The notes under the pieces: model-generated
Database searches by the model: none
What the model was told of the DNA's origin: nothing
The model's input: the letters and a program-made list of their open reading frames with translations, nothing else
Part shown: one piece after another, positions 1-64,000 of the stretch
Layout of the letters: every line of letters starts with the position of its first letter
How positions within the stretch are numbered: the stretch's first letter is position 1
Position numbers and translations under genes: made by a program
Origin: Saccharothrix saharensis
Lineage (GTDB): Bacteria; Actinomycetota; Actinomycetes; Mycobacteriales; Pseudonocardiaceae
Direction: 5' to 3'
DNA length: 64,000 nt
Assembly (NCBI RefSeq): GCF_006716745.1
Contig: NZ_VFPP01000001.1
Location: 744,001 to 808,000, forward strand

Positions 1-444
1 CACCGCCGCCACGTACCCGGCGACCACGTCCACGTCGATCCCACCCTCGACCACCGGCCCGGACGCCGCCCGCTGCTCGCCCCGGAACGTGATGCGCTGC
101 CCGTAGACCGCCTCCAGCAGCCGCCGCACCGCGTCCGCGGACTCCAGCAGGCCCCGGTCGTCCGAGGCGACCTCCTCGACGCCGTCGGCGTAGTCCTGGA
201 GCTTGCGGCGCAACTCCTTCAGGTCCGGCTCCACCCGCTCCAGCACCGCGCCGTCGGCGCGCAACGGCAGCCGCAGCTCACCGTCCAGCTCGGGCACCTC
301 GGCGGGCTCCACCTCCAGCGCCGCCGCCTCGTCCCGGCGCTCCCGGCGCCGCCGCAGCAACTCCGTCGCCTGGCCGTACAGGAACTTGATGCCCTCGGTC
401 AGCGCCGCGGCGCCGAGCACCGAGAGCGCGAGCGGATCCGTCAC
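1..444 (-). CDS. Unknown actinobacterial protein, C-terminus cut by window edge
   Basis: I do not recognise this gene. The reading frame starts at a GTG at 444, preceded by a strong GGGGAGGGG ribosome site, and stays open for 148 codons to the window edge. It begins VTDPLALSVLGAAALTEGIKF, a short hydrophobic stretch, followed by an Arg-rich segment (about residues 30-40) and then an acidic, Leu- and Glu-rich region that is probably helical or coiled-coil. Third codon positions are almost all G or C, so it is probably a real gene. It lies downstream of icmF on the same strand, 85 bp away, and could be co-transcribed, but an inverted repeat sits in the gap. Function unknown. Confidence 0.6.
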   Translation of the reverse strand, partial: MTDPLALSVLGAAALTEGIKFLYGQATELLRRRRERRDEAAALEVEPAEVPELDGELRLPLRADGAVLERVEPDLKELRRKLQDYADGVEEVASDDRGLLESADAVRRLLEAVYGQRITFRGEQRAASGPVVEGGIDVDVVAGYVAAV

Positions 445-445
445 G

Positions 446-479
446 CTACCCCTCCCCGATGTGGTGATCAGGAGGGTAG
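446..479 (-). promoter_or_regulatory. Inverted repeat upstream of the first gene
   Basis: Arms CTACCCCTCC (446-455) and GGAGGGTAG (471-479) are complementary except for one bulged C. One arm overlaps the ribosome site of the gene starting at 444. It could be an operator or an mRNA hairpin masking that ribosome site. Role inferred only. Confidence 0.3.
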
Positions 480-529
480 TACCGGGCTCCGCCGCGCGGG
501 GCAAGAACCCGGCGGCACGGTTCAGCCGA

Positions 530-3500
530 TCAGACGTTGCGCCGGTACTGGCCACCCACCTCGAAGAACGCCTCGGTGATCTGACCCAGCGTGCACACCC
601 GCGCCGCGTCCATCAGCACCGCGAACACGTTCTCCCCCGACGCCGCGGCCTCCTTCAACCGCCGCAACGCAGGCTCCGCCTCGGCCGCGTGCGCCGCCGC
701 GAACGCCCGCGTCCGCTCCACCTGCGACCGCTTCTCCTCCTCCGTCGCCCGCGCCAGCTCGATCGTCACGTGCTCACGCTCGCCACCCTCCGGCAGGAAC
801 GTGTTGACCCCGATCAACGGCAGGGAACCGTCGTGCTTGCGCTGCTCGTACCGCATCGACTCGTCCTGGATCCGACCGCGCTGGTACCCGGTCTCCATCG
901 CGCCCAGCACACCACCGCGCTCGGAGAGCCGGTCGAACTCCGCCAGCACCGCCTCCTCCACCAGGTCCGTCAGCTCCTCGATCACGAACGATCCCTGCAA
1001 CGGGTTCTCGTTCGCCGACAGCCCCCACTCCTTGTTGATGATCAACTGGATCGCCATCGCCCGGCGCACCGACGACTCCGTCGGCGTCGTGATCGCCTCG
1101 TCGTAAGCATTGGTGTGCAACGAGTTCGTGTTGTCGTACAAAGCGCACAACGCCTGCAACGTGGTGCGGATGTCGTTGAAGTCCATCTCCTGCGCGTGCA
1201 ACGACCGACCCGACGTCTGCACGTGGTACTTGAACTTCTGCGACCGCTCGTTCGCCCCGTACCGCTCCCGCATCGCGACCGCCCAGATCCGCCGCGCCAC
1301 CCGGCCGATCACGCTGTACTCCGCGTCCATGCCGTTGGAGAAGAAGAACGACAGGTTCGGCGCGAAGTCGTCGACGTCCATCCCCCGCGCCAGGTACGAC
1401 TCCACGTAGGTGAACCCGTTGGCCAGCGTGAACGCCAACTGGCTGATGGGGTTCGCCCCCGCCTCGGCGATGTGGTAGCCCGAGATCGACACCGAGTAGA
1501 AGTTGCGCACCTCGTGCTGGATGAACCACTCCTGGATGTCGGCCATCATCCGCAACGAGAACTCGGTGGAGAAGATGCAGGTGTTCTGCCCCTGGTCCTC
1601 CTTGAGGATGTCCGCCTGCACCGTGCCGCGCACGGTCGACAACGCCCACGCCTTCAGCTCGTCCGCCTCCGCCTCGGACGGCTCGCGGCCGTGCTCGGCG
1701 CGGAACTTGTCCACCTGCTGGTCCACCACCGTGTTCAGGAAGAACGCCAGGATCGTCGGCGCCGGACCGTTGATCGTCATCGACACCGACGTCGTCGGCG
1801 CGGTCAGGTCGAACCCGGCGTACAGCGCCTTCATGTCGTCCAGCGTCGCGATCGACACACCCGACGTGCCGATCTTGCCGTAGACGTCCGGCGGGGTGTC
1901 CGGGTCACGCCCGTACAACGTCACCGAGTCGAACGCGGTCGACAACCGCGTCGCCTCCGAACCCTTCGACAGGTACTTGAACCGGCGGTTGGTCCGGAAC
2001 GCGTCACCCTCACCCGCGAACATCCGCGCCGGGTCCTCACCGTCCCGCTTGAACGGGAACACCCCCGCCGTGTACGGGAAGCGACCCGGCAGGTTCTCCT
2101 TGCGCAGGAACCGCAGCAACGTGCCGTCGTCCTCGTAGCGCGGCAACGACACCCGCCGCACCTTGTTGCCCGACAACGTCTCCCGGGTCAGCTTGGTGTG
2201 GATCTCCCGATCCCGCACCCGCACGACCATCTCGTCACCGCTGTAGGCCTCCACCACCTCCGGCCACGACGCCAGCAACTCCGCCGACACCGCGTCGACC
2301 TGCTTGTGCGCCGACTCCAGCAACGACGTGATCGCCGCCGTGTCGTGCCCGGCCGCCTCCAGCTCCGCCCGCGCCGCCCGCAGGTGCGCCACCCGCCGCA
2401 CCGCGTCCACGTGCGTCTCGGTCGCGCGGTGGTAGCCGCGCACCGTCTCGGCGATCTCCGCCAGGTACCGCACCCGCGTCGGGGGCACCACGGTCGCCGC
2501 CGACGTCGACACCCGGCCCGCCACGACCGGCAACGCGCCTTCCGCGACGTCCAACCCGCGCTGCGCCAGCTCACCGCGCAGGTGCTGGTACAGCGCCGTC
2601 ACACCGTCGTCGTTGAACGTCGCCGCCGACGTGCCGAACACCGGCATGTCCTCCCACGACGCCCCGAACGCCTCCCGGTTGCGCACCAGCTGCCTGGCCA
2701 CGTCCCGCCGCGCGTCCTCCGCGCCCCGCCGCTCGAACTTGTTGATCGCCACCACGTCGGCGAAGTCCAGCATGTCGATCTTCTCCAGCTGCGACGCGGC
2801 GCCGAACTCCGGCGTCATCACGTACAGCGAGAGGTCGACGAACGGCACGATCGCCGCGTCACCCTGACCGATGCCCGGCGTCTCCACCACGACCAGGTCG
2901 AACCCGGCCGCCTTGCACGCCACGATCGCGTCCGCCAACCCCTCGGGCACCTCCGAGCCCGCCCGGCGCGTGGCCAGCGAGCGGAAGAACACCCGGTCAC
3001 CGTCCAGGCAGTTCATCCGGATCCGGTCACCCAGCAGCGCGCCGCCGCCCTTGCGCCGGGTCGGGTCCACCGCCAGCACCGCCACCCGCAGCTTGTCCTG
3101 CTGGTCCAGCCGGAACCGGCGCACCAGCTCGTCGGTCAGCGACGACTTGCCCGAACCACCCGTTCCGGTGATCCCGAGGACCGGCACCGGCCGTTCGGCC
3201 GCGACGTGGGCCATCCGGTCGCGCACGTCCGCGGGCAGCGCACCCGCCTCGATCAGCGTGATCGCACGGGCCAGCACGTCCTCGCCGCCGGTGAACAAGC
3301 CGTCCCACGACGACGGCGCGCGCTCGGCCAGCGGGTAGTCACACGCCTCCACCATCGTGTTGATCATGCGGGCGAGGCCGAGCCGCTGGCCGTCGGCCGG
3401 GGAGAAGATGCGCGCCACGCCGCGCGAGTGCAGCAGCTCGATCTCCTCCGGCACGATGACGCCACCACCGCCGCCGTAGACCTTGATGTGCTCCGCGCCG

Positions 3501-3769
3501 CGTTCGGCCAGCAGTTCGACCAGGTAGCTGAAGTACTCGACGTGCCCACCCTGGTAGGCGCTGATCGCGATGCCCTGCACGTCCTCCTGCACGGCCGCGG
3601 CGACGACCTCGCGCACCGAGCGGTTGTGGCCGAGGTGCACCACCTCGGCGCCCTGGGACTGCAGGATGCGCCGCATGATGTTGATCGCGGCGTCGTGCCC
3701 GTCGAACAGGCTGGCCGCGGTCACGAAGCGGACCGGGTGCAGCGGGGTGTGCAGCGGGGCAGCGGTCAC
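530..3769 (-). CDS. icmF: Fused isobutyryl-CoA mutase (IcmF)
   Basis: This 1,079-aa enzyme interconverts isobutyryl-CoA and n-butyryl-CoA using adenosylcobalamin, linking valine and short-chain fatty acid metabolism. The order is diagnostic of IcmF: an N-terminal B12-binding domain (about 10-145, with DGHD at 23-26 giving the lower-ligand His), a MeaI-type G-protein chaperone domain (P-loop GITGTGGSGKSS at 199-210), and a C-terminal acyl-CoA mutase barrel from about residue 560 (RFPYTAGVFPF and following). The three parts are separate genes in methylmalonyl-CoA mutase and IcmA/IcmB systems. The GTG start at 3769 has GAAGGAG just upstream. Length is typical for the family. The + strand holds a long antisense open frame that is only a GC artefact. 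A close relative with altered acyl specificity (pivalyl-CoA) cannot be excluded. Confidence 0.96.
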   Translation of the reverse strand: MTAAPLHTPLHPVRFVTAASLFDGHDAAINIMRRILQSQGAEVVHLGHNRSVREVVAAAVQEDVQGIAISAYQGGHVEYFSYLVELLAERGAEHIKVYGGGGGVIVPEEIELLHSRGVARIFSPADGQRLGLARMINTMVEACDYPLAERAPSSWDGLFTGGEDVLARAITLIEAGALPADVRDRMAHVAAERPVPVLGITGTGGSGKSSLTDELVRRFRLDQQDKLRVAVLAVDPTRRKGGGALLGDRIRMNCLDGDRVFFRSLATRRAGSEVPEGLADAIVACKAAGFDLVVVETPGIGQGDAAIVPFVDLSLYVMTPEFGAASQLEKIDMLDFADVVAINKFERRGAEDARRDVARQLVRNREAFGASWEDMPVFGTSAATFNDDGVTALYQHLRGELAQRGLDVAEGALPVVAGRVSTSAATVVPPTRVRYLAEIAETVRGYHRATETHVDAVRRVAHLRAARAELEAAGHDTAAITSLLESAHKQVDAVSAELLASWPEVVEAYSGDEMVVRVRDREIHTKLTRETLSGNKVRRVSLPRYEDDGTLLRFLRKENLPGRFPYTAGVFPFKRDGEDPARMFAGEGDAFRTNRRFKYLSKGSEATRLSTAFDSVTLYGRDPDTPPDVYGKIGTSGVSIATLDDMKALYAGFDLTAPTTSVSMTINGPAPTILAFFLNTVVDQQVDKFRAEHGREPSEAEADELKAWALSTVRGTVQADILKEDQGQNTCIFSTEFSLRMMADIQEWFIQHEVRNFYSVSISGYHIAEAGANPISQLAFTLANGFTYVESYLARGMDVDDFAPNLSFFFSNGMDAEYSVIGRVARRIWAVAMRERYGANERSQKFKYHVQTSGRSLHAQEMDFNDIRTTLQALCALYDNTNSLHTNAYDEAITTPTESSVRRAMAIQLIINKEWGLSANENPLQGSFVIEELTDLVEEAVLAEFDRLSERGGVLGAMETGYQRGRIQDESMRYEQRKHDGSLPLIGVNTFLPEGGEREHVTIELARATEEEKRSQVERTRAFAAAHAAEAEPALRRLKEAAASGENVFAVLMDAARVCTLGQITEAFFEVGGQYRRNV

Positions 3770-3985
3770 GACTGGCTCCTTCGGCAGGCGCGGAACTGCC
3801 CTCCAGATTACTAGGACATCCGTCTATCGGAAGTAGGAGCGTGTTGTGCGACGGGTCACCCGGATGCGCCAATAACCGGACAAATCGGATCTAAACTCGC
3901 GGACGTCGATCGTTTTCGCAACCCTGGCCGTACCCCTCGAAGAACACGCGTGTAGTTTCCGTCCAAACGGGGTAGAGGATCTTCC
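3770..3985. promoter_or_regulatory. Divergent promoter region icmF / small protein
   Basis: This gap is less GC-rich than the flanking genes and holds no gene. On the minus strand a possible -10 TAATCT (3810-3805) lies 16 bp after TTCCGA, which would start icmF mRNA about 30 nt before its GTG. On the plus strand only a ribosome site (AGAGGA) before 3986 is clear. Promoter calls are weak. Confidence 0.3.
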
Positions 3986-4153
3986 ATGAGCAGCACACCT
4001 ATCTACGACGAGCTGGCCGCCATCCTGCTCGCCGACCACCCTGGCACCGCCGAGGCGGCGGGTGCCGGCAAGCAGCAGGCCGAGCCTGTCGAGGAGCCGT
4101 CCAAGCAGGTCAGGACAGGTGGCCGACGGCGCAAGCCCGAGCCGGACGCATGA
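3986..4153 (+). CDS. Small hydrophilic protein, 55 aa, unknown function
   Basis: A 56-codon frame starts at an ATG with AGAGGA about eight bases upstream and ends in TGA. The product starts MSSTPIYDELAAILL and has an acidic, Ala/Glu-rich middle and a basic tail (GGRRRKPEPDA). Third positions are largely G/C, the N-terminal segment looks amphipathic-helical, and the rest is probably disordered. It has no signal peptide and no Cys. It is transcribed divergently from icmF and lies just upstream of the SOS-controlled alkB, separated by the alkB promoter. Small proteins of this kind are common in actinomycetes, but I cannot name a family. Coding status is likely; function unknown. Confidence 0.55.
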   Translation: MSSTPIYDELAAILLADHPGTAEAAGAGKQQAEPVEEPSKQVRTGGRRRKPEPDA

Positions 4154-4190
4154 TTTTTTAGTCAACACTGAAGCCATAGAGGCATTTGGG

Positions 4191-4221
4191 TCGAACGCGT
4201 GTTCGACCCGCGGGTTATGCT
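4191..4221 (+). promoter_or_regulatory. LexA (SOS) box and -10 of alkB
   Basis: TCGAACGCGTGTTCGA at 4191-4206 is a perfect palindrome matching the actinobacterial LexA consensus TCGAAC-N4-GTTCGA; the symmetry extends three more bases on each side. A -10 hexamer TATGCT lies at 4216-4221, so the box covers the -35/spacer region. Transcription would begin at or next to the ATG at 4228. LexA binding here should block RNA polymerase directly. Confidence 0.85.
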
Positions 4222-4227
4222 GACCGC

Positions 4228-4845
4228 ATGCAGGTGTCGCTGTTCGACGACGGCGCCGAAGCGCCCGCGCTGCGCCCGCTGACCGGCGTGCGGCGGACGG
4301 TGCTGGGTGACGGCGCGTGGATCGACGTGCTCCCCGGCTGGCTGACCGGTGCCGACGCATTGTTCCGCCGATTGGCCGACGAGGTGCCGTGGCGCGCCGA
4401 GCGCAGGCAGATGTACGAGCGCGTGGTGGACGTACCGCGCCTGCTCTGCTTCTACGACGAGCGCGCACCGCTCCCCGATCCGGTGCTGACGCGGGCGCGT
4501 GACGAGCTGAGCGCCCGGTACGGCGAGGAACTGGGCGAGCCGTTCCGCACCGCCGGGCTGTGCTACTACCGCGACGGCCGCGATTCCGTGGCCTGGCACG
4601 GTGACACGATCGGGCGAGGTTCGACCGAGGACACGATGGTGGCGATCGTCTCGGTGGGCACGCCACGCGCCTTGGCGTTGCGCCCGCGTGGCGGCGGGGC
4701 GACCGTCCGGTACGCGCTCGGGCACGGCGACCTGATCGTCATGGGCGGGTCGTGCCAGCGGACGTGGGAGCACGCCGTGCCGAAAGCGGGCAAAGCGGTC
4801 GGACCGCGCATCAGCATCCAGTTCCGCCCGCGCGGAGTGCGCTGA
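4228..4845 (+). CDS. alkB: AlkB-type 2-oxoglutarate/Fe(II) DNA-repair dioxygenase
   Basis: The 205-aa product is an AlkB-family dioxygenase that removes alkyl groups (1-methyladenine, 3-methylcytosine) from DNA by oxidative demethylation. Iron ligands are visible as the H-x-D motif at H124/D126 (in SVAWHGDTIG) and a distal His at H182 (WEHAVPK). The 2-oxoglutarate-binding Arg region is RISIQFRPR near the C-terminus. The N-terminus QVSLFDDG resembles other bacterial members. I chose the ATG at 4228 because a -10 box sits only six bases before it; an upstream in-frame start at 4186 would place the SOS box inside the gene. There is no Shine-Dalgarno, consistent with a leaderless mRNA. The gene is therefore predicted to be DNA-damage inducible through LexA. 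Confidence 0.93.
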   Translation: MQVSLFDDGAEAPALRPLTGVRRTVLGDGAWIDVLPGWLTGADALFRRLADEVPWRAERRQMYERVVDVPRLLCFYDERAPLPDPVLTRARDELSARYGEELGEPFRTAGLCYYRDGRDSVAWHGDTIGRGSTEDTMVAIVSVGTPRALALRPRGGGATVRYALGHGDLIVMGGSCQRTWEHAVPKAGKAVGPRISIQFRPRGVR

Positions 4846-5201
4846 CCACCGGGAACCTCGTGCTTGTGCCGCCTGACCGCCGCAACCGAACACGACGACG
4901 GCGTTCCGGGACGGTGCGCCGCCGTGCCGAGCGTTCCGGGCCGGTCGCCGGAGTCACCGGATGCCGGAAGACGCCGGCCACGCGGATGATCGGAACAGGG
5001 TCATGATCGCGCACGGCACCGGCAACCCCGACAGGGCCGGCCAGGGGGATCGGCAGGTGCATCCGGTACGCGCCGGGAGCGTGGCACGCCTGGCCTGCGA
5101 ACCGCATCGGACGGGCACGGGCGCCGAGATCGAGGTGACCGAGGAAGGCGGCGTCCGGCGGTCGACGGTGGCGCGGCGGCCCGGCACGGACAGTGCGTCG
5201 T
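4846..5201. other. Intergenic region between convergent genes
   Basis: About 355 bp separates the convergent ends of alkB and the TIR-WD40 gene. Short open frames occur on both strands but have Arg/Pro-rich products typical of non-coding high-GC DNA. No clear terminator hairpin was found. Confidence 0.4.
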
Positions 5202-7988
5202 TCAGCAGTCGGAGGGCACCGAACCGATCACATCGCGCAGGTAGCGGGCCCTGTTCACCTCGTCGAGAACGCCGTTGGTGGAGCACAGCACGTCCGCGGC
5301 AGCAGCGACATCCAGCCGCCAGAGCGTCATCCCGCCCTCTGCGTCCGTTCCCAGGATCCCGTTGATGACGGGTACCGGTCGCAGCAGCGTGATGTCCGAG
5401 CACGTCGCCTGGTCGGGTGCAGGTCCCCGGTGCCACGCCGCTCCCTTGACACCGTCGGAGACGTTCCAGGAGATCACGCCGCCGGACCCGCAATCCGCCT
5501 GAACCACCGTCTCGCCGTCGGAGGTGAAGGTCATCGAGCTGTACGCGGCCTCGCCTTGGAGGTACCGGCGTTGCTCCGGATGAGCCAGGTCCACCAGGAC
5601 GACCCGCCCGTCGATGTCGGCGATCCCCAGAGTGGTCCCGTCCTCGGTGATCGCGAGAGCTCGAGCCACGGCGGGTTCGGAGACGCGCACCGGATCGACG
5701 TAGCGGTTGCCGTCCCACCGCCAGATCTCGACGACCGAGCCGCCATCGCGAACCTCCGGGGAGACGGATCTGAGGGAAAGCGCGAGGAAGCGGCCGTCGG
5801 GGGTGGTGACGAACCCGCCGCCGGTGGACTCCCGAACCGGGAAGACCTGCACCACCTCGCCGGTCGCGACGTCCAGCAGGCCGGGACCGCCTTCGGAGTC
5901 GAAGAGCAACCGCGTGCCATCACCCACGAACGCGACACCCACTCCACCGTCCAGCACCGCTCCCGGCCAGGCCCTTGGCCACCGGGCGATGGTGGCGCCG
6001 GTGTCGGCGTCGAAGACGTGCACGGATTCTTCCTCCAGGACGGCGAGCCGCCGACCGTCCGGGCTGAGCGCCATCCGTGGCTCTTTCCACCACACACCGG
6101 TCTGCAACTGCCGACGCGTCTTCAGGCTCGGCAGCTCCACGACGTCGATCCCGTCCTTCCCGCCGAACGCCGCCACCGGTGCCCGTGCCGCGACGGCCGC
6201 CGACAGGATCCTCCGCGTGCTCGAGGTGCTCGCCGGCGACCGGTGGTCGACGGTCGGTGTGGACACCACGACGTCGCCGTCCATGCTGATCGACACGGCC
6301 ACGTCACCCGTGCCGGACAGCGCGAAGTCCACCGCGCCCGAGCGGTGGGTGACGAGGTCGGTGCTGCGGCCGGTCGCCGTGTCGACCGCGACGAGCCGCC
6401 TCCCCGCGGTCGCCACGACGGTCCGGCCGTCAGCCGACACGTCCACCGCGGTGCCCAGGGTCATGCCGGCCACCGGCACGTCAGCGAGCCTCGCCCCGGT
6501 CTCGTGCCACCGTTGCACGACGCCGTCCGCGACCAAGAAGAACTGCCGCGCGTCGTGCGCCACGGCATGCATGCGCCCCTGCTCCGACACCACGACCGGA
6601 GCACTGGACCACGAGCCCGTTCCCAGGTGCAGAGCGTGGATGCCGTCGGGGAACGACACGTACAAGTGCGTGCTGTCGCGGTCGAACTCCAGCATCGGCA
6701 TCGACGGCGGCACAGGTCTCCTGGGCACGGACACCTCCTCCCCCGTGTCGACGCGCCGCAACCGCAACCCCACGTCCGACTCCGAGTCGACGTGCGCCAT
6801 CCACCTCCCATCAGGGGAGAGCTCGAAGTCGTCGACCGCCCCGACGCCCGGGATGGTGCGCACGACCCCGCGGTCGGCGGTGTCCCAGACGACGAGGTCG
6901 GTGCCGGCGGAGGCGACGAGCACCGACCCGGTGCGGTCGAACGAGACGCCGTTCCAGGTCTGGCCGAGCTCGGGCGCCGGCTTGCCGGTGCTCAGCCGTC
7001 CCACCTCCCGATGCTCCCGCACGTGCCACAACGTCACCTCCGGGTCGCCCTCGTGGGCGAACGCCACGACCGACCCGTCACCGGTGATCGCGACTCGGGA
7101 CGCCGTGCCGGAGGATGCGTGCATGAAGGTGCTCGGCTGGTCGCCGCCGCGCCGCGGGTAGGCCAGGACGTGGCGGTTCTCGTCGAGCCTTCGCAGCAGC
7201 GCGCCACCGGACTCGGCCGTTTCCGCGACCGCACGGGACGCGAGGGCCAATTGCGCGGCGAGCTGGGGGTCGGTGGCCGTTCGCACATCGGACTCGGCGG
7301 CCAACGCGCGCGATAACGCGATCCGCGCCTGCTCGTCCGCGCGGTCGCGCTGCCCGATCGCGGCATCACGCTGCGAGAAGGCCACGACACCCGCGATCAG
7401 CGCGACGACCAGCAGCGCGGACAGCACGCCGACCAACCGCCGCTGCTGCCGCACGTCCTCGTTGAGCAACCGGTCCTTGGCCACGCCGTGGATCGCCGCC
7501 GCCACCGCCGCCGCCGCGTCGCGGAACCGCGCGCGCTGCACTCGCTCCCGATGTCCGCGCAGGTCGATCCACAGCGGTTCGGCGTCGAACCACCCTCGCG
7601 CCGCCTCCGGCAGCGCGGTGGTCCGCTCGTGGTCGAAGTCCCCCGCCTCGTCGTCCCACACGAGTTCGCCGGCGGTCAGGACGAGGAAGAAGTCCTCGCG
7701 TGAACGTTCCTCGCGCCACAGGGCCACCTCCTTGCCCACCCAGGGGGACGCGGACGCCTCGGGTGAGGCGAGCAGCACGAAGGTCCGCGACCGGCGCAGG
7801 GCGCGTTCGATCGAGGTCCACAGGTCCGGCGCGGCGGCGAGCGTCGTGTCGTCGCGGAACACGCGCAGTGCCGATGGCCGGTACCACCGCCGCCCCAGCC
7901 GTTGCAGTGTCCGCTGGAGCGCCTTGGCGACCGGGCGGTCACCGCTGTGGCTGTAAGAGATGAAGCTGTCGAAGTCCGTCCCGCTCAC
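5202..7988 (-). CDS. TIR domain - transmembrane - WD40 repeat protein
   Basis: The 928-aa product starts with a TIR domain (about 5-165): FISYSHSGDRPVA at the first strand, FRDD, and SPWVGKE at 81-87, whose Glu is at the position of the catalytic NADase Glu in enzymatic TIRs. A membrane segment follows (about 185-205), then a charged helical stretch (SQRDAAIGQRDRADEQARIA), and from about 265 a long series of beta-propeller repeats with recurring SPDG and GDG turns. I chose the GTG at 7988 (VSGTDFDSF) because it starts at the TIR fold and has GGAGACGGG upstream; an earlier start would add 22 unrelated residues. Such proteins occur in actinobacteria as putative signalling or immune receptors, with the propeller as sensor. 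The ligand is unknown, and toxicity through NAD+ cleavage is inference. Confidence 0.88.
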   Translation of the reverse strand: MSGTDFDSFISYSHSGDRPVAKALQRTLQRLGRRWYRPSALRVFRDDTTLAAAPDLWTSIERALRRSRTFVLLASPEASASPWVGKEVALWREERSREDFFLVLTAGELVWDDEAGDFDHERTTALPEAARGWFDAEPLWIDLRGHRERVQRARFRDAAAAVAAAIHGVAKDRLLNEDVRQQRRLVGVLSALLVVALIAGVVAFSQRDAAIGQRDRADEQARIALSRALAAESDVRTATDPQLAAQLALASRAVAETAESGGALLRRLDENRHVLAYPRRGGDQPSTFMHASSGTASRVAITGDGSVVAFAHEGDPEVTLWHVREHREVGRLSTGKPAPELGQTWNGVSFDRTGSVLVASAGTDLVVWDTADRGVVRTIPGVGAVDDFELSPDGRWMAHVDSESDVGLRLRRVDTGEEVSVPRRPVPPSMPMLEFDRDSTHLYVSFPDGIHALHLGTGSWSSAPVVVSEQGRMHAVAHDARQFFLVADGVVQRWHETGARLADVPVAGMTLGTAVDVSADGRTVVATAGRRLVAVDTATGRSTDLVTHRSGAVDFALSGTGDVAVSISMDGDVVVSTPTVDHRSPASTSSTRRILSAAVAARAPVAAFGGKDGIDVVELPSLKTRRQLQTGVWWKEPRMALSPDGRRLAVLEEESVHVFDADTGATIARWPRAWPGAVLDGGVGVAFVGDGTRLLFDSEGGPGLLDVATGEVVQVFPVRESTGGGFVTTPDGRFLALSLRSVSPEVRDGGSVVEIWRWDGNRYVDPVRVSEPAVARALAITEDGTTLGIADIDGRVVLVDLAHPEQRRYLQGEAAYSSMTFTSDGETVVQADCGSGGVISWNVSDGVKGAAWHRGPAPDQATCSDITLLRPVPVINGILGTDAEGGMTLWRLDVAAAADVLCSTNGVLDEVNRARYLRDVIGSVPSDC

Positions 7989-8623
7989 CGAGTACCCGTC
8001 TCCGCGTCGAGGGGTTGACCGAGCCGCCGAGTGTAGGAGAGCGCTTCCGACCACCGCAGCGGTTCATCAGCATCACGACCCATCCGGTCGCGTCATCCGG
8101 GGTGGAGTCACCCACGAGGCGCTCACACCGGACATCGTGCGGTGGCTGGAACCATCCCGAGGTGACTTGAACGGATCAACCGCGCATGGGCCCAGCGGGT
8201 TCGCTGAGCACCGGCACCGCTGCCCGACTCATGCCGTCGCTCATCGACGCCGGGTCGCCACGCTGCACCGGCACGAAGCCGAGCAGCGCCACCGGACCGT
8301 GCTCACGGTCGGGTCGGTTCCAGGGGGTAGCTCGCCGCTGGCTGCGCCGCGCGCGATCTGCGAACCGGAGGCGGTCGTCCCCGGCCACCCCTCCCACGGC
8401 CAGAGCGGTCGCGTCAATGCCAAGGGTGCGTCCTGCGATCTTCGCCGTCGGTGCCAGTGGAATGCGCGCCAAGTCGACCTCCAGCCGCACCTGGGAGGCA
8501 CGGCGAGATCCGCGGCGGCCTTGACCAGGAAGTGTTGCCGTCCATGCAGGCGGTGACCAGGCCGGAGGTCACGAGCGCCGAGCCTGTCGCCAGGTCGGTT
8601 GATACGCGGTGAAAATGGTCGTC

Positions 8624-8657
8624 AACTCGACGCGTGGGGCAACTCGACGCGTGAGGC
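8624..8657. repeat. Tandem 17-bp direct repeat (two copies)
   Basis: AACTCGACGCGTGGGGC (8624-8640) is immediately repeated as AACTCGACGCGTGAGGC (8641-8657), 16 of 17 identical. It lies in non-coding sequence. Role unknown; it could be a paired regulator site or a slippage duplication. Confidence 0.7.
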
Positions 8658-8895
8658 AGCGTCCAGTTCGGTTATGCGGCCACTGTTGTAGACGGCCAGA
8701 GCACCGTTCCATCCACCGACGGGACCGCTCAGCGCGACGACGTCTCCTGGTTTTCGCAGTGGTCCTGCGCATGGCCGTGGTACGCGGCACGGAGCCGATC
8801 ACGGTGGTCGAGATCCCACGAACTCCCTGCGGGACGCGGTGGAACCGTCGAGGGGCAGTCCGCCCTGGTGGCCGGGGCCGACCACCGCAGCACGA

Positions 8896-8939
8896 CGGCG
8901 GGTGTCGCGGGCCGGGGTTCCGGTCCGCGACACCCGCCG
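8896..8939 (-). terminator. Terminator of the csbD-like gene
   Basis: A perfect 15-bp stem is formed by CGGCGGGTGTCGCGG (8896-8910) and CCGCGACACCCGCCG (8925-8939) around a 14-nt loop, starting 14 bp after the csbD-like stop codon. There is no T-run, as is usual in high-GC actinomycetes. Confidence 0.8.
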
Positions 8940-8953
8940 ACGTGCGAGGTAGA

Positions 8954-9127
8954 TCAGCGCTTGAACGCGTCCTTGACCTTCTCGGCAGCCTGCTTCAGGT
9001 TGCCCTTGACCTGCTCGCCCCGGCCCTCGGCTTCCAGGTCCGGGTCGTCGGTCGCCCGACCGGCCGCTTCCTTCGCCTTGCCCTTGAGTTCGTCGGCCTT
9101 GGCGTCGAACTTGTCGTCGATACCCAT
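8954..9127 (-). CDS. CsbD family stress protein
   Basis: The 57-aa product begins MGIDDKFDAKADELKGKAKE and ends LKQAAEKVKDAFKR. This Lys/Ala/Glu-rich pattern, with a short KGKAKEAAG repeat and a central GEQVKGN motif, is typical of the CsbD family: small, highly charged, helical or partly disordered cytoplasmic proteins induced by general stress (sigma-B type) in many bacteria. The molecular role of the family is not established. The start is set by GGAGG four bases before the ATG. The gene is monocistronic, with a 15-bp stem terminator directly downstream. A different frame over this region gives only an Arg-rich shadow. Confidence 0.9.
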   Translation of the reverse strand: MGIDDKFDAKADELKGKAKEAAGRATDDPDLEAEGRGEQVKGNLKQAAEKVKDAFKR

Positions 9128-9457
9128 GTCCTCCGGGTACCCGTTCGGGGCGGCCGTTGAACTCCTCCGCGAAGTCCCGTGCTCCGGTGCTCCGGTGCTC
9201 CCGCGCCCCCGGTCCCGCTCCGGCCGGCTCCCAAGGTCCGGCCGGCTCCCGCGGTTCGGGCCGGTTCCGCGGTCGCGGGCGGTCCCTGTCCGGTTCGGGT
9301 CCAGCGAGGTTCGGGCCGGGGTGATCTCGGCAGTGGGGGTGGGCGGTGGCGGCGTTGTTGTCCCTTCCGACGTTTCAGGGTTCCGGAAACGGTGTTTTGT
9401 TCGAGTGGTTCGGCAGGTTCACTCGACGGTGAAAGCAGTGACCAGCCGAACCGCAGC
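9128..9457. other. Intergenic region with low-complexity repeats
   Basis: The region holds three near-identical GTGCTCCG octamers at 9179-9202, repeated GGCCGGCTCCC/GGTTCGGGCCGG blocks up to about 9300, and at 9401-9426 an inverted repeat TCGAGTG/CACTCGA that could end the esterase transcript. Open frames crossing it are Arg/Gly/Pro-rich and not convincing. The csbD-like promoter must lie here. Confidence 0.45.
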
Positions 9458-10534
9458 TCAGGAGTGGGTCAGGGTGGCCATCAGCAGGTCGACGAAGTGG
9501 TTCATGTCGGCCAGCAGACACGGGAGTTCGGCGTGCTTGCCCGTGCACCCCTCGGCCCACCCGCTGCCGTCACCATAGTCGATGAACGTGTGCGGGATGC
9601 CCGACGCGATCAGGTGATCCCGCGTCACGACGTTCGTCGCCCACGCCCGGTTCTCGACGATGGCCTGCACCGGGTTCACGGTCATATCACCCCCGTTCCC
9701 CGTGTACATCGCCACGCCCATCCCGCGCAGCGACGCGACGTGCTGAGCCGGGCTCTCCCGGTTCCACACCCCGTCCAGCGGCCAGATCGGGACGCCGAAG
9801 ATGGCGTCCACCGGCACCGTCGGGGTACCGCTGCCCGCCAACTGGGTGGTCGCGACGACCGCCGCCCGCTGTTCCTGGCTGAGCAGGTCGAGGCCGCCCG
9901 AGAAACTTCCGACGTAGGCGAAGAGGTCCGGTCGGTGTTCGGCGTAGTGGAACGCGCCGAATCCGCCCATCGAGTGACCGGAGATCGCCCGCCCGTCCCG
10001 TCGCGGAACGGTGCGCAGGTTCGCGTCGACGAACGGGATCACCTGGTCGAGGTGGAACGTCTCCCAGTTCTGCGGCCCCAGCGCGGCGGGTGGGTCGACC
10101 CAGTTGGTGTACCAGCCGCGGCCCGAACCGTTGGGGGCGACGGTGATCAGCGGGACGCCGGCCGTGGTCTCCTCGAACAGTCGCAGGTTCGCGACGGTGT
10201 TCGGCCGGTCCGGGTGGCCGTGCAGGTGGTACTGGACGGGGTAGCGGGCGGTGGACTCGGCGTAGCCCTCCGGCAGGGTCACCATGATCACGTGGTCGCC
10301 GGAAACCTGGCCCTCCATCACCGAATACGCCGGCACGTGGGGGGTGCGGACGGTGAACACGAACGTCCGCTCGTTGGCGCCCACCCATGCCGGTTGGCTC
10401 ACCACGGTCAACCCGTGCCCGTCGACGAACACCGGCGGCGCGGCGGACGAAGGTGGAGCGGCTGACGCGGCGAAGCCGGCGCCGGACACGCCGAGGGCGG
10501 CCGCGAGGGTCAGGGTGGTCAGTCGCCGGATCAT
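9458..10534 (-). CDS. Secreted esterase, antigen-85/esterase-D fold
   Basis: The 358-aa product has a Sec signal peptide (MIRRLTTLTLAAALGVSG..., cleavage probably near residue 26) followed by an alpha/beta-hydrolase of the esterase-D/antigen-85 family. The nucleophile is S188 in GHSMGG (186-191). The oxyanion-side motif QYHLHGHPDRP lies at 101-111, and a His near the C-terminus (DMNHFVDLL) is a candidate catalytic residue. The family includes mycolyltransferases, feruloyl and S-formylglutathione esterases; nothing seen fixes the substrate, and secretion suggests cell wall or external esters. The ATG at 10534 overlaps the stop codon of the beta-lactamase-like gene (ATGA), so the two are translationally coupled. 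Confidence 0.88.
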   Translation of the reverse strand: MIRRLTTLTLAAALGVSGAGFAASAAPPSSAAPPVFVDGHGLTVVSQPAWVGANERTFVFTVRTPHVPAYSVMEGQVSGDHVIMVTLPEGYAESTARYPVQYHLHGHPDRPNTVANLRLFEETTAGVPLITVAPNGSGRGWYTNWVDPPAALGPQNWETFHLDQVIPFVDANLRTVPRRDGRAISGHSMGGFGAFHYAEHRPDLFAYVGSFSGGLDLLSQEQRAAVVATTQLAGSGTPTVPVDAIFGVPIWPLDGVWNRESPAQHVASLRGMGVAMYTGNGGDMTVNPVQAIVENRAWATNVVTRDHLIASGIPHTFIDYGDGSGWAEGCTGKHAELPCLLADMNHFVDLLMATLTHS

Positions 10535-11727
10535 GCCGCCTCCTCGCACAACGCCGTGGTCAGGACCTCGATGGACAACAGCCGGGACTCGACGACGTTC
10601 CCGTTGGTCACCAGCGCCGCGAACCGGCCGTCGTCGGTGACCAGGGTGATCGAGTAGTGCCCGTTGGACAGCGCGCCGTTGTGGCCCCACGCCTCGCCGC
10701 CGCACGGCAGCGCCACCCGCGACAGCCCGAGCCCGTACGAGTGGTCCGGCGCGATGGTCCGGCGCATCTCGGCGAGCGCCGCCGGTGACATGACCCGGCC
10801 GTCGAGGACGGCCCGGTAGAACTTCGCCATGTCGACCATCGTGGAGGCCATCGCGCCGGCGGAGCTCCAGAAGGTCAGCTCGGTGTTGGTGGTGCCCTCG
10901 GTCCAGAAGAAGAACGGGCCGAGCCTGCCGCCCACGTAACCGGGCAGGTACGGGTCGGCCAGGGCGCGCGTCCCCGGTGCGGGGAACGTGGTGCTCGTCA
11001 ACCCGAGCGGGGTGATGACCCGGCTGGTGATCTGGTCGCGGATGGTGCCGCCGGTGAGCCGTTCGACGAGCAGGCCGAGCACCAGGAAGGCGACGTTGGA
11101 GTACGCCATGCCGGCGCCGGGGGCGAACTGGGCGGGTTCGTCCATGGCGGACCGGACCAGTTCGGCGAGCGAGTAGCCGCCGTCCGGGTTGGCGGCGGCG
11201 TCGCGGACGTCGCGGACCATGCCGCTGGTGTGTTGCAGGAGTTGGCGAACGGTGATGACGTTGCCGTCGTAGTTGCCGGTGAACACCCCTGGCAGGTACC
11301 GGCCGATCGGCGTGTCGAGCGCGACGCGGCCTTCGTCGACGAGTTGGAGCACCACGGCGGCGGTGAACGTCTTGGTCTGGCTGCCGATGCGGAAGTGCTG
11401 GGTCGGGGTGATCGGGCGGATCCGGTTGATCTGCGCCGTGCCGCTGCTCAGCGTCCACGACCCGGTGTCGTCACCGGCGTGGACGGCCGCGCCGGGTCCT
11501 GCCTGGGCCTGGTAGCGGTCGAGCACCGCTTTGGTGGCGGCGTGGTCGTCGACCGCGGCGACGGCGCTGACCGGTGTCGTCACCGCGACCGCGACGGCGA
11601 GGACGACTCCGCCGGCGACACCGGTGACCAGACGACGGGTCCGGCCGGTCGTGCGACCCCTGCGGGCACCTCTCCGACTCGCGCTCGCCGCGCGTTCCCG
11701 GTGGTCCGGCGACTGCGTTGGATCCAT
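10531..11727 (-). CDS. Serine beta-lactamase / D-alanyl-D-alanine carboxypeptidase family protein
   Basis: The 398-aa product is a class C beta-lactamase-fold enzyme. The active-site triad is visible: SxxK as SQTK at 116-119 (FRIGSQTKTF), Y-x-N as YSN (GMAYSNVAFL), and HxG as HNG (AWGHNGAL) near the C-terminus. An unusually long Arg-rich N-terminus precedes a hydrophobic segment (about 33-58), so it is either secreted or membrane-anchored. I prefer the ATG at 11727 over an in-frame GTG at 11751 because AAGGGGAAG sits just before it. Family members act as DD-peptidases, esterases or lactamases. It is coupled by a 4-bp overlap to a secreted esterase and follows the EspG gene by 33 bp. Antibiotic resistance should not be assumed. 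Confidence 0.9.
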   Translation of the reverse strand: MDPTQSPDHRERAASASRRGARRGRTTGRTRRLVTGVAGGVVLAVAVAVTTPVSAVAAVDDHAATKAVLDRYQAQAGPGAAVHAGDDTGSWTLSSGTAQINRIRPITPTQHFRIGSQTKTFTAAVVLQLVDEGRVALDTPIGRYLPGVFTGNYDGNVITVRQLLQHTSGMVRDVRDAAANPDGGYSLAELVRSAMDEPAQFAPGAGMAYSNVAFLVLGLLVERLTGGTIRDQITSRVITPLGLTSTTFPAPGTRALADPYLPGYVGGRLGPFFFWTEGTTNTELTFWSSAGAMASTMVDMAKFYRAVLDGRVMSPAALAEMRRTIAPDHSYGLGLSRVALPCGGEAWGHNGALSNGHYSITLVTDDGRFAALVTNGNVVESRLLSIEVLTTALCEEAA

Positions 11728-11760
11728 GGTCTTCCCCTTCCCTGGTTCCACTCGTGGTCT

Positions 11761-12558
11761 TCAGGCGCGGGCGAGCGCCGCGCTCTCGCGGAGCAGGCGG
11801 ACGAGGTGGTCGTGCCGCAGCGGGTTGACGCTCGTCCAGCCACCGTCACCGCGGTCCACCCGGACGCGGCCGCGCGCGCTGTCCAGCCACGACACCTCGT
11901 GCGGCCGGGTGGCGGGGCCGTCGGCGCGGCGGACGACACCGAGCTGCCCCCGGCCCGACACGGCCGGGAACAGGTCGACGAGCCGGTCGACCGCGGTCCC
12001 GTCGCCGCCGCACGCGCGGACCAGCTCGCGCAAGTGGTCCGGGGTGGCGGGCGCGCACTCCGGGTCGCCGAGGATCCGCAACGCGCCCTCGACCACGCCG
12101 GGCGGCAACGTGATCGGCAGGGTCGCCGCCGCACGCACCGCGGGGATCAGGGCCGCGAGCTCGCCGGCCAGCCGGGTGGCCGGGACCGCGGTCACCGTCA
12201 CCTGGCCGCCCCGGTCCCCGTGCAGCGGCTGGCGGCACACCACCGCCCGGTCCTGGTGGACCACGGCGACGGCGCCGGTGGCCCCGGTCGTGCCGATCAC
12301 CACGAGGTCGACCGCGCCGCGGTGCTCCCGCAGCGCGGTGACCAGCTCGGCCGTGACGCCCACCGGCCCGGTCGCGGTGGCGAGGCCACGGGCGCGCAGC
12401 GCGTGCCCGGCGCCGGCGAGCAGGTCGTCCCGCTCGCGGGTGACCCGGCCGAACGACGGCACCCGGATCGGGAACGGGAACGCGACGCCGGCGTGGGTCG
12501 CGAGCAGGTCCAGTTCGACGGGGTCGAGGACGGCTTCGTGCTCGATCGCGGCGGTCAC
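11761..12558 (-). CDS. ESX secretion-associated protein EspG family
   Basis: The 265-aa product matches the EspG family, cytosolic chaperones that bind PE/PPE or WXG100 partners and deliver them to type VII (ESX) secretion machines. Visible features are the N-terminal LDPVELDLLATHAGVAFPFP stretch, a central mixed alpha/beta region with repeated hydrophobic strands (VDLVVIGTTG, AVAVVHQD), and a C-terminal R-G-Q-x-G-V-V-R segment followed by VSWLDSARGR. The GTG at 12558 overlaps the stop codon of the YxxxD protein by 4 bp, so translation is coupled. It is the last of a three-gene ESX module. No EccA-E core components are in the window, so the partner machine must be elsewhere. Confidence 0.85.
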   Translation of the reverse strand: MTAAIEHEAVLDPVELDLLATHAGVAFPFPIRVPSFGRVTRERDDLLAGAGHALRARGLATATGPVGVTAELVTALREHRGAVDLVVIGTTGATGAVAVVHQDRAVVCRQPLHGDRGGQVTVTAVPATRLAGELAALIPAVRAAATLPITLPPGVVEGALRILGDPECAPATPDHLRELVRACGGDGTAVDRLVDLFPAVSGRGQLGVVRRADGPATRPHEVSWLDSARGRVRVDRGDGGWTSVNPLRHDHLVRLLRESAALARA

Positions 12559-12902
12559 GTCGTCGACCCGTCCGGCCGCTCGCCCGCCGCGCGGACGGAC
12601 GTCCCGACGTCGGCGTCCGCCTCGGTGTAGGACGACCCGGCGGCGGACACCCACTGCCGGAACTCCTCCACCTCGCGTCGCGCCGCGCTCACCTCGCCGG
12701 CCAGGCCGGACTCCCCCGCCGCGGCACGCAGCCGCGTCGCGAGCTCCACGGCGGGTGGCGCGGTGCCCAGCTTCGGCTGTCGTTCGGCGAGCCGGCCCAC
12801 CGCCGTCGCCAGGTCGCCGGTCAGGTCGCCCAACCTGGTCAGCGCGGTGATCCGGTTCGCGATCAGGTCGAGTTCGACGCGGTAGCCCTGGTTCGCGTTC
12901 AC
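12555..12902 (-). CDS. Small WXG100/EspC-like type VII secretion substrate
   Basis: The 115-aa product is mostly helical (VNANQGYRVELDLIANRITA...), with a Gly/Pro-containing turn near residue 45-50 and a second helix ending FRQWVSAAGSSYTEADAD. Y92-T-E-A-D96 fits the YxxxD/E general type VII secretion signal, placed just after the second helix as in EspC and WXG100-family partners. The size and helix-turn-helix layout agree. The GTG start at 12902 overlaps the upstream stop codon (GTGA), and its own stop overlaps the EspG start. It is probably secreted together with, or as partner of, the adjacent WHG-motif protein. The exact subfamily is uncertain. Confidence 0.75.
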   Translation of the reverse strand: MNANQGYRVELDLIANRITALTRLGDLTGDLATAVGRLAERQPKLGTAPPAVELATRLRAAAGESGLAGEVSAARREVEEFRQWVSAAGSSYTEADADVGTSVRAAGERPDGSTT

Positions 12903-14092
12903 GGCTGCGCTCCCGTCACCAGGCCGATGACCGCCGGGCTGCCGGAGTCGTCCACCTCGAACACCCCGTGGTCGGCGGTCGGCATGCGGTTCTCGTGCGG
13001 CTCGTCGTCCCGGCCGTCGGCCCGGCCGCCGACCGGTGCCGCCATCGCGGCCTGCGCCGCCCCCTTGGGCACGGGTGCGTCGGCAGTCACCGGATTCGGC
13101 ACGCCGAGCACACCGGCCGGGCCGGGCAGCACGCCCGCTCGTGGTCCGGGTGCGAGCGGCACGCCGTGCCCGGTGGCCGGCGCGGAACCACCGGGGACCG
13201 GTCCGACGCCCGAGCCGCCACCGGCGAGGAGCCGGGTCCACGGCACCCCGCCGCGTCCTCCCGCGGACGGGCCGGCCGGCACCCCTCCGGCCGCCGGTCC
13301 GTCCGCGCGCGGCGTCGTCCGGGAGGACGGTGGGACCGCGTCCCTCGCCTCGTCGAGCAGCTTGCCGCCGCCGGCCAGGCTCGACTCGTAGGTCTGCATG
13401 GCGCGGACGGCCTCCGCCTTCCGCTGGCCCACGCCGGCCGCGCCGAAGTAGAAGCTGAACGCCGCGCCGCCGACCGCGCCGAACGCCGCGCCCATGCCGG
13501 ACGTGCCGGTCGGGGTGGACATCGAGCCGTGGTTCTGGATCGAGGAGGAGGACGAGAACGACGACGGTGACATCGTCGGAAGGGCCTGCCCGATCGGGAA
13601 CGCCGTCATCGCGGGCACGGTCACCGGAGGGGCGGCCGGAGGTGCCAGGGCGGGCGGTGCGCTCGGCAGGGTCACGGGCGGTGGTGCGAAGCCGAACGCG
13701 GACTGCGCCGCGGTCCCCTGATCACCCGCGGGTCGACCCGGCGGTGGCGGCATCACGGCCCTGGCCCTGGCCAGCGCGTCGGCGGCGTCCTGGGCGGCCA
13801 CCTGGCCGGCGTGCGCCACCTCGGCGAGCCCGTCCACCCGCGCGGCCAGCGCCGCCAGCCGGTCGGCCGCCTCCTGCGCCGCCGCGCCGTGCCACCCGTC
13901 GAGCAGCGCGGCCCGTTCGTCCCTCAGCGCCCGCGCGTGGGCGTCCAGCGCGGCGCGGTGCTCGGCCCATTCGGCGGCGACGGTGCCGACGTCCGCGACG
14001 TCCGCGTCCTCCCACAGCATGCGGTACAGCTCCTCGTGGCTGTACGCCTCCCAGTTGACCGCGCCCGTCGACGCCGGTTCCTCTCCAGACAC
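12899..14092 (-). CDS. WXG/PPE-like ESX substrate with Pro/Ala/Gly-rich C-terminal region
   Basis: The 397-aa product has an N-terminal helical hairpin with W-H-G at 67-69 (ALLDGWHGAAAQEAADRL), the WXG turn of ESX substrates, after AVNWEAYSHEELYRML. From about residue 115 it becomes a long low-complexity Pro/Ala/Ser/Gly region (PPPPGRPAGDQG, SSFSSSSSIQ) with an internal Gly/Ala-rich segment. It ends with an acidic tail, VFEVDDSGSPAVIG, that recalls a short conserved C-terminal strand. The GTG at 14092 with GGAGGGGGAA upstream is the best start. This resembles PPE-like proteins of non-mycobacterial actinomycetes: the N-terminal hairpin pairs with the small partner and the EspG chaperone encoded next. 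Function of the C-terminal part is unknown. Confidence 0.8.
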   Translation of the reverse strand: MSGEEPASTGAVNWEAYSHEELYRMLWEDADVADVGTVAAEWAEHRAALDAHARALRDERAALLDGWHGAAAQEAADRLAALAARVDGLAEVAHAGQVAAQDAADALARARAVMPPPPGRPAGDQGTAAQSAFGFAPPPVTLPSAPPALAPPAAPPVTVPAMTAFPIGQALPTMSPSSFSSSSSIQNHGSMSTPTGTSGMGAAFGAVGGAAFSFYFGAAGVGQRKAEAVRAMQTYESSLAGGGKLLDEARDAVPPSSRTTPRADGPAAGGVPAGPSAGGRGGVPWTRLLAGGGSGVGPVPGGSAPATGHGVPLAPGPRAGVLPGPAGVLGVPNPVTADAPVPKGAAQAAMAAPVGGRADGRDDEPHENRMPTADHGVFEVDDSGSPAVIGLVTGAQP

Positions 14093-14205
14093 CCGGTGTT
14101 CCCCCTCCCACGGCCGACGTCGCCCATGCTCGCGGGAGGGAGGCGGCCATCGACAGGCCGTGCGGAGGCCATGTATGGCCGGTGCCGTTGACCTGCGAAA
14201 ACGGG

Positions 14206-16485
14206 TCAGCGGCGAGCGCGGTGCCCCTCGGACAGGTGATCTTGCAGGCGGGCGTGGCGGAACTGGTAGACCGCGCCCGCGCGGCGCAGCACACCCCGCC
14301 GGTAGGCGTCGTCGAGGAACGCGTGGACGGCCCACGGCACGCGTCCGGTCAACGGGAGCCAGAAGCGGGCGAACACGACCCACTGACCCCACGCGGTCAT
14401 GCTGATCAGGTAGCCGAACCCGCCGCCGAAGCCGCCGACGAGACCCAGCACCACCCCCGCCAGGCCGGGCCACGCGATCACGACGCCGAACGGGCCACCG
14501 CCGGGCAGCGTCATCAGCGCGGTGACGATGAGCCAGGTGATGACGAAGAAGAACACCGCGAACAACGGCGCGAACAGCCCCATCTGGGCGAGCACGGTCC
14601 TCCGGTTGGCGGCTAGCAGGCCGGCCGGGCTCGCCGCGGTCCGGATGTCCTGCGGTGACTCCCCCGCGGCGATCAGCCCGAAGGCGAGCGCCGCGCCGGA
14701 CCCGAACACCACGGCGAACACGCCCGCGTCCACGACGATCATCGCCGGCCCGATGGGGATGTCCCCCACCAGCCATTTCGCCAGGATCATGAGCACGCCG
14801 TAGGAGCAGCCGACCAGCGCGCCGAACAGCAGTCCCATGCGGGCCCTGACCCGCACCCGCGGCCACTTCGATCCCGCTCCCGCCCGCAGCCGCAGCCGGA
14901 ACCGGACCGGTTCGAGCGGCTGGACCCGGGCGAGGTGCCCGTGCACCAGCCCGAACGCCACCCCGATGAGCGCGCCGATGACGGCGCCGAGCCCGACCAC
15001 CGACCAGGTCATCCCGCCCAGCACCACGCTCTCCAGCACCACGTCACCCAGCCAGACGCCGGTGAAGACGACGAGCGTGACCGCGAGCGCCCTGGTGCGG
15101 CGGCGCATCGAGGTACCGAGCTGCCACCACGCCAGGTCGTGCGTGCCGAGCCGGCTCAGGTGGTCGGCGAGGTGGCCGAGCCAGCGCCGGACGTGGTCGA
15201 TGTCGTAGGTCCGGACGCCGGGTCGATGCTGGTAGACCGCGGGCACGAAACCGCCGAGCAGATGCCGTTCGACGGATTCCCGGTCCGGGAACCGCTCGGT
15301 GTCGACCAGCTCGGCCGGGTCGTGGCCGGGTGTGTCGCTGTAGATCCGGCGTGCCAGGGCCACCATCAGCGGGGTGGTGAGCACGGCCGCGAGCGCGCCG
15401 TCGGGGTGTTCCCGGGCGTGGTCCAGGACCGGCTGCCACGCGTTGCTCGCGTGGCCGGTGGTGCGGGGCAGGTAGTCGGCGACGTCGGCCGGGGTCAGGT
15501 CGACCAGTTCGACCGCGCCGGCCGCCCGCAGCACGCCGGTGGCCGCGACCGCCGCCCGGTACTCGTCCACCCGGCTGGTCAGCAGCAGCGGCAGGGTGGT
15601 CGCGTTCAACGCGGCCAGCGCCGCCCGGTGCAGGCCGCCCGCCACCTCGTCGAACCCGTCGAGCACGGGCAGCACGCGGTGGGCGTCGACCAGCGCGGCG
15701 GCCAGGGTCGACCCGCCGGGGCCCGGTGCGGCGAGGCCGGGGTGGTCGCGCACGAGCTGGTCGGCCAGCCAGTCCCGCAGCTCGGTGCGGACCGGGTTCC
15801 ACGAGCCGAGGCCGAAGATGACCGGCACCGGGTCGGCGGGTGTGCGGGTGGCCAGCAGGTCGAGCACGAACCGGGTGGTCAGGATCGTCTTGCCGGACCC
15901 GGCCCGGCCGAGCACGATCAGCCGCGACGACGGCACCCGCCGGTAGACCTCCACGATGTGGTCGAGCCGCCCGGTCAGGTCGAGCGGGCGCACGGTCTGG
16001 CCCGGCTGCGCCTGCCGGATGTCGGCCCAGCTGTCCCGCAGCGGTTCGGGCGCGGGCCGCCAGCCCACCGGCAGCGGCACCGGGTCGTGCACCTGCTGCT
16101 GCTCCTCCTCCCGCAGCCAGCGGGCGTACACCGCGGACGCGAGCGCGTCGGTGGCCTCGACCAGCGGGTCGGCGGCCAGCACCGGTCCGGGTGAGGCCTG
16201 CCGGTGGCCGCCGCCGTGCCCGACCACCCGCACCGGCTCACCCTCGTCCGGGCCGGCGGGTTCCCCGTGCCCCGCGGCGGTGAACAGCTCGGCGCGCTCG
16301 GCACCGTCCAGGCGCAGCGCGTCGGCCAGCAGCCGCACCGTGCGCACCTGCGGGTTGCCGCGCCGGCCGGTCTCCAGGCCGCGGACGGTGCGGACACCGA
16401 GCCCCGCGCGATCGGCCAGGTCGTCCTGGCTCAACCCGGCCCGCTGCCGCCATCGTCGCAGCAGAGCGCCGAACCGGCTCGTCAC
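14206..16485 (-). CDS. XRE helix-turn-helix - NACHT NTPase - multipass membrane protein
   Basis: The 759-aa product has three parts. Residues 1-70 are an XRE-type DNA-binding domain (GLSQDDLADRAGLGVRTVRGLE). A NACHT/STAND NTPase spans about 185-480, with Walker A GRAGSGKT (193-200), Walker B VLPVLDGFDE (271-280) and LLLTSRVDEY as sensor. The last 280 residues contain about six hydrophobic segments, ending in a short soluble tail. I chose GTG 16485 because GGGGG precedes it. Actinomycetes have many such XRE-NACHT proteins without known function. NACHT proteins are immune ATPases in other bacteria, and the membrane part could be the effector (pore) or a sensor. It lies 113 bp upstream of the ESX module, same strand. 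Confidence 0.87.
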   Translation of the reverse strand: MTSRFGALLRRWRQRAGLSQDDLADRAGLGVRTVRGLETGRRGNPQVRTVRLLADALRLDGAERAELFTAAGHGEPAGPDEGEPVRVVGHGGGHRQASPGPVLAADPLVEATDALASAVYARWLREEEQQQVHDPVPLPVGWRPAPEPLRDSWADIRQAQPGQTVRPLDLTGRLDHIVEVYRRVPSSRLIVLGRAGSGKTILTTRFVLDLLATRTPADPVPVIFGLGSWNPVRTELRDWLADQLVRDHPGLAAPGPGGSTLAAALVDAHRVLPVLDGFDEVAGGLHRAALAALNATTLPLLLTSRVDEYRAAVAATGVLRAAGAVELVDLTPADVADYLPRTTGHASNAWQPVLDHAREHPDGALAAVLTTPLMVALARRIYSDTPGHDPAELVDTERFPDRESVERHLLGGFVPAVYQHRPGVRTYDIDHVRRWLGHLADHLSRLGTHDLAWWQLGTSMRRRTRALAVTLVVFTGVWLGDVVLESVVLGGMTWSVVGLGAVIGALIGVAFGLVHGHLARVQPLEPVRFRLRLRAGAGSKWPRVRVRARMGLLFGALVGCSYGVLMILAKWLVGDIPIGPAMIVVDAGVFAVVFGSGAALAFGLIAAGESPQDIRTAASPAGLLAANRRTVLAQMGLFAPLFAVFFFVITWLIVTALMTLPGGGPFGVVIAWPGLAGVVLGLVGGFGGGFGYLISMTAWGQWVVFARFWLPLTGRVPWAVHAFLDDAYRRGVLRRAGAVYQFRHARLQDHLSEGHRARR

Positions 16486-16678
16486 ACCCAACCCCCAGCG
16501 TCGCGCGTCGAACGCGCGCTCCCGGACACCGACCCCACCCGCGGGCGACGCCGGCCGTCACTGATCACCACGACCGGCCCCTCAAGTTACCCGGTGGTAC
16601 CGGACGGCCGCGGAGCGAGATCGCCATCGCGCGGATCCCTTCCGCGGCAAGGTGTCCAGCGGGTACCGGGTGCCGGGT

Positions 16679-17152
16679 TCACCCTGCTGCCGGTCCCGGC
16701 GGTGTGGCGACGCCGCCCGACCGCCTGACCACCGCGTTGGGCGGGACCGGCCGCTCGCAGCAGTCGCAGACCAGGCGCGTGTGGACGGTCCCGCCGCAGC
16801 CCTCGTGCTCGGCCACGCTCGGCGGACCGGTCGGCGCGGGCAGGTGGCGGTCACCCCACGCCATGAGCGCCAGCACCACCGGGGCGAGCTCACGTCCCCT
16901 GGCGGTGAGCCGGTACTCGTGGCGCGGCGGCCGGTCCTGGTAGCGCACCCGTTCCAGCACGCCGTGCTCGACCAAGCCGTTGAGGCGGTCGCTGAGGACG
17001 TTGCGCGCGATGGGCATGCGGTGCAGGAACCCGTCGAACCGGGTGACGCCCGACAACGCGTCCCGCACGATCAACAACGTCCAGCGCTCGCCGACGACCT
17101 CGAGCGCCCGCGCGATCGAGCAGACCTGGCCGTCGTACGTGCGTCGGAGCAT
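16679..17152 (-). CDS. HxlR-family transcriptional regulator
   Basis: The 157-aa product is a winged-helix regulator of the HxlR family. It starts MLRRTYDGQVCSIARALEVV and continues GERWTLLIVRDAL, the family signature with the conserved Cys, followed by the recognition region RNVLSDRLNGLVEHGVLERV and the wing YQDRPPRHEYRLT. The C-terminus has a Cys cluster (VCDCCERPV) seen in several actinobacterial members. HxlR proteins usually sense redox, aldehyde or quinone stress and control a divergent neighbour; here neither neighbour is divergent. An alternative ATG at 17173 adds seven residues (MPGYHAR). Neither start has a clear ribosome site, and a possible -10 (TATCAT) falls right before 17152, which would make the mRNA leaderless. 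Confidence 0.88.
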   Translation of the reverse strand: MLRRTYDGQVCSIARALEVVGERWTLLIVRDALSGVTRFDGFLHRMPIARNVLSDRLNGLVEHGVLERVRYQDRPPRHEYRLTARGRELAPVVLALMAWGDRHLPAPTGPPSVAEHEGCGGTVHTRLVCDCCERPVPPNAVVRRSGGVATPPGPAAG

Positions 17153-17319
17153 CCGCGCATGATAACCAGGCATTTCGGCAAGGAAGTTCCCCGTGACGGG
17201 CGGATTCCGGCGCGCCGGCGCACCGAGCGGCGGGAACCGGGACGTCACCGCGCCGGGGCCGCTTCCACCCGTGCCGCGGTGCCGGCTGCGGCTTACCGAT
17301 GCCGCGGCCGGCCGGGCGC

Positions 17320-18486
17320 TCAGGCGCCGTCCGCCGAGCCCGGCGGTCGCGCGTCCGGCACGGGATCCGGGTCGTCCGGCCGGTCCGGGACCTCGCCCTC
17401 GGGCGTGGTGCGCCGGTCGATGACCTCGCCCAGGTACCGCAGCACGACCGCGACCGCGGCGACGACCGGCACGGCGAGGAACGCGCCCGCGATGCCGTAG
17501 AGCGTGCTGCCCGCCGTCACGGCGAGCAGCACGACGGCGGCGTGCAGGCGCAGGCTCCGCGACTGGAGCACCGGCTGGAGCACGTTGCCCTCCACCTGCT
17601 GCACCACCACCACGACCACGAGCATGATCAGCGCTGTCGTCGGACCGTTGCTGACCAGCGCCACGAGCACGGCCAGCGCGCCGGCGATGAACGCGCCGAC
17701 GATCGGCACGAAACCGCCGAGGAACGTCAACGCCGCCAGCGGCACGGCCAGCGGCACGCCCAGCACCACCAGGCCGAGGCCGATCAGCACCGCGTCCACC
17801 AGGCTCACGATCGCCTGCGTGCGGATGAAGTCGCCCAACGTCGTCCAGACCCGCTCCAGCACGACGGTCACGTGCCCGCCGGCGCGCTCGCCGATCACGC
17901 CACGCAGCCACGGCGTGAACCGCGGCCCGTCCTTGACGAACAGGAACGCCAGCAACAGCGCGACGATGCCGGTGACGAGACCGGAGGTCACCGTGCCCAC
18001 ACCGGTGAGCAGGCTGTTCGCGATCGACCCGACGCTGGACCGCAACTGGTCGATGCCCTGCTGCAACAACTGGTCGAGCTGCCCCTCGCGGATGTTCAGC
18101 GGCGGGCCCGCCGCCCAGTCCAGCGCCTGTTGCAGGGCACGGGTCGCGCTGTCGGCGATCTCGGGCACACCGGACGCGATCGACGTCGAGATCAGCGCCA
18201 CCACGCCGCCGAGCACGACCAGGCCGCCGAGCAGCACGATCGTCGAGGCCAGCGCGGCCGGCACGCCGCGCGAGCGCAGCCACCGGGCGGGCGGCCACAG
18301 CACGGTGGTGATCAGCAGGCCCAGCAGGACGGGCATCACCACCACCCACAGCCTGCCGATCAGCGTCCACAGCAGCCAGAAGCCGATGGCGACCAGCGCC
18401 AGCCGGGCGCTCCACCGCGCCAGCCAGGTCACCCCGTGCCCGATCGCCTGACCGCGATCGGGCCGGCGGCGGTCTTCAGCGCTCAC
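17320..18486 (-). CDS. AI-2E (PerM/TqsA) family transporter
   Basis: The 388-aa inner-membrane protein has about eight hydrophobic segments and the arrangement of the AI-2E family: an N-terminal pair of helices (GFWLLWTLIGRLWVVVMPVL), a soluble helical insert with QLDQLLQQGIDQL, then the conserved core FLGGFVPIVGAFIAGALAV and a C-terminal V-E-G-N-V-L-Q-P motif (VQQVEGNVLQPVLQSRSL). It ends in an acidic Pro-rich tail. Family members export autoinducers, ions or small metabolites; the substrate cannot be read from the sequence. The GTG at 18486 has GGAGGGGACGGAAG upstream. It is divergent from the GH97 gene. Confidence 0.9.
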   Translation of the reverse strand: MSAEDRRRPDRGQAIGHGVTWLARWSARLALVAIGFWLLWTLIGRLWVVVMPVLLGLLITTVLWPPARWLRSRGVPAALASTIVLLGGLVVLGGVVALISTSIASGVPEIADSATRALQQALDWAAGPPLNIREGQLDQLLQQGIDQLRSSVGSIANSLLTGVGTVTSGLVTGIVALLLAFLFVKDGPRFTPWLRGVIGERAGGHVTVVLERVWTTLGDFIRTQAIVSLVDAVLIGLGLVVLGVPLAVPLAALTFLGGFVPIVGAFIAGALAVLVALVSNGPTTALIMLVVVVVVQQVEGNVLQPVLQSRSLRLHAAVVLLAVTAGSTLYGIAGAFLAVPVVAAVAVVLRYLGEVIDRRTTPEGEVPDRPDDPDPVPDARPPGSADGA

Positions 18487-18593
18487 GTCTTCCGTCCCCT
18501 CCACCGCGTCGCGCCTCGCGGCGCCTGTGCGGCAGCCTGCCAGAGCCGGGCGCGCCGGGCGTGCCGCCCCGCCCGTTGTCAAGGCCCGCACCA

Positions 18594-18608
18594 GGACAGA
18601 ACCTGTCC
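18594..18608. promoter_or_regulatory. Inverted repeat in the AI-2E / GH97 divergent gap
   Basis: GGACAG (18594-18599) and CTGTCC (18603-18608) form a perfect inverted repeat with a 3-bp centre, in the 210-bp gap between divergent genes. It is a candidate operator; no regulator is assigned. Confidence 0.35.
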
Positions 18609-18696
18609 GGTCCGCGACCTTGACCTCTCGTCCGACGTCCGCCCACGATGACGGAACAACATCATCCGGTGCGACCGGCAGTGGGAGTTGACAACG

Positions 18697-21348
18697 ATGT
18701 CATCGCTTCGCGGCGGCACTGCGGCCCGGTTCGCGGCCGTGTTCGCCGTCCTTGGTTCCGTCCTCGTGCCCGTGCCCGTGCCGCGGGCCGCGGCGGCTCC
18801 CGGCGACTGGGTGATCACCGCGCCGGGCACGGCGGCCGTGGCCGCGCACGTGGCGCTCGACCCCGGCACGGGCGGCTTGACGTTCGCCGTCTCCCGGCAG
18901 GGCCGCACGGTCCTCGCGCCGTCGCCGATCGGGTTGCGCACCACCGGCGCCGACCTGACCCGGGGCCTGCGTGCGCTCGGCCGCACGGACCGGCCGGTGA
19001 CCGAGCGGTACGCGACGACCACCGGCAAGCGGCTCGTGCGGCAGAACCGGATGACCGAGACCACGCTCGCGTTCGCGGGCGCGGGCGGCGTGCGGCTGGA
19101 CCTCGTCGTGCGGGCCGCGCCCGACGGCGTGGCCTACCGGTACGTCGTGCCGGACCCCGTCACGGTGACCGGCGAGGCGTCGTCGTACCGGCTGCCCGCG
19201 GACGCCCCGGCCTGGTTGCTGCCCTACAACGCCTGGTACGAGGCGAACCGGGTGCGCACGACGGCCGGTGCGGCGGACGGAGACTTCGGCCACCCCTCGC
19301 TGTTCCGGGTGGGCGGGGACTACGCGCTGCTGACGGAGTCCGAATTGGACGGCCGGTACGCGGGCAGCCGGTTGCGGCACGCCGCCGGGTCGGCCGACTA
19401 CCGGGTCGTGCTCGCCGACGAGCAGGTCACCGACGTCGTGCGCACGCCCTGGCGCACGGCGATCGTCGGCTCCCTGGCGACCGTCGGCCAGTCCACCCTG
19501 GTGGACGACCTCGCGTCACCGTCGAAGGTCGCCGACCCCTCGTGGGTGCGGCCGGGCAAGGTCGCCTGGTCGTGGTTGAGCGAGCACGCCAGCCCCGGCG
19601 ACTTGGCCCGCCAGAAGCAGTACGTGGACTTCGCCGCCCGCAACGGCTGGGAGTACGTGCTGGTGGACGAGGGGTGGCGCGACACCTGGGTGCCGGAGCT
19701 GGTCCGGTACGCCCGCGCGCGGGGTGTCGAGGTGCTGCTGTGGTTCCACTGGTCCGCGCTGGACACGCAGGCCGAACGCGACACCGTGCTGCCCGGGGTG
19801 CGGCAGTGGGGTGTGCGGGGCGTGAAGCTGGACTTCATGGAGTCCGACTCCCGGGCCCGCTACCAGTGGTACGACGCGGTGCTGGCGAAGACCGCCGAGC
19901 TGCGCCTGATGGTGAACTTCCACGGCTCGACCATCCCGCACGGCCTGGCTCGCACGTGGCCGCACGTGATGACGATGGAGGCCGTGCGCGGCGCCGAGAA
20001 CTCGCCGCCGGCGGCGAACAACCCGGTGCAGTTCTTCACCCGCAACGCGGTCGGGTCGATGGACTACACGCCGGTGTCGCTGGAGGTCGGGCCGAAGGAG
20101 GCGTCGGTCGCGCACGAGGTGGCGCTGCCGGTGCTGTACGAGTCGGGGTGGACGCACTTCGCCGACAAGCCGGAGGCCTACGAGCGGTTCCCGGAGGCGT
20201 TGCGCTACCTGAACCAGGTGCCGACGGTGTGGGACGAGACCCGGGTGCTGGGCGGCGAGCCGTCCGAGCACGCGGTGGTGGCGCGGCGGTCCGGTGACCG
20301 CTGGTTCGTCGGCGCGGTGGCGGCCGGTGACGCGCGCACGCTGCGGGCGTCGCTGGGGTTCCTGGGCGGTGGCCAGTGGCTGGTGGAGGTGGTCAGGGAC
20401 GGCGTCGGGCGCGCTGACGTGCGGCGGGACGGCCGGATCGCGCGGTCGTCGACGACGCTGGAGGTCCCGGTGCCGCGCGACGGCGGGTTCGCGGCGGTGA
20501 TCTGCCCGTACCTGCCCGGGGTGCTGACGTGCGACCGGCCGGTGGTGCCGGTGCCCGCCACGACGCTCGCCGTCACGCCGCCGGGGGTCGTGGACGCGGC
20601 GCCGGGCACGGAGTTCGAGGTGACCGGCAGCTTCACGGCCGAGGCCGACGTGGAGGACGTCGTGCTGACCGCGACCGCGCCGGGGGGTTGGACGATCACC
20701 GGCGCGCCGGTCGAGCGGCGCGCGGTGCGGGCGGGTGAGGTGATCACCGGCCGGTGGACGGCGCGGGTGGGCGGCGACAGCCCGGTCGGTGCGGTGGACG
20801 TGCCGGTGTTCGCGGAGTTCCGCGCGCCGGGGCACGCCCGGGTGCACGTGGAGCAGGCGGTGCGGGCGTTCGTGCCGCCACCCGTGCCCACCGGGGACCC
20901 GCACGTGAGCGACCTGCCGTTCATGAGCGAGAGCAACGGGTGGGGGCCGGTCGAGCGGGACCGGTCCAACGGCGAGAACGCCGGTGGCGACGGCGGCCCG
21001 CTGACCGTTGGCGGTGTCGTGCACGAGAAGGGCATGGGCGCGCACGCGCCGTCCGAGCTGTCGGTGTACCTCGGCGGCGGCTGCCGGGCGTTCACGGCAG
21101 TGGTCGGGCTGGACGACGAGACGACGGAACCGGGGTCGGTGGTGTTCCAGGTCTTCGGCGACGACCGGCCGCTGTTCGACAGCGGGGTGGTCCGCGGCGG
21201 CGACCCGGCGCGGCCGGTCGCGGTGGACACCACCGGCGTGCGGATGCTCAGCCTCCGCGTGACCGACGGCGGCGACGGCCGCGACTTCGACCACGCCGAC
21301 TGGGCCGACGCCCGGTTGGCCTGCGCGTGGGAAGGGCATCGGGGATGA
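18697..21348 (+). CDS. Secreted GH97 glycoside hydrolase with NEW3-like and NPCBM domains
   Basis: The 883-aa product has a Sec signal peptide (about 1-32), the GH97 N-terminal beta-sandwich, and a TIM barrel with WSWLSEHASPGD, YVLVDEGW and GVKLDFMESDS. D379 in that last motif is at the nucleophile position of retaining GH97 alpha-galactosidases, whereas inverting alpha-glucosidases use Glu residues, so alpha-galactosidase-like activity is favoured but not certain. A NEW3-like beta-sandwich (about 620-720) follows, then a C-terminal NPCBM carbohydrate-binding domain (VHEKGMGAHAPSELSVYL). ATG 18697 is preceded by GGGAG. The stop overlaps the next start (ATGA), coupling it to the discoidin protein, presumably for degrading the same external glycan. 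Confidence 0.9.
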   Translation: MSSLRGGTAARFAAVFAVLGSVLVPVPVPRAAAAPGDWVITAPGTAAVAAHVALDPGTGGLTFAVSRQGRTVLAPSPIGLRTTGADLTRGLRALGRTDRPVTERYATTTGKRLVRQNRMTETTLAFAGAGGVRLDLVVRAAPDGVAYRYVVPDPVTVTGEASSYRLPADAPAWLLPYNAWYEANRVRTTAGAADGDFGHPSLFRVGGDYALLTESELDGRYAGSRLRHAAGSADYRVVLADEQVTDVVRTPWRTAIVGSLATVGQSTLVDDLASPSKVADPSWVRPGKVAWSWLSEHASPGDLARQKQYVDFAARNGWEYVLVDEGWRDTWVPELVRYARARGVEVLLWFHWSALDTQAERDTVLPGVRQWGVRGVKLDFMESDSRARYQWYDAVLAKTAELRLMVNFHGSTIPHGLARTWPHVMTMEAVRGAENSPPAANNPVQFFTRNAVGSMDYTPVSLEVGPKEASVAHEVALPVLYESGWTHFADKPEAYERFPEALRYLNQVPTVWDETRVLGGEPSEHAVVARRSGDRWFVGAVAAGDARTLRASLGFLGGGQWLVEVVRDGVGRADVRRDGRIARSSTTLEVPVPRDGGFAAVICPYLPGVLTCDRPVVPVPATTLAVTPPGVVDAAPGTEFEVTGSFTAEADVEDVVLTATAPGGWTITGAPVERRAVRAGEVITGRWTARVGGDSPVGAVDVPVFAEFRAPGHARVHVEQAVRAFVPPPVPTGDPHVSDLPFMSESNGWGPVERDRSNGENAGGDGGPLTVGGVVHEKGMGAHAPSELSVYLGGGCRAFTAVVGLDDETTEPGSVVFQVFGDDRPLFDSGVVRGGDPARPVAVDTTGVRMLSLRVTDGGDGRDFDHADWADARLACAWEGHRG

Positions 21349-24300
21349 GGATCAACCGTCGCCAGTTGCTGAGGGCCGTGGGTGTCGGCGGCGCGCTGGC
21401 GCTCGCACCCCGGTTCGCCATCGCCGAACCCTCGGCCGCGGTGGACCCGGTGGCGCGCGTCTACTACGAGGTGCTGTCGCGCCACACGCGGTGGGCCGAG
21501 CAGCAGTACGACCCGGCGGCGGGCCGGTACCGGCGGACGGACTTCGGGTTCGCCGTCGTGCTCGGCAACGCGGTCCTGCTGACCAGGGGCGACTACGACG
21601 CGGCCGGCACCGGCGTGGCGAAGGCGGTGCTGCACGCGCACACCGTCGACACGATCCGGCACTTCGCCGCGAGCAACGTGCTGGCGGGCGGCGCGGAGTG
21701 GGGTCGGACGCTGTTCTGGGACACCACGTTCCAGTCGTACTTCGTGCTGGCCGCGCGCCTGCTCTGGGCCGACCTCGACGCGGCGACGCGGACCGCCGTG
21801 GACGCGATCGCCCGCGGCCAGGCCGCCTACACCGCCGCGCTCGGCACGGCGAACGACCCGCGTTCGGGCGGGTGGACGCCCAACGGCCTGGCCGGCGGGC
21901 ACCGGGGTGACACGAAGCTGGAGGAGATGGGGGTCTACGCGCAGGCGCTCGCGCCGGGGCTCGCCTGGGCGGCCGACGACCCGGACGCGGACGCGTGGCG
22001 GGCGGCGTTCGGCCGGTGGAGCCGCAACGAGGCCGGGTTGCCCGCCGCCGACCTGGCCAACCCGGCGCTGGTGGACGGCGTGCCGGTCTCGGCGAACACC
22101 GCCAGGAACCTCCACGACACGTTCATCGTGGAGAACCACGGCTCCTACGGGCCGCACTACCAGGAGGAGCTGTGGCGCACGTCCGGCCGCAACGCGGTGC
22201 ACTTCCTGCTGGCCGGCGTGCCGCTGCCGGAGGTGCTGACCGCGCAGCCCAACGGTGACCGGCTGTGGCGCACGATCCTGGCCACGATGAGCGACGCCGG
22301 CGAGCCGCTGATGCCGATGGTGGACGACCGGGAGCACCTCTACGGCCGGGACGTGATCCCGCTGGCGTTCCGGTCGCAGGTGCTGGGCGATCGGCTGGCG
22401 GCGCGTGCGGAGGCGGCGCTGGCCGCCCGCCTGGCCGCGTACCAGGCCTACCCGCCGGTGCACCGGCTGGCGAAGTTCTCCGGCGAGGCGAAGTACGAGC
22501 CGGAGGCGCGGGCCGAACTCGCGATCAGCTACCTGCTGCACGAGTGGCGCGGCCGCACGGGGCCGGCGGTGGAGCCGGTGTCGGAGGAGGAGTTCTTCTC
22601 GTCGGCCGCCACCGTCACGGACTACGGCGGCGAGCCCGGCCTGGTGGCGCACCAGTCGGCGCGCGCGTGGGCGGGCACGGTGACCAAGCCGGGGTTCACG
22701 AAGTTCGCCTGGCAGCCGGGGCACGACGACTGGTTGTTCGTGGTCAGCGGCGGCACGCCGATGCTCGTGCCGTCGACGTCACTGGCCGTGCGGGGGCGTT
22801 CGGTCGTGGTGTACGAGGGGGTTCGGGACGGGTTCGACGGCACGGCGAACCTGCTGTCGTTCGCGGGCGGTCACGTCGGCACGGCCACCCTGCCCACCGG
22901 GACCGTCGTGTACGCGACCTCGGGGTTGGCGGCGGGCGAGGGTCGGGTGGACGTGCACAACCTGACCATGCCCGGCGTGCCCGGTCTCGACGGTTCGCGC
23001 ACGTACACGGCGGCTGAAGGCGCGGTCACGGTGGCGTCCGCCGACGCGCGCGTGCTGCCTCCCGGTGTCGCGCGGGTGGACGACCTGGTGTTCGGTCCGG
23101 TGACGGCGCGGCACGTGCGCGTGGTCGGCGTGTCACCCCACCCGACCTACGGGTACTCGCTGTTCACGCTGGAGGTGCGGGCCTCGGACGGGCCGGACCT
23201 GGCGCGAGGCCGGGCCACGACGGCGTCGTCCTGGGACACCGGCCGCGAGCCCGGGTCGGCCACCGACGGCAGCCACACCACCCGGTGGGCGGTGTCGCGG
23301 GCGGACCGGGGACGGGCCGACAGCTGGTTGGCGGTGGACCTCGGCGGACCGGGGACGTTCGACCGGGTCCAGCTGCACTGGGAGGCGGCGGCCGGGCGGG
23401 CGTACCGGGTCGAGACGTCACCGGACGGCGTCACGTGGACGACCGCCGCCGAGTACCCCAGGCCGGACCTGCGCAGCACCGGCGGTTGGCTCGACGTGGA
23501 CGGCCGCGCGGGGTTCGTCGTGCACGGTTCGCCCAACCCGATCACGGTGTCCGGCGACACCGTGGTGCTGTCCGACGGGCCGGCCGCCGCCATGGTGGTC
23601 GAGGGGTACGTCGGTGTGGCCGACCTGCCGGGGTCGGCCGCGTCGACGCCCCCGACGTGCACCTCGCCCGCCGTCCGCGCCAGTGCCGCCGACGGGTTCC
23701 TCAGCCTGTTCAACCTCTCCGACGCGTCGGTGAGCGGCACCGTCTCCGTCCACCAGGGCGGTGGCGCGCTGCGGCTCTACCCCGGTCACCAGGTCGTGAC
23801 GGCGACCGGCACGGACCACGAGCTGCGGATGGAACCCGCGACGGCGCGCGTCGAACCGCCCCGGTTCACGCTGGAAGGGGACGTGCCGGTCGGCGTGACG
23901 GCAGTCGTGCGCCACGGCGCGGAGGTCACCCTGACCGGTGCGGGGCGGGTCGCCCGGTTGACCCTCGTGGCCGCCGACGGCCGCCGCGTGCCGGTCACCC
24001 TGCCGCCCGGCGTGCGGCGGGACGTGACGCTGCCGCACACCCGCCCGTACCCGCTCGACGACCTGGCCCTGGGCCGCACGACGTTCCCGACCTCTCCCCT
24101 GCCGCCCGGCATGACGTCCCCGTCCGCCGCCGTGGACGGCGACCCGGGCACCGCGTGGACGCCCGGACCGGCGGGCCGGATGGTGGTCGACCTCGGCGCG
24201 GACCGGCGGATCGGACGCGTCGACCTGACGTGGACCGCCGGCCCGGTCCCCGAGTGCGCGATCAGCACCAGCGCGGACGGCCGGACCTACGGGCCGCCGA

Positions 24301-24458
24301 CCACCGCGCCCCGGCGTCGTCAGGCCGGGCTGGACCTGGACGTCACGGCCCGCTACGTCGCCGTGACGACACCCGGTTGGCGTCCGGGCCAGGCCGCGCT
24401 CACCGCGCTCGCGGTCCGGTCCGCTCGCCGGGAGGCCGCGGGCCGTGCGGGGACGTAG
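21345..24458 (+). CDS. Tat-exported discoidin-domain protein, putative polysaccharide-degrading enzyme
   Basis: The 1,037-aa product starts with a Tat signal (NRRQLLRAVGVGGALALA). Residues about 35-410 are a helical region (WGRTLFWDTTFQSYF, GSYGPHYQEELWRTSGRN) reminiscent of (alpha/alpha)-toroid lyases or hydrolases. A beta-rich domain follows (SGGTPMLVPSTSLAV). Galactose-binding F5/8-C (discoidin) modules lie near 590-700 (LARGRATTASSWDTG, DGSHTTRWAV) and at the C-terminus (ALGRTTFPTS, VDGDPGTAWTPG). The layout resembles PL8/heparinase-like enzymes, but I cannot assign a family or catalytic residues. It is coupled by ATGA to GH97 and probably acts on the same polymer outside the cell. Export by Tat, while its partner uses Sec, is notable. 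Confidence 0.75.
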   Translation: MRINRRQLLRAVGVGGALALAPRFAIAEPSAAVDPVARVYYEVLSRHTRWAEQQYDPAAGRYRRTDFGFAVVLGNAVLLTRGDYDAAGTGVAKAVLHAHTVDTIRHFAASNVLAGGAEWGRTLFWDTTFQSYFVLAARLLWADLDAATRTAVDAIARGQAAYTAALGTANDPRSGGWTPNGLAGGHRGDTKLEEMGVYAQALAPGLAWAADDPDADAWRAAFGRWSRNEAGLPAADLANPALVDGVPVSANTARNLHDTFIVENHGSYGPHYQEELWRTSGRNAVHFLLAGVPLPEVLTAQPNGDRLWRTILATMSDAGEPLMPMVDDREHLYGRDVIPLAFRSQVLGDRLAARAEAALAARLAAYQAYPPVHRLAKFSGEAKYEPEARAELAISYLLHEWRGRTGPAVEPVSEEEFFSSAATVTDYGGEPGLVAHQSARAWAGTVTKPGFTKFAWQPGHDDWLFVVSGGTPMLVPSTSLAVRGRSVVVYEGVRDGFDGTANLLSFAGGHVGTATLPTGTVVYATSGLAAGEGRVDVHNLTMPGVPGLDGSRTYTAAEGAVTVASADARVLPPGVARVDDLVFGPVTARHVRVVGVSPHPTYGYSLFTLEVRASDGPDLARGRATTASSWDTGREPGSATDGSHTTRWAVSRADRGRADSWLAVDLGGPGTFDRVQLHWEAAAGRAYRVETSPDGVTWTTAAEYPRPDLRSTGGWLDVDGRAGFVVHGSPNPITVSGDTVVLSDGPAAAMVVEGYVGVADLPGSAASTPPTCTSPAVRASAADGFLSLFNLSDASVSGTVSVHQGGGALRLYPGHQVVTATGTDHELRMEPATARVEPPRFTLEGDVPVGVTAVVRHGAEVTLTGAGRVARLTLVAADGRRVPVTLPPGVRRDVTLPHTRPYPLDDLALGRTTFPTSPLPPGMTSPSAAVDGDPGTAWTPGPAGRMVVDLGADRRIGRVDLTWTAGPVPECAISTSADGRTYGPPTTAPRRRQAGLDLDVTARYVAVTTPGWRPGQAALTALAVRSARREAAGRAGT

Positions 24459-24472
24459 GCTCACGAACGTGA
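24456..24472 (+). promoter_or_regulatory. Possible leaderless promoter with palindrome over the hydroquinone reductase start
   Basis: TAGGCT (24456-24461) is a fair -10 box placed so that transcription would begin at the GTG (24469). TCACG-AA-CGTGA (24461-24472) is a palindrome spanning the start codon. It may be an operator. The -35 is weak. Confidence 0.35.
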
Positions 24473-25533
24473 GTGATACTTCGACATCCGCGGCGGACCA
24501 GGGCAATCCCGAGCACGAGCGGGGCGGCACGTACTCGGTCAAGGGGAAGGAGTACACCCGCGACACGCGGTACATCACGACCCGCGTCACGGCGGACGGG
24601 CGGGACGGCTACCCGGTCGAGGCCGGGCGGTACCGGCTGGTGGCGGCGCGGGCGTGCCCCTGGGCCAACCGGTCGATCATCGTCCGCCGGTTGCTCGGGC
24701 TGGAGGACGTCCTCTCGCTCGGGCTGCCCGGACCCACGCACGACGAGCGGTCGTGGACGTTCGACCTCGACCCGGGCGGGCGGGACCCCGTGCTGGGCAT
24801 CGAGCGGTTGCAGGAGGCCTACTTCAAGCTCGACCCCGGGTACCCGCGCGGCATCACGGTGCCGGCGATCGTCGACACGACGACCGGCGCGGTGGTGACC
24901 AACGACTTCGCGCAGATCACGCTGGACCTGTCCACCGAGTGGCGCGAGCACCACCGCGACGGCGCGCCGGACCTGCTGCCGGTGCGGCACCTCGACGAGG
25001 TCGAAGCGGTCAACCAGCGGGTCTTCACCGAGGTCAACAACGGCGTGTACCGGTGCGGGTTCGCGGGCACGCAGCAGGCGTACGACGACGCGTACGCCCG
25101 GCTGTGGACCGCGCTGGACTGGTTGGAGGAACGACTGAGCGGGCAGCGGTACCTCGTCGGCGACACGATCACCGAGGCCGACGTGCGGCTGTTCACCACG
25201 CTGGTGCGCTTCGACCCGGTCTACCACGGGCACTTCAAGTGCAACCGGAACAAGCTGGCCGAGATGCCGGCGCTGTGGGCGTACGCCCGTGACCTGTTCC
25301 AGACGCCCGGGTTCGGCGACACGGTCGACTTCACGCAGATCAAGCAGCACTACTACCTGGTGCACAAGGACATCAACCCGAACGGGATCGTGCCCGCGGG
25401 GCCGGACCTGTCCGGCTGGGTCACGCCGCACGGGCGGGAAGCCCTCGGCGGGCGGCCGTTCGGCGACGGCACGCCGCCCGGTCCGGTGCGCGACGGTGAA
25501 CGGGTGGACCCGGCGCACACGCCGTTGCGGTGA
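24469..25533 (+). CDS. Glutathionyl/mycothiol-hydroquinone reductase (Xi-class GST fold)
   Basis: The 354-aa product is a Xi-class glutathione-transferase-like enzyme that reduces thiol-conjugated hydroquinones. The catalytic C63 lies in ARACPWANRS of the thioredoxin-fold N-terminal domain (about 45-170). The C-terminal helical domain carries the conserved YHGHFKCNRNKL segment and LVHKDINPNGIVPAGP near the end. Actinomycetes lack glutathione, so the natural thiol is probably mycothiol; this is inferred. The GTG at 24469 starts 10 bp after the previous stop, with no ribosome site, and a -10-like box suggests its own leaderless transcript. It is followed by a 9-bp stem terminator and the first 22-bp repeat array. 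Confidence 0.92.
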   Translation: MSDTSTSAADQGNPEHERGGTYSVKGKEYTRDTRYITTRVTADGRDGYPVEAGRYRLVAARACPWANRSIIVRRLLGLEDVLSLGLPGPTHDERSWTFDLDPGGRDPVLGIERLQEAYFKLDPGYPRGITVPAIVDTTTGAVVTNDFAQITLDLSTEWREHHRDGAPDLLPVRHLDEVEAVNQRVFTEVNNGVYRCGFAGTQQAYDDAYARLWTALDWLEERLSGQRYLVGDTITEADVRLFTTLVRFDPVYHGHFKCNRNKLAEMPALWAYARDLFQTPGFGDTVDFTQIKQHYYLVHKDINPNGIVPAGPDLSGWVTPHGREALGGRPFGDGTPPGPVRDGERVDPAHTPLR

Positions 25534-25538
25534 GGCGG

Positions 25539-25562
25539 GCCGGGGGAACCCGCTCCCCCGGC
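25539..25562 (+). terminator. Terminator of the hydroquinone reductase gene
   Basis: GCCGGGGGA (25539-25547) and TCCCCCGGC (25554-25562) form a perfect 9-bp stem with a 6-nt loop, five bases after the stop codon. Confidence 0.8.
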
Positions 25563-25572
25563 TCCTCCCGCG

Positions 25573-25682
25573 ACCTGAACGTGGAACTCACGGGACCTGA
25601 GCGTTCGACTCACGGGACCTGAACGTTCGACTCACGGGACTTGAGCGTTCGACTCACGGGACGCGAGCGTTCGGTTCGCGGG
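25573..25682. repeat. Five tandem 22-bp hairpin-forming units (array 1)
   Basis: Five exact-length 22-bp units start at 25573, 25595, 25617, 25639 and 25661. Units 2-4 share the core TGAGCGTTCGACTCA (or close variants) followed by CGGGAC; unit 5 is degenerate. Each unit can fold: CCTGAG and CTCA(c)GG pair around a 7-nt loop. The array lies between convergent genes, and its last two units encode the C-terminus and stop of the LacI regulator. The same repeat recurs at 37340-37405. Confidence 0.9.
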
Positions 25683-26730
25683 GTGGGCAGGTGCTCTCGC
25701 GGACGACCAGCTCCGTGGCGAGGTCTATGCGCTCGTTCGGCGGGCGTTCGCCGCGCGCCAGGCTGAACACCATCTGCGCCGCCGTGGTCGCCATCTCGCG
25801 CAACGGCTGCCGCACCGTGGTCAGCTGGGGCCCTATCCACTCGGTGACCGACAGGTCGTCGTAGCCCACGATCGACAGGTCGTCCGGAATGGACAGACCC
25901 AGCTCGCGCGCCGCCCGCATGACGCCGAGCGCCTGGAAGTCCGACCCCGCGAAGATCGCCGTCGGCCGGTCCGGACGGCTCAGCAGCGCCATCCCGTGGT
26001 TGTACCCGCCCTGCACGTAGAAGTCGCCGTACCGCACGAAATCCGGGTCCACGACCACGTCCGCGTCCTCCAGCGCGCTGCGGTACCCGTCGACCCGCGC
26101 ACGGCTGCACAGCATGGTGGTGGGACCGGAGATCACCGCGATCCGGCGGTGGCCGAGCGCGAGCAGGTGCCGGGTCGCGGCCAGGCCGCCCGCCCAGTTC
26201 GCCGAGCCCACGGTCGGCACGCCGGGTGGCGGCTCGCCGGCGGTGTCCACGAACACGAACGGGATGTTGCGCGTGGTGAGCTGACGGCGCTGCTCGGCGT
26301 CCAGCCCCGCCAGCACCAGGATCACGCCGAGCGGACGGCGGGCCAGCAGGTCGTCGAACCACTCGCGGCGCGGTCGGTGCTCGCCGCCCAGCTCGGACAG
26401 CACCACGGCGGCGCGCTCGTTCGCCGCGGCCAGCTCCACCCCGCGGATGATCTCGGTCGACCACGCCGAGTGCATCTCGTGGAACACCAGGTCGATCAGC
26501 GCGGGCCGGGACGACTGCCGCGCTCGTCGTCGGCGGTACCGGTGCTGCTCGATGATGCTCTCGACGCGGGCTCGCGTGTCCGGTGCCACGTCCGGTCGTC
26601 CGTTGAGGACCTTCGAGACGGTCGGGATGGACACGCCCGCCTCGGCGGCGATCGAGGAGATCGACGCCGCGCCCTTCACCGTCTTCTCCGGCACCGCGCC
26701 GGCGGCGTCCCGATCGGTCGACGAACTCAT
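25654..26730 (-). CDS. LacI-family regulator, probable xylan/xyloside repressor
   Basis: The 358-aa product has the LacI DNA-binding head (about 20-70: ISSIAAEAGVSIPTVSKVLNGRPDVAPDTRARV) and a periplasmic-binding-protein-like effector domain ending VVRESTCPPRE. ATG 26730 has AGGGGGCAGC before it. It is divergent from the GH3-transporter-GH39-GH42 operon, so it most likely represses that operon and releases it when a xylo- or aldouronic oligosaccharide binds; the ligand is inferred. Palindromes that may be its operators occur in the gap, one over its own promoter, suggesting autoregulation. Oddly, its last codons and stop are formed by the 22-bp repeat array. Confidence 0.92.
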   Translation of the reverse strand: MSSSTDRDAAGAVPEKTVKGAASISSIAAEAGVSIPTVSKVLNGRPDVAPDTRARVESIIEQHRYRRRRARQSSRPALIDLVFHEMHSAWSTEIIRGVELAAANERAAVVLSELGGEHRPRREWFDDLLARRPLGVILVLAGLDAEQRRQLTTRNIPFVFVDTAGEPPPGVPTVGSANWAGGLAATRHLLALGHRRIAVISGPTTMLCSRARVDGYRSALEDADVVVDPDFVRYGDFYVQGGYNHGMALLSRPDRPTAIFAGSDFQALGVMRAARELGLSIPDDLSIVGYDDLSVTEWIGPQLTTVRQPLREMATTAAQMVFSLARGERPPNERIDLATELVVRESTCPPREPNARVP

Positions 26731-26774
26731 GCTGCCCCCTGTCCGCGTCACGGTCCGCGCCCCGCACACCGGTT

Positions 26775-26785
26775 CTAAAGTTTCG
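26775..26785. promoter_or_regulatory. Candidate LacI operator (regulator side)
   Basis: CTAAAGTTTCG differs at one position from the palindrome CGAAA-N-TTTCG, a form known from actinomycete xylanase promoters. It lies about 50 bp upstream of the LacI start codon, near its probable transcription start. Confidence 0.5.
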
Positions 26786-26797
26786 ACGGCCGAGCGT

Positions 26798-26812
26798 AAA
26801 GGTTCGACCTTT
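26798..26812. promoter_or_regulatory. Perfect 15-bp inverted repeat near the LacI promoter
   Basis: AAAGGT-TCG-ACCTTT (26798-26812) has perfect 6-bp arms. On the minus strand it covers the spacer before a possible -10 (TACGCT) of the LacI gene. Candidate autoregulatory operator. Confidence 0.5.
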
Positions 26813-26922
26813 CGACCACCAGCATGACGGCTTGGAGCATTACTCCATTAACGCAAAAGGGGCGCCTCTTCCAGGCCTGTTCATACCTGTGAACTGCGAA
26901 GACACAGGAAGGACACGGACTG

Positions 26923-26951
26923 TTGACGTCTTGCGGAGATCCTCCTACGGT
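26923..26951 (+). promoter_or_regulatory. Promoter of the xylan operon
   Basis: TTGACG (26923-26928), a 17-bp spacer and TACGGT (26946-26951) form a good housekeeping-type promoter. Transcription should start near 26958, leaving a 5' leader of about 73 nt before the GH3 ATG. Confidence 0.7.
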
Positions 26952-26984
26952 CTCCCCACCGGATCGGCATGTCGGAAAGTACTT

Positions 26985-26995
26985 CGATAGTTTCG
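26985..26995. promoter_or_regulatory. Candidate LacI operator downstream of the GH3 promoter
   Basis: CGATAGTTTCG matches CGAAA-N-TTTCG with one mismatch. It lies about 27-37 bp downstream of the predicted start site, where a repressor would block elongation. Its partner is the site at 26775. Confidence 0.5.
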
Positions 26996-27030
26996 GTCTT
27001 CACGCGGATGTGAGCGGGGGTACCTGGTCG

Positions 27031-29427
27031 ATGATGAACAGGACGACGGAGGTCGCGACGACGCCGGTGGGCGACGCCGTCCCGACTGCCGCCGACCAGC
27101 CGAACGCGACGTGGCGGGACGTCTCGCTGCCCGCCGCCGAACGGGCCGACGCGCTCGTCGCCGCGATGACGCTCGAGGAGAAGCTCGCGCAGCTCGTCGG
27201 CGTCTGGGTCGGCGCGGACCCGTCCGGCGCCGGGGTGGCCCCGCACCAGCACGACATGACGAGCGAACCCGTGGTCTGGGCGGACGTCATCTCCTCCGGC
27301 CTCGGCCAGCTCACCCGACCGTTCGGCACCCGGCCGGTCGACCCGGTCGCCGGCGCCCGGTCCCTGGCCGCGTCGCAGCGGGAGGTGGCCGAAGCCAACC
27401 GGTTCGGCATCCCGGCCCTGGTGCACGAGGAATGCCTCACCGGCTTCGCCGCGTGGCAGGCCACCGCCTACCCCTCGCCGCCGGCCTGGGGCGCGTCGTT
27501 CCACCCCGAGCTGGTGGCCGAGATGTCCGGCCTGATCGGCCGCTCGATGCGCGCGGCGGGCGTGCACCAGGGGTTGGCGCCGGTCCTGGACGTCACCCGC
27601 GACTACCGCTGGGGCCGCACCGAAGAGACCATCGGCGAAGACCCGTACCTCGTCGGCACGGTCGCCACCGCCTACGTGCGCGGCCTGGAGCAGGCCGGGA
27701 TCGTGGCCACGCTCAAGCACTTCGCCGGGTACTCCGCCTCCCGCGCCGGGCGCAACCTCGCGCCGGTGGCCATCGGGCCGCGCGAGTTCGCCGACGTGAT
27801 CCTGCCGCCGTTCGAGATGGCCGTGCGCGATGGCGGCGTGCGCTCGGTCATGCAGTCCTACACCGAGATCGACGGCGTGCCGTCCGCCGCCGACGCCGGC
27901 CTGCTCACCACGCTCCTGCGCGACACGTGGGGCTTCGACGGCACGGTGGTCGCCGACTACTTCGCGGTCAAGTTCCTGCAGACGCTGCACGGGGTCGCCG
28001 AGGACGAGGCGCACGCCGCCGGACTGGCCCTGGCCGCCGGTGTGGACGTGGAGCTGCCGACCGTGCGCTGCTACGGCAACCCGCTGCGCGATGCGGTCGA
28101 GCGCGACGACGTGGACGAAGCGCTGGTCGACCGGGCGTTGCGCCGGGTGCTGCGCCAGAAGGTCGAACTCGGCCTGCTCGACCCGGACTGGACGCCGCTC
28201 CCCGCGGGCGTCGACGAGCTGCGGCTGGACTCGCCCGAAGCCCGGGACGTCACGCTGCGGCTCGCGCGCGAGTCCCTGGTCCTGCTCGCCAACGACGGCG
28301 TCCTGCCGCTGCGGCCGGACGTGCGGCTGGCCGTGGTCGGGCCGCTCGCGGACGACCCGATGGCGATGCTCGGCTGCTACTCGTTCCCCGCGCACATCGG
28401 CGTGCACCACCCGGACAGCGGGCTCGGCCTGGACATCCCGACCGTGCTGTCCTCGCTGCGCGACGCCGTGGGCGGCGACATCGCCCACGCCAAGGGCTGC
28501 GAGGTCGCCGCCGAACCCGACGCCGACGACATCGCGGCCGCCGTGGCCGCCGCACGGGACGCTGACGTGTGCGTGGTCGCCGTGGGCGACCTGGCGGGGC
28601 TGTTCGGGCGGGGCACGTCGGGCGAGGGGTGCGACGCGACCGACCTGAACCTGCCCGGCGCGCAGGCCGACCTGGTCCGCGCGGTCCAGGCCACCGGCAC
28701 GCCCGTCGTGCTGCTGCTCGTCACCGGCCGCCCGTACGCGATCGGCGACCTGGCCGACGGCTCGGCGGCGGTCGTGCAGGCCTTCTTCCCCGGCCAGCTC
28801 GGCGGCCGGGCCATCGCCGACGTGCTGACCGGCGCGGTGTCGCCGTCGGGCCGGCTGCCGCTCGGCATCCCGGGCGACCCCTCCGGCCAGCCGGGCACCT
28901 ACCTGTCCGCACCGCTGGGTCGGCGCACCGAAGTGTCCAACGTGGACCCGACGCACGCCTTCCCGTTCGGCCACGGCCTGGGCTACGACACGTTCACGTG
29001 GTCGCCCGTGCGCGTGACCCCGGGCGACCGGCCGTGGGCCACCGACGGCGACGTGGAGCTGGAACTGGACGTCCGCAACCCCGGTACGCGCGCCGGCGCG
29101 GACGTGGTGCAGCTCTACCTGCACGACCCCGTCGCGCAGGTCACCCGCCCGGTCGTGCGGCTCATCGGCTACGCGCGGGTGGAGCTGGCCGGCGGCGCGT
29201 CGGCGCGCGTCACGTTCCGGGTGCCGTCCGACGCCACGTCGTTCACCGGCCTCGGCGGGCGGCGCGTGGTCGAGCCGGGCGCGGTGCAGCTGCGCGTGTC
29301 CCGGTCGAGCGCCGACGTGCACGAAGCGGTGGACCTCGACCTCGTCGGCCCGCTGCGCGAAGTCGACCACACGCGGCGTTGGCTCACCGCCGTGTCGGTC
29401 ATCCACGAGGAGGTGGAGCGAGCATGA
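27031..29427 (+). CDS. GH3 beta-glycosidase, probable beta-xylosidase
   Basis: The 798-aa product has the GH3 (beta/alpha)8 barrel and the following alpha/beta sandwich. The nucleophile is D309 in GTVVADYFAV and the likely acid/base E532 in RGTSGEGCDATDLNLPG. The KHF motif (TLKHFAGYSASR) and the C-terminal fibronectin-III-like domain (FPFGHGLGYDTF onward) are also present. No signal peptide is seen, so it should act in the cytoplasm on imported oligosaccharides. Context (GH39, GH67, LacI) favours beta-xylosidase; other beta-glycosidase activities are possible. Adjacent ATGs at 27031 and 27034 are both usable. It is the first gene of the operon, and its stop overlaps the permease start (ATGA). 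Confidence 0.93.
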   Translation: MMNRTTEVATTPVGDAVPTAADQPNATWRDVSLPAAERADALVAAMTLEEKLAQLVGVWVGADPSGAGVAPHQHDMTSEPVVWADVISSGLGQLTRPFGTRPVDPVAGARSLAASQREVAEANRFGIPALVHEECLTGFAAWQATAYPSPPAWGASFHPELVAEMSGLIGRSMRAAGVHQGLAPVLDVTRDYRWGRTEETIGEDPYLVGTVATAYVRGLEQAGIVATLKHFAGYSASRAGRNLAPVAIGPREFADVILPPFEMAVRDGGVRSVMQSYTEIDGVPSAADAGLLTTLLRDTWGFDGTVVADYFAVKFLQTLHGVAEDEAHAAGLALAAGVDVELPTVRCYGNPLRDAVERDDVDEALVDRALRRVLRQKVELGLLDPDWTPLPAGVDELRLDSPEARDVTLRLARESLVLLANDGVLPLRPDVRLAVVGPLADDPMAMLGCYSFPAHIGVHHPDSGLGLDIPTVLSSLRDAVGGDIAHAKGCEVAAEPDADDIAAAVAAARDADVCVVAVGDLAGLFGRGTSGEGCDATDLNLPGAQADLVRAVQATGTPVVLLLVTGRPYAIGDLADGSAAVVQAFFPGQLGGRAIADVLTGAVSPSGRLPLGIPGDPSGQPGTYLSAPLGRRTEVSNVDPTHAFPFGHGLGYDTFTWSPVRVTPGDRPWATDGDVELELDVRNPGTRAGADVVQLYLHDPVAQVTRPVVRLIGYARVELAGGASARVTFRVPSDATSFTGLGGRRVVEPGAVQLRVSRSSADVHEAVDLDLVGPLREVDHTRRWLTAVSVIHEEVERA

Positions 29428-30413
29428 CCACCCAGATCAGCGAACCGGCGGCCGACACCGCACCGGACAAGCCCGGGAGACCACCGGGAACGGCCAGGTC
29501 ACCGCGGTACAGGACCACGTGGCGCAAGGCGTTCAAGCGCGACTGGCAGCTCTACACGCTGGTCATCGTCCCGCTGCTGTTCTTCCTCGTCTTCCGGTAC
29601 GCGCCGATGCTCGGCAACGTCATCGCGTTCCGCAAGTTCGTGCCGGGCGGCAGCATCTACGGCGAGACGTGGGTCGGCCTGCGCTACGTCAAGATGTTCA
29701 TCAACGACCCGAACTTCTGGGAGGTCTTCGGCAACACGATGGCGCTCGGCGCGCTGTCGCTGGTGTTCACCTTCCCGTTGCCGATCGTGCTCGCGTTGCT
29801 GCTCAACGAGGTCCGCTCGCGCTACTTCAAGCGGTTCGTGCAGACGGTGTCCTACCTGCCGCACTTCCTGTCGATCGTGATCGTGGCCGGCATGGTGATG
29901 CAGCTCGTGTCGCTGGAGGGCACGGTCAACCAGGTCGTGCGCGCCCTCGGCGGCGAGGCGGTCTCGTTCATCCAGGACCCGAGCTGGTTCCGCACGATCT
30001 ACGTCTCCTCCGAGGTCTGGCAGACCGTCGGCTGGGGCACGATCCTCTACCTGGCCGCGCTGACCACGATCGACTCCCAGCTCTACGAAGCGGCCCGGAT
30101 CGACGGCGCGAACCGCTGGCAGCAGACCTGGCACGTGACGCTGCCCGGCATCCGGCCCACGATGATCACGCTGCTGATCCTCAACATCGGCACGTTCATG
30201 GCGGTCGGGTTCGAGAAGGTCCTGCTGCTGTACAACCCGCTGACCTACCCCACCGCGGACGTCATCTCGACCTACCTCTACCGGGTCGGCCTGGTGTCCA
30301 ACAACTTCAGCTACGCCGCCGCGATCGGCCTGTTCGAGTCGGTCATCGGCCTGACGCTGATCCTGTCCGCCAACGCGATCTCGCGCCGAACAGTGGGGAC
30401 GAGCCTGTGGTGA
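29424..30413 (+). CDS. LplB-type carbohydrate ABC transporter permease
   Basis: The 329-aa product is a six-helix permease of the CUT1 subfamily used for large oligosaccharides (LplB/YteP type). After a hydrophilic, Pro-rich N-terminus come the first helix (YTLVIVPLLFFLVFRYAPML) and the segment NVIAFRKFVPGGS typical of Lpl permeases. The cytoplasmic EAA loop (YEAARIDGANRWQQTWHVTL) contacts the ATPase. No ATPase gene is in the operon; as in many actinomycetes a shared MsiK-like ATPase encoded elsewhere is presumably used. ATG 29424 overlaps the GH3 stop, and its own stop overlaps the next gene. Confidence 0.93.
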   Translation: MTTQISEPAADTAPDKPGRPPGTARSPRYRTTWRKAFKRDWQLYTLVIVPLLFFLVFRYAPMLGNVIAFRKFVPGGSIYGETWVGLRYVKMFINDPNFWEVFGNTMALGALSLVFTFPLPIVLALLLNEVRSRYFKRFVQTVSYLPHFLSIVIVAGMVMQLVSLEGTVNQVVRALGGEAVSFIQDPSWFRTIYVSSEVWQTVGWGTILYLAALTTIDSQLYEAARIDGANRWQQTWHVTLPGIRPTMITLLILNIGTFMAVGFEKVLLLYNPLTYPTADVISTYLYRVGLVSNNFSYAAAIGLFESVIGLTLILSANAISRRTVGTSLW

Positions 30414-31345
30414 CCACCGACCCTTCGCGCGTCATGGAGCGGCTGGACAAGCCCGCGGGCGGGCGCCGCACGTCGCTGGACGACTCCCCCGGCTACCGGG
30501 CCTTCCGCGTGGTCAACACGATCGTGCTGCTCGGCGTGGTCGCGGTGACGCTGTACCCGTTCGTCAACATCGTGGCGCAGTCGTTCAGCAGCGAGGTCTA
30601 CATCCGCACCGGCCAGGTCAACCTGGTGCCGCGCGGGTTCAACCTCGACACCTACAAGCTGGTCGCCTCCGACCCCGCGTTCTGGAACAGCTACCTCAAC
30701 ACCGTCATCTACACCGTGACGGCCACCGCGATCTCGATCGTGCTCACCACGATCTACGCGTACGTGCTGTCCAAGCACCGGCTCAAGGGCCGCGGCCTGC
30801 TCGTCGGCATCGCGGTGTTCACCATGTTCTTCAACGGCGGCCTGATCCCGAACTACGTGCTGGTGAACGGCCTCGGGATGACCAACACGATCTGGGCGAT
30901 CGTGCTGCCGAACGCGATCAGCGTGTTCAACCTGCTCGTGATGAAGGCGTTCTTCGAGAGCCTGCCGACGGAGCTGGAGGAGGCCGCCGCGATCGACGGC
31001 CTGAACACCTACGGCATCCTGCTGCGCATCGTGCTGCCGCTGTCCAAGGCGGTGCTCGCCACCATGGTCCTGTTCTACGCGGTGGCGAACTGGAACTCCT
31101 GGTTCCAGGCGTTCCTCTACCTCGACCGGGCCGACCTGTTCCCGGTCACCGTGTACCTGCGGAACATGATCGCCGGCGCCACCTCGGCGACGTCGGTCGG
31201 CGCCGTCGAGACCAACGCCGTGGCCATCTCCGCCAACATCAAGGCCGTGACGATGGTGCTGACCGTCCTGCCCATCATCGCCGTTTATCCCTTCATCCAG
31301 CGCTACTTCGTGTCGGGCGTGATGCTCGGCGCGGTCAAGCAGTAG
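30410..31345 (+). CDS. LplC-type carbohydrate ABC transporter permease
   Basis: The 311-aa second permease of the transporter has the LplC/YtcP features: SPGYRAFRVVNTIVLLGVVAV, an IVAQSFSS motif after the first helix, TMFFNGGLIPNYVLVNGLGM in the middle, and the EAA loop LEEAAAIDGLNTYGILLRIV. It would form a heterodimer with the preceding permease. The GTG at 30410 overlaps the previous stop (GTGA); a GTG one codon earlier is also possible. A 51-bp gap with a GAGGAGA ribosome site leads into the binding protein gene. Confidence 0.93.
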   Translation: MTTDPSRVMERLDKPAGGRRTSLDDSPGYRAFRVVNTIVLLGVVAVTLYPFVNIVAQSFSSEVYIRTGQVNLVPRGFNLDTYKLVASDPAFWNSYLNTVIYTVTATAISIVLTTIYAYVLSKHRLKGRGLLVGIAVFTMFFNGGLIPNYVLVNGLGMTNTIWAIVLPNAISVFNLLVMKAFFESLPTELEEAAAIDGLNTYGILLRIVLPLSKAVLATMVLFYAVANWNSWFQAFLYLDRADLFPVTVYLRNMIAGATSATSVGAVETNAVAISANIKAVTMVLTVLPIIAVYPFIQRYFVSGVMLGAVKQ

Positions 31346-31396
31346 CGCGTCCGCTCCGAGTTGACGACGGCGTCAATCACCTGAGGAGACAGCACG

Positions 31397-33028
31397 ATGC
31401 GAACCAAATGGAAGCGAACGCTTCTGACTGCCGTCGCCGGCAGCCTCGTGGTCAGCCTGGCCGCGTGCAGCGAGGAAGGCGCGGACGCCGGAGGCGGGGT
31501 CGACCTCGACGGCAAGAAGACCGCGTCGATGGCCGACTACAAGGCGGGCGCGCAGTTCAAGGCCACCGAGCCGGTCGACGTCAGCCTGCTCTACCTCGAC
31601 CAGTCACACTACCCGATCAAGGACGACTGGCTGCTGTGGAAGGAGATCACGCAGCGGACCAACGTCACGATCAAACCGACGGTCGTGCCCTACAGCGACT
31701 ACGACCAGAAGCGCGGCCTGCTGATCAGCTCGGGTGACGCGCCGACGATCATCTCCAAGACCTACCCGGGCCAGGAGGAGCAGTTCGTCTCCTCCGGCGC
31801 GATCCTCCCGGTGAGCGACTACATCGACCTGATGCCGCACTTTAAGGACAAGGTCGAGAGGTGGAAGCTCCAGCCGGAGCTGAACACGCTGCGCCAGGAG
31901 GACGGCAAGTTCTACGTGCTGCCCGGCATGCACGAGAAGCTCTGGCAGGACTACACGCTCGCGTTCCGCACCGACGAGCTGACGCGGCTGAACCTGCAGA
32001 CCCCGAAGAACTGGGACGAGGTCTACACCGTCCTCAAGGCGATCAAGGCGGCGAACCCGGACAGCTACCCGCTGTCGGACCGCTTCGAGGGCAAGTCGAT
32101 CCTCAACTACGCCGGGCAGACCTTCGGCACGCAGGCCGGGTGGGGTTACGTCAAGAACACGATCTGGAACGAGTCGGCGCAGAAGTACGAGCTCACCGGC
32201 GCGACCCAGGAGTACAAGCAGCTGGTCGAGTTCTTCCACAAGCTCGTCTCCGAGGGCCTGATGGACCCCGAGAGCTTCACGCAGAAGGACGACGCGGCGA
32301 TCCAGAAGTTCGCCAGCGGCAAGTCGTTCGCGATCAGCAGCAACGCGCAGAACATCGTCAACGACTACCGGCCGAACGTCTCCAAGATCCCCGGCGCGAC
32401 CGTGGCGAAGATCCCGCTGCCCGCCGGGCCCAAGGGTGACGTCATCCGCGGCACGCGCCTGGAGAGCGGCCTGATGGTGTCGGCCAAGGCGGCCGAGAGC
32501 GACAAGTTCGTCGCGACGATGCAGTTCATCGACTGGCTCTGGTACTCCGACGAGGCCCAGGAGTTCACCAAGTGGGGCGTGCTGGGCACGACCTACGACA
32601 AGGACGCGTCGGGCAAGCGGACGCTCAAGCCCGAGATCGCGTTCGGCGGCATGAACGTCGGCGCGCCGAAGAACCTCCAGCGCGACTTCGGCTTCCAGGG
32701 CGGTGTCTTCTACTACGGCGGCGCCAACGAGCTGCTGCAGTCGATGTTCACCGAGGAAGAAGTGGCCTTCCAGAAGACGATGGCCGACAAGAAGGTCCAG
32801 CCGCTGCCGCCGCCCGCGCCGCTGAACGAGGACGAGCGCGAGCGCGCCGCACTGCTGGAGAGCCCGCTCAAGGACTTCGTCACGCAGTCGACGCTGCAGT
32901 TCATCCTCGGCCAGCGCGACCTGTCCACGTGGGACGCCTACGTCAAGGAGCTGGAGGCGAAGGGCTCGAACGACCTCGTCGAGATCGTCAACGGCGCGCA
33001 CAAGCGCTACAAGGAGAAGAACGGCTGA
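31397..33028 (+). CDS. Oligosaccharide-binding lipoprotein of the Lpl-type ABC transporter
   Basis: The 543-aa product has a lipoprotein signal peptide ending in the lipobox LAAC (C24), followed by a short Gly-rich linker and a large binding domain of the LplA/YtcQ type, about 100 residues longer than ordinary CUT1 binding proteins and matched to Lpl-type permeases. Motifs include SSGDAPTIISKTYPGQ near residue 115-130 and many exposed aromatics (W, Y) expected for sugar stacking. Lpl-type systems often import aldouronic acids or rhamnogalacturonan oligomers; GH67 nearby supports glucuronoxylan fragments. Expression relative to GH39 is probably raised by the stem-loop just after its stop. Confidence 0.93.
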   Translation: MRTKWKRTLLTAVAGSLVVSLAACSEEGADAGGGVDLDGKKTASMADYKAGAQFKATEPVDVSLLYLDQSHYPIKDDWLLWKEITQRTNVTIKPTVVPYSDYDQKRGLLISSGDAPTIISKTYPGQEEQFVSSGAILPVSDYIDLMPHFKDKVERWKLQPELNTLRQEDGKFYVLPGMHEKLWQDYTLAFRTDELTRLNLQTPKNWDEVYTVLKAIKAANPDSYPLSDRFEGKSILNYAGQTFGTQAGWGYVKNTIWNESAQKYELTGATQEYKQLVEFFHKLVSEGLMDPESFTQKDDAAIQKFASGKSFAISSNAQNIVNDYRPNVSKIPGATVAKIPLPAGPKGDVIRGTRLESGLMVSAKAAESDKFVATMQFIDWLWYSDEAQEFTKWGVLGTTYDKDASGKRTLKPEIAFGGMNVGAPKNLQRDFGFQGGVFYYGGANELLQSMFTEEEVAFQKTMADKKVQPLPPPAPLNEDERERAALLESPLKDFVTQSTLQFILGQRDLSTWDAYVKELEAKGSNDLVEIVNGAHKRYKEKNG

Positions 33029-33034
33029 TCGGGC

Positions 33035-33070
33035 GGGTCCGGCCGCGGTGTCCACGCCGCGGCCGGACCC
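33035..33070 (+). terminator. Intra-operon stem-loop after the binding-protein gene
   Basis: GGGTCCGGCCGCGG (33035-33048) pairs perfectly with CCGCGGCCGGACCC (33057-33070) around an 8-nt loop. It lies between the binding protein stop and the GH39 ribosome site. It is likely a partial terminator or 3' mRNA stabiliser that makes the binding protein more abundant than the downstream hydrolases. Confidence 0.75.
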
Positions 33071-33088
33071 GATCGTCTTGGAGGGCAC

Positions 33089-34621
33089 TTGAACCGCGTC
33101 ACCGTCCCCGGCGAGCCGATCGGCCGCCTGTCCGAGTCGTGGCGCCACTGCGTGGGCACCGGCCGGCTCAACGTCGCGCTGCGCGCCGACTACCAGGAGT
33201 CCCTGGCCCTCGTGCAGCGCGACATCGGCTTCCGCCACATCCGCGGCCACGGCCTGCTGTCCGACGACATGGGCGTGCACCGCCGCTCGAACGACGGGGT
33301 GACCCGGTACTCGTTCACCTACGTCGACCAGGTCTTCGACCGGTTCCTGGAGCTGGGTGTCCGGCCGTTCGTCGAGCTGGGGTTCATGCCCACCGCGCTC
33401 GCCTCCGGCGACGACACCGTGTTCTGGTGGAAGGGCAACATCACCCCGCCGAACGACTGGGACGAGTGGGCCGCGCTGGTGCGCGCCGTCGTCCGCCACC
33501 TGGTCGACCGCTACGGCGCGGACGAGGTGCGCACCTGGCCGATCGAGGTGTGGAACGAGCCGAACCTGGTCAACTTCTGGAAGGACGCCGACCAGGAGGC
33601 CTACTTCCGCCTGTACGAGATCACCGCGCGGACCATCAAGGACGTCGACGCCGGACTCCAGGTGGGCGGCCCGGCGATCTCACCCGGCTCGGACGAGTGG
33701 TGGGAGCCGTTCGCCGAGTTCGTCACCCGCCGTGACGTTCCGGTCGACTTCGTCAGCAGGCACGCCTACACGTCCGGCCCCGCGCAGCACGTGCCGTTCG
33801 GCACGTACCAGACGCTGACCGCACCGCGCCACCTGCTGGACCAGTTCGACGCGCCCCGCAAGCACCTGGCGGGCACCGCGCTGGCCGGGCTGCCCGTGCA
33901 CATCACCGAGTTCAACAGCTCCTACCGGCCGGACAACCCGATCCACGACACCGCCTACCACGCCGCCTACCTGGCCCCCGTGCTCACCGGCGGCACGGAC
34001 CTGGTGGACTCCTACTCCTACTGGACGTTCTGCGACGTCTTCGAGGAGGAGAACGTGCCGACCTCGCTGTTCCACGGCGGTTTCGGCCTGCTCACGCACC
34101 GGCAGGTGCCCAAGCCGACCTACCACCTGTACGCGTTCATGGCCCGGATGGGCACGCACGTCCTCGCCCGCGGCGCGGACCACCTGGTGTGCGCGACCGA
34201 CGACGGCCGGGTCACCGCACTGGCCTGGCAGCCCGTCGGCGGGACGGACGGACCGGACGCGCCCGAGCGGCACGACGTGCGGCTGTCGGTGCCGATGACG
34301 GGTCCGCGCGCGTTCGTCCGCCGGGAACGGGTCAACGAGCACGACGGCAACGCGTTCGGCGCGTGGCGCGAACTGGGCCGTCCCCGCTCACCCGGCCCGC
34401 GCACGCTCGACGTGCTGCGCGACTGCGCCCGTCCCGCCGTGGAGCACCGGTCGGCCGAGGTCGTGGCCGGGCGGGTCGCGCTGGACCTCGCGCTGGCCCG
34501 GCACGAGGTCACGTTCGTCGAAGTGGTCCCGGTGCACGCCGAAGAGCACGAGGGTCTGGACGACCGGCGGCTGCTCGGCGCGTCCGACGACCGGCTCGTG
34601 GCGCCGCACGAGAGGCGGTGA
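33089..34621 (+). CDS. GH39 beta-xylosidase
   Basis: The 510-aa product is a GH39 retaining glycosidase. The catalytic acid/base is E157 (IEVWNEPNLVNFW) and the nucleophile E274 (HITEFNSSY). N-terminal signatures of the family (SWRHCVGTGRLNVALR, GFRHIRGHGLLSDDM) are present, and a C-terminal beta-sandwich follows the barrel. Length matches bacterial XynB-type enzymes. The start is a TTG at 33089, chosen because GGAGG lies four bases before it and no ATG or GTG gives the conserved N-terminus. No signal peptide, so cytoplasmic, hydrolysing imported xylo-oligosaccharides. Alpha-L-iduronidase-like activity occurs in GH39 but does not fit the context. Confidence 0.92.
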   Translation: MNRVTVPGEPIGRLSESWRHCVGTGRLNVALRADYQESLALVQRDIGFRHIRGHGLLSDDMGVHRRSNDGVTRYSFTYVDQVFDRFLELGVRPFVELGFMPTALASGDDTVFWWKGNITPPNDWDEWAALVRAVVRHLVDRYGADEVRTWPIEVWNEPNLVNFWKDADQEAYFRLYEITARTIKDVDAGLQVGGPAISPGSDEWWEPFAEFVTRRDVPVDFVSRHAYTSGPAQHVPFGTYQTLTAPRHLLDQFDAPRKHLAGTALAGLPVHITEFNSSYRPDNPIHDTAYHAAYLAPVLTGGTDLVDSYSYWTFCDVFEEENVPTSLFHGGFGLLTHRQVPKPTYHLYAFMARMGTHVLARGADHLVCATDDGRVTALAWQPVGGTDGPDAPERHDVRLSVPMTGPRAFVRRERVNEHDGNAFGAWRELGRPRSPGPRTLDVLRDCARPAVEHRSAEVVAGRVALDLALARHEVTFVEVVPVHAEEHEGLDDRRLLGASDDRLVAPHERR

Positions 34622-35316
34622 CGGTGTCCGCGCCACGACGGGGTGATCCCGCCGCCGAGATCGGGACTGGCATCCTGTCGCGCATCGCCTCGGTCGTGTA
34701 CTGGTTCGTCGTCATCGAGGCCATGATCGTGCTGACGACGGCCCCCGGGTTCCTCGCGCTGCTGTTCCTGGATCGCGGCGCGGGCAACGCGCCGCTGGTC
34801 GGGCTGTGCTTCGCCCCCGTCGGCCCGGCGCTGTCGGCCGCCGTCTACGCCTGGCGGGTGTTCCTGGCCGACCGGGACCTCTCCCCCGCCCGGCACTTCC
34901 GCCGCGGCTACCGGCTCAACTGGCTCGACGTGCTGCGCTGGTGGCTGCCCGCCCTGGCGGTGCTCACCGTGATCGGTTTCAGCCTGGCCAACCTGGAGCT
35001 CGCCGCCGTGCCCGCCGGGTACGGCCTCGTGCTGGTCGTCGTCGCCGTGGCCGTCCTGGTCTGGTCGACGCAGGCGCTGGTGCTGTCGTCCACGCTCTCC
35101 CTGCGCACCCGTGACACGGCACGCCTCGCGTCCTACTACCTGGCCGCACGGCCCGCGAGCGCGCTCGGCGCGTTGTCGTTGCTCGTCGCGGCCGGAGGGC
35201 TCGTCGTGCTCACCTCGGACTGGGTGCTCGCGCTGCTGGCCGCACCGTTCACCCTCCTCCTGCTGCGCAACGCCGAACCGGTACTGCGTGACGCCACGGA
35301 AAGGTTCACCGCGTGA
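34618..35316 (+). CDS. YesL family (DUF624) membrane protein
   Basis: The 232-aa integral membrane protein has about five hydrophobic segments, including YWFVVIEAMIVLTTAPGFLALLF near the N-terminus and paired helices at the C-terminus. This matches the DUF624/YesL family, which is repeatedly encoded beside Lpl-type ABC transporters and plant-polysaccharide hydrolases; its function is not established, and an accessory role in the transporter is the usual guess. Start GTG 34618 overlaps the GH39 stop; a second GTG at 34624 is possible. Its own stop overlaps the GH42 start. Confidence 0.85.
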   Translation: MTVSAPRRGDPAAEIGTGILSRIASVVYWFVVIEAMIVLTTAPGFLALLFLDRGAGNAPLVGLCFAPVGPALSAAVYAWRVFLADRDLSPARHFRRGYRLNWLDVLRWWLPALAVLTVIGFSLANLELAAVPAGYGLVLVVVAVAVLVWSTQALVLSSTLSLRTRDTARLASYYLAARPASALGALSLLVAAGGLVVLTSDWVLALLAAPFTLLLLRNAEPVLRDATERFTA

Positions 35317-37352
35317 CCTCGCAGATCATGCCCCCGAGCATCGGTTACGGCGGCGACTACAACCCGGAGCAATGGCCCCGGGAGGTCTGGGACGACGACT
35401 ACGCCGCGTTCAAGCTCGCCGGCATCAACACGGTCACGGTGGGTGTGTTCGCCTGGGCGCACCTGGAACCCGCCGAGTTCCGCTACGACTTCTCGACGCT
35501 GGACGCGATCGTGGAACGGGCGACGGCCGAGGGCATGCGGGTCGTGCTGGCGACCCCGAGCGGCGCGATGCCGCCGTGGCTGGCACGCAAGTACCCGGAC
35601 GCCTGCCGGGTCGACTTCGAGGGGCGGCGGCACGTCTACGGGCAGCGGCACAACGCCTGCCCCTCCTCGCGCGACTTCCGCCGTGCGGCCGTGGCGCTGG
35701 CAGGGCGGCTGGCACGGCGGTACGGGACCAACCCGGCGGTCGTGGCCTGGCACATCGGCAACGAGTACGGCGGCGCGTGCTGGTGCCCGGAGTGCGGCGA
35801 CGCGTTCCGCAAGTGGCTGCGCGGGCGCTACGGCTCGCTCGACCGGCTCAACGACGCGTGGAACACCACGTTCTGGTCCCACACGTTCACCAAGTGGTCG
35901 CAGATCGAGCCGCCGAACGCGTTGTCCGAGCACTGGCGCGGGCCCGACCACACCGCGTTCCAGGGCATCACGCTGGACTACAAGCGGTTCATGTCCGACC
36001 AGCTGCTCGAAGGGTTCCTGGCGGAGAAGGCGGCCATCCGCGAGCACGCGCCGGACACGCCCGTGACGACGAACATGATGGGCCTCTACCAGCCGATCGA
36101 CTACCACCGCTGGGCGCCGCACCTGGACTTCGCGTCGTGGGACAACTACCCGCCGGCGGACCGCTCGTCCACCCGCACGGCCGCGCGCATGGCGTTGACG
36201 CACGGGCTGATGCGCGGCCTGCGCGACGGCGACCCGTTCTGGGTGATGGAGCAGACCCCCTCGGTCACCGCGTCGCGTGACGTGAACCCGGTCAAGCGCC
36301 CCGGCGTGCTGCGGCTGTGGTCGTGGCAGTCGGTCGCGCACGGCGCGGACGCGGTGCTGTACTTCCAGCTCCGGCAGTCCCGCGGCGCGTGCGAGAAGTA
36401 CCACGGCGCCGTGCTCGACCACGCGGGCCGCACGGACACCCGCGTGTTCCGGGAGGTCGCCGAGGTGGGCGCCGAGTTCGCCCGCGTCGGTGACGCGGTG
36501 CTGGGCGGCCGCACCCCCGCGCGTGCCGCGCTGCTGGTCGACTGGGACAGCTGGTGGGCCGTCGAGATGTCCGACGGACCCAACCGCAACGTGCGCTACC
36601 TGGACGTCCTCACCACCTACCACCGCGCGCTGTGGCAGGCCAACGTGCCGCTCGACGTGGTGCCCGTGACCGCCGACCTGTCCGGCTACGAGGTCGTCGT
36701 CGCGCCGCTGCTGCACATGGTGAAAGGCGACCTGGCCGACCGGGTGACCGCGCTGGTGGAGCGTGGCGGCACGTTCGTCACCACCGCCCTGTCCGGCCGC
36801 GTGGACGAGGACGACAACGCGTTCCTGACCGATGTGCCGGGGCCGTTCGGGGCGCTGCTCGGCCTGCGGGTCGAGGAGACCGACGCGCAGCAGCCCGACG
36901 TGGTGAACCCCGTGACGCTGTTCGGCGCGGAGCACGACGCCCGGCACGTGTTCGAGGTCGTCGTGCCGGACGACGCCGAGGTGCTGGGCACCTACGGTGC
37001 CGACTTCTACGCCGGCACGCCCGCCGTGACGCGGTCCGCGCGGGGTCGTGGGCACGCCTGGTACGTCGCGACGCTGCTGGACGACTCGGGCGTGGACGCC
37101 GTCGTGCGCTCGGCCCTGGCCCACCACGACCTGCTCGGACCGCTCGCGGACAGCCCGGACGTCGAGGTGACCGACCGCATCACCGCAGACGGCACCCGCT
37201 ACCTGTTCATCCTGAACCACGGCCCCGCCCGCACGGTCCCGATCCCCGTGCCCGGCACGGACCTCCTGACCGACCGGCCGCTGAGTTCGGGCGAGCCCTT
37301 GGAGCTGCCCCCGACCGCCGTCCTGGTCGTCCGCTGCGATCCTGAACGTTGA
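35313..37352 (+). CDS. GH42 beta-galactosidase (or alpha-L-arabinopyranosidase)
   Basis: The 679-aa product has the GH42 barrel (about 1-390), trimerisation domain and C-terminal beta-sandwich. The acid/base is E151 (WHIGNEYGG) and the nucleophile E313 (WVMEQTPS). The zinc-binding Cys cluster is present as CWCPEC after the acid/base, with an earlier Cys in HNACPSS. Start GTG 35313 overlaps the DUF624 stop. There is no signal peptide. In a xylan operon it could remove galactose or L-arabinopyranose side groups. Its TGA lies inside the first unit of the second 22-bp repeat array. Confidence 0.94.
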   Translation: MTSQIMPPSIGYGGDYNPEQWPREVWDDDYAAFKLAGINTVTVGVFAWAHLEPAEFRYDFSTLDAIVERATAEGMRVVLATPSGAMPPWLARKYPDACRVDFEGRRHVYGQRHNACPSSRDFRRAAVALAGRLARRYGTNPAVVAWHIGNEYGGACWCPECGDAFRKWLRGRYGSLDRLNDAWNTTFWSHTFTKWSQIEPPNALSEHWRGPDHTAFQGITLDYKRFMSDQLLEGFLAEKAAIREHAPDTPVTTNMMGLYQPIDYHRWAPHLDFASWDNYPPADRSSTRTAARMALTHGLMRGLRDGDPFWVMEQTPSVTASRDVNPVKRPGVLRLWSWQSVAHGADAVLYFQLRQSRGACEKYHGAVLDHAGRTDTRVFREVAEVGAEFARVGDAVLGGRTPARAALLVDWDSWWAVEMSDGPNRNVRYLDVLTTYHRALWQANVPLDVVPVTADLSGYEVVVAPLLHMVKGDLADRVTALVERGGTFVTTALSGRVDEDDNAFLTDVPGPFGALLGLRVEETDAQQPDVVNPVTLFGAEHDARHVFEVVVPDDAEVLGTYGADFYAGTPAVTRSARGRGHAWYVATLLDDSGVDAVVRSALAHHDLLGPLADSPDVEVTDRITADGTRYLFILNHGPARTVPIPVPGTDLLTDRPLSSGEPLELPPTAVLVVRCDPER

Positions 37353-37405
37353 ACTCAGGGGTCCTGAACGTAGGACACACGCGGTCTGAGCGTTCGACAC
37401 ACGCT
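37340..37405. repeat. Three tandem 22-bp hairpin-forming units (array 2)
   Basis: Units at 37340, 37362 and 37384 are each exactly 22 bp and share the CTGAACGTT/CTGAGCGTTCGA core with array 1. The first contains the stop codon of GH42; the last supplies two of the three bases of the stop codon of the convergent GH67 gene. The array fills the whole gap between the two genes. Confidence 0.85.
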
Positions 37406-39380
37406 AGTGGATGGTGCGGGCGCGGGCGTCCGGCACGCCCGACTTGCGCCAGAAGTAGGTGTTCACCTGGTCCCGCCACTCCGTCGCGCACCGCAGCTGC
37501 TCCGCCAACAACGCGGCCACCCGCTCGTACACCTCGGACGGCACGTGCCCCTCGACCTTCGCCCACGTGTCCGCCATCCGCGCCACCTCGTCCCGGCCCG
37601 CGAAGTGGGTGTCGTAGATGTGCTGGATCACCGTCGTCCCGGAGTGCAGGACATGCCCGTACGGCACGTGGTGGAAGAACAGCAGCAGTTCGTCCGGGCA
37701 CGTCTCCACCGACTCGTACACCTCCCGCCACGGCTGCGGGAACTGGCCGGCGAAACCCGTGCCCGTGGCCCGCGTCCGGTCGACGCCCACCCCGTCGCGG
37801 TCGGCGAAGTGGTAGGTGCCCCACCGCGAGTACTCGTAGCCGTCGACGCTCGGACCGTAGTGGTCACCGGGGTTCACCATGAACCCGACCCCCAACGGCG
37901 CGGTGTACCGCTCGTACGTCAGCCACGAGCCGCCCATGACCTCGTGCAACGCCTCCCGCACCGCGGTGGTCTCGCCGAAGGTGAGGCCGATCCACTCGTC
38001 CAGCACGGCCTCCGACGCGACCCGGTCGTCCCACGCGAGCCGGCCGAACCCGAACAGGTTGGCCTGCGCCAGCGGGTGCCCGGTCCAGAACGGGTCGTCG
38101 CCGACGTTCGACACGGCCACCACACCACCCCCGGGCGCGGCGGCCCGCCCCGCGGCGATGTCGGCGACCGTCGGCCGATCGTCGCCCCACGGCCGGAAGC
38201 CGAGCATCTCCCGCCACTGCGGCACGAGGTGGCACACGTGCTTCTGCTGCCCGGTGTACTCCTGCGTCACCTGCAACTCGACCGCGAGCCGGGTCCGCGG
38301 CATCGCCGCGATCACCGGCGACAACGGCTCGCGGACCTGGAAGTCCACCGGACCGGCCTTCACCTGCAGCACCACGTTCGGGTCGAACGCGCCGTCCAGC
38401 GGGGCGAAGTGGTCGTACGCCGCCCGCGCCCGGTCCGTCGAGCGGTCACGCCAGTCCTGGTGGTGGTCGTAGACGAACGCGCGCCAGAACACCGTCCCGC
38501 CGAACGGGGCGAGCGCGCGGGCCAGCACGTTCGCGCCGTCCGCGTGGTCACGGCCGTAGGCGAACGGTCCGGGCTGGCCCTCCGAGTCGGCCTTGACGAC
38601 GTACCCGCCGAAGTCCGGGACCGCCGCGTACACCCGCGCCGTCGTGCGCGCCCACCAGTCCCGCACGGCCGGGTCGAGCGGGTCCGCGGTGGGCAGGCCG
38701 CCCAGCGTGATCGGCGCGGCGAAGCTCACCGACAGGTGCACCCTGATCCCGTGCGGTCGGAACACCTCGGCCAGTCGCACCACTTCGGGCAGCAGGTCGG
38801 TCAGCAGCCTGGCCTCGGTGCGGTGCACGTTGACGTTGTTCAACCCCACCCGGTTGACGCCGATCGAGCCGAGCAGCCGCGCGTAGGCGCGGGTCCGGGA
38901 CAGGTCGGCCCGGACCGCGCCGTCGGCGTAGAAGATCGAGCCGCCCGCGTACCCGCGTTCGACCTGCCCCATCACCGGGTGCACGTCGACGTTGTCCCAG
39001 TGGTCCAGCATCCGCACCGGCTGGCGCGGCGCGTGCCGCTTCGGCGGTGCCTCACCCGCGAACGCCGACTCGCCCAGCCGCACCACGTGGTGGAAGCCGT
39101 AGAGCAACCCCGGGCCGTCGACCGCGCGGACCACCGTGGTCGTGCCCGCGCGCCCCACCACGAACGCCTCGGGGTCGGTCTCCCCGGCGTCGGGCGCGCA
39201 GACCAGCTCCAGGTCCACCGGACCGTCGTCGACCAGCGCACCGCCGTGCTCGGCCGCCGCCGCTCCGATCTCGCCGCGCACCGTGGCGACGACCGGCCCC
39301 TCCCCGAGGACGCGGGTCCGCCGCGAGCCGATCGCCCGGAACGCGGAGGCGGGGAGCCAGGCGGGGTGCACGCCGATCAT
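37404..39380 (-). CDS. aguA: GH67 alpha-glucuronidase
   Basis: The 658-aa product matches GH67 along its length. It removes 4-O-methyl-glucuronic acid from the non-reducing end of aldouronic oligosaccharides released from glucuronoxylan. Visible family blocks are ARQPVRMLDHWDN-type (PVRMLDHWDNVDV), FGGYVVKADSEGQPGP in the barrel (region of a catalytic Glu), LQVTQEYTGQQKH, and the C-terminal FFHHVPYGH...SGTTVIQHIYDTH. No signal peptide, so it works on imported oligomers, matching the Lpl-type transporter in the facing operon. ATG 39380 has GGGAGGAAC upstream. The stop falls at the edge of the repeat array. Confidence 0.95.
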   Translation of the reverse strand: MIGVHPAWLPASAFRAIGSRRTRVLGEGPVVATVRGEIGAAAAEHGGALVDDGPVDLELVCAPDAGETDPEAFVVGRAGTTTVVRAVDGPGLLYGFHHVVRLGESAFAGEAPPKRHAPRQPVRMLDHWDNVDVHPVMGQVERGYAGGSIFYADGAVRADLSRTRAYARLLGSIGVNRVGLNNVNVHRTEARLLTDLLPEVVRLAEVFRPHGIRVHLSVSFAAPITLGGLPTADPLDPAVRDWWARTTARVYAAVPDFGGYVVKADSEGQPGPFAYGRDHADGANVLARALAPFGGTVFWRAFVYDHHQDWRDRSTDRARAAYDHFAPLDGAFDPNVVLQVKAGPVDFQVREPLSPVIAAMPRTRLAVELQVTQEYTGQQKHVCHLVPQWREMLGFRPWGDDRPTVADIAAGRAAAPGGGVVAVSNVGDDPFWTGHPLAQANLFGFGRLAWDDRVASEAVLDEWIGLTFGETTAVREALHEVMGGSWLTYERYTAPLGVGFMVNPGDHYGPSVDGYEYSRWGTYHFADRDGVGVDRTRATGTGFAGQFPQPWREVYESVETCPDELLLFFHHVPYGHVLHSGTTVIQHIYDTHFAGRDEVARMADTWAKVEGHVPSEVYERVAALLAEQLRCATEWRDQVNTYFWRKSGVPDARARTIH

Positions 39381-39419
39381 GGACAGGTTCCTCCCGGTGC
39401 GGGATCGGTGACATCGTCA

Positions 39420-39448
39420 AACCTATGTCGCTCTCCCTGTCCGGGCAA
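39420..39448 (-). promoter_or_regulatory. Promoter of the GH67 gene
   Basis: On the minus strand TTGCCC (39448-39443), a 17-bp spacer and TAGGTT (39425-39420) fit a housekeeping promoter about 40 bp upstream of the ATG. CGAAACATTTGCG at 39494-39506 upstream is a loose match to the xylan operator motif. Confidence 0.55.
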
Positions 39449-39531
39449 GGAAAACAGTCGTCCACTGTCGACGTTCACACTGCTGAACCGCTACGAAACA
39501 TTTGCGTGCCAACAGGTCCGTGACAGACGTG

Positions 39532-40743
39532 TCAAATGGACTCTTCGAACAAGTGCAGTGGAACCGCGTCGGCGAGCGCCTGGTAGCCGGCCGGTGTCAG
39601 GTGGAGGTGGTCGCCCTCGTCGTAGGCGGCACGCAGGCGGCGCGGGTCGTCCGGGTCGCGGACCGCCGCGTCGAAGTCGAGCACGGCGTCGAACACCCCG
39701 CCCGCGCGGATCCACTCGTTGACCGCCTGACGTGCCGCTTCACGGTGGCCGTCCGGGTCGTCGTACGCCTCGTTGCCGCCCAGCGGTGCCAACGTGGCCC
39801 CGTACACCTTGATGCCGTGCGCGTGGGCGCGGACCACGATCTGCTCGTAGGCCGCGCAGAGGTCGTCCGCCACCTGCTTCTGCGTGACGGCGGTGGCGTG
39901 CGCGGTGGCGATGTCGTTGATGCCCTCGAACACCGCCAGCCAGGCCACGCCGGTCTGCGCCAGCACGTCGCGGTCGAGGCGGGCCAGGGCGCTGGGGCCG
40001 ATCCCGTCGGCGAGCACCCGGTTGCCGCCGGTGCCCTGGTTGAGCACGGCGACGCCCGAGGTGGTGGGGTGCGCCCGCAGCCGGGCCGACAGCCGGTCCG
40101 GCCACCGGTCGTTGCCGTTCGTGGTGGAACCCCGCCCATCGGTGAGGGAATCGCCCAAGGTGACCACGGCGGCACCGCCCCGTTCCGACCACACCTCGAT
40201 GCCGCTGAGGAAGTACCAGTGGTCGGTGGTCGTCGCGCCCGGCAGGTCGTCGGCCGCCACCCGGTCGCCCGCCGCGACGTGGGACGTCGTGCGCGAGCCG
40301 GGGTGCGAGGTGACCAGGTCGGACGCCTGCCCGTCGGCCAGGTGCACCGTCACGGTCAGGTTCGCCTCGGCCCCGACCGGGAAGTCCAGCGGGTCCGACA
40401 CCACCTGCGCCCCGACCGGAACGACGACGCCGGCGCGGCCGTGGAACGTGACCGGGCGGGCCGACCCCGGCTCGATCGCCGCCACCCCGGCCCGGCCGTC
40501 GACCGGCCGCGCCACGGTCACCGCCGTGATGGGCAGGACCGCGCCGCCGAACGCGTTGGAGAAGCGCAGCCGCAGCCGGTCGCCACCGACCGTGACGCGC
40601 GCGGTCTGCCGCAGCGTGGCGTCGGCGAGCACCAGGCCCTCGCGGGTGAACGGCGCGGGCGGCAGGTTGTCCGGCTCGGTCACCTGCGGTGCGGACACCC
40701 ACGTGTGGACCCAACGGCCGACGGGTGATGCGCTGGAACTCAT
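39532..40743 (-). CDS. SGNH/GDSL-family esterase
   Basis: The 403-aa product has an N-terminal beta-rich domain (about 10-165) and a C-terminal SGNH hydrolase. The four SGNH blocks are visible: TLGDSLTDGRGST (Ser nucleophile), NQGTGGNRV (Gly), FEGINDIA (Asn) and DHLHLTPAGY (Asp/His). There is no signal peptide. In this locus it may deacetylate imported xylo-oligosaccharides, but members of this family are also carbohydrate esterases or lipases of other substrates, so the role is inferred. ATG 40743 has GGAGG ten bases upstream. The gene precedes GH67 on the same strand with a 150-bp gap containing the GH67 promoter. Confidence 0.88.
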   Translation of the reverse strand: MSSSASPVGRWVHTWVSAPQVTEPDNLPPAPFTREGLVLADATLRQTARVTVGGDRLRLRFSNAFGGAVLPITAVTVARPVDGRAGVAAIEPGSARPVTFHGRAGVVVPVGAQVVSDPLDFPVGAEANLTVTVHLADGQASDLVTSHPGSRTTSHVAAGDRVAADDLPGATTTDHWYFLSGIEVWSERGGAAVVTLGDSLTDGRGSTTNGNDRWPDRLSARLRAHPTTSGVAVLNQGTGGNRVLADGIGPSALARLDRDVLAQTGVAWLAVFEGINDIATAHATAVTQKQVADDLCAAYEQIVVRAHAHGIKVYGATLAPLGGNEAYDDPDGHREAARQAVNEWIRAGGVFDAVLDFDAAVRDPDDPRRLRAAYDEGDHLHLTPAGYQALADAVPLHLFEESI

Positions 40744-41293
40744 GATCGGGGGACCTCCGCAACTCTTGCGGGCGAACACGGATTCGGTGGGACGCTACCT
40801 GCCCGCGCCGGCACCGCGCCGACGCCCGTGAAGTGCTGCCCACCGACCCGTGCCGCACGATCGTGTGGTCCTGTCACCTCCGCTGCCACGCCGCAGTCCG
40901 GCGATCTCCGGTCGACAGGCGGGAAAGCTGCCCACCGCCGCCCGCCTGGCCCACCTCGGTCACCCGCTACGTCAAGCACCGCAGCGGGAAGGTGGAGGCC
41001 ACCACCCACTCCACGAGCGGCGCGCACCCCTGGCTGCTGATCCCGAAGGCGTGGACGACCGCGGCTACCTGTTCAGCATCCAGCCGCTCCAGACGTGGAA
41101 GAAGGCACTCGGTCACAGCGGCGGCGAGTTCGACCTCGACCGGGAGCACGACCAGCCGGCACCTCGACGCCCCCTGACCGGCCTCGTGCCGAGCGCGGAG
41201 CGGGGCCGCCTTGCGCCAACCGGGCGACCCTGGTGTGAGGCGACGCCGGGGTGGGAACCGTCCCGGTGACGTCGTCGGGCGCGGGGAGGCGGC
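40744..41293. other. 550-bp intergenic region, no confident gene
   Basis: This gap separates the divergent GDSL esterase and the second ABC transporter and must contain both promoters. A plus-strand frame around 41050-41180 reads GYLFSIQPLQTWKKALGHS and then EFDLDREHDQP, less Arg-rich than usual noise, but lacks a start with a ribosome site and matches no family I know. It may be a relic. Confidence 0.4.
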
Positions 41294-42610
41294 ATGCGGG
41301 GGCTCTCGGGCACGTCGGTGCTGGTCACGGCCGCGCTGGTGCTCGCCGGGTGCGGCGGGCTGGGTTCGCGCTCCGCCGACGCGCTGGTCACCATGGGCTT
41401 CGGGCTCCCCGACGAGCACGCCACGGCACGCGTGGCCGTGTTCCGCGAGGGCAACCCGGACGTCGACCTGCGGATCAGCGAGGGCGCGTTCGACGAGCAG
41501 CAGTTCCTGTCCGCGGTGGCCGCGGGCGACCCGCCCGACCTGGTGTACGCGGAACGGCGCAAGCTGGGCGGCTACGCGGCGCGCGGCGCGGTGCAGAGCC
41601 TGGACGGCTGCCTGCGCGCGCACGGCGTCGACCTCGGCCGGTTCCGGGAGGCGGCCCTGCGCCAGGTCACCTACGAGGACGAGGTGTACGGGCTGCCGGA
41701 GTTCTCCAGCGTCCGGCTGATGATCGTCAACAACCCGGTGGTGCGGGCCGCGGGCCTGGACCCGGCGGCGCTCACCACGGCCGACTGGGCCGCGATGGGC
41801 GCACTCGCCGACCGGCTGGCCCGGGTCGACGGCGGTCGGGTGGAGCGCATCGGGTTCGACCCGAAGGTCCCCGAGTTCCTGCCGCTGTGGGCCAAGGCGA
41901 ACGGCGCGGAGCTGATCGGGCCCGACGCGCGGCTGGACGACCCGCGCGTGGTCGAGGCGGTCCGCCACACGACCGACCTGGTGGCGCGGCAGGGTGGCTG
42001 GGCGTCGTTCAAGGCGTTCCGCGACACGTTCGACCAGTTCGGCGCGAACAACCAGTACGCGACCGGCCAACTGGCGGCGATGCCGATGGACTCCTGGTAC
42101 GTCAACACGCTGGCGACCAACTCGCCCGACGCCGACGTGACGATCACGCCGTTCACCGACCGGGACGGACGGGTGCTGACCGAGTCCGGCGGGCAGGCCT
42201 GGGCGATCCCCAAGGGTGCCAGGCACCCGGAGCAGGCCTGCCGCTTCCTGGTCACGATGACCGACACGGAGACCTGGGTGACCGCCGCGAAGGCGCGGCG
42301 GGACGCGCTGGCCGAGGCCGGGCGGCCGTACGGCGGCACGTTCACCGCCGACCGGGTCGCCGACGAGCGGATCTTCCGCGAGGTGTTCGACCCGAAGGGC
42401 AACCCGATCCTGGAGCGGGGCGTGCCGGTGGTGCTGTCCCTGCAGGACGAGGCCTTCGCCCTGCCACCGAGCCCGGCCGCGAGCGAGCTGGTGCGCGCCT
42501 GGGAGGGCGCGGTGAACCGGGTGCTGGTCGGGCAGCAGAGCCCGGAGGAGGCCATGGCCCAGGCGCAGCGGGAGGCGGAACGGGCGCTCAAGCGGGTGGG
42601 CGGGAGGTAG
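41294..42610 (+). CDS. Sugar-binding lipoprotein of second CUT1 ABC transporter
   Basis: The 438-aa product has a short lipoprotein signal (MRGLSGTSVLVTAALVLAGC; lipobox LAGC, C20) and the two-lobe fold of family-1 solute-binding proteins, including AAGDPPDLVYAERR, GVKLP-like YGLPEFSSVRLMIVNN, and AMPMDSWYVNTL where the sugar is usually bound. GGGGAGGCGGC precedes the ATG. The substrate is unknown. Two permease genes follow directly. No regulator or hydrolase belongs to the cluster, which is unusual beside two loci that have both. Confidence 0.9.
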   Translation: MRGLSGTSVLVTAALVLAGCGGLGSRSADALVTMGFGLPDEHATARVAVFREGNPDVDLRISEGAFDEQQFLSAVAAGDPPDLVYAERRKLGGYAARGAVQSLDGCLRAHGVDLGRFREAALRQVTYEDEVYGLPEFSSVRLMIVNNPVVRAAGLDPAALTTADWAAMGALADRLARVDGGRVERIGFDPKVPEFLPLWAKANGAELIGPDARLDDPRVVEAVRHTTDLVARQGGWASFKAFRDTFDQFGANNQYATGQLAAMPMDSWYVNTLATNSPDADVTITPFTDRDGRVLTESGGQAWAIPKGARHPEQACRFLVTMTDTETWVTAAKARRDALAEAGRPYGGTFTADRVADERIFREVFDPKGNPILERGVPVVLSLQDEAFALPPSPAASELVRAWEGAVNRVLVGQQSPEEAMAQAQREAERALKRVGGR

Positions 42611-42614
42611 TGCC

Positions 42615-43517
42615 GTGACGGTCAGCCGACGTGAGGCGCGGGCGGGGTGGTTGTTCCTGCTGCCGTGGGTGGTCGGGTTCCTGGCGTTCACCGCCGGACC
42701 GATGCTGTTCAGCCTCTGGCTGTCCCTGACGCACTACGACATGCTCAAGCCGCCGACGTTCGTCGGCCTCGAGAACTACCGCGAGGCCATGACGGACCAG
42801 CGGGTCGGCACCGCGTTGTGGAACACGGTCTTCTACACCGCGCTGCACGTGCCCGCGCAGATCGTGCTGGCGCTGGCCCTGGCGAGCCTGCTGCGCCGCG
42901 CCGGTCGCGGCGGCGGGTTCTTCCGCACCGTCCTGTACCTGCCCGTGATGACGCCGCCGGTGGCGCTCGCGGCGATGTTCCTGTTGCTGCTCAACGGTCA
43001 GCACGGCGCGATCAACGGATTCCTGGGCTGGTTCGGGTTCCAGGGCCCGAACTGGACCACCGACCCCGCGTGGATCAAGCCCGGGCTGGTGGTGATGAGC
43101 CTGTGGACGGTCGGCAGCACGGCGGTGCTGTACCTGGCGGCGCTGACCCGCGTCCCCGTGGAGCGGTACGAGGCGGCGCGGCTGGACGGCGCGAGCCCGT
43201 GGCGCCAGTTCTGGCACGTGACGCTGCCCGGCATCAGCGGCACGGTGTACTTCACCGCGGTGGTCAACACGATCGCGTCCCTGCAGGTGTTCACCGAGGC
43301 GTACGCGATGTTCTTCGGGGCGCGGGCGAAGGCCTCCGCGGAGGGCGACGCCGCGTTGTTCTACGTGATCCACCTGTTCCAGGAGGCGTTCGGGTCGCTG
43401 CGGATGGGGTACGCGTCGGCGTTGGCGTGGGGTTTGTTCGCGGTGATCGCCGTCATCACGGCCGTGCAGGTGCGGTTGTCGCGCCGGTACGTGCACTACG
43501 AGGGTGATCGGTCGTGA
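42615..43517 (+). CDS. CUT1 sugar ABC transporter permease (MalF type)
   Basis: The 300-aa product is a six-helix permease: GWLFLLPWVVGFLAFTAGPM as first helix, LSLTHYDMLKPPTFVGLENY as the usual periplasmic segment, and the EAA loop YEAARLDGASPWRQFWHVTL. Start GTG 42615 lies four bases after the binding protein stop. It pairs with the next permease. As in the other clusters no ATPase is encoded. Confidence 0.93.
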   Translation: MTVSRREARAGWLFLLPWVVGFLAFTAGPMLFSLWLSLTHYDMLKPPTFVGLENYREAMTDQRVGTALWNTVFYTALHVPAQIVLALALASLLRRAGRGGGFFRTVLYLPVMTPPVALAAMFLLLLNGQHGAINGFLGWFGFQGPNWTTDPAWIKPGLVVMSLWTVGSTAVLYLAALTRVPVERYEAARLDGASPWRQFWHVTLPGISGTVYFTAVVNTIASLQVFTEAYAMFFGARAKASAEGDAALFYVIHLFQEAFGSLRMGYASALAWGLFAVIAVITAVQVRLSRRYVHYEGDRS

Positions 43518-44329
43518 AGCGCGTCGGGGTGTGGGTGGCGCTGCTGGTCGTCACGGTGGCGTTCGGCTACCCGTTCTGGTGGCTGGTCAGCGCGTCGTTG
43601 AAGGACCGGGCGCACGTGTTCGACAACGCGCTGCTGCCCCGTCCGTTCACGCCGGGCAACTACGTCGAGGTGTGGCAGGCGGTGCCGCTGCTGACGTGGA
43701 TCGGCAACAGCGTCGCCGTGGGGCTGGCGGCGGCGGTCGCGGCCACGGTGACCAGCGCACTGGTGGCGTTCGGGTTCGCCCTGTTCCGGTTCCCCGGCCG
43801 CAACGCGCTGTTCGGCGTCGTGCTGGCGACCATGATGCTGCCCGCGGCGGTGACCATGGTGCCGGTCTACCTGGAGTGGCACGCGCTGGGCCTGGCGACC
43901 ACGCAGATCCCCCTGTGGGCGCAGAACCTGTTCGGCTCGGCGTTCTACATCTTCCTGCTGCGCCAGTTCTTCCTCGGCCTGCCGGGCGAGGTGTTCGACG
44001 CGGCGAAGGTCGACGGTGCGAGCCCGTGGCGGTTGTTCACGTCGATGGCGCTGCCGCTGGCGAAGCCGGGCCTGGTCGTGGTCTTCGTGTTCGAGCTCAA
44101 GGCGGCGTGGACGGACCTGGTCAAGCCGTTGATCTACCTGCGCGAGCCGGAGCTCTACACGTTGCCGCGCGGGCTGAAGGCGGTGCTGGACCGGTTCGGC
44201 GAGGGCGGCGAGGAGCAGTGGGAGCTGGTCCTGGCCGCGAGCGCCATCGCGACCGTGCCGATGGTCCTGCTGTTCCTGGTGGCGCAACGGCACTTCGTGC
44301 GCGGCACGGTCACTCAGCACGTCGAGTGA
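43514..44329 (+). CDS. CUT1 sugar ABC transporter permease (MalG type)
   Basis: The 271-aa product has the MalG-type arrangement: VAFGYPFWWLVSASLKD, FGFALFRFPGRNALF and TMMLPAAVTMVPVYL, and the EAA loop with FDAAKVDGASPWRLFTSMAL. GTG 43514 overlaps the previous stop. Its last 20 bp overlap the 3' end of the convergent P-type ATPase gene, so the two transcripts must share terminator sequence or read into each other. Confidence 0.92.
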   Translation: MKRVGVWVALLVVTVAFGYPFWWLVSASLKDRAHVFDNALLPRPFTPGNYVEVWQAVPLLTWIGNSVAVGLAAAVAATVTSALVAFGFALFRFPGRNALFGVVLATMMLPAAVTMVPVYLEWHALGLATTQIPLWAQNLFGSAFYIFLLRQFFLGLPGEVFDAAKVDGASPWRLFTSMALPLAKPGLVVVFVFELKAAWTDLVKPLIYLREPELYTLPRGLKAVLDRFGEGGEEQWELVLAASAIATVPMVLLFLVAQRHFVRGTVTQHVE

Positions 44330-47300
44330 CGAGCGGGTTCAGCACCAGGCCGAGGACGTTCGCGGCGGTGGCGCTGGACAGCGCGATGCCCCAGCCGACC
44401 GGGCCCAGCGGCGTGCAGCCGAAGAACCGGCTGACGCCGGGCGTCTGGATCACGGCGCCGAGCGCGGCGGCCGACCCGAGGCTCGCGGCCAGCACCGACC
44501 GGTCCAGCCCGCCGGTGACGAGGGTCTGCCCGAGCTGGGTGCCGACCAGCGCGGCCAGCGCGACCGTGCTCGCCCGACGGGACCGGCCGGTGAGGCGGGC
44601 CGCCGTCCACGCCGCCGTGGCGCCGAGCGTGGTGGTGATCGCGCGGGCGGTGATGTCCTTGGTCAACGCGCTGCCCAGCGACGAGGACGGTCCCTCGCGC
44701 AGCAGGTCGGGCACGGACTCGCGGGCGGGCAGGCTCAACGCGATGGCGAGCGCGGGCGCGAGGTCGGTCAGCAGGTTCACCAGCAGCAACTGCCGCGCGG
44801 TCAGCGGCGACCGGCCGGTGAGGGCCGAGCCGAGCACGCTGAACGCGATCTCGCCGAGGTTGCCGCCGAGCAGGATCGCCAACGCCTCCCGCACCGACGC
44901 CCACATGGCGCGGCCCTCCACCAGCGCGGAGATGATCGTCTCCAGGCGGTCGTCGGTGACGACCAGGTCGGCGGCGGCCCGGGCGGCCGGCGTGCCGCGC
45001 CTGCCCAGCGCGATGCCGACGTCGGCGAGCCGGATGGCGGGCGCGTCGTTCGCGCCGTCGCCGGTCATCGCGACCACCCGACCGAGCCGCTGGTAGGCCT
45101 CGATGATGCGCACCTTCTGCGCCGGGGTGCAGCGGGCGACCACGTCCACCGAGGGCAGCAGGGCGTCCAGCTCGTCGTCGGCCAGCTCGTCGAGCCGCGA
45201 GCCGGTCACCACGGTTAGGTCGTCGTCACCGCTGACCTCGCCGGCGATCGCCTCCCCGGTGGCCGGGTGGTCGCCGGTGATCATCACGATCCGCACACCG
45301 GCCTCGCGCAGCTTCGCCGCGGCCGGGGGCGCGCCGTCGCGCACGGGGTCGGCCAGCGCGACGAAACCCAGCAGGGTCAGGCCGCGCACGTCGTCGTCGG
45401 TGATCGAGTCGCCTTCGGGGCCGGTGCGTTCGGCGACGGCCAGCACGCCGGTGGCCGCGACCGGCCAGCCGTGCCACCCGCTCCCCCAGCCGGCGCAGCT
45501 CACCGGGGTCGGCGTCGCAGCGCGGCAGCACCGTCTCCGGTGCGCCCTTCACGCTGAGCACCCGCTTCCGACCGACCCGGCCGACGGTCGCGTGGTAGCC
45601 GCGGGACGGCTCGAACGGCAGCGCCTCGACCAGCGCCCACCCGCGCGCGCCGGTCGTCGGGCCCACGCGTGCCCGCCGCGCGCCCTCCAGGACGGCCCGG
45701 TCGGTCTGGTGGGCCAGCTCGTCCGGGTCGTCCGCGGCCGGCGTGGCGCGGACGGCGGCGGCCATCACCCGGCGCAGCTCGTCGTTCAGCTCGTCCGGGT
45801 CCGCGCCGCGGCGGCCGTTGTCGACGCGGCTCACGGTCAACCTCCCCTCGGTCAGCGTGCCGGTCTTGTCGAAGCACAGCACGTCGACGCGGCCCAGCGC
45901 CTCGATCGTGCGCGGGTTGCGGACGAGCGCGCCGTGCTCGGCCAGCCGTCGCGCGGCGGCCAGCTGGGCGGCGTTGACCAGGAACGGCAGCCCCTCGGGC
46001 ACCGAGGCGACGGCGAGGTTCACCGCCGCGCCCATGCTCTGCCGCAGCGGCACGCCGCGCAGCAGCCCCGCGCCGGTGACCGCCGCCGCCGAGCCGAGCG
46101 CCACGGGCAGCGTCTTGCGGGTCAGGTCGGCCAGCCGCGCCTCGACGCCCGTGGTCGGCGTGTTGCGGCGGGCCGCGGCCATGCCGCGGCCGACCTCCGT
46201 GGCGTCACCGGTGGCGACGACCACGGCCAGCGCGTCACCCGCGGCGATCGTCGTGCCCTCGTAGAGCATGGACGCCCGGTCGGCCGGCTCCGCGGCCACC
46301 ACCGGGGCCGGGTCCTTGGTCACGGGCAAGGACTCGCCGGTGACCGACGACTCGTCCACCTCCAGCCCGTCGCCGTCGAGCAGGCGGCAGTCCGCGGGCA
46401 CCACGTCTCCGGCGGCCAGGCGCACCACGTCGCCGGTCACCAGCTCGTCCGCCGTCACCTCGCGGTCCCGGCCGTCCCGGACCGCGGTGGCGCGGACCGC
46501 GGAACGGCCGAGCAGCGTGGCCAGTGCCCGGTCCGTGACGACCTGCTGCACGCTGCCGATCAACGCCGACACGCCGACCACCCCGGCCACCAGCGCGGCG
46601 TCCACCGGAGACCCGACGGCCGCCGACACGGCCGCGCCGCCCGCCAGCACCGGTGTGAGCGGGTTGGCCAGCTCCGCCAGGAACGCGCTGCCCAGGCTCG
46701 TGCCGACGGCCTGCCGCCCGGCGGACGTGCGCTGCCTGCGCCGCGCCTCCTCCCCGGTCAGCCCGTCGCGGCCCGAGCCGAGCCGGTCCAGCACGGTCGC
46801 CGCGGGCATCAGGTGCCACGGCTGGGACGACGCGGGCGTGACGACACCGCGTCCGCCGGACAGCCGCCTTGCCCGCCACACGCCGTCCACGAACGCGATG
46901 GCCGACGCGCCGTCGACCGCGCGCGCCGCGTTCCGGGCGGGTGCCGGACCGCGGGTGCTCAACGCGCTCACCGCACCGATACCGCTCGCCGCTTGCGCGA
47001 GCGTGATCGCGTCCCGGCTCACCCGGCGCGCGGCGGGCACCGCCTCCACCAGCAGCACGGCCGCGTCCAGGTCGCGGGCCACGACGTGCGCGCCCCAAGG
47101 CGGCGGCACGCCGTCCCGGTGCACGCCGACGCCGCAGTCCGCCGCGCCGAGCGCCCGGCGGTTGTCGGACACGACCAGCACCACGTGGTCGTTGCCCTGG
47201 AGTTCCCGCACCGCGCCGACCAGGCCGGTGCCGGACGGCACGACCTGGTCGGCGCACCGGATCGGCGGGCGGTCGCGGTCCGTGGCCACGACCACCCGCA

Positions 47301-48666
47301 ACCCCGCCTCCCGCGCGGCCGAGGCGAGCGCGTCCACCGCGGGCGGCGTCTCCACGTCCACCGCCAGCACGGCTTGCAGCCTGCGGTCCTTGGTCAGGCC
47401 CAGCACGCCCGCGTGGCCGGCGAGCTTCCGTTGTTCACGCACGCCCCGGCGCCCCCGAGGGTCGAGGCGGTCGATCGGGCCCAGCTCCCACTCGTCGTCG
47501 CGGCGCACCGCCGTCACGTCCTCGGGGTCGAACAGGGCGAACGCCCGCTCGGCCGCATCCGCCGGTGCGGTGCCCGGCAGCGGCACGAGGTCGCTGAGCA
47601 CCGACCGGCCCGAGCCGAGCGCGGCCTCGTCGAGCACCAGCACGTCCACCGCGTCCAGGCGGCGCAGCACCGAGCGTTCCATCACCAGTGCGTTCCTGGT
47701 GGCCAGTACGCGGCCCAGTTGCGCGGCGAACGCGGCCTCGCCGACCGCCGGCGCCTTCGGCAGGCTCGCCACACCCAGCGCGGCGGCTCGGCGCAGCCCG
47801 GTGAACGGGATCGCCGCCGCCGTCGCCGCCGCACCCGCCGCCAACGCCCGGCGCGCGTAGCGGTCGGCCGGGCTCTCGGGGAAGGGGCGAGGCCGTTCGA
47901 CCACGATCGGCTCGGCCTCGGCGTCGTCGGGGCCGCCGATCAGGTCGGCTTCGGCGGCGCACCACGCCCGCTCGTGCGCCTTCACCTCACGCCACTGCTG
48001 CACGCGTTGGGCGATGTCGAGCACCGTGCCCTCGCTGCGTGACGCGAGGCCGTGCACGAGGGCGGCCACGACCGACGTCGCGGTGTCCGCCCGTTCCCGA
48101 CCCTGGAACCGTCCGGCGACCAGCTCGCGCAGCTTGGGGTGCAGGTCGACGGCGGCGATCAGCGCGCCCAGCTCGCCCGGGACCGGGGCCCACGGCGCGA
48201 TCCGCGTGATCGCGGCCAACGCCAGGCCCGCGGCGTCGGCGGCGAGCGTGGGCAGCAGCCGGGTGCCTTTGAGGCCGTCCGCCGGGTGGTGCAGCTCGTC
48301 CTCGACCAGCCGCTCGTCCTCCGTCGCGGGCTCGGCCTCGGCCCGGCGCACCAGCTCGACCAGGTCCTTCGTGGCGGGCGCGGGGTCTTCGACGGCGACG
48401 ATCACGCGCGCGGACGGTGCGTTGACGCGGGCCCAGAGCACTCCGGGGTGGTCCTCCAGGGCGCGTTCGACGCGGCCGGCCACCTGCTTGCCGCGCGGGC
48501 CGTGCACGCCGTGCGCCTCGATGTGCAGGCGTCCCGGGCACGACCACACCCTCCGCCGCTCGCGGCTCAGCACCGCGGTCTGCTCCAGCGGGGCCAGGAC
48601 GAGCCCGACCAGCCCCTTGGCGATGCCGCCTGCCGCGCGCACCGGGTCGATGCCGAGGAGGTTCAC
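44310..48666 (-). pseudogene. ctpI: CtpI-like P-type cation ATPase, frameshifted
   Basis: Two frames together give one CtpI-type P-ATPase of about 1,450 aa. The first (start GTG 48666, VNLLGIDPVRAAGG; GGGAAGA upstream) holds a degenerate HMA-like region (VWSCPGRLHIEAHG), a long actinobacterial N-terminal region, VDESSVTGESLPVTKD (actuator TGES) and CFDKTGTLTEG (phosphorylated Asp). The second, from about 45447, continues VLAVAERTGPEG, MITGDHPATG, TGDGANDAPAIRLADVGIA and the C-terminal helices. The frames switch within CACCGGCGTGCTGG on the minus strand (plus 45440-45453); removing one G restores GHRVLAVAER. All catalytic motifs survive, so this is either a recent inactivating indel or a sequencing error. 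The transported ion is unknown for this subfamily. Confidence 0.85.
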
Positions 48667-48731
48667 CGTGCCTGTCTTCCCGATCGGCCGGGACCTATGC
48701 GCCACGATCGGGCGGTGGGCACCGCGCGGGC

Positions 48732-49106
48732 TCAGTCCACGAAGACCAGCTCCGCCCACACCGTGGTGAAGCTCGCCTGCGTCAGCACGCCCCAGCGCTC
48801 GGACAGCCCGGCGACCAGCGACAACCCGGCCGACGACGACCACGGGGCGGCGGGGCGGACGGCCCGGTCGCGCACGCTGACGACCAGTGCCTGCCGCCAC
48901 CGGTCCAGCACGAGTTCGAGCACGTACGGCGGCGAACCGTGCCGTCGGGCGTTGTCGTACAGCTCGCCGACCACCAGCCCGACCAGCAGCACGTCGAACG
49001 CGGGCCAGCCCTCCAGGTGGTCGTGCAACCACCGCCCCACCTCGTCGGGCGGGGTCGAGTCCTCGTCCTGGACGACCAGGACAACCGTGTCGTGGCCGGC
49101 CGTCAC
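48732..49106 (-). CDS. Anti-sigma-factor-like histidine-kinase-type ATPase
   Basis: The 124-aa protein is a lone HATPase_c domain of the SpoIIAB/RsbW type. The N-box is VVGELYDNARRHGSPP; a G-box-like AGLSLVAGLSERWGV follows, then a final strand TVWAELVFVD. Such proteins in actinomycetes bind sigma factors or anti-anti-sigma partners and phosphorylate them; kinase activity is inferred. GTG 49106 is chosen since it starts just before the first strand (TVVLVVQDED). It lies upstream of the CtpI-like gene by 65 bp on the same strand, divergent from the erythromycin-esterase-like gene, and no sigma factor is nearby. Confidence 0.82.
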   Translation of the reverse strand: MTAGHDTVVLVVQDEDSTPPDEVGRWLHDHLEGWPAFDVLLVGLVVGELYDNARRHGSPPYVLELVLDRWRQALVVSVRDRAVRPAAPWSSSAGLSLVAGLSERWGVLTQASFTTVWAELVFVD

Positions 49107-49214
49107 GCCCCGAGCCTCCCACCACCGCGCCCCTGCGCGCCTGACGACTGCCTTGCGATCGCCGAGCGGTTTGCCGCGCCGGGGTTCGGGTAGGCCGAGG
49201 GCGCGGAGGGAGCC

Positions 49215-50498
49215 ATGAGCCGTTACGGGGACGAGGTCGCGGCGATGGCCGCGCCGTTGCGCGACGCGGGCGACATCGACGTGCTGCTCGACCGGGTGGG
49301 TGACGCCCGGGTCGTGATGCTGGGCGAGGCCAGCCACGGCACGCACGAGTTCTACCGGTGGCGGGCCGAGCTGACGAAGCGGTTGATCGCCGAGCGCGGC
49401 TTCTCGTTCGTGGCCGTGGAGGGCGACTGGCCCGCGTGCGACCGGGTCGACCGGGCCGTGCGCGGGCTGCCGGGCGCACCAGGCGACCCGCGTGCCGCGC
49501 TGGCCGCGTTCGACCGGTGGCCGACGTGGATGTGGGCGAACGAGGAGGTCGTCGACTTCTGCCGGTGGCTGCGTGCCCACAACGCCGTGCCGGCGGCCGA
49601 GGAGCGGGTGGCGTTCCACGGGCTCGACGTCTACTCGTTGTGGGAGTCGCTGCGCGAGGTGCTGACCCACCTGCGCGAGCACGACCCGGATGAGGTGCCC
49701 GCCGCGCTGGCCGCGTACCGGTGCTTCGAGCCGCACGGCGAGGACCCGCGGGAGTACGCGATCTCCACCCGGTTCGTGCCGCGGGGTTGCGAGAACGAGG
49801 TGGTGGACCTGCTCGTGCGGCTGCGGCGGCACGCGGCGGCCGACGGCACGGGCCGGTTCGGCGCGTGGCAGAACGCCGAGGTCGTGGCCGGCGCGGAGCG
49901 GTACTACCGGGCCATGGTCGGCGGGCAGTCGTCGTGGAACGTCCGCGACCGGCACATGGACGAGACCCTGGCCCGGCTGCTCGACCACCACGGGCCCCGG
50001 TCGAAGGCGGTCGTGTGGGCGCACAACACCCATGTCGGCGACGCCCGTGCCACCGACATGGCCGGCTCGGGGTTGGTCAACCTGGGGCAGCTCGCCCGCG
50101 AGCGCCACGGCAGGGACCAGGTCGTCCTGGTCGGCTTCGGCACCCATCGCGGGACCGTCATCGCGGGCGAGGCGTGGGGTGCGGGCACCAGGGAGGTGGC
50201 GGTGCCGCCGGCCCGGCCGGGTTCGCTGGAGGACGCGCTGCACCGGACCGCGCCCGCGGCGGCCCTGTTCGTGTTCCCGCGCGACGACCGGCCCGACCTG
50301 CTCACCGCCGTGCTGCCCCACCGGGCGATCGGCGTCGTCTACCACCCGGATCGGGAGCGCTGGGGCAACTACGTGTCGACCGTGCTCGGTGAGCGCTACG
50401 ACGCGTTCCTGTGGTTCGACGAGAGCCGGGCCGTCCGGCCCCTGCCCGTGCGCCGGGTGGACGCGTTCGAACCCGAGACGTATCCGAGCGGTGTCTGA
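49215..50498 (+). CDS. Erythromycin esterase family protein
   Basis: The 427-aa product belongs to the Ere/EreA-like family. Conserved blocks are VVMLGEASHGTHEFYRWRA with the active-site His, FVAVEGDWPACDRVDR, WMWANEEVVDFCRWL, and VWAHNTHVGDARATDM with a second His. Most actinomycete members are not proven macrolide esterases, and many lie in stress-related loci, so resistance should not be claimed. ATG 49215 has GGAGGGAGCC upstream. It is divergent from the anti-sigma-like gene with only 108 bp between, so the two promoters overlap or interleave. Confidence 0.9.
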   Translation: MSRYGDEVAAMAAPLRDAGDIDVLLDRVGDARVVMLGEASHGTHEFYRWRAELTKRLIAERGFSFVAVEGDWPACDRVDRAVRGLPGAPGDPRAALAAFDRWPTWMWANEEVVDFCRWLRAHNAVPAAEERVAFHGLDVYSLWESLREVLTHLREHDPDEVPAALAAYRCFEPHGEDPREYAISTRFVPRGCENEVVDLLVRLRRHAAADGTGRFGAWQNAEVVAGAERYYRAMVGGQSSWNVRDRHMDETLARLLDHHGPRSKAVVWAHNTHVGDARATDMAGSGLVNLGQLARERHGRDQVVLVGFGTHRGTVIAGEAWGAGTREVAVPPARPGSLEDALHRTAPAAALFVFPRDDRPDLLTAVLPHRAIGVVYHPDRERWGNYVSTVLGERYDAFLWFDESRAVRPLPVRRVDAFEPETYPSGV

Positions 50499-50519
50499 AC
50501 GTCATCGGTTGCCCGGAGG

Positions 50520-50550
50520 CTGACCAGGAAAAACGAGAGCTTGATAACAT
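50520..50550 (+). promoter_or_regulatory. Promoter of the 137-aa protein gene
   Basis: CTGACC (50520-50525) and TGATAA (50542-50547) with a 16-bp spacer fit a housekeeping promoter in an A/T-richer patch about 45 bp before the GTG at 50596. Confidence 0.45.
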
Positions 50551-50595
50551 CGTGTCACGGCCACCGCGCGCCGTCCGCTCGACAAGGATGGCACC

Positions 50596-51009
50596 GTGAC
50601 CAAGGCACAGAGAATCGCAGCGGCGTGGGCGAGCCTGCCCGCACCCGAGTTGACCGACCAGGTCCGCCTCCTGGTCAAGGCCCGTGACGCCGCCGCGCGC
50701 GCCGTCTGGTCCGCCGTGCGGGAGGACCCCGTGATCGCCGCCCGCGTGCGCGGGGCGTTGGCGGGGTTGAAGGCCGAGTACCGCGGTCACCGCGACGAGG
50801 CCATGTGGTTGATGTGGATCGGCCAGGTCCAGCAGCAGCTCGCCGTGCAGCAGACCGCCGCGCCGGTGCTGGAGAGCCGGGTCGACGAGGTGCCCGAGCT
50901 GGAGCCGGTCGTCGAGGAGTGGGCGCCCCGCCGGGAACCGACCACGCCGCGCCCGGCCGGCGACGCACCGCCCGTGCTGTTCCAGGAACCGGCCTCCACC
51001 GCGAAGTAG
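50596..51009 (+). CDS. Small cytoplasmic protein of unknown function
   Basis: The 137-aa product starts MTKAQRIAAAWASLPAPELT and is helical for its first 85 residues (DQVRLLVKARDAAARAVWSAV, DEAMWLMWIGQVQQQLAVQQ), then becomes acidic and Pro-rich (ESRVDEVPELEPVVEEW). It has no signal peptide, Cys or known motif. Start GTG 50596 has AAGGA upstream. Codon bias is strong, so it is a real gene. I do not recognise a family. It has its own promoter and is not obviously linked to its neighbours. Confidence 0.7.
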   Translation: MTKAQRIAAAWASLPAPELTDQVRLLVKARDAAARAVWSAVREDPVIAARVRGALAGLKAEYRGHRDEAMWLMWIGQVQQQLAVQQTAAPVLESRVDEVPELEPVVEEWAPRREPTTPRPAGDAPPVLFQEPASTAK

Positions 51010-51153
51010 GGCGTCACCCGCACGCCGGGCCGCGACCGGCCACCGGCGATCGTGACGTGGCGCACACACCGGGACGGACCTCGCGGCCGGCTGGGCGGAG
51101 CGCGATGATGCCGGTGGGCCGGACGGGCGCGCCGGCGGAAGCGAGGGCGAGCC

Positions 51154-51723
51154 GTGGGGGCGACCGGCACCCGGCGGGTGGTGAGCCAGGACCAGGTGCT
51201 GCGCGGCGCCTGCCGGTTCTTCCTGCGGCACGGTCGGGTCGAGATGGACGCGTTGGCGGCCAGCCTCGCCATCAGCCGGGCCACGCTGTACCGGGTCGTG
51301 CACAGCCGGGACGTGCTGCTGGCCGACGTGCTGTGGGTGTTGGCCGACCGGCTGCTGGCACGGGCCCGGCGGGAGCGCACCAACGGCGGCGTGGAGGGCG
51401 TGCTGGAGGTGACGCGCCGGTTCGTGGCGGAGTTGCGCGCGGCCGGGCCGTTCCGGGCGTTCCTGCGCGGTGAGCCGGAGACGGCGGCGCGGGTGCTGTT
51501 CAACCACTCCGGGGGCGTGCACCGGCGAGCCGTGTCGGCGCAGAAGGAGATCCTGCTCGAAGTCGACGGCGGGCCGTGGTCGACGGCGGCGCTGGACCAG
51601 GTGGCGTTCCTGTACGTGCGGATCGTCGAGTCCGCCCTGTACGCCGAACTGCTCACCGGCGCCCCGCTGGACCCCGCCCTGGCCGAAACGGCCGCCCGCA
51701 CGGTGCTCCTCCAGCGCCCCTGA
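51154..51723 (+). CDS. TetR-family regulator, QsdR-like
   Basis: The 189-aa product has an N-terminal TetR helix-turn-helix (LRGACRFFLRHGRVEMDALAASLAISRATLYRVVHSRD) and a helical ligand domain ending ESALYAELLTGAPLDPALAETAARTVLL. The R-A-T-L-Y-R recognition helix and overall length fit the QsdR-like branch found in actinobacteria. Start GTG 51154 has only a weak ribosome site; GTGs at 51178 and 51181 are alternatives. It lies 108 bp upstream of the secreted hydrolase pair and may control it; no operator was identified. Confidence 0.85.
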   Translation: MGATGTRRVVSQDQVLRGACRFFLRHGRVEMDALAASLAISRATLYRVVHSRDVLLADVLWVLADRLLARARRERTNGGVEGVLEVTRRFVAELRAAGPFRAFLRGEPETAARVLFNHSGGVHRRAVSAQKEILLEVDGGPWSTAALDQVAFLYVRIVESALYAELLTGAPLDPALAETAARTVLLQRP

Positions 51724-51831
51724 TCCCTTGCTGCGACGGCGGTCTCACGATGGGCCCGCGTGCTGGTGCGCCCCGTGCGCGGCCGGCTACGGTCGGCGAT
51801 GATCCCATCCCCCATCGCTGTGGGAGCCGGT

Positions 51832-53184
51832 ATGCCCCGTTCACCCTGGCGCCGCCTCGGCCTCGCCGCGGCCGTGCTCGGTCTGGTCCTCCCGACGTCC
51901 GTCCCCGCCTCCGCCTCACCCGCCGCGCCCGTGCCCCGCGTCGTCGGCCCGCTGCCCGGCACCGTGCCGGGCGACCGGCTCGCCGACCGCATCGAGGACA
52001 CCCACCCGTTCTTCTCCACCCCCGACGACCTGGCCGCCGCCGGCTACGTCGAGCAGGAGTTCCACCTCTTCGGCACGGCCGACGGCTTCGCGCCGGACGG
52101 CACGGAGGTCGCCACCGCCGTGCCGTACGCGACCCGCGTCATCGTGCGCCGCCCCGCGCACGCCCGGGACTTCACCGGCACCACGCTGGTCGAGTGGCAG
52201 AACGTCACCGCCGGGTACGACCTGGACGCCCTGTGGAACGCCGAATCGGTCACCCGCGCCGGCCACGCCTGGGTCGGCGTGTCCGCGCAGCGGGTCGGGG
52301 TCGACCAGCTCAAGACCTGGAGCCCGGCCCGGTACGGCGCCCTGGACGTGACCGGCGCGGGCCGGTTCACCGCCGACGAGCTGTCCTACGACGTGTTCAC
52401 CCAAGCCGGTCGCGCGATCGACTCGGGCGCGGTCATGGGCGGGCTGCGGACCAGGACGCTGCTGGCCGTCGGCGCGTCCCAGTCCGCGGGGCGGATGACC
52501 GTGCTGTACGACCGGGTCCTGCCGCAGCGGCGACCGGTGTTCGACGGGTACGGCTTCATCGTCGGCCCGGCGCCGACCCGGGTCGGCGCGGAACCCGTCT
52601 TCCAGGTGCTGTCCGAGACCGACGTGCGGACCACGCAACGCCCGGCCGACACCGACCGCTTCCGCCGCTGGGAGGTCGCCGGCGCGGCCCACTCCGGCTA
52701 CGAGGGCCAGACCTACCGCGCCCCCCTCTCCGAACGCGACCTCGGCGGCGCGCCGCAGTACGACTGCGACCGGCCGCCGTTCAGCCGGATCCCGCTGCAC
52801 CACGTCACCGCCGCCTCCTACGACCACCTGCGCCGCTGGGTCGAACGCGGCACGCCGCCGCCGACCGCCCGGCCGCTGGAGTTCGAAGCGGACGGCGTCA
52901 CCAAGAAGCGCGACGCGCTGGGGCTCGCCCTGGGCGGCATCCGGTTGTCGCAGCTGGCCGCGCCGCGCGCGCTGAACACCGGCGACAACTCCGGCGAGAC
53001 GTTCTGCCGCCTGTTCGGCACGCACGTGCCGTTCGACGAGGCGACGCTGACCCGGCTCTACCCCGACCGCGCCGCCTACGTGCAGCGGGTCGTCGCCGCG
53101 GACGTCGCAGGCGTCCGCGCGGGTTACCTGCTGCCCGCCGACGCGCGGCGGAACCTGGCGGACGCGATCGGAGAAACGCGATGA
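51832..53184 (+). CDS. Secreted alpha/beta-hydrolase (Abhydrolase_10-like)
   Basis: The 450-aa product has a Sec signal peptide (RRLGLAAAVLGLVLPTSVPASASPA) and a large alpha/beta-hydrolase domain: TTLVEWQNVTAGYDLDALW, AWVGVSAQRVGVDQLK, the nucleophile elbow LLAVGASQSAGRM, and WEVAGAAHSGYEG with the catalytic His. These are features of a family of secreted actinobacterial hydrolases (PF20091-like) of unknown substrate. I chose ATG 51832 because GGGAG lies just before it and the signal peptide begins there. The stop overlaps the next start (ATGA), so the two secreted hydrolases are made together. Confidence 0.85.
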   Translation: MPRSPWRRLGLAAAVLGLVLPTSVPASASPAAPVPRVVGPLPGTVPGDRLADRIEDTHPFFSTPDDLAAAGYVEQEFHLFGTADGFAPDGTEVATAVPYATRVIVRRPAHARDFTGTTLVEWQNVTAGYDLDALWNAESVTRAGHAWVGVSAQRVGVDQLKTWSPARYGALDVTGAGRFTADELSYDVFTQAGRAIDSGAVMGGLRTRTLLAVGASQSAGRMTVLYDRVLPQRRPVFDGYGFIVGPAPTRVGAEPVFQVLSETDVRTTQRPADTDRFRRWEVAGAAHSGYEGQTYRAPLSERDLGGAPQYDCDRPPFSRIPLHHVTAASYDHLRRWVERGTPPPTARPLEFEADGVTKKRDALGLALGGIRLSQLAAPRALNTGDNSGETFCRLFGTHVPFDEATLTRLYPDRAAYVQRVVAADVAGVRAGYLLPADARRNLADAIGETR

Positions 53185-54497
53185 GGATCCCGCTCGCGGC
53201 GCTGATCGTCGCACTCGTCTCGACCGTCGCGGCCGCGCCCGCCCGGGCCGACGCGCTCACCCCGATCGTCTTCGTCCACGGCCAGCAGGGCTCGGCCCAG
53301 CAGTGGCAGTCCAACGCCAAGCGGTTCTCGGTCAACGGTTACCCCGACGCGCTGCTGCACGCCTTCGAGTACGACACGAGCATCCCGACCAACGACCACG
53401 CCATCGCGGGCCTGGAGGCGTTCATCGCGGGCGTCAGGGCGAGGACCGGTTCGTCCACAGTGGATGTCATCGCGCACTCGCGCGGCACGACGGTCATGCA
53501 CACCTACCTGTCCGTGCCCGAACGGGCCGCGGCGGTGCGGAAGTACGTCAACGTCGACGGGCGGTCCAGCGCCACGCCACCCGGCGGCGTGCCGACGTTG
53601 GCGCTGTGGGGCAGCCTCCAGCCCAACGGCTCCATCGGCGGCGCGACGAACGTGCACCTCACCACCCTGGGCCACACCGAGACCACCACCTCGGCCGACG
53701 GCTTCGCGCACGTGCACCGGTTCCTGCGCGGCCGGTCCGCGTGGACCACCCGCGTGGTGCCCGAGCTGCCCTCGCTGGTCCGGATCGCGGGCCGGGCGAC
53801 GTACTACCCGCAGAACGCGGGCGTCGAGGGCGTGGTGCAGGTCTGGCAGCTCGACAGCCGCACCGGCGCGCGGGTCGGCACGCCGAGGCACAGCGTCCGC
53901 ACCGGCGCGGACGGCTCGTTCGGCCCGTTGCCGGTCAACGGCCGCGAGCACTACGAGCTGGTCGTGCTGCGCGAAGGCCAGGTGCCGCACCACTTCTACT
54001 TCGAGCCGTTCGAGCGCAGCGACCGGTTCGTGCGGCTCCAGGTGTCACGGCCCGGTGGCATCACCGACAACATCGACCGGTGCCCGGGGCACAGTGCGCT
54101 CACCGTCGTCCGCAACCGCGAGTGGTGGTCCGACCAGCCCGACAGCGACCGGTTGGAGCTCGACGGCGTCAACGTGCTCGAACCGGCCGTCTCGCCGAAG
54201 CTGCGCCAGGTCATCGCCGCGTTCGCGTTCGACGACAACTGCGACCGGGCGTCCACGCCGGGTGTCGTGCTGCCGCCGTTCACCACGCTGCCGTTCCTGA
54301 CCGCGGTCGACGCCTACCTGCCCGCCCAGGCCGCCGGCGGCGGCACGATCCGCATCACCCAGACCTCGCGCGGCAGCGACGGGCGGACCCGCACGATCGC
54401 CGTGCCGAACTGGCCGTCGGACACGCACTCGGTGACCGTGCAGTTCAAGGACTACCTCGACAGCGGAACCGGAGGCCTGCGCGCGACGTCCCCCTGA
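53181..54497 (+). CDS. Secreted lipase-like alpha/beta-hydrolase with C-terminal beta domains
   Basis: The 438-aa product has a Sec signal peptide (MRIPLAALIVALVSTVAAAPARA) and a compact lipase domain: PIVFVHGQQGSAQQWQSNA (oxyanion region), DVIAHSRGTTVMHTYL with nucleophile Ser in AHSRG, and a late His in LGHTET. From about residue 190 it continues with beta-rich segments (RIAGRATYYPQNAGVEGVVQVW) like the C-terminal domains of an archaeal-type lipase family; I am less sure of that part. It is coupled by ATGA to the preceding hydrolase. A 14-bp stem terminator follows the stop. Confidence 0.85.
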   Translation: MRIPLAALIVALVSTVAAAPARADALTPIVFVHGQQGSAQQWQSNAKRFSVNGYPDALLHAFEYDTSIPTNDHAIAGLEAFIAGVRARTGSSTVDVIAHSRGTTVMHTYLSVPERAAAVRKYVNVDGRSSATPPGGVPTLALWGSLQPNGSIGGATNVHLTTLGHTETTTSADGFAHVHRFLRGRSAWTTRVVPELPSLVRIAGRATYYPQNAGVEGVVQVWQLDSRTGARVGTPRHSVRTGADGSFGPLPVNGREHYELVVLREGQVPHHFYFEPFERSDRFVRLQVSRPGGITDNIDRCPGHSALTVVRNREWWSDQPDSDRLELDGVNVLEPAVSPKLRQVIAAFAFDDNCDRASTPGVVLPPFTTLPFLTAVDAYLPAQAAGGGTIRITQTSRGSDGRTRTIAVPNWPSDTHSVTVQFKDYLDSGTGGLRATSP

Positions 54498-54532
54498 TCG
54501 ACGAGGAGGGCGATTCACGGCTGGACGTGTGG

Positions 54533-54567
54533 CGCGGTGGCGGTCCCCTTGGTGGACCGCCACCGCG
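54533..54567 (+). terminator. Terminator of the secreted hydrolase pair
   Basis: CGCGGTGGCGGTCC (54533-54546) pairs perfectly with GGACCGCCACCGCG (54554-54567) around a 7-nt loop, 35 bases after the stop codon. Confidence 0.85.
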
Positions 54568-54661
54568 GCGTCGGTGCCCGTGACGCTCACGGCTGGGCGG
54601 CGCCCCCCGCCCGGCGGTTGCTTCACCACGGCGGCGGTCGCCTTCGCTTGCCGGCTCGCGG

Positions 54662-54907
54662 TCGGTCCGACCCGGCCGGCTCACGGCCGGTGTCGCGCCG
54701 GTCGTGGAGCCGGACCGGCGGCTCGGCGACCAGCGGGTCGGGTTGTTCGAGGTCGACGTGGACGTCGACCGGCCGAACGGGTGCACGGTGCTCACGGTGG
54801 CCGACGCGGGGCTGCTCGGCCCGACCGGCTGGGCCCACTGCCCGGACCGGGTGCCGGTGAGCGCCAAGGTCGACGGGTACGAGTACGTGCCGCTCGACGG
54901 TCCCTGA
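54662..54907 (+). pseudogene. Probable 3' remnant of an unknown gene
   Basis: The last part of this frame reads coherently: RLTAGVAPVVEPDRRLGDQR, then VGLFEVDVDVDRPNGCTVLT, GPTGWAHCPDRVPVSAKVDG and YEYVPLDGP before a TGA. It has low Arg content and good codon bias, unlike the noise upstream. There is no plausible start with a ribosome site; a GTG at 54704 would give 67 aa. It is best read as the surviving C-terminus of a lost gene, but a short real gene is possible. Confidence 0.35.
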
Positions 54908-54938
54908 CGAGTTCACGTTGGACTGGTGATCGCGCCGC

Positions 54939-56279
54939 TCAGGCGGCGTCGGTGGCGGTCCGGCTGATGCGGTCCGGAGTCGCGAGGGTGCGCGCGTACT
55001 CGCGGAGCAGGCCGGGCACCGCATAGCGGTCGCCCGCCCGCCTGGCGACCAGGTGCGCGTCGGACAACCGGCGCAACGCCGACCGTGCCGCACCCGGCGC
55101 CAGGTCCGCCGTCACCGCCACCACCGACGCGGACAGGTCGCCGGAGAACGCCAGCAGGTGGAACACCCGCCGCTCGACATCGCCCAGCGCGTCGTACGAG
55201 TACCCGAACGACACGTCCAGCCGGGCCCGCGGGTCGTCGAGCACGCCCAGCGCGGCCAGCCGGCCGTCCACCCGCATCTCCGCGACCAGGTCGGCGATCG
55301 GGGTGCGCGCGTCGCGGTCCAGCGCGCCGGCGGCGATCCGCAACGCCAGCGGCAGGCCGTCGCACAGGTCGGCCAACGTCCCGGCCGCACCCGACTCCTG
55401 CGCCACCAGCCGCTCCCCCGCCGACCGCGCCAGCACCCGCACCGCGTGCCCGCGCTCCAAGGCGCCCACACCGACCGACCGGCCGCCGTCGTGCACGGTC
55501 AGCCCCACCAGTCGGTCCCGGCTCGTCACCACGGTGCACGAGGCACGTCCGCCCGGTCTGAGCAGCCGCACCTGGTCGGCCGACGCGGCACCGTCCAGCA
55601 CCAGCACGATCCGGCGGTCCGCGACCACCGACCGGAACAGGGCGGCGGCCTGCTCGTCACGCGACGGCACCGCGCTCGCCGGCACGCCGAGCCCGACCAG
55701 CAGGTGCGCCAGCGCCACACCCACGCTCACCGGCTCACCCGGGCCGTGCCCGCGCAGGTCCACGTACAGCTGCCCGTCCGGGAACCGGCCGGCGGACCCG
55801 TGCGCCCAGTGCACCGCCAACGCGGTCTTGCCCGTACCGGGCCCACCGGTCACCAGGACGAGCCCGCGTTCCCGACCGCCGGTCGCCTCGTCCAGCTCCG
55901 CCAGCTCACGGTCGCGCCCGACCAGCTCGGCCGGCCCCGGCGGGAGTTGGCGGGGTGGCACGGGCAGGCACGGCCCGGTCGCCGCGCGCGCACCGGGGTC
56001 CGGGTCGGGCGCGGTGATCCGGGCCCGTGCGGCCAACCACGCGGCCACCTCGGCGTCGTCACCGCCGCACGCCCGCACGAACGTGGTCAGCAGGTCGACG
56101 GCCGGGAGGGTGGTGCGGCGCAGCATGGTCGCCACCGTGCTCGGCGGCAGCACCTCACCGCACTGCCGCGCCCGCCGGTCCAACTGGCGGTAGGACAGCC
56201 CGGCGACCTCCCGGCGACGTCTGAGCAGCAGCAAGTACTCGGTGCTGCCGCGGGCACTGCTCGGATCCACTGCCGTCAT
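54939..56279 (-). CDS. XRE-NB-ARC STAND regulator without TPR region
   Basis: The 446-aa product has an N-terminal XRE-like helix-turn-helix (LLLLRRRREVAGLSYRQLDRRARQ... PPSTVATMLRR), then an NB-ARC NTPase: Walker A GGPGTGKT (145-152), Walker B RRIVLVLDGAASADQVR, CTVVTSRDRL as sensor, and GLPLALRIAAGAL (GLPL motif). A winged helix (LSDAHLVARRAGDRYAVPGLLREYA) follows, where it stops. AfsR/SARP-related STAND proteins usually continue into TPR or WD40 sensor repeats, which are missing here; the ending is an ordinary stop, so it may be a natural short form. ATG 56279 has GGGGGGAAG upstream. Target genes unknown. Confidence 0.88.
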   Translation of the reverse strand: MTAVDPSSARGSTEYLLLLRRRREVAGLSYRQLDRRARQCGEVLPPSTVATMLRRTTLPAVDLLTTFVRACGGDDAEVAAWLAARARITAPDPDPGARAATGPCLPVPPRQLPPGPAELVGRDRELAELDEATGGRERGLVLVTGGPGTGKTALAVHWAHGSAGRFPDGQLYVDLRGHGPGEPVSVGVALAHLLVGLGVPASAVPSRDEQAAALFRSVVADRRIVLVLDGAASADQVRLLRPGGRASCTVVTSRDRLVGLTVHDGGRSVGVGALERGHAVRVLARSAGERLVAQESGAAGTLADLCDGLPLALRIAAGALDRDARTPIADLVAEMRVDGRLAALGVLDDPRARLDVSFGYSYDALGDVERRVFHLLAFSGDLSASVVAVTADLAPGAARSALRRLSDAHLVARRAGDRYAVPGLLREYARTLATPDRISRTATDAA

Positions 56280-56374
56280 GACCGCTTCCCCCCGGTTCGC
56301 GCCACCCGCCGGGAACCCCCGGATCCCGGCCGACGCGGCACAGCAGAAGACCGCGGCCAGACAAGCCGCTGAAC

Positions 56375-56409
56375 GCCGGCTGAACGCCCGGAGCCCTCGT
56401 TCAGCCGGC
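56375..56409 (-). terminator. Terminator overlapping the M20 stop codon
   Basis: GCCGGCTGAACG (56375-56386) and CGTTCAGCCGGC (56398-56409) form a perfect 12-bp stem with an 11-nt loop. The M20 stop codon (56403-56401) is inside the first arm as transcribed, so the hairpin begins in the last codons. Confidence 0.8.
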
Positions 56410-57675
56410 GGCCGGCACGGCGAGTGCGGCGTGCACCATCGCGCGCACACCGATCGGCAGGGCCCGTTCGTCCGCGTGGAACGTCGGCTGGTGCAGATCG
56501 CCCTGCGGGCCCTCGCCCGACCAGGTGCCCAGCCGCGCGTAGGAGCCCGGCACGTGCTCCAGGTACCAGCCGAAGTCCTCGCCGCCGGTGGACTGGGTCG
56601 CCGAGGCGACCGCCCGCGGTCCAAGCGCCTCGGCGATCGCCCGCCGCAACAGGGCGGTGCTCTCCGGGTCGTTGTCGACCACCGGCACGGCCCGGACGTG
56701 CTCGAGCTCGAACCGCACGCCCGTCGGGCGCAGCAACGAGCCGACGATCTCCTCCACCAGCGCGGGCAGTTGGCCGTTCACCACCGGGTCGCCGGTGCGC
56801 AGGGTGCCGCGCAGGACGCCGGCGCGCGGTGTGCCGCCGGTCGTGTCCGGCGCGTCCATCAGGCCCCACGCCAGCACCGTGCCGGACCGGGGGTCGACCC
56901 GGCGCGCCAGCATCGCGGGCAGCCCGGTCGCCACCACGCCGAGCGCGTGCACCACGTCGGAGCTGAGCTCGTTGCGCCTGCCCGTGCCGCACGCGACCAC
57001 CCGCAGGTCGAGCATGTCGCACGCGGACGTGACCGGTCCGACCTTGGTCCCGATCCGCCCCACCGGCACCTTCGGGTCGCAGTGCAGGCCGAAGATCCGC
57101 TCGACGCCCTCGACCCCGCCGGCCGCGATCACGTCGTGCGCGCCGCCCGGCTCCTCCTCCGCCGGCTGGAACAGCAGCCGCACGCGACAGGGCAACGACG
57201 GCGCGGACGCCAGCGCCGCCGCCGCGCCGAGCAGGATCGCGGTGTGCACGTCGTGGCCGCACGCGTGCGAGACACCCGGTACGCGGGACGCCCACGGCTC
57301 GCCGGTGGCCTCCGGCACGGCCAGCGCGTCGATGTCCGCGCGCAGGGCGACGCACCGGGGCCCGCTGCCGACCTCGCAGATCACGCCGGTGCCGGCGGGC
57401 AGCACGCGGGGTCGCAGGCCGAGTGAGCGCAGGATCCCGACGATCGTCGCCGTGGTGCGGAACTCCGCGCGCCGCAGCTCGGGGTTCGCGTGCAGGGTGC
57501 GCCGCCACGACATCACCAGCGCCAGGTTCGCGTCGAGCCACTCGTCCAGCCACCGCGGTCCGCGGCCCGCGCCGAGGTCGGCCACCGGCACCAGGTCGTC
57601 GGTCAGGACGCCGAACGGGAGCGCGGCGGCGCCGTCGGTCGACGGCGGCCGGAGGTTGCTCGCGACAGAGGTCAT
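56401..57675 (-). CDS. M20-family metallo-amidohydrolase
   Basis: The 424-aa product is an M20D-type amidohydrolase (N-acyl-amino-acid or indole-acetyl-amino-acid hydrolase group). Metal-binding motifs are ACGHDVHTAIL (Cys and His ligands), FQPAEEEPGGAHD (catalytic Glu pair) and FGLHCDPKVPVG (His); STGGEDFGWYL near the C-terminus supplies the last region. A dimerisation domain sits between. It carries an unusually long N-terminus (about 45 residues) before the usual RRTLHANPELRRAEF. ATG 57675 has a weak ribosome site. It is monocistronic, with an inverted repeat 45-63 bp upstream and a terminator overlapping its stop. Substrate unknown. Confidence 0.9.
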   Translation of the reverse strand: MTSVASNLRPPSTDGAAALPFGVLTDDLVPVADLGAGRGPRWLDEWLDANLALVMSWRRTLHANPELRRAEFRTTATIVGILRSLGLRPRVLPAGTGVICEVGSGPRCVALRADIDALAVPEATGEPWASRVPGVSHACGHDVHTAILLGAAAALASAPSLPCRVRLLFQPAEEEPGGAHDVIAAGGVEGVERIFGLHCDPKVPVGRIGTKVGPVTSACDMLDLRVVACGTGRRNELSSDVVHALGVVATGLPAMLARRVDPRSGTVLAWGLMDAPDTTGGTPRAGVLRGTLRTGDPVVNGQLPALVEEIVGSLLRPTGVRFELEHVRAVPVVDNDPESTALLRRAIAEALGPRAVASATQSTGGEDFGWYLEHVPGSYARLGTWSGEGPQGDLHQPTFHADERALPIGVRAMVHAALAVPAAG

Positions 57676-58002
57676 GCTGGCCTGCCGTTCGTGCCAGGGC
57701 GTCGGGCCGCCTCGGGGAGCGACACGTCACTCGTGTCGGCCACATCCTGGCGCACCACGCGTGCAAGATCCACTGCGCAGCGTCGTAATCGCCCGTTCGG
57801 GTGGACGGTCCCCACGCCGCCCCGATCGCGCGGTGTTATCGCCAACGCCGACCAGCGCACTCCGCGTGGCACCGGGATCGGCCCGGGGTCGAGCCGATGA
57901 TCGGCTTTCCGACAGCGCCACGCAAAGGCCTGCGCCACCACCGCGACGAGCGTGCGGGCGTCCGAGGAGCGACGGCGATGCCCAGCCGACCGCGCCGTGG
58001 CC
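57676..58002. other. Intergenic region upstream of the M20 gene
   Basis: About 327 bp between two minus-strand genes. Apart from the inverted repeat at 57720-57738, which may control the M20 gene, I see no gene, and no clear terminator for the LacI gene. Confidence 0.4.
57720..57738 (-). promoter_or_regulatory. Inverted repeat upstream of the M20 gene
   Basis: CGACACG (57720-57726) and CGTGTCG (57732-57738) are perfect arms around 5 bp, 45 bp upstream of the M20 start codon. Candidate operator; regulator unknown. Confidence 0.45.
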
Positions 58003-59073
58003 CTAGACCCGCCCGACCCTGGTCGCGCCCGGCCGGACCGACACGGCGGTGGACTCGCGGAGCACCAGCCGGCACGGGCTGACGTGCCGCCCCGGCGCCG
58101 GCTCGCCGTTGATGGCGGCGAGCAGCAGGTCCGCGGCGGTCCGACCCAACCCCTCCAGCTCCATGTCGATGCTGGTCAACGGCGGCTGGCAGGCCAGGGC
58201 CATGACGTCCCAGTTGTCGAAGCCGACCAGGGCGACGTCGTCGGGCACCCGTCGACCCGCCGCGCGCAACGCGTCGGCCACCCCCCGCGCGATCTGGTCG
58301 CTGCCGCAGAACACCGCGTCGAACCCCTCGGCCGCGCCGAGCAGGATGCCGGTCGCCTGCCTGCCCCACGCCTCGCTCCACTCGCCGAACAGCGGCGGGC
58401 CGACCAGGTCCAGCCCGGACGCCGCCAGCCGCTCCACCGCGGCGGACGCGCGCACGGCCGCCGAGTGGTGGTGCTCAGGGCCGGTGACGTGGGCGATCCG
58501 CCGACGGCCGACGGCCAGCAGGTGGTCGACCGCCTTCCGCGCGCCGCCCACCTCGTCGGGCACCACGGAGCAGTCGTCCGGGTCGGTGGAGCTGATGAAC
58601 GCGTAGACCACCGGCACGGGCAGGTCGACGCCGACGGGCGCGCGGGCCTGCGTGCGGCGGCCGGTGACGATGATGCCGTCGACCCGGCGGCTGAGCAGCG
58701 TGCGCAGGTAGTACTGCTCGCGGATCGGGTCGTCGCGCGCGTCGCAGAGGAACACCGACATGCGGCCCGCGCCCAGCGAGTCCTCCGCGCCGGTCATGAG
58801 CGGGATGCTGAACCGGCCGATGGTGTCGGTGGTGATCATGCCGACGGTGTAGGTGCGCCCGGAGTTCAACGTGAGCGCGGCCGTGTTCGGCTGGAAGCCC
58901 AGTTCGTCGGCGGCGGCCCGGACCCGCCGCCGGGTCTCGTCGCGCAGCGACCCGCGCCCGTTGAGCGCCTTGGAGGCGGTGCCGACCGAGACGCCCGCCA
59001 GCCGGGCCACGTCGCTGATCGTGGCCGGGCGGGCCGACGACCCGGCGTTGTCCTTCATTTTCCTCGGCGGCAT
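58003..59073 (-). CDS. LacI-family regulator of the arabinan-type locus
   Basis: The 356-aa product has the LacI headpiece (ISDVARLAGVSVGTASKALN, with hinge region FQPNTAALTL) and a ligand-binding domain (TVGMITTDTIGRFSIPLMTG, VFCGSDQIARGVADALR, DVALVGFDNWDVMALACQPP). It is divergent from a sugar importer and GH127, so its inducer is probably an L-arabinose-containing oligosaccharide; this is inferred. ATG 59073 lacks a ribosome site; ATG 59058 (MKDNAGSS) has GAGGAA but very close. A LacI-type palindrome lies just after the importer's -10 box in the shared 229-bp gap. Confidence 0.92.
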   Translation of the reverse strand: MPPRKMKDNAGSSARPATISDVARLAGVSVGTASKALNGRGSLRDETRRRVRAAADELGFQPNTAALTLNSGRTYTVGMITTDTIGRFSIPLMTGAEDSLGAGRMSVFLCDARDDPIREQYYLRTLLSRRVDGIIVTGRRTQARAPVGVDLPVPVVYAFISSTDPDDCSVVPDEVGGARKAVDHLLAVGRRRIAHVTGPEHHHSAAVRASAAVERLAASGLDLVGPPLFGEWSEAWGRQATGILLGAAEGFDAVFCGSDQIARGVADALRAAGRRVPDDVALVGFDNWDVMALACQPPLTSIDMELEGLGRTAADLLLAAINGEPAPGRHVSPCRLVLRESTAVSVRPGATRVGRV

Positions 59074-59101
59074 GGGCGAAGGTTACCGCGCGCGGCCCGC
59101 A

Positions 59102-59112
59102 CTGCTGAGCAG
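59102..59112. promoter_or_regulatory. Palindrome near the LacI start
   Basis: CTGCT-G-AGCAG is an 11-bp perfect palindrome 29 bp upstream of the LacI start codon. It may be an autoregulatory site; evidence is symmetry only. Confidence 0.3.
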
Positions 59113-59150
59113 AACGACGAATCAGCACGTCACAGCCGCTCAACTCGCTC

Positions 59151-59179
59151 TTGACACGGTCCGGCGCCGTCCCTACGTT
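59151..59179 (+). promoter_or_regulatory. Promoter of the arabinan-type operon
   Basis: TTGACA (59151-59156), a 17-bp spacer and TACGTT (59174-59179) form a near-consensus housekeeping promoter. Transcription should start near 59186, giving a leader of about 117 nt. Confidence 0.8.
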
Positions 59180-59184
59180 CTCAA

Positions 59185-59198
59185 GGCAACCGGTTTCC
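59185..59198. promoter_or_regulatory. LacI-type operator at the transcription start
   Basis: GGCAACCGGTTTCC is a 14-bp palindrome with one mismatched pair, centred on CCGG, and close to the GAAACCGGTTTC-type operators of LacI regulators. It begins at the predicted start site, where binding would block initiation. Confidence 0.7.
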
Positions 59199-59302
59199 TA
59201 ATTTTCCCCTCGACGCTCTCCTTCCACGCTGTCCGTCCCACGCCTTCCCTCCCACGCCGTCCTGCCCGAGCCGGGCGCGTGGTCGCACGAGGAGACACCC
59301 AG

Positions 59303-60601
59303 ATGAGCTCACCCCCACCGCTGCGCGCACGCGGGCTGCTCGCCACCGCCGCGGCGGCACTGCTGCTCCTCGCCGCGTGCCAGAGCGGACCGTCCGCCGC
59401 CGACGCGGGTGGCACCACCGCCGTGGACGACGGCACCACGATCACCATGTGGACCCGGTCGCCCACGGCCACGTTCAGCCAAACCCTGGTGGACGCCTAC
59501 AACGCGAGCCACCGCAACAAGGTCGAGCTGACCGTCTTCCCGGCCGACTCCTTCCAGCAGAAGGTCGGCACGGCCGCGGGCGCGAAGCAGCTGCCGGACG
59601 TCCTCGCCGCCGACGTGGTCTACGCACCGAACTACGCGGCCAAGGGCGTCTACCTCGACCTCACCGCCCGGGTCGACACGCTGGACTTCAAGGGCAGGCT
59701 CGCGCCCGCGCACGTGGAGGCCGCGACCCACCAGGGCAAGGTCTACGCCGTGCCGCACGACATCGACCTGTCCGCGGTGTTCTACAACAAGGTGCTGTTC
59801 AAGCGGGCCGGGCTCGACCCGGAGAACCCGCCTGCCACCCTGGACGGCCTGTACGAGGCGGCGAAGAAGGTCGACGCGCTGGGCGACGTGGACGGCTACT
59901 TCTACGGCGGCGCGTGCCCGGGCTGCATGCTGTTCACCACCTGGCCGATGATCTGGGCCGCGGGCGGCACCGTCCTGGACGAGCAGGGCACGGCCGCGAC
60001 GCTGGACGGCGCCGCGGCGGCCGACGTCTACGGCACCATGCGCCGCATGTACGCCGAGGGCATCGTGCCCGCGTCGGCGAAGAACGAGTCCGGTCCCACG
60101 TGGACGCAGCTGTTCGCCGAGGGCAAGATCGGCATCCAGCCCATGGGTGCGACCGCGTTGCAGGGCATGCGGGAAGGCCCGGAGCTGCAGATCGGCGTCG
60201 CGCCGATCCCCGGCCCGAAGGGCGGCCGGTCGTCGTTCGTCGGCGGTGACGTGCTGGGCATCAGCGCCAACTCCACCAAGGCCGCGGCGGCGTGGGACTT
60301 CATCTCCTGGACGCTGTCCGAACAGGCGCAGGTCGAGGTGCTGGCGAAGAACAAGAACATCACCGTGCGCAGCGACCTCGCCGACAACACCTACGCCAAG
60401 CAGGACAACCGGCTGCGGGTGTTCAACCTGCTCGCGGGCGAGGGCCGGACGCCGATCTCGGTGAACTTCGGCAAGACGTTCAACGACACCAACGGTCCGT
60501 GGACGGCCGCGGTCACCGACGCGCTGTTCGGCTCGCAGGACGTCGGCGCGACGTTGAAGCAGCACAACGGGACCATCACCGAGTCGCTGGCCGGCAGGTG
60601 A
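59303..60601 (+). CDS. Sugar-binding lipoprotein of third CUT1 ABC transporter
   Basis: The 432-aa product has a lipoprotein signal (GLLATAAAALLLLAAC; lipobox LAAC, C26) and the family-1 binding-protein fold: TITMWTRSPTATFSQTLVDA, QLPDVLAADVVYAPNYAAKG, YAVPHDIDLSAVFYNKVLFK, and the late FVGGDVLGISANS. GAGGAGACACC precedes the ATG. It is first in the operon with two permeases and GH127, so the ligand is probably an L-arabinose-containing oligosaccharide; this is inferred from GH127. Confidence 0.92.
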   Translation: MSSPPPLRARGLLATAAAALLLLAACQSGPSAADAGGTTAVDDGTTITMWTRSPTATFSQTLVDAYNASHRNKVELTVFPADSFQQKVGTAAGAKQLPDVLAADVVYAPNYAAKGVYLDLTARVDTLDFKGRLAPAHVEAATHQGKVYAVPHDIDLSAVFYNKVLFKRAGLDPENPPATLDGLYEAAKKVDALGDVDGYFYGGACPGCMLFTTWPMIWAAGGTVLDEQGTAATLDGAAAADVYGTMRRMYAEGIVPASAKNESGPTWTQLFAEGKIGIQPMGATALQGMREGPELQIGVAPIPGPKGGRSSFVGGDVLGISANSTKAAAAWDFISWTLSEQAQVEVLAKNKNITVRSDLADNTYAKQDNRLRVFNLLAGEGRTPISVNFGKTFNDTNGPWTAAVTDALFGSQDVGATLKQHNGTITESLAGR

Positions 60602-60603
60602 CG

Positions 60604-61530
60604 ATGGCCACCGCCACGCGGACCCGACCGCACGCGCCGAGCCGGCCGACGACGCCACCGGGCCGTCGCCGCAAGACCATCGGGAGCGCGCGGCGCAGGC
60701 TCGGCCTCCTCTACGCCAGTCCCATGGCGCTGCTGGTGGTGGTCCTGTTCGTCATCCCGCTGGTGCTGATGGTGTGGATGTCGTTCAACCACTGGCCGCT
60801 GCTGGGCGCGTCGGCCCCGAACGGGGTCGAGAACTACAGCGCGCTGCAGGACCCGTTGTTCCTGCGGGCGATCGGGTTCACGCTGAAGTACACCGCGGTC
60901 ACGACCGTCGTGCTCGGCCTCGTCGCGTTCGGCCTGGCGCTGCTGGTGCAGGAGTCGCGGCCGGGCGTGGGCGTCTACCGGACCGCGTTGTTCCTGCCCA
61001 GCGTGGTCGGGCTCGCGTCGACCAGCCTGCTGTTCTACGGGTTGTTCAACACCGAGGCGTCGCCGTTGAACGAGCTGGTCCGGTTCCTCGGGCTCGGCGC
61101 GGTCGACTGGCTCGGCTCGACCGACAACGCGCTGGCGTCCACGGTCGGGATGATCACCTGGCGGTTCGCGGGCTTCTACATGCTGATCCTGATGACCGGT
61201 CTGCAGAGCATCGACCCGCTGCTCTACGAGGCGGCGCGGGCCGACGGCGCGAACCGGTGGCAGGTCCTGTGGCGCGTGACGCTGCCGCTGCTGCGGCCGA
61301 CGCTCGCGCTGACCATGGTGCTGTCGCTGACCGGGTCGCTGCTGGCGTTCGACCAGTTCTTCATCCTCACCGGTGGCAGGCACGAGACGGCCACCGTGGT
61401 CATCAGCGTCTACCGCGAGGCGTTCCTGTCCCAGGACCTCGGCCGGGCCGCGGCGGTCTCCGTGGCGATCCTCGCCGTCCTCATCGTCGTCAACGGCGCG
61501 CAGCTGCGGCTGCTGCGCCGCGGCCGGTGA
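60604..61530 (+). CDS. CUT1 sugar ABC transporter permease (MalF type)
   Basis: The 308-aa product has a basic N-terminal tail, a first helix LYASPMALLVVVLFVIPLVL, NHWPLLGASAPNGVENY, and the EAA loop YEAARADGANRWQVLWRVTL. It starts two bases after the binding protein stop and pairs with the next permease. No ATPase is in the operon. Confidence 0.93.
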   Translation: MATATRTRPHAPSRPTTPPGRRRKTIGSARRRLGLLYASPMALLVVVLFVIPLVLMVWMSFNHWPLLGASAPNGVENYSALQDPLFLRAIGFTLKYTAVTTVVLGLVAFGLALLVQESRPGVGVYRTALFLPSVVGLASTSLLFYGLFNTEASPLNELVRFLGLGAVDWLGSTDNALASTVGMITWRFAGFYMLILMTGLQSIDPLLYEAARADGANRWQVLWRVTLPLLRPTLALTMVLSLTGSLLAFDQFFILTGGRHETATVVISVYREAFLSQDLGRAAAVSVAILAVLIVVNGAQLRLLRRGR

Positions 61531-61559
61531 CCGTTCCCACCGCAAGGAGGTCGGGCGCC

Positions 61560-62375
61560 ATGTCACGCGCGCGCACCGCCGGGTTCCACGTCACGGGCTC
61601 GGCCCTGGCCGTGCTGTTCCTGCTGCCGGTGCTGTGGACGCTGTACTCGTCGGTCAACGGCAGGCGTGCCGCCGACGGCGAGCCGGGCTGGGGCCTGGAC
61701 AACTACGAGCGGCTGGCCGACCACGGCGGCGGGCTGGGCGCGTACCTGGTCAACACGCTGGTGGTGGCGGTGGTCGCGGCCGTGGTCACCGTGCTCGCCA
61801 CCACGCTGGGCGGGTACGCGCTGGCGCGGCTGCGGTTTCCCGGCCACAACCTGCTGTTCGTCGTCACGCTGGCGATCCTGATGGTGCCCTACACCACCAT
61901 CCTGGTCCCGCTCTACATCCTGCTCGGCTGGATCGGCCTGCAGAACTCGCTGGTCGGCCTCGGGCTGGTGCTGGCGGTGTTCCAGCTGCCGTTCGGCCTG
62001 TTCATGATGCGCAGCTCGTTCGAGGCGCTGCCGCGCGAGCTGGAGGAGGCCGCGCTGATCGACGGGTGCACGCCGGGCAGCGCGTTGTGGCGGGTGCTGC
62101 TGCGCGGTGTGCTGCCGGGCATCGTCACGGTCGGCCTGTTCTCGTTCCTCGCCGCCTGGAACGAGTTCGTCGCGCCGCTGATCTTCCTCACCGACGGCGC
62201 GAAGTTCACGCTGCCGGTCGCGTTGTTCAACCTCCAGTCCGGCAGCCTCGGGTCGGTCGACTTCGAGGCGCTGCAAGCGGGGGTGGTCACGTCGGCGTTG
62301 CCGTGCGTGGTCGTCTTCCTGCTGCTGCAACGGCATTACGTCCGAGGTTTCACCTCGGGCGCACTCAAGGGCTGA
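61560..62375 (+). CDS. CUT1 sugar ABC transporter permease (MalG type)
   Basis: The 271-aa product has the MalG-type layout: AVLFLLPVLWTLYSSVNG, LGGYALARLRFPGHNLLF, MVPYTTILVPLYILLG and the EAA loop LEEAALIDGCTPGSALWRVL. A strong AAGGAGG ribosome site precedes ATG 61560. It completes the importer and is followed 24 bp later by GH127. Confidence 0.93.
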   Translation: MSRARTAGFHVTGSALAVLFLLPVLWTLYSSVNGRRAADGEPGWGLDNYERLADHGGGLGAYLVNTLVVAVVAAVVTVLATTLGGYALARLRFPGHNLLFVVTLAILMVPYTTILVPLYILLGWIGLQNSLVGLGLVLAVFQLPFGLFMMRSSFEALPRELEEAALIDGCTPGSALWRVLLRGVLPGIVTVGLFSFLAAWNEFVAPLIFLTDGAKFTLPVALFNLQSGSLGSVDFEALQAGVVTSALPCVVVFLLLQRHYVRGFTSGALKG

Positions 62376-62399
62376 CTCACGGGCTTGGAAGGAACACCC

Positions 62400-64000
62400 A
62401 TGACCGCACACCCGGGTCCCGTCCAGCCGACCTCCGGCGCCACCTCCGCGTTGTGCCCGGTCGCGCTCGACGACGTCACCTTCGCCGCCGACGGCTTCTT
62501 CGGCCGGTGGCAGCGCCGCAACGCCACCGGCACGCTGCCGCACTGCATCGCACAACTTCAGGTCTCCGGTGCGCTGGACAACCTGCGGCTGGTCACCGGC
62601 GAGGCCACCGGCGAGTTCCGCGACATGTGGTTCGCGGACTCCGACGTGCACAAGACGCTGGAGGCCGCCGCCTGGCAGCTCACCTCGAACCCGGACGACG
62701 AGCGGCTGCGGGCGTTCGTCGACGCGACCGCCGCGTTGTTGGTCAAGGCGCAGGGCGACGACGGCTACCTCAACTCCCACTACACCGTCGTGAAACCGGA
62801 GCTGCGGTGGCAGGAGCTGCACTACAGCCACGAGCTGTACGTCGCCGGGCACCTGATCCAAGCCGCCGTGGCCGCCGCGCGGGCCGGTGTCGGTGACGAC
62901 CTGGTCGCGGTCGCGCGGCGGTGCGCCGACCTGCTGGTCGACCGGTTCGGCGGCGCGGACGCGCCACCGGGGATCGACGGGCACCCCGGCGTCGAGACCG
63001 CCCTGGTCGAGCTGTTCCGCGTCACGGGCCACCGGCCGTACCTGGACCTGGCGCGCCGCATGGTCGACCGGCGCGGCCACGGCGTGCTCGACGGCGAGCG
63101 CTTCGGCTCGGCCTACCTGCAGGACCACGTGCCCGTGCGGCAGGCCGAGGAGGTGGCGGGCCACGTCGTGCGGCAGCTCTACCTGCTCGCGGGCGTGGTC
63201 GACGTCGCCGTGGAGACCGGTGACGAGGAGCTGTTCGACGCCGCCCGCCGGCTGTGGGACGACGCGTTCGGCCGCAAGACCTACATCACCGGCGCGCAGG
63301 GTTCCCGGCACCGCGACGAGGCGTTCGGCGACCCGTACGAGCTGCCCGCCGACCGCGCGTACGGCGAGACGTGCGCGGCCATCGCGAGCGTGCACTGGAA
63401 CTGGCGGATGCTGCTGGCCACCGGCGAGTCCCGGTACGGCGACGAGCTGGAACGCGCGCTCTACAACGCGGTCGCGGGCTCGACGTCCGAGGACGGCACG
63501 AACTTCTTCTACTCCAACCCGCTGCACCTGCGCACCGGGCACGACGGCTCGCACGAGGACGCGCCGTCGCAGCGGCTGCCGTGGTACTCGTGCGCGTGCT
63601 GCCCGCCGAACCTCGCGCGGCTCGTCGCCTCGCTGCACGGCTACGCGGCGACGACCGACGACACCGGTGTCCAGGTGCACCTGTACTCGGCGGGCGCGGT
63701 GCGCACGGCGGCCGGTGAGGTCGTCACGCGCACGCGGTACCCGTGGGACGGCCGCGTGGAGCTGGACGTGACCGGACCGGTCCCGTTCACGCTCGCGCTG
63801 CGCGTCCCCGGCTGGTGCGCCGAGGCGTCCGTGCGGGTGGACGGCGTGCCGGTCGACGTGCGGGCCGAGGACGGCTACCTGCGGTTGCACCGGGACTGGT
63901 CGGACGGCGCCACGGTCACGCTCGACCTGGCCATGCCGGTCCGCGTGGTCACCGCGCACCCGCACGTGGACGCCGTGCGCGGCTGCGTGGCGCTGGCCCG
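62400..64000 (+). CDS. GH127 beta-L-arabinofuranosidase, 3' end beyond window
   Basis: The frame is open for 533 codons to the window edge. The product matches GH127 (formerly DUF1680), Zn-dependent beta-L-arabinofuranosidases that use Cys as nucleophile. The metal/nucleophile set is visible: E323 and C325 in YGETCAAIAS and the paired C400-C401 in CACCPPNLARL. The (alpha/alpha)6 barrel motifs DSDVHKTLEAAAW and ELYVAGHLIQAAVA precede them, and a beta-sandwich follows. Full members are about 600-650 aa, so about 100 residues are missing. There is no signal peptide, so it acts on imported arabino-oligosaccharides, fitting the preceding importer. GGAAGGA precedes ATG 62400. Confidence 0.94.
   Translation, partial: MTAHPGPVQPTSGATSALCPVALDDVTFAADGFFGRWQRRNATGTLPHCIAQLQVSGALDNLRLVTGEATGEFRDMWFADSDVHKTLEAAAWQLTSNPDDERLRAFVDATAALLVKAQGDDGYLNSHYTVVKPELRWQELHYSHELYVAGHLIQAAVAAARAGVGDDLVAVARRCADLLVDRFGGADAPPGIDGHPGVETALVELFRVTGHRPYLDLARRMVDRRGHGVLDGERFGSAYLQDHVPVRQAEEVAGHVVRQLYLLAGVVDVAVETGDEELFDAARRLWDDAFGRKTYITGAQGSRHRDEAFGDPYELPADRAYGETCAAIASVHWNWRMLLATGESRYGDELERALYNAVAGSTSEDGTNFFYSNPLHLRTGHDGSHEDAPSQRLPWYSCACCPPNLARLVASLHGYAATTDDTGVQVHLYSAGAVRTAAGEVVTRTRYPWDGRVELDVTGPVPFTLALRVPGWCAEASVRVDGVPVDVRAEDGYLRLHRDWSDGATVTLDLAMPVRVVTAHPHVDAVRGCVALA

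Follow-up and report, generated by a model that had tools for sequence, protein, structure and literature searches.

Introduction

How transcription ends between convergent genes in high-GC actinobacteria without U-tract terminators is, to our knowledge, not well known. MIRU elements, also tandem repeats, sit where genes meet and include stop codons; their units are longer than those described below and lie mostly between co-directional genes. DNA uptake sequences are single words, not phased arrays, and for BIMEs a relief of supercoiling beyond gene ends by gyrase or a nucleoid protein has been proposed.

Convergent or tandem placement near gene 3' ends, together with stop codons supplied by the repeat, is described for tagged REPs in part of one study (PMC3733652), and the persistence of REPINs is the topic of another (PMC8049555). 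Parts of two further studies describe bacterial stem-loops that favour convergent gaps and positions just behind stop codons (PMC1590033, PMC6060812), and part of the former describes paired DNA uptake sequences, used as terminators, in which a short conserved word stands between genes as inverted pairs (PMC1590033).

The actinobacterium analyzed here and many of its relatives carry, at gene ends, tandem repeats spaced by exactly two turns of DNA. No published description of such phased gene-end arrays was found among the matches listed for the open-licence literature, taking titles and abstract openings. Most of these short repeats abut stop codons, and they probably mark the boundaries of genes. 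Two possibilities present themselves: a system of terminators or insulators that has a factor of its own, or a repeat of REP type whose spread does not depend on the known REP transposase. An ordered, phased family at stop codons, retained at orthologous sites while its core shifts, offers a direct test of these alternatives.

Two arrays at convergent gene junctions

The window, that is, the whole 64,000-nt stretch of DNA analyzed, covers positions 744001-808000 of an 8.92-Mb single-contig genome. Two arrays of 22-bp units were found in it. By the gene calls both occupy convergent junctions, array 1 that of a GST-fold gene with a LacI-family regulator and array 2 that of the GH42 and GH67 genes. 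The features are, in order:

24469..25533, + strand: GST-fold gene, left of array 1 (gene call; Pfam GST_C_2 and GST_N_2)
25534..25568, + strand: strong ordinary hairpin, directly 3' of the GST-fold gene stop (fold energy)
25575-25684: array 1, five 22-bp units, a cap and four more (read from sequence; TRF period 22)
25575..25596, + strand: array 1 cap unit, GTGGAAC type (sequence; cap class from family survey)
25597..25684, + strand: array 1 units 2-5 (sequence, TRF)
25654..26694, - strand: LacI-family regulator (gene call; Pfam LacI and Peripla_BP_3; 12 orthologues)
35313..37352, + strand: GH42 gene (gene call; Pfam Glyco_hydro_42)
37342-37407: array 2, three 22-bp units, a cap and two more (read from sequence; TRF period 22)
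37342..37363, + strand: array 2 cap unit, GTTGAAC type (sequence; cap class from family survey)
37364..37407, + strand: array 2 unit 2 (GTAGGAC type) and unit 3 (GTTCGAC type) (sequence, TRF)
37404..39380, - strand: GH67 gene (gene call; Pfam Glyco_hydro_67)

An earlier reading of these letters, made from the sequence only, had placed the arrays at 25573-25682 and 37340-37405; on rereading, both start and end two bases later. Its count of five and three units stood, its description of one exactly repeated unit did not: the units are variants, array 1 ends in a degenerate fifth unit, and the caps are distinct, reading GTGGAAC or GTTGAAC where the other window units have GTTCGAC or GTAGGAC. Both arrays are halves, not full inverted elements. 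A 15-mer scan allowing up to 3 mismatches recovered seven of the eight units and gave no other match in the window, a result that is weak on its own because 3 of 100 shuffles also reached seven matches.

The same reading had the arrays supplying gene ends, and this was confirmed. The LacI stop codon (25654-25656) lies within unit 4 of array 1 and the final LacI codons within unit 5, which is translated as part of the protein. At the other junction the GH42 stop, TGA at 37350-37352, is inside the array 2 cap, and the GH67 stop, TAG at 37404-37406, overlaps the outer end of the array at the end of unit 3. The hairpin 3' of the GST-fold gene had a minimum free energy of -26.7 kcal/mol over 25534-25574 (z -2.39; 3 of 200 shuffles equal).

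A dispersed family next to stop codons

Searching the genome with TGARCGTTCGACTCACGGG and up to 2 mismatches gave 223 matches (112 + 111), compared with 0 + 0 for the reversed control. The two arrays therefore belong to a large dispersed family, as had been supposed, and the unit is far from absent elsewhere.

Placement was surveyed in 2.0 Mb of this genome (2.2-4.2 Mb), taken without choosing sites, using our own codon-bias gene calls trained on the same 2.0 Mb. The calls gave 1852 genes; neighbours were convergent in 328 pairs, divergent in 328 and tandem in 1195. A unit profile scan yielded 299 matches above 10 bits, versus 5 on the reversed sequence; removal of overlaps left 263 unit matches, which formed 58 clusters. 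Placement was not counted for fifteen clusters of a single unit, of which 11 lay inside genes, 2 were divergent and 2 tandem. The 43 clusters of at least two units were found in convergent gaps (23), in tandem gaps (19) and inside a called gene (1), some of the tandem labels possibly reflecting genes missed by our calls. None was divergent, where the share of non-coding bases would predict about a quarter of the clusters. The family thus prefers gene 3' ends, as anticipated from the window; the claim that it lies only at convergent ends holds for the two window arrays and fails for the family, with 19 of 43 clusters tandem.

An array edge lay within 12 nt of the matching stop codon in 36 of the 42 arrays of at least three units. 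Random placement in convergent gaps, drawn from gaps that include the array-bearing ones, gave a mean of 16.9 and a maximum of 28 in 1000 trials. Both edges were flush in 14 of the 42 arrays (null mean 6.3, highest 16); because this count stays under the null maximum, only the proximity of one edge goes beyond the null. Fifty-four gene ends fell in an array or within 14 nt of one. Seventeen of them abut the first unit exactly, and in 19 the stop codon is wholly within the array, although 4 of these 19 stops are at a depth of 48-98 nt and could be errors of gene calling. The supply of stop codons by the arrays is thus supported.

Element order and strict phase

Each half-element has the same order, a cap (consensus CTGAGCGTTGAACTCAGGGGTC) followed by 22-bp units (CTGAGCGTTCGACACTCGGGAC), the GTAGGAC-type unit being found mainly next to the cap. 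Full elements have their caps either inside (19 elements, the centre often being 17 nt) or outside (8 elements, seven with an 8-nt overlap). The remaining elements are halves, and half-arrays without a partner arm still hold the phase. The cap sequence GTTGAAY presumably resembles integron attC core sites, an identity that was considered and set aside.

Same-strand neighbours followed one another with neither gap nor overlap in 172 of 174 cases in this genome, in 51 of 55 in the related genome G251 and in 77 of 78 in Actinokineospora xionganensis (G228), where the period is 21; a looser scan found one 22-bp step (L323) among the otherwise 21-bp arrays of that species. Unit length is therefore conserved, despite 578 substitutions relative to the consensus among the 173 non-cap units of this genome. 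These substitutions pile up at certain positions and hardly occur elsewhere in the unit. The contrast is inflated by the unit-finding profile, which rewards conserved positions and may miss units that have insertions or deletions.

Adjacent units in this genome were no more alike than units from other elements. The phase is therefore not merely a residue of recent duplication, and array growth by local duplication was unsupported.

Orthologous sites and gene ends

The general core pattern had matches in 16 of 25 genomes of the genus (one with a single match) and none in the other 9; in Actinokineospora it matched 3 of 16 genomes, one of them once. Of the 249 genomes of the family, 23 had a match to a narrower pattern, in many cases a single one.

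Orthologues were searched for 8 of 41 loci, picked by hand, and presence or absence of an array was judged by eye from stretches of about 200-260 nt. Five array-bearing relatives retain an array at 25 of 40 orthologous sites (eight arrays), and two array-free relatives have no array at any of the 11 orthologous sites located. At these sites the core varies by species, reading TTCGAC, TAGGAC or TTGGAC; the core CTGARCGTNNGAC is common to three genera, and it is its two middle bases that change with the species. GTTCGA resembles what we take to be a LexA box half-site. This candidate was abandoned, as GTTCGA is missing from the TAGGAC and TTGGAC types.

At the first window junction, LacI extends about 5 codons beyond most of its 12 orthologues. 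The LacI array is common to this genome and G206, with an apparent remnant in G143 and none in the other ten genomes read. At the second junction, GH42 ends with four codons written by the junction, as judged by eye against one relative, and takes its stop from the cap. The GH67 stop is native, since 18 relatives end at the same position or one codon later, and the array there is confined to this genome among the 19 genomes with a GH67 gene. Array sequence has thus taken over a stop codon at both window junctions, that of LacI at one and that of GH42 at the other, in agreement with the earlier proposal that the repeat alters gene ends.

Arrays in other genera

A related unit is carried by four Saccharothrix species, among others; a cap-plus-unit pattern gave no match in a first scan of named genomes. 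Placement in other genera was scored for 84 clusters in 77 stretches from six organisms. The stretches come from a set of 80 out of 100, from which three of other lineages (L055, L084 and L096) were left out; the gene models of this genome were reused for the other genera and for pieces of 2-8 kb.

No more than 12 nt separated an edge from a stop codon in 26 of 41 clusters of S. coeruleofusca, where the two halves of one element were often counted as two clusters, in 16 of 27 of Actinophytocola and in 8 of 10 of Actinokineospora. The corresponding values were 22 of 31 for the wider A. xionganensis set and 10 of 20 for G251. Two clusters in S. coeruleofusca and two in G251 were called divergent. 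These calls may be due to missed genes, because models trained on this genome were reused on short pieces.

Folding and arm covariation

The arrays could act as RNA hairpins: the transcript of two inverted arms would form a long stem behind the stop codon and would end transcription or protect the mRNA, in both directions. A role of this kind, as putative terminator or RNA-decay barrier, is possible, and as an explanation of the family we consider the hairpin doubtful, if the best of the alternatives. Stable long stems form when whole inverted elements are folded (157 nt at -126.9 kcal/mol), which is to be expected of any inverted array. Array-bearing 3' ends had a fold z-score of -3.01, compared with -1.37 for array-free convergent ends. 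Relative to mononucleotide shuffles, the mean z-score of single arms was -2.37 when read in the unit direction and -1.48 when read in the opposite one. The raw energy of array-bearing ends, however, was not lower (-44.6 vs -47.5).

The halves in the window folded poorly in the directions of LacI (z -0.32, array 1) and of GH42 and GH67 (0.24 and -0.37 for the two directions of array 2). In the direction opposite LacI, array 1 had a z-score of -1.99, with 6 of 200 shuffles folding equally well or better. The short stem proposed for each 22-bp unit (CCTGAG with CTCA-c-GG) can be drawn on paper, but the strongest couplings within units do not fall on stem pairs. This and the poor folding of the window halves, which matched that of shuffles in the LacI, GH42 and GH67 directions, argue against a short hairpin of the unit as what makes the arrays work. 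A scan of 25400-25800 for T-tract terminators found none, array 2 has no run of T, and an Rfam scan of 24000-39000 with E up to 1 gave no match in either array. A single weak Rfam match was located at 33106-33174, outside both arrays.

The proposal of covariation had different outcomes in different species. In this genome, arm identity at variable positions was 0.691, versus 0.706 after shuffling (1766 of 2000 shuffles as high or higher), and in arm-swap folding own arms were better in 14 of 18 cases (p 0.024), which is weakly positive. Self-pairing of the centres between caps (55 of 121 pairs, 47.1 shuffled) is weak, because 141 of 2000 shuffles reach as many pairs. In A. xionganensis the arms matched in register (0.756 vs 0.655; 0 of 2000 shuffles), arms being paired by unit index and possibly one unit off if an inner unit was missed. 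Its arm changes were the same in both arms in 92 cases, differing in 16 and one-sided in 151; own arms folded better in 22 of 27 cases (p 2.2e-5), and perfect inverted repeats reached 85 bp. The own arm never gave the best match among the 19 elements here or the 12 in G251, and it did so for only 7 of 30 in A. xionganensis. Arm-to-arm covariation as a general rule was rejected: it fails in this genome (by unit) and in G251 (by arm), and holds in A. xionganensis. A stem would also have no need of the identical primary sequence seen across several genera.

Possible spread of the repeat

The family could instead be a selfish or neutral REP-like repeat that spreads by some route and survives at gene ends, where insertion is harmless. 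Gain and loss between species are consistent with this, both at the GH67 site and at the orthologous sites of the five relatives, and the placement is like that given for tagged REPs in the part of the study cited (PMC3733652). We nevertheless consider it unlikely. Y1_Tnp (RAYT) transposase had 0 matches in this genome, for which a RAYT-driven REP was rejected; movement by a REP transposase is thus unsupported. In the genus Y1_Tnp matched 5 of 25 genomes, three of them array-rich (G110, G250, G251), and none of the array-rich G143, G206, G253, G254 and G255.

There was also little sign of recent copying. The closest pair of half-elements had an identity of 0.955, compared with a mean of 0.950 after mixing units between elements, giving little support to a recent spread of one master copy. 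The mean nearest-neighbour identity, 0.888, was a little higher than in any of the 200 shuffles (0.879, highest 0.885). By this comparison half-elements resemble mixtures of units. For array 2, identity to the sampled half-elements did not exceed 0.833; the value for array 1 is void, the compared copy being shifted by one base. Neutral decay, moreover, would not give the strict phase and uneven constraint.

Binding of gyrase or a nucleoid protein to the arrays, relieving supercoiling past gene ends, would fit the 3'-end placement and the two-turn phase but is improbable, 19 of 43 clusters lying between tandem genes by our own gene calls.

A proposed protein-bound boundary

We favour the reading, with a rough probability of 0.37, that the arrays are gene-end boundary elements, phased sites for a putative sequence-specific factor that would bound transcription. 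In each half-element the sites would follow one another in a fixed order, first the cap and then at least two units, in a strict 22-bp phase of about two DNA turns and set against a stop codon. The working part would most likely be the DNA, to which the putative protein would bind at phased sites side by side. The bound protein array would halt RNA polymerase leaving the gene, and two inverted halves would serve two converging genes. The family itself, its order, phase and placement, the uneven constraint, the inheritance at orthologous sites and the core shifts between species are observed; the protein, and any effect on transcription, we infer. This reading was ranked first because the phase, the uneven constraint, the sequence shared across genera and the species-level core shifts fit a factor best.

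Some results point the other way. Arm covariation and own-arm folding in Actinokineospora, and slightly the latter in this genome, fit an RNA or DNA hairpin better than a protein. Against a boundary, the count of arrays flush at both edges is within the null and many arrays are between tandem genes.

A tentative extension of the protein-bound boundary is that, in a group of Pseudonocardiaceae, a dedicated DNA-binding protein and phased 21/22-bp arrays at stop codons would form a two-way transcription boundary. Co-evolution of site and protein would then shift the core dinucleotide, and the sites would vanish with loss of the protein.

Comparison with described systems

The arrays resemble REPs, BIMEs and REPINs in being many short dispersed repeats with inverted pairs, in their convergent and tandem placement near 3' ends and in supplying stop codons. 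The head-to-head and tail-to-tail pairs of REPs have counterparts in the 19 elements with caps inside and the 8 with caps outside. The arrays differ from REPs in their strict 21/22-bp tandem phase and distinct cap unit, and the GTAG/CGTC end tag is missing from the ends of the unit consensus: GTAG is confined to the interior of GTAGGAC-type units, a minority that has AG at positions 8-9 (20 of 173 non-cap units). The REP-like character first ascribed to the family thus holds for its placement and not for the tag or the Y1_Tnp transposase.

Whole inverted elements fold strongly, as do bidirectional stem-loop terminators. Unlike those, the arrays conserve primary sequence and phase, and in this genome their arms are unmatched unit by unit; the stem followed by a T run of intrinsic terminators is found neither in 25400-25800 nor, as to the T run, in array 2. 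With MIRUs, set beside the arrays by description only, they share tandem repeats at gene junctions with stop codons, and with paired DNA uptake sequences the inverted pairs, the conserved short word and the intergenic location.

Array 1 junction and array 2 neighbourhood

At the convergent junction of array 1 the following features were considered:
24469..25533 (+), GST-fold gene, opposite array 1
25534-25568, strong ordinary hairpin immediately 3' of the GST-fold gene stop
25575-25684, array 1
25654..26694 (-), LacI-family regulator gene

A comparable hairpin was present at this junction in the array-bearing relative G206. The GST-fold gene has a hairpin of its own; hence, the half-array (one arm) would serve the LacI gene only.

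For the GH67 gene adjoining array 2 (37404..39380, minus strand), the array-free relatives G256 and G224 showed 86-87% identity to the protein of S. saharensis, compared with 70-79% for most other proteins compared and 94% for one. This excess over most other proteins suggests that GH67 may have been transferred between lineages.

Other repeats at array sites

Visual inspection of Saccharothrix coeruleofusca stretches L073, L101 and L126 revealed a long GC-rich stretch in the centre between the caps (distinct first units). The stretch is apparently common to different elements, which gives the impression of a larger element nested inside the array.

At two sites (L268 and L250) lacking the array in G143, an array-bearing relative, a different repeat, common to both, was seen by eye in its place.

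At the site orthologous to S. saharensis array 3241090, a repeat of approximately 130 bp was visualized by eye in four relatives (L271, L272, L273 and L302), 3' of the same gene in all four. Its termini, also read by eye, are GATTTGACATGGG and its inverse, an appearance that is MITE-like.
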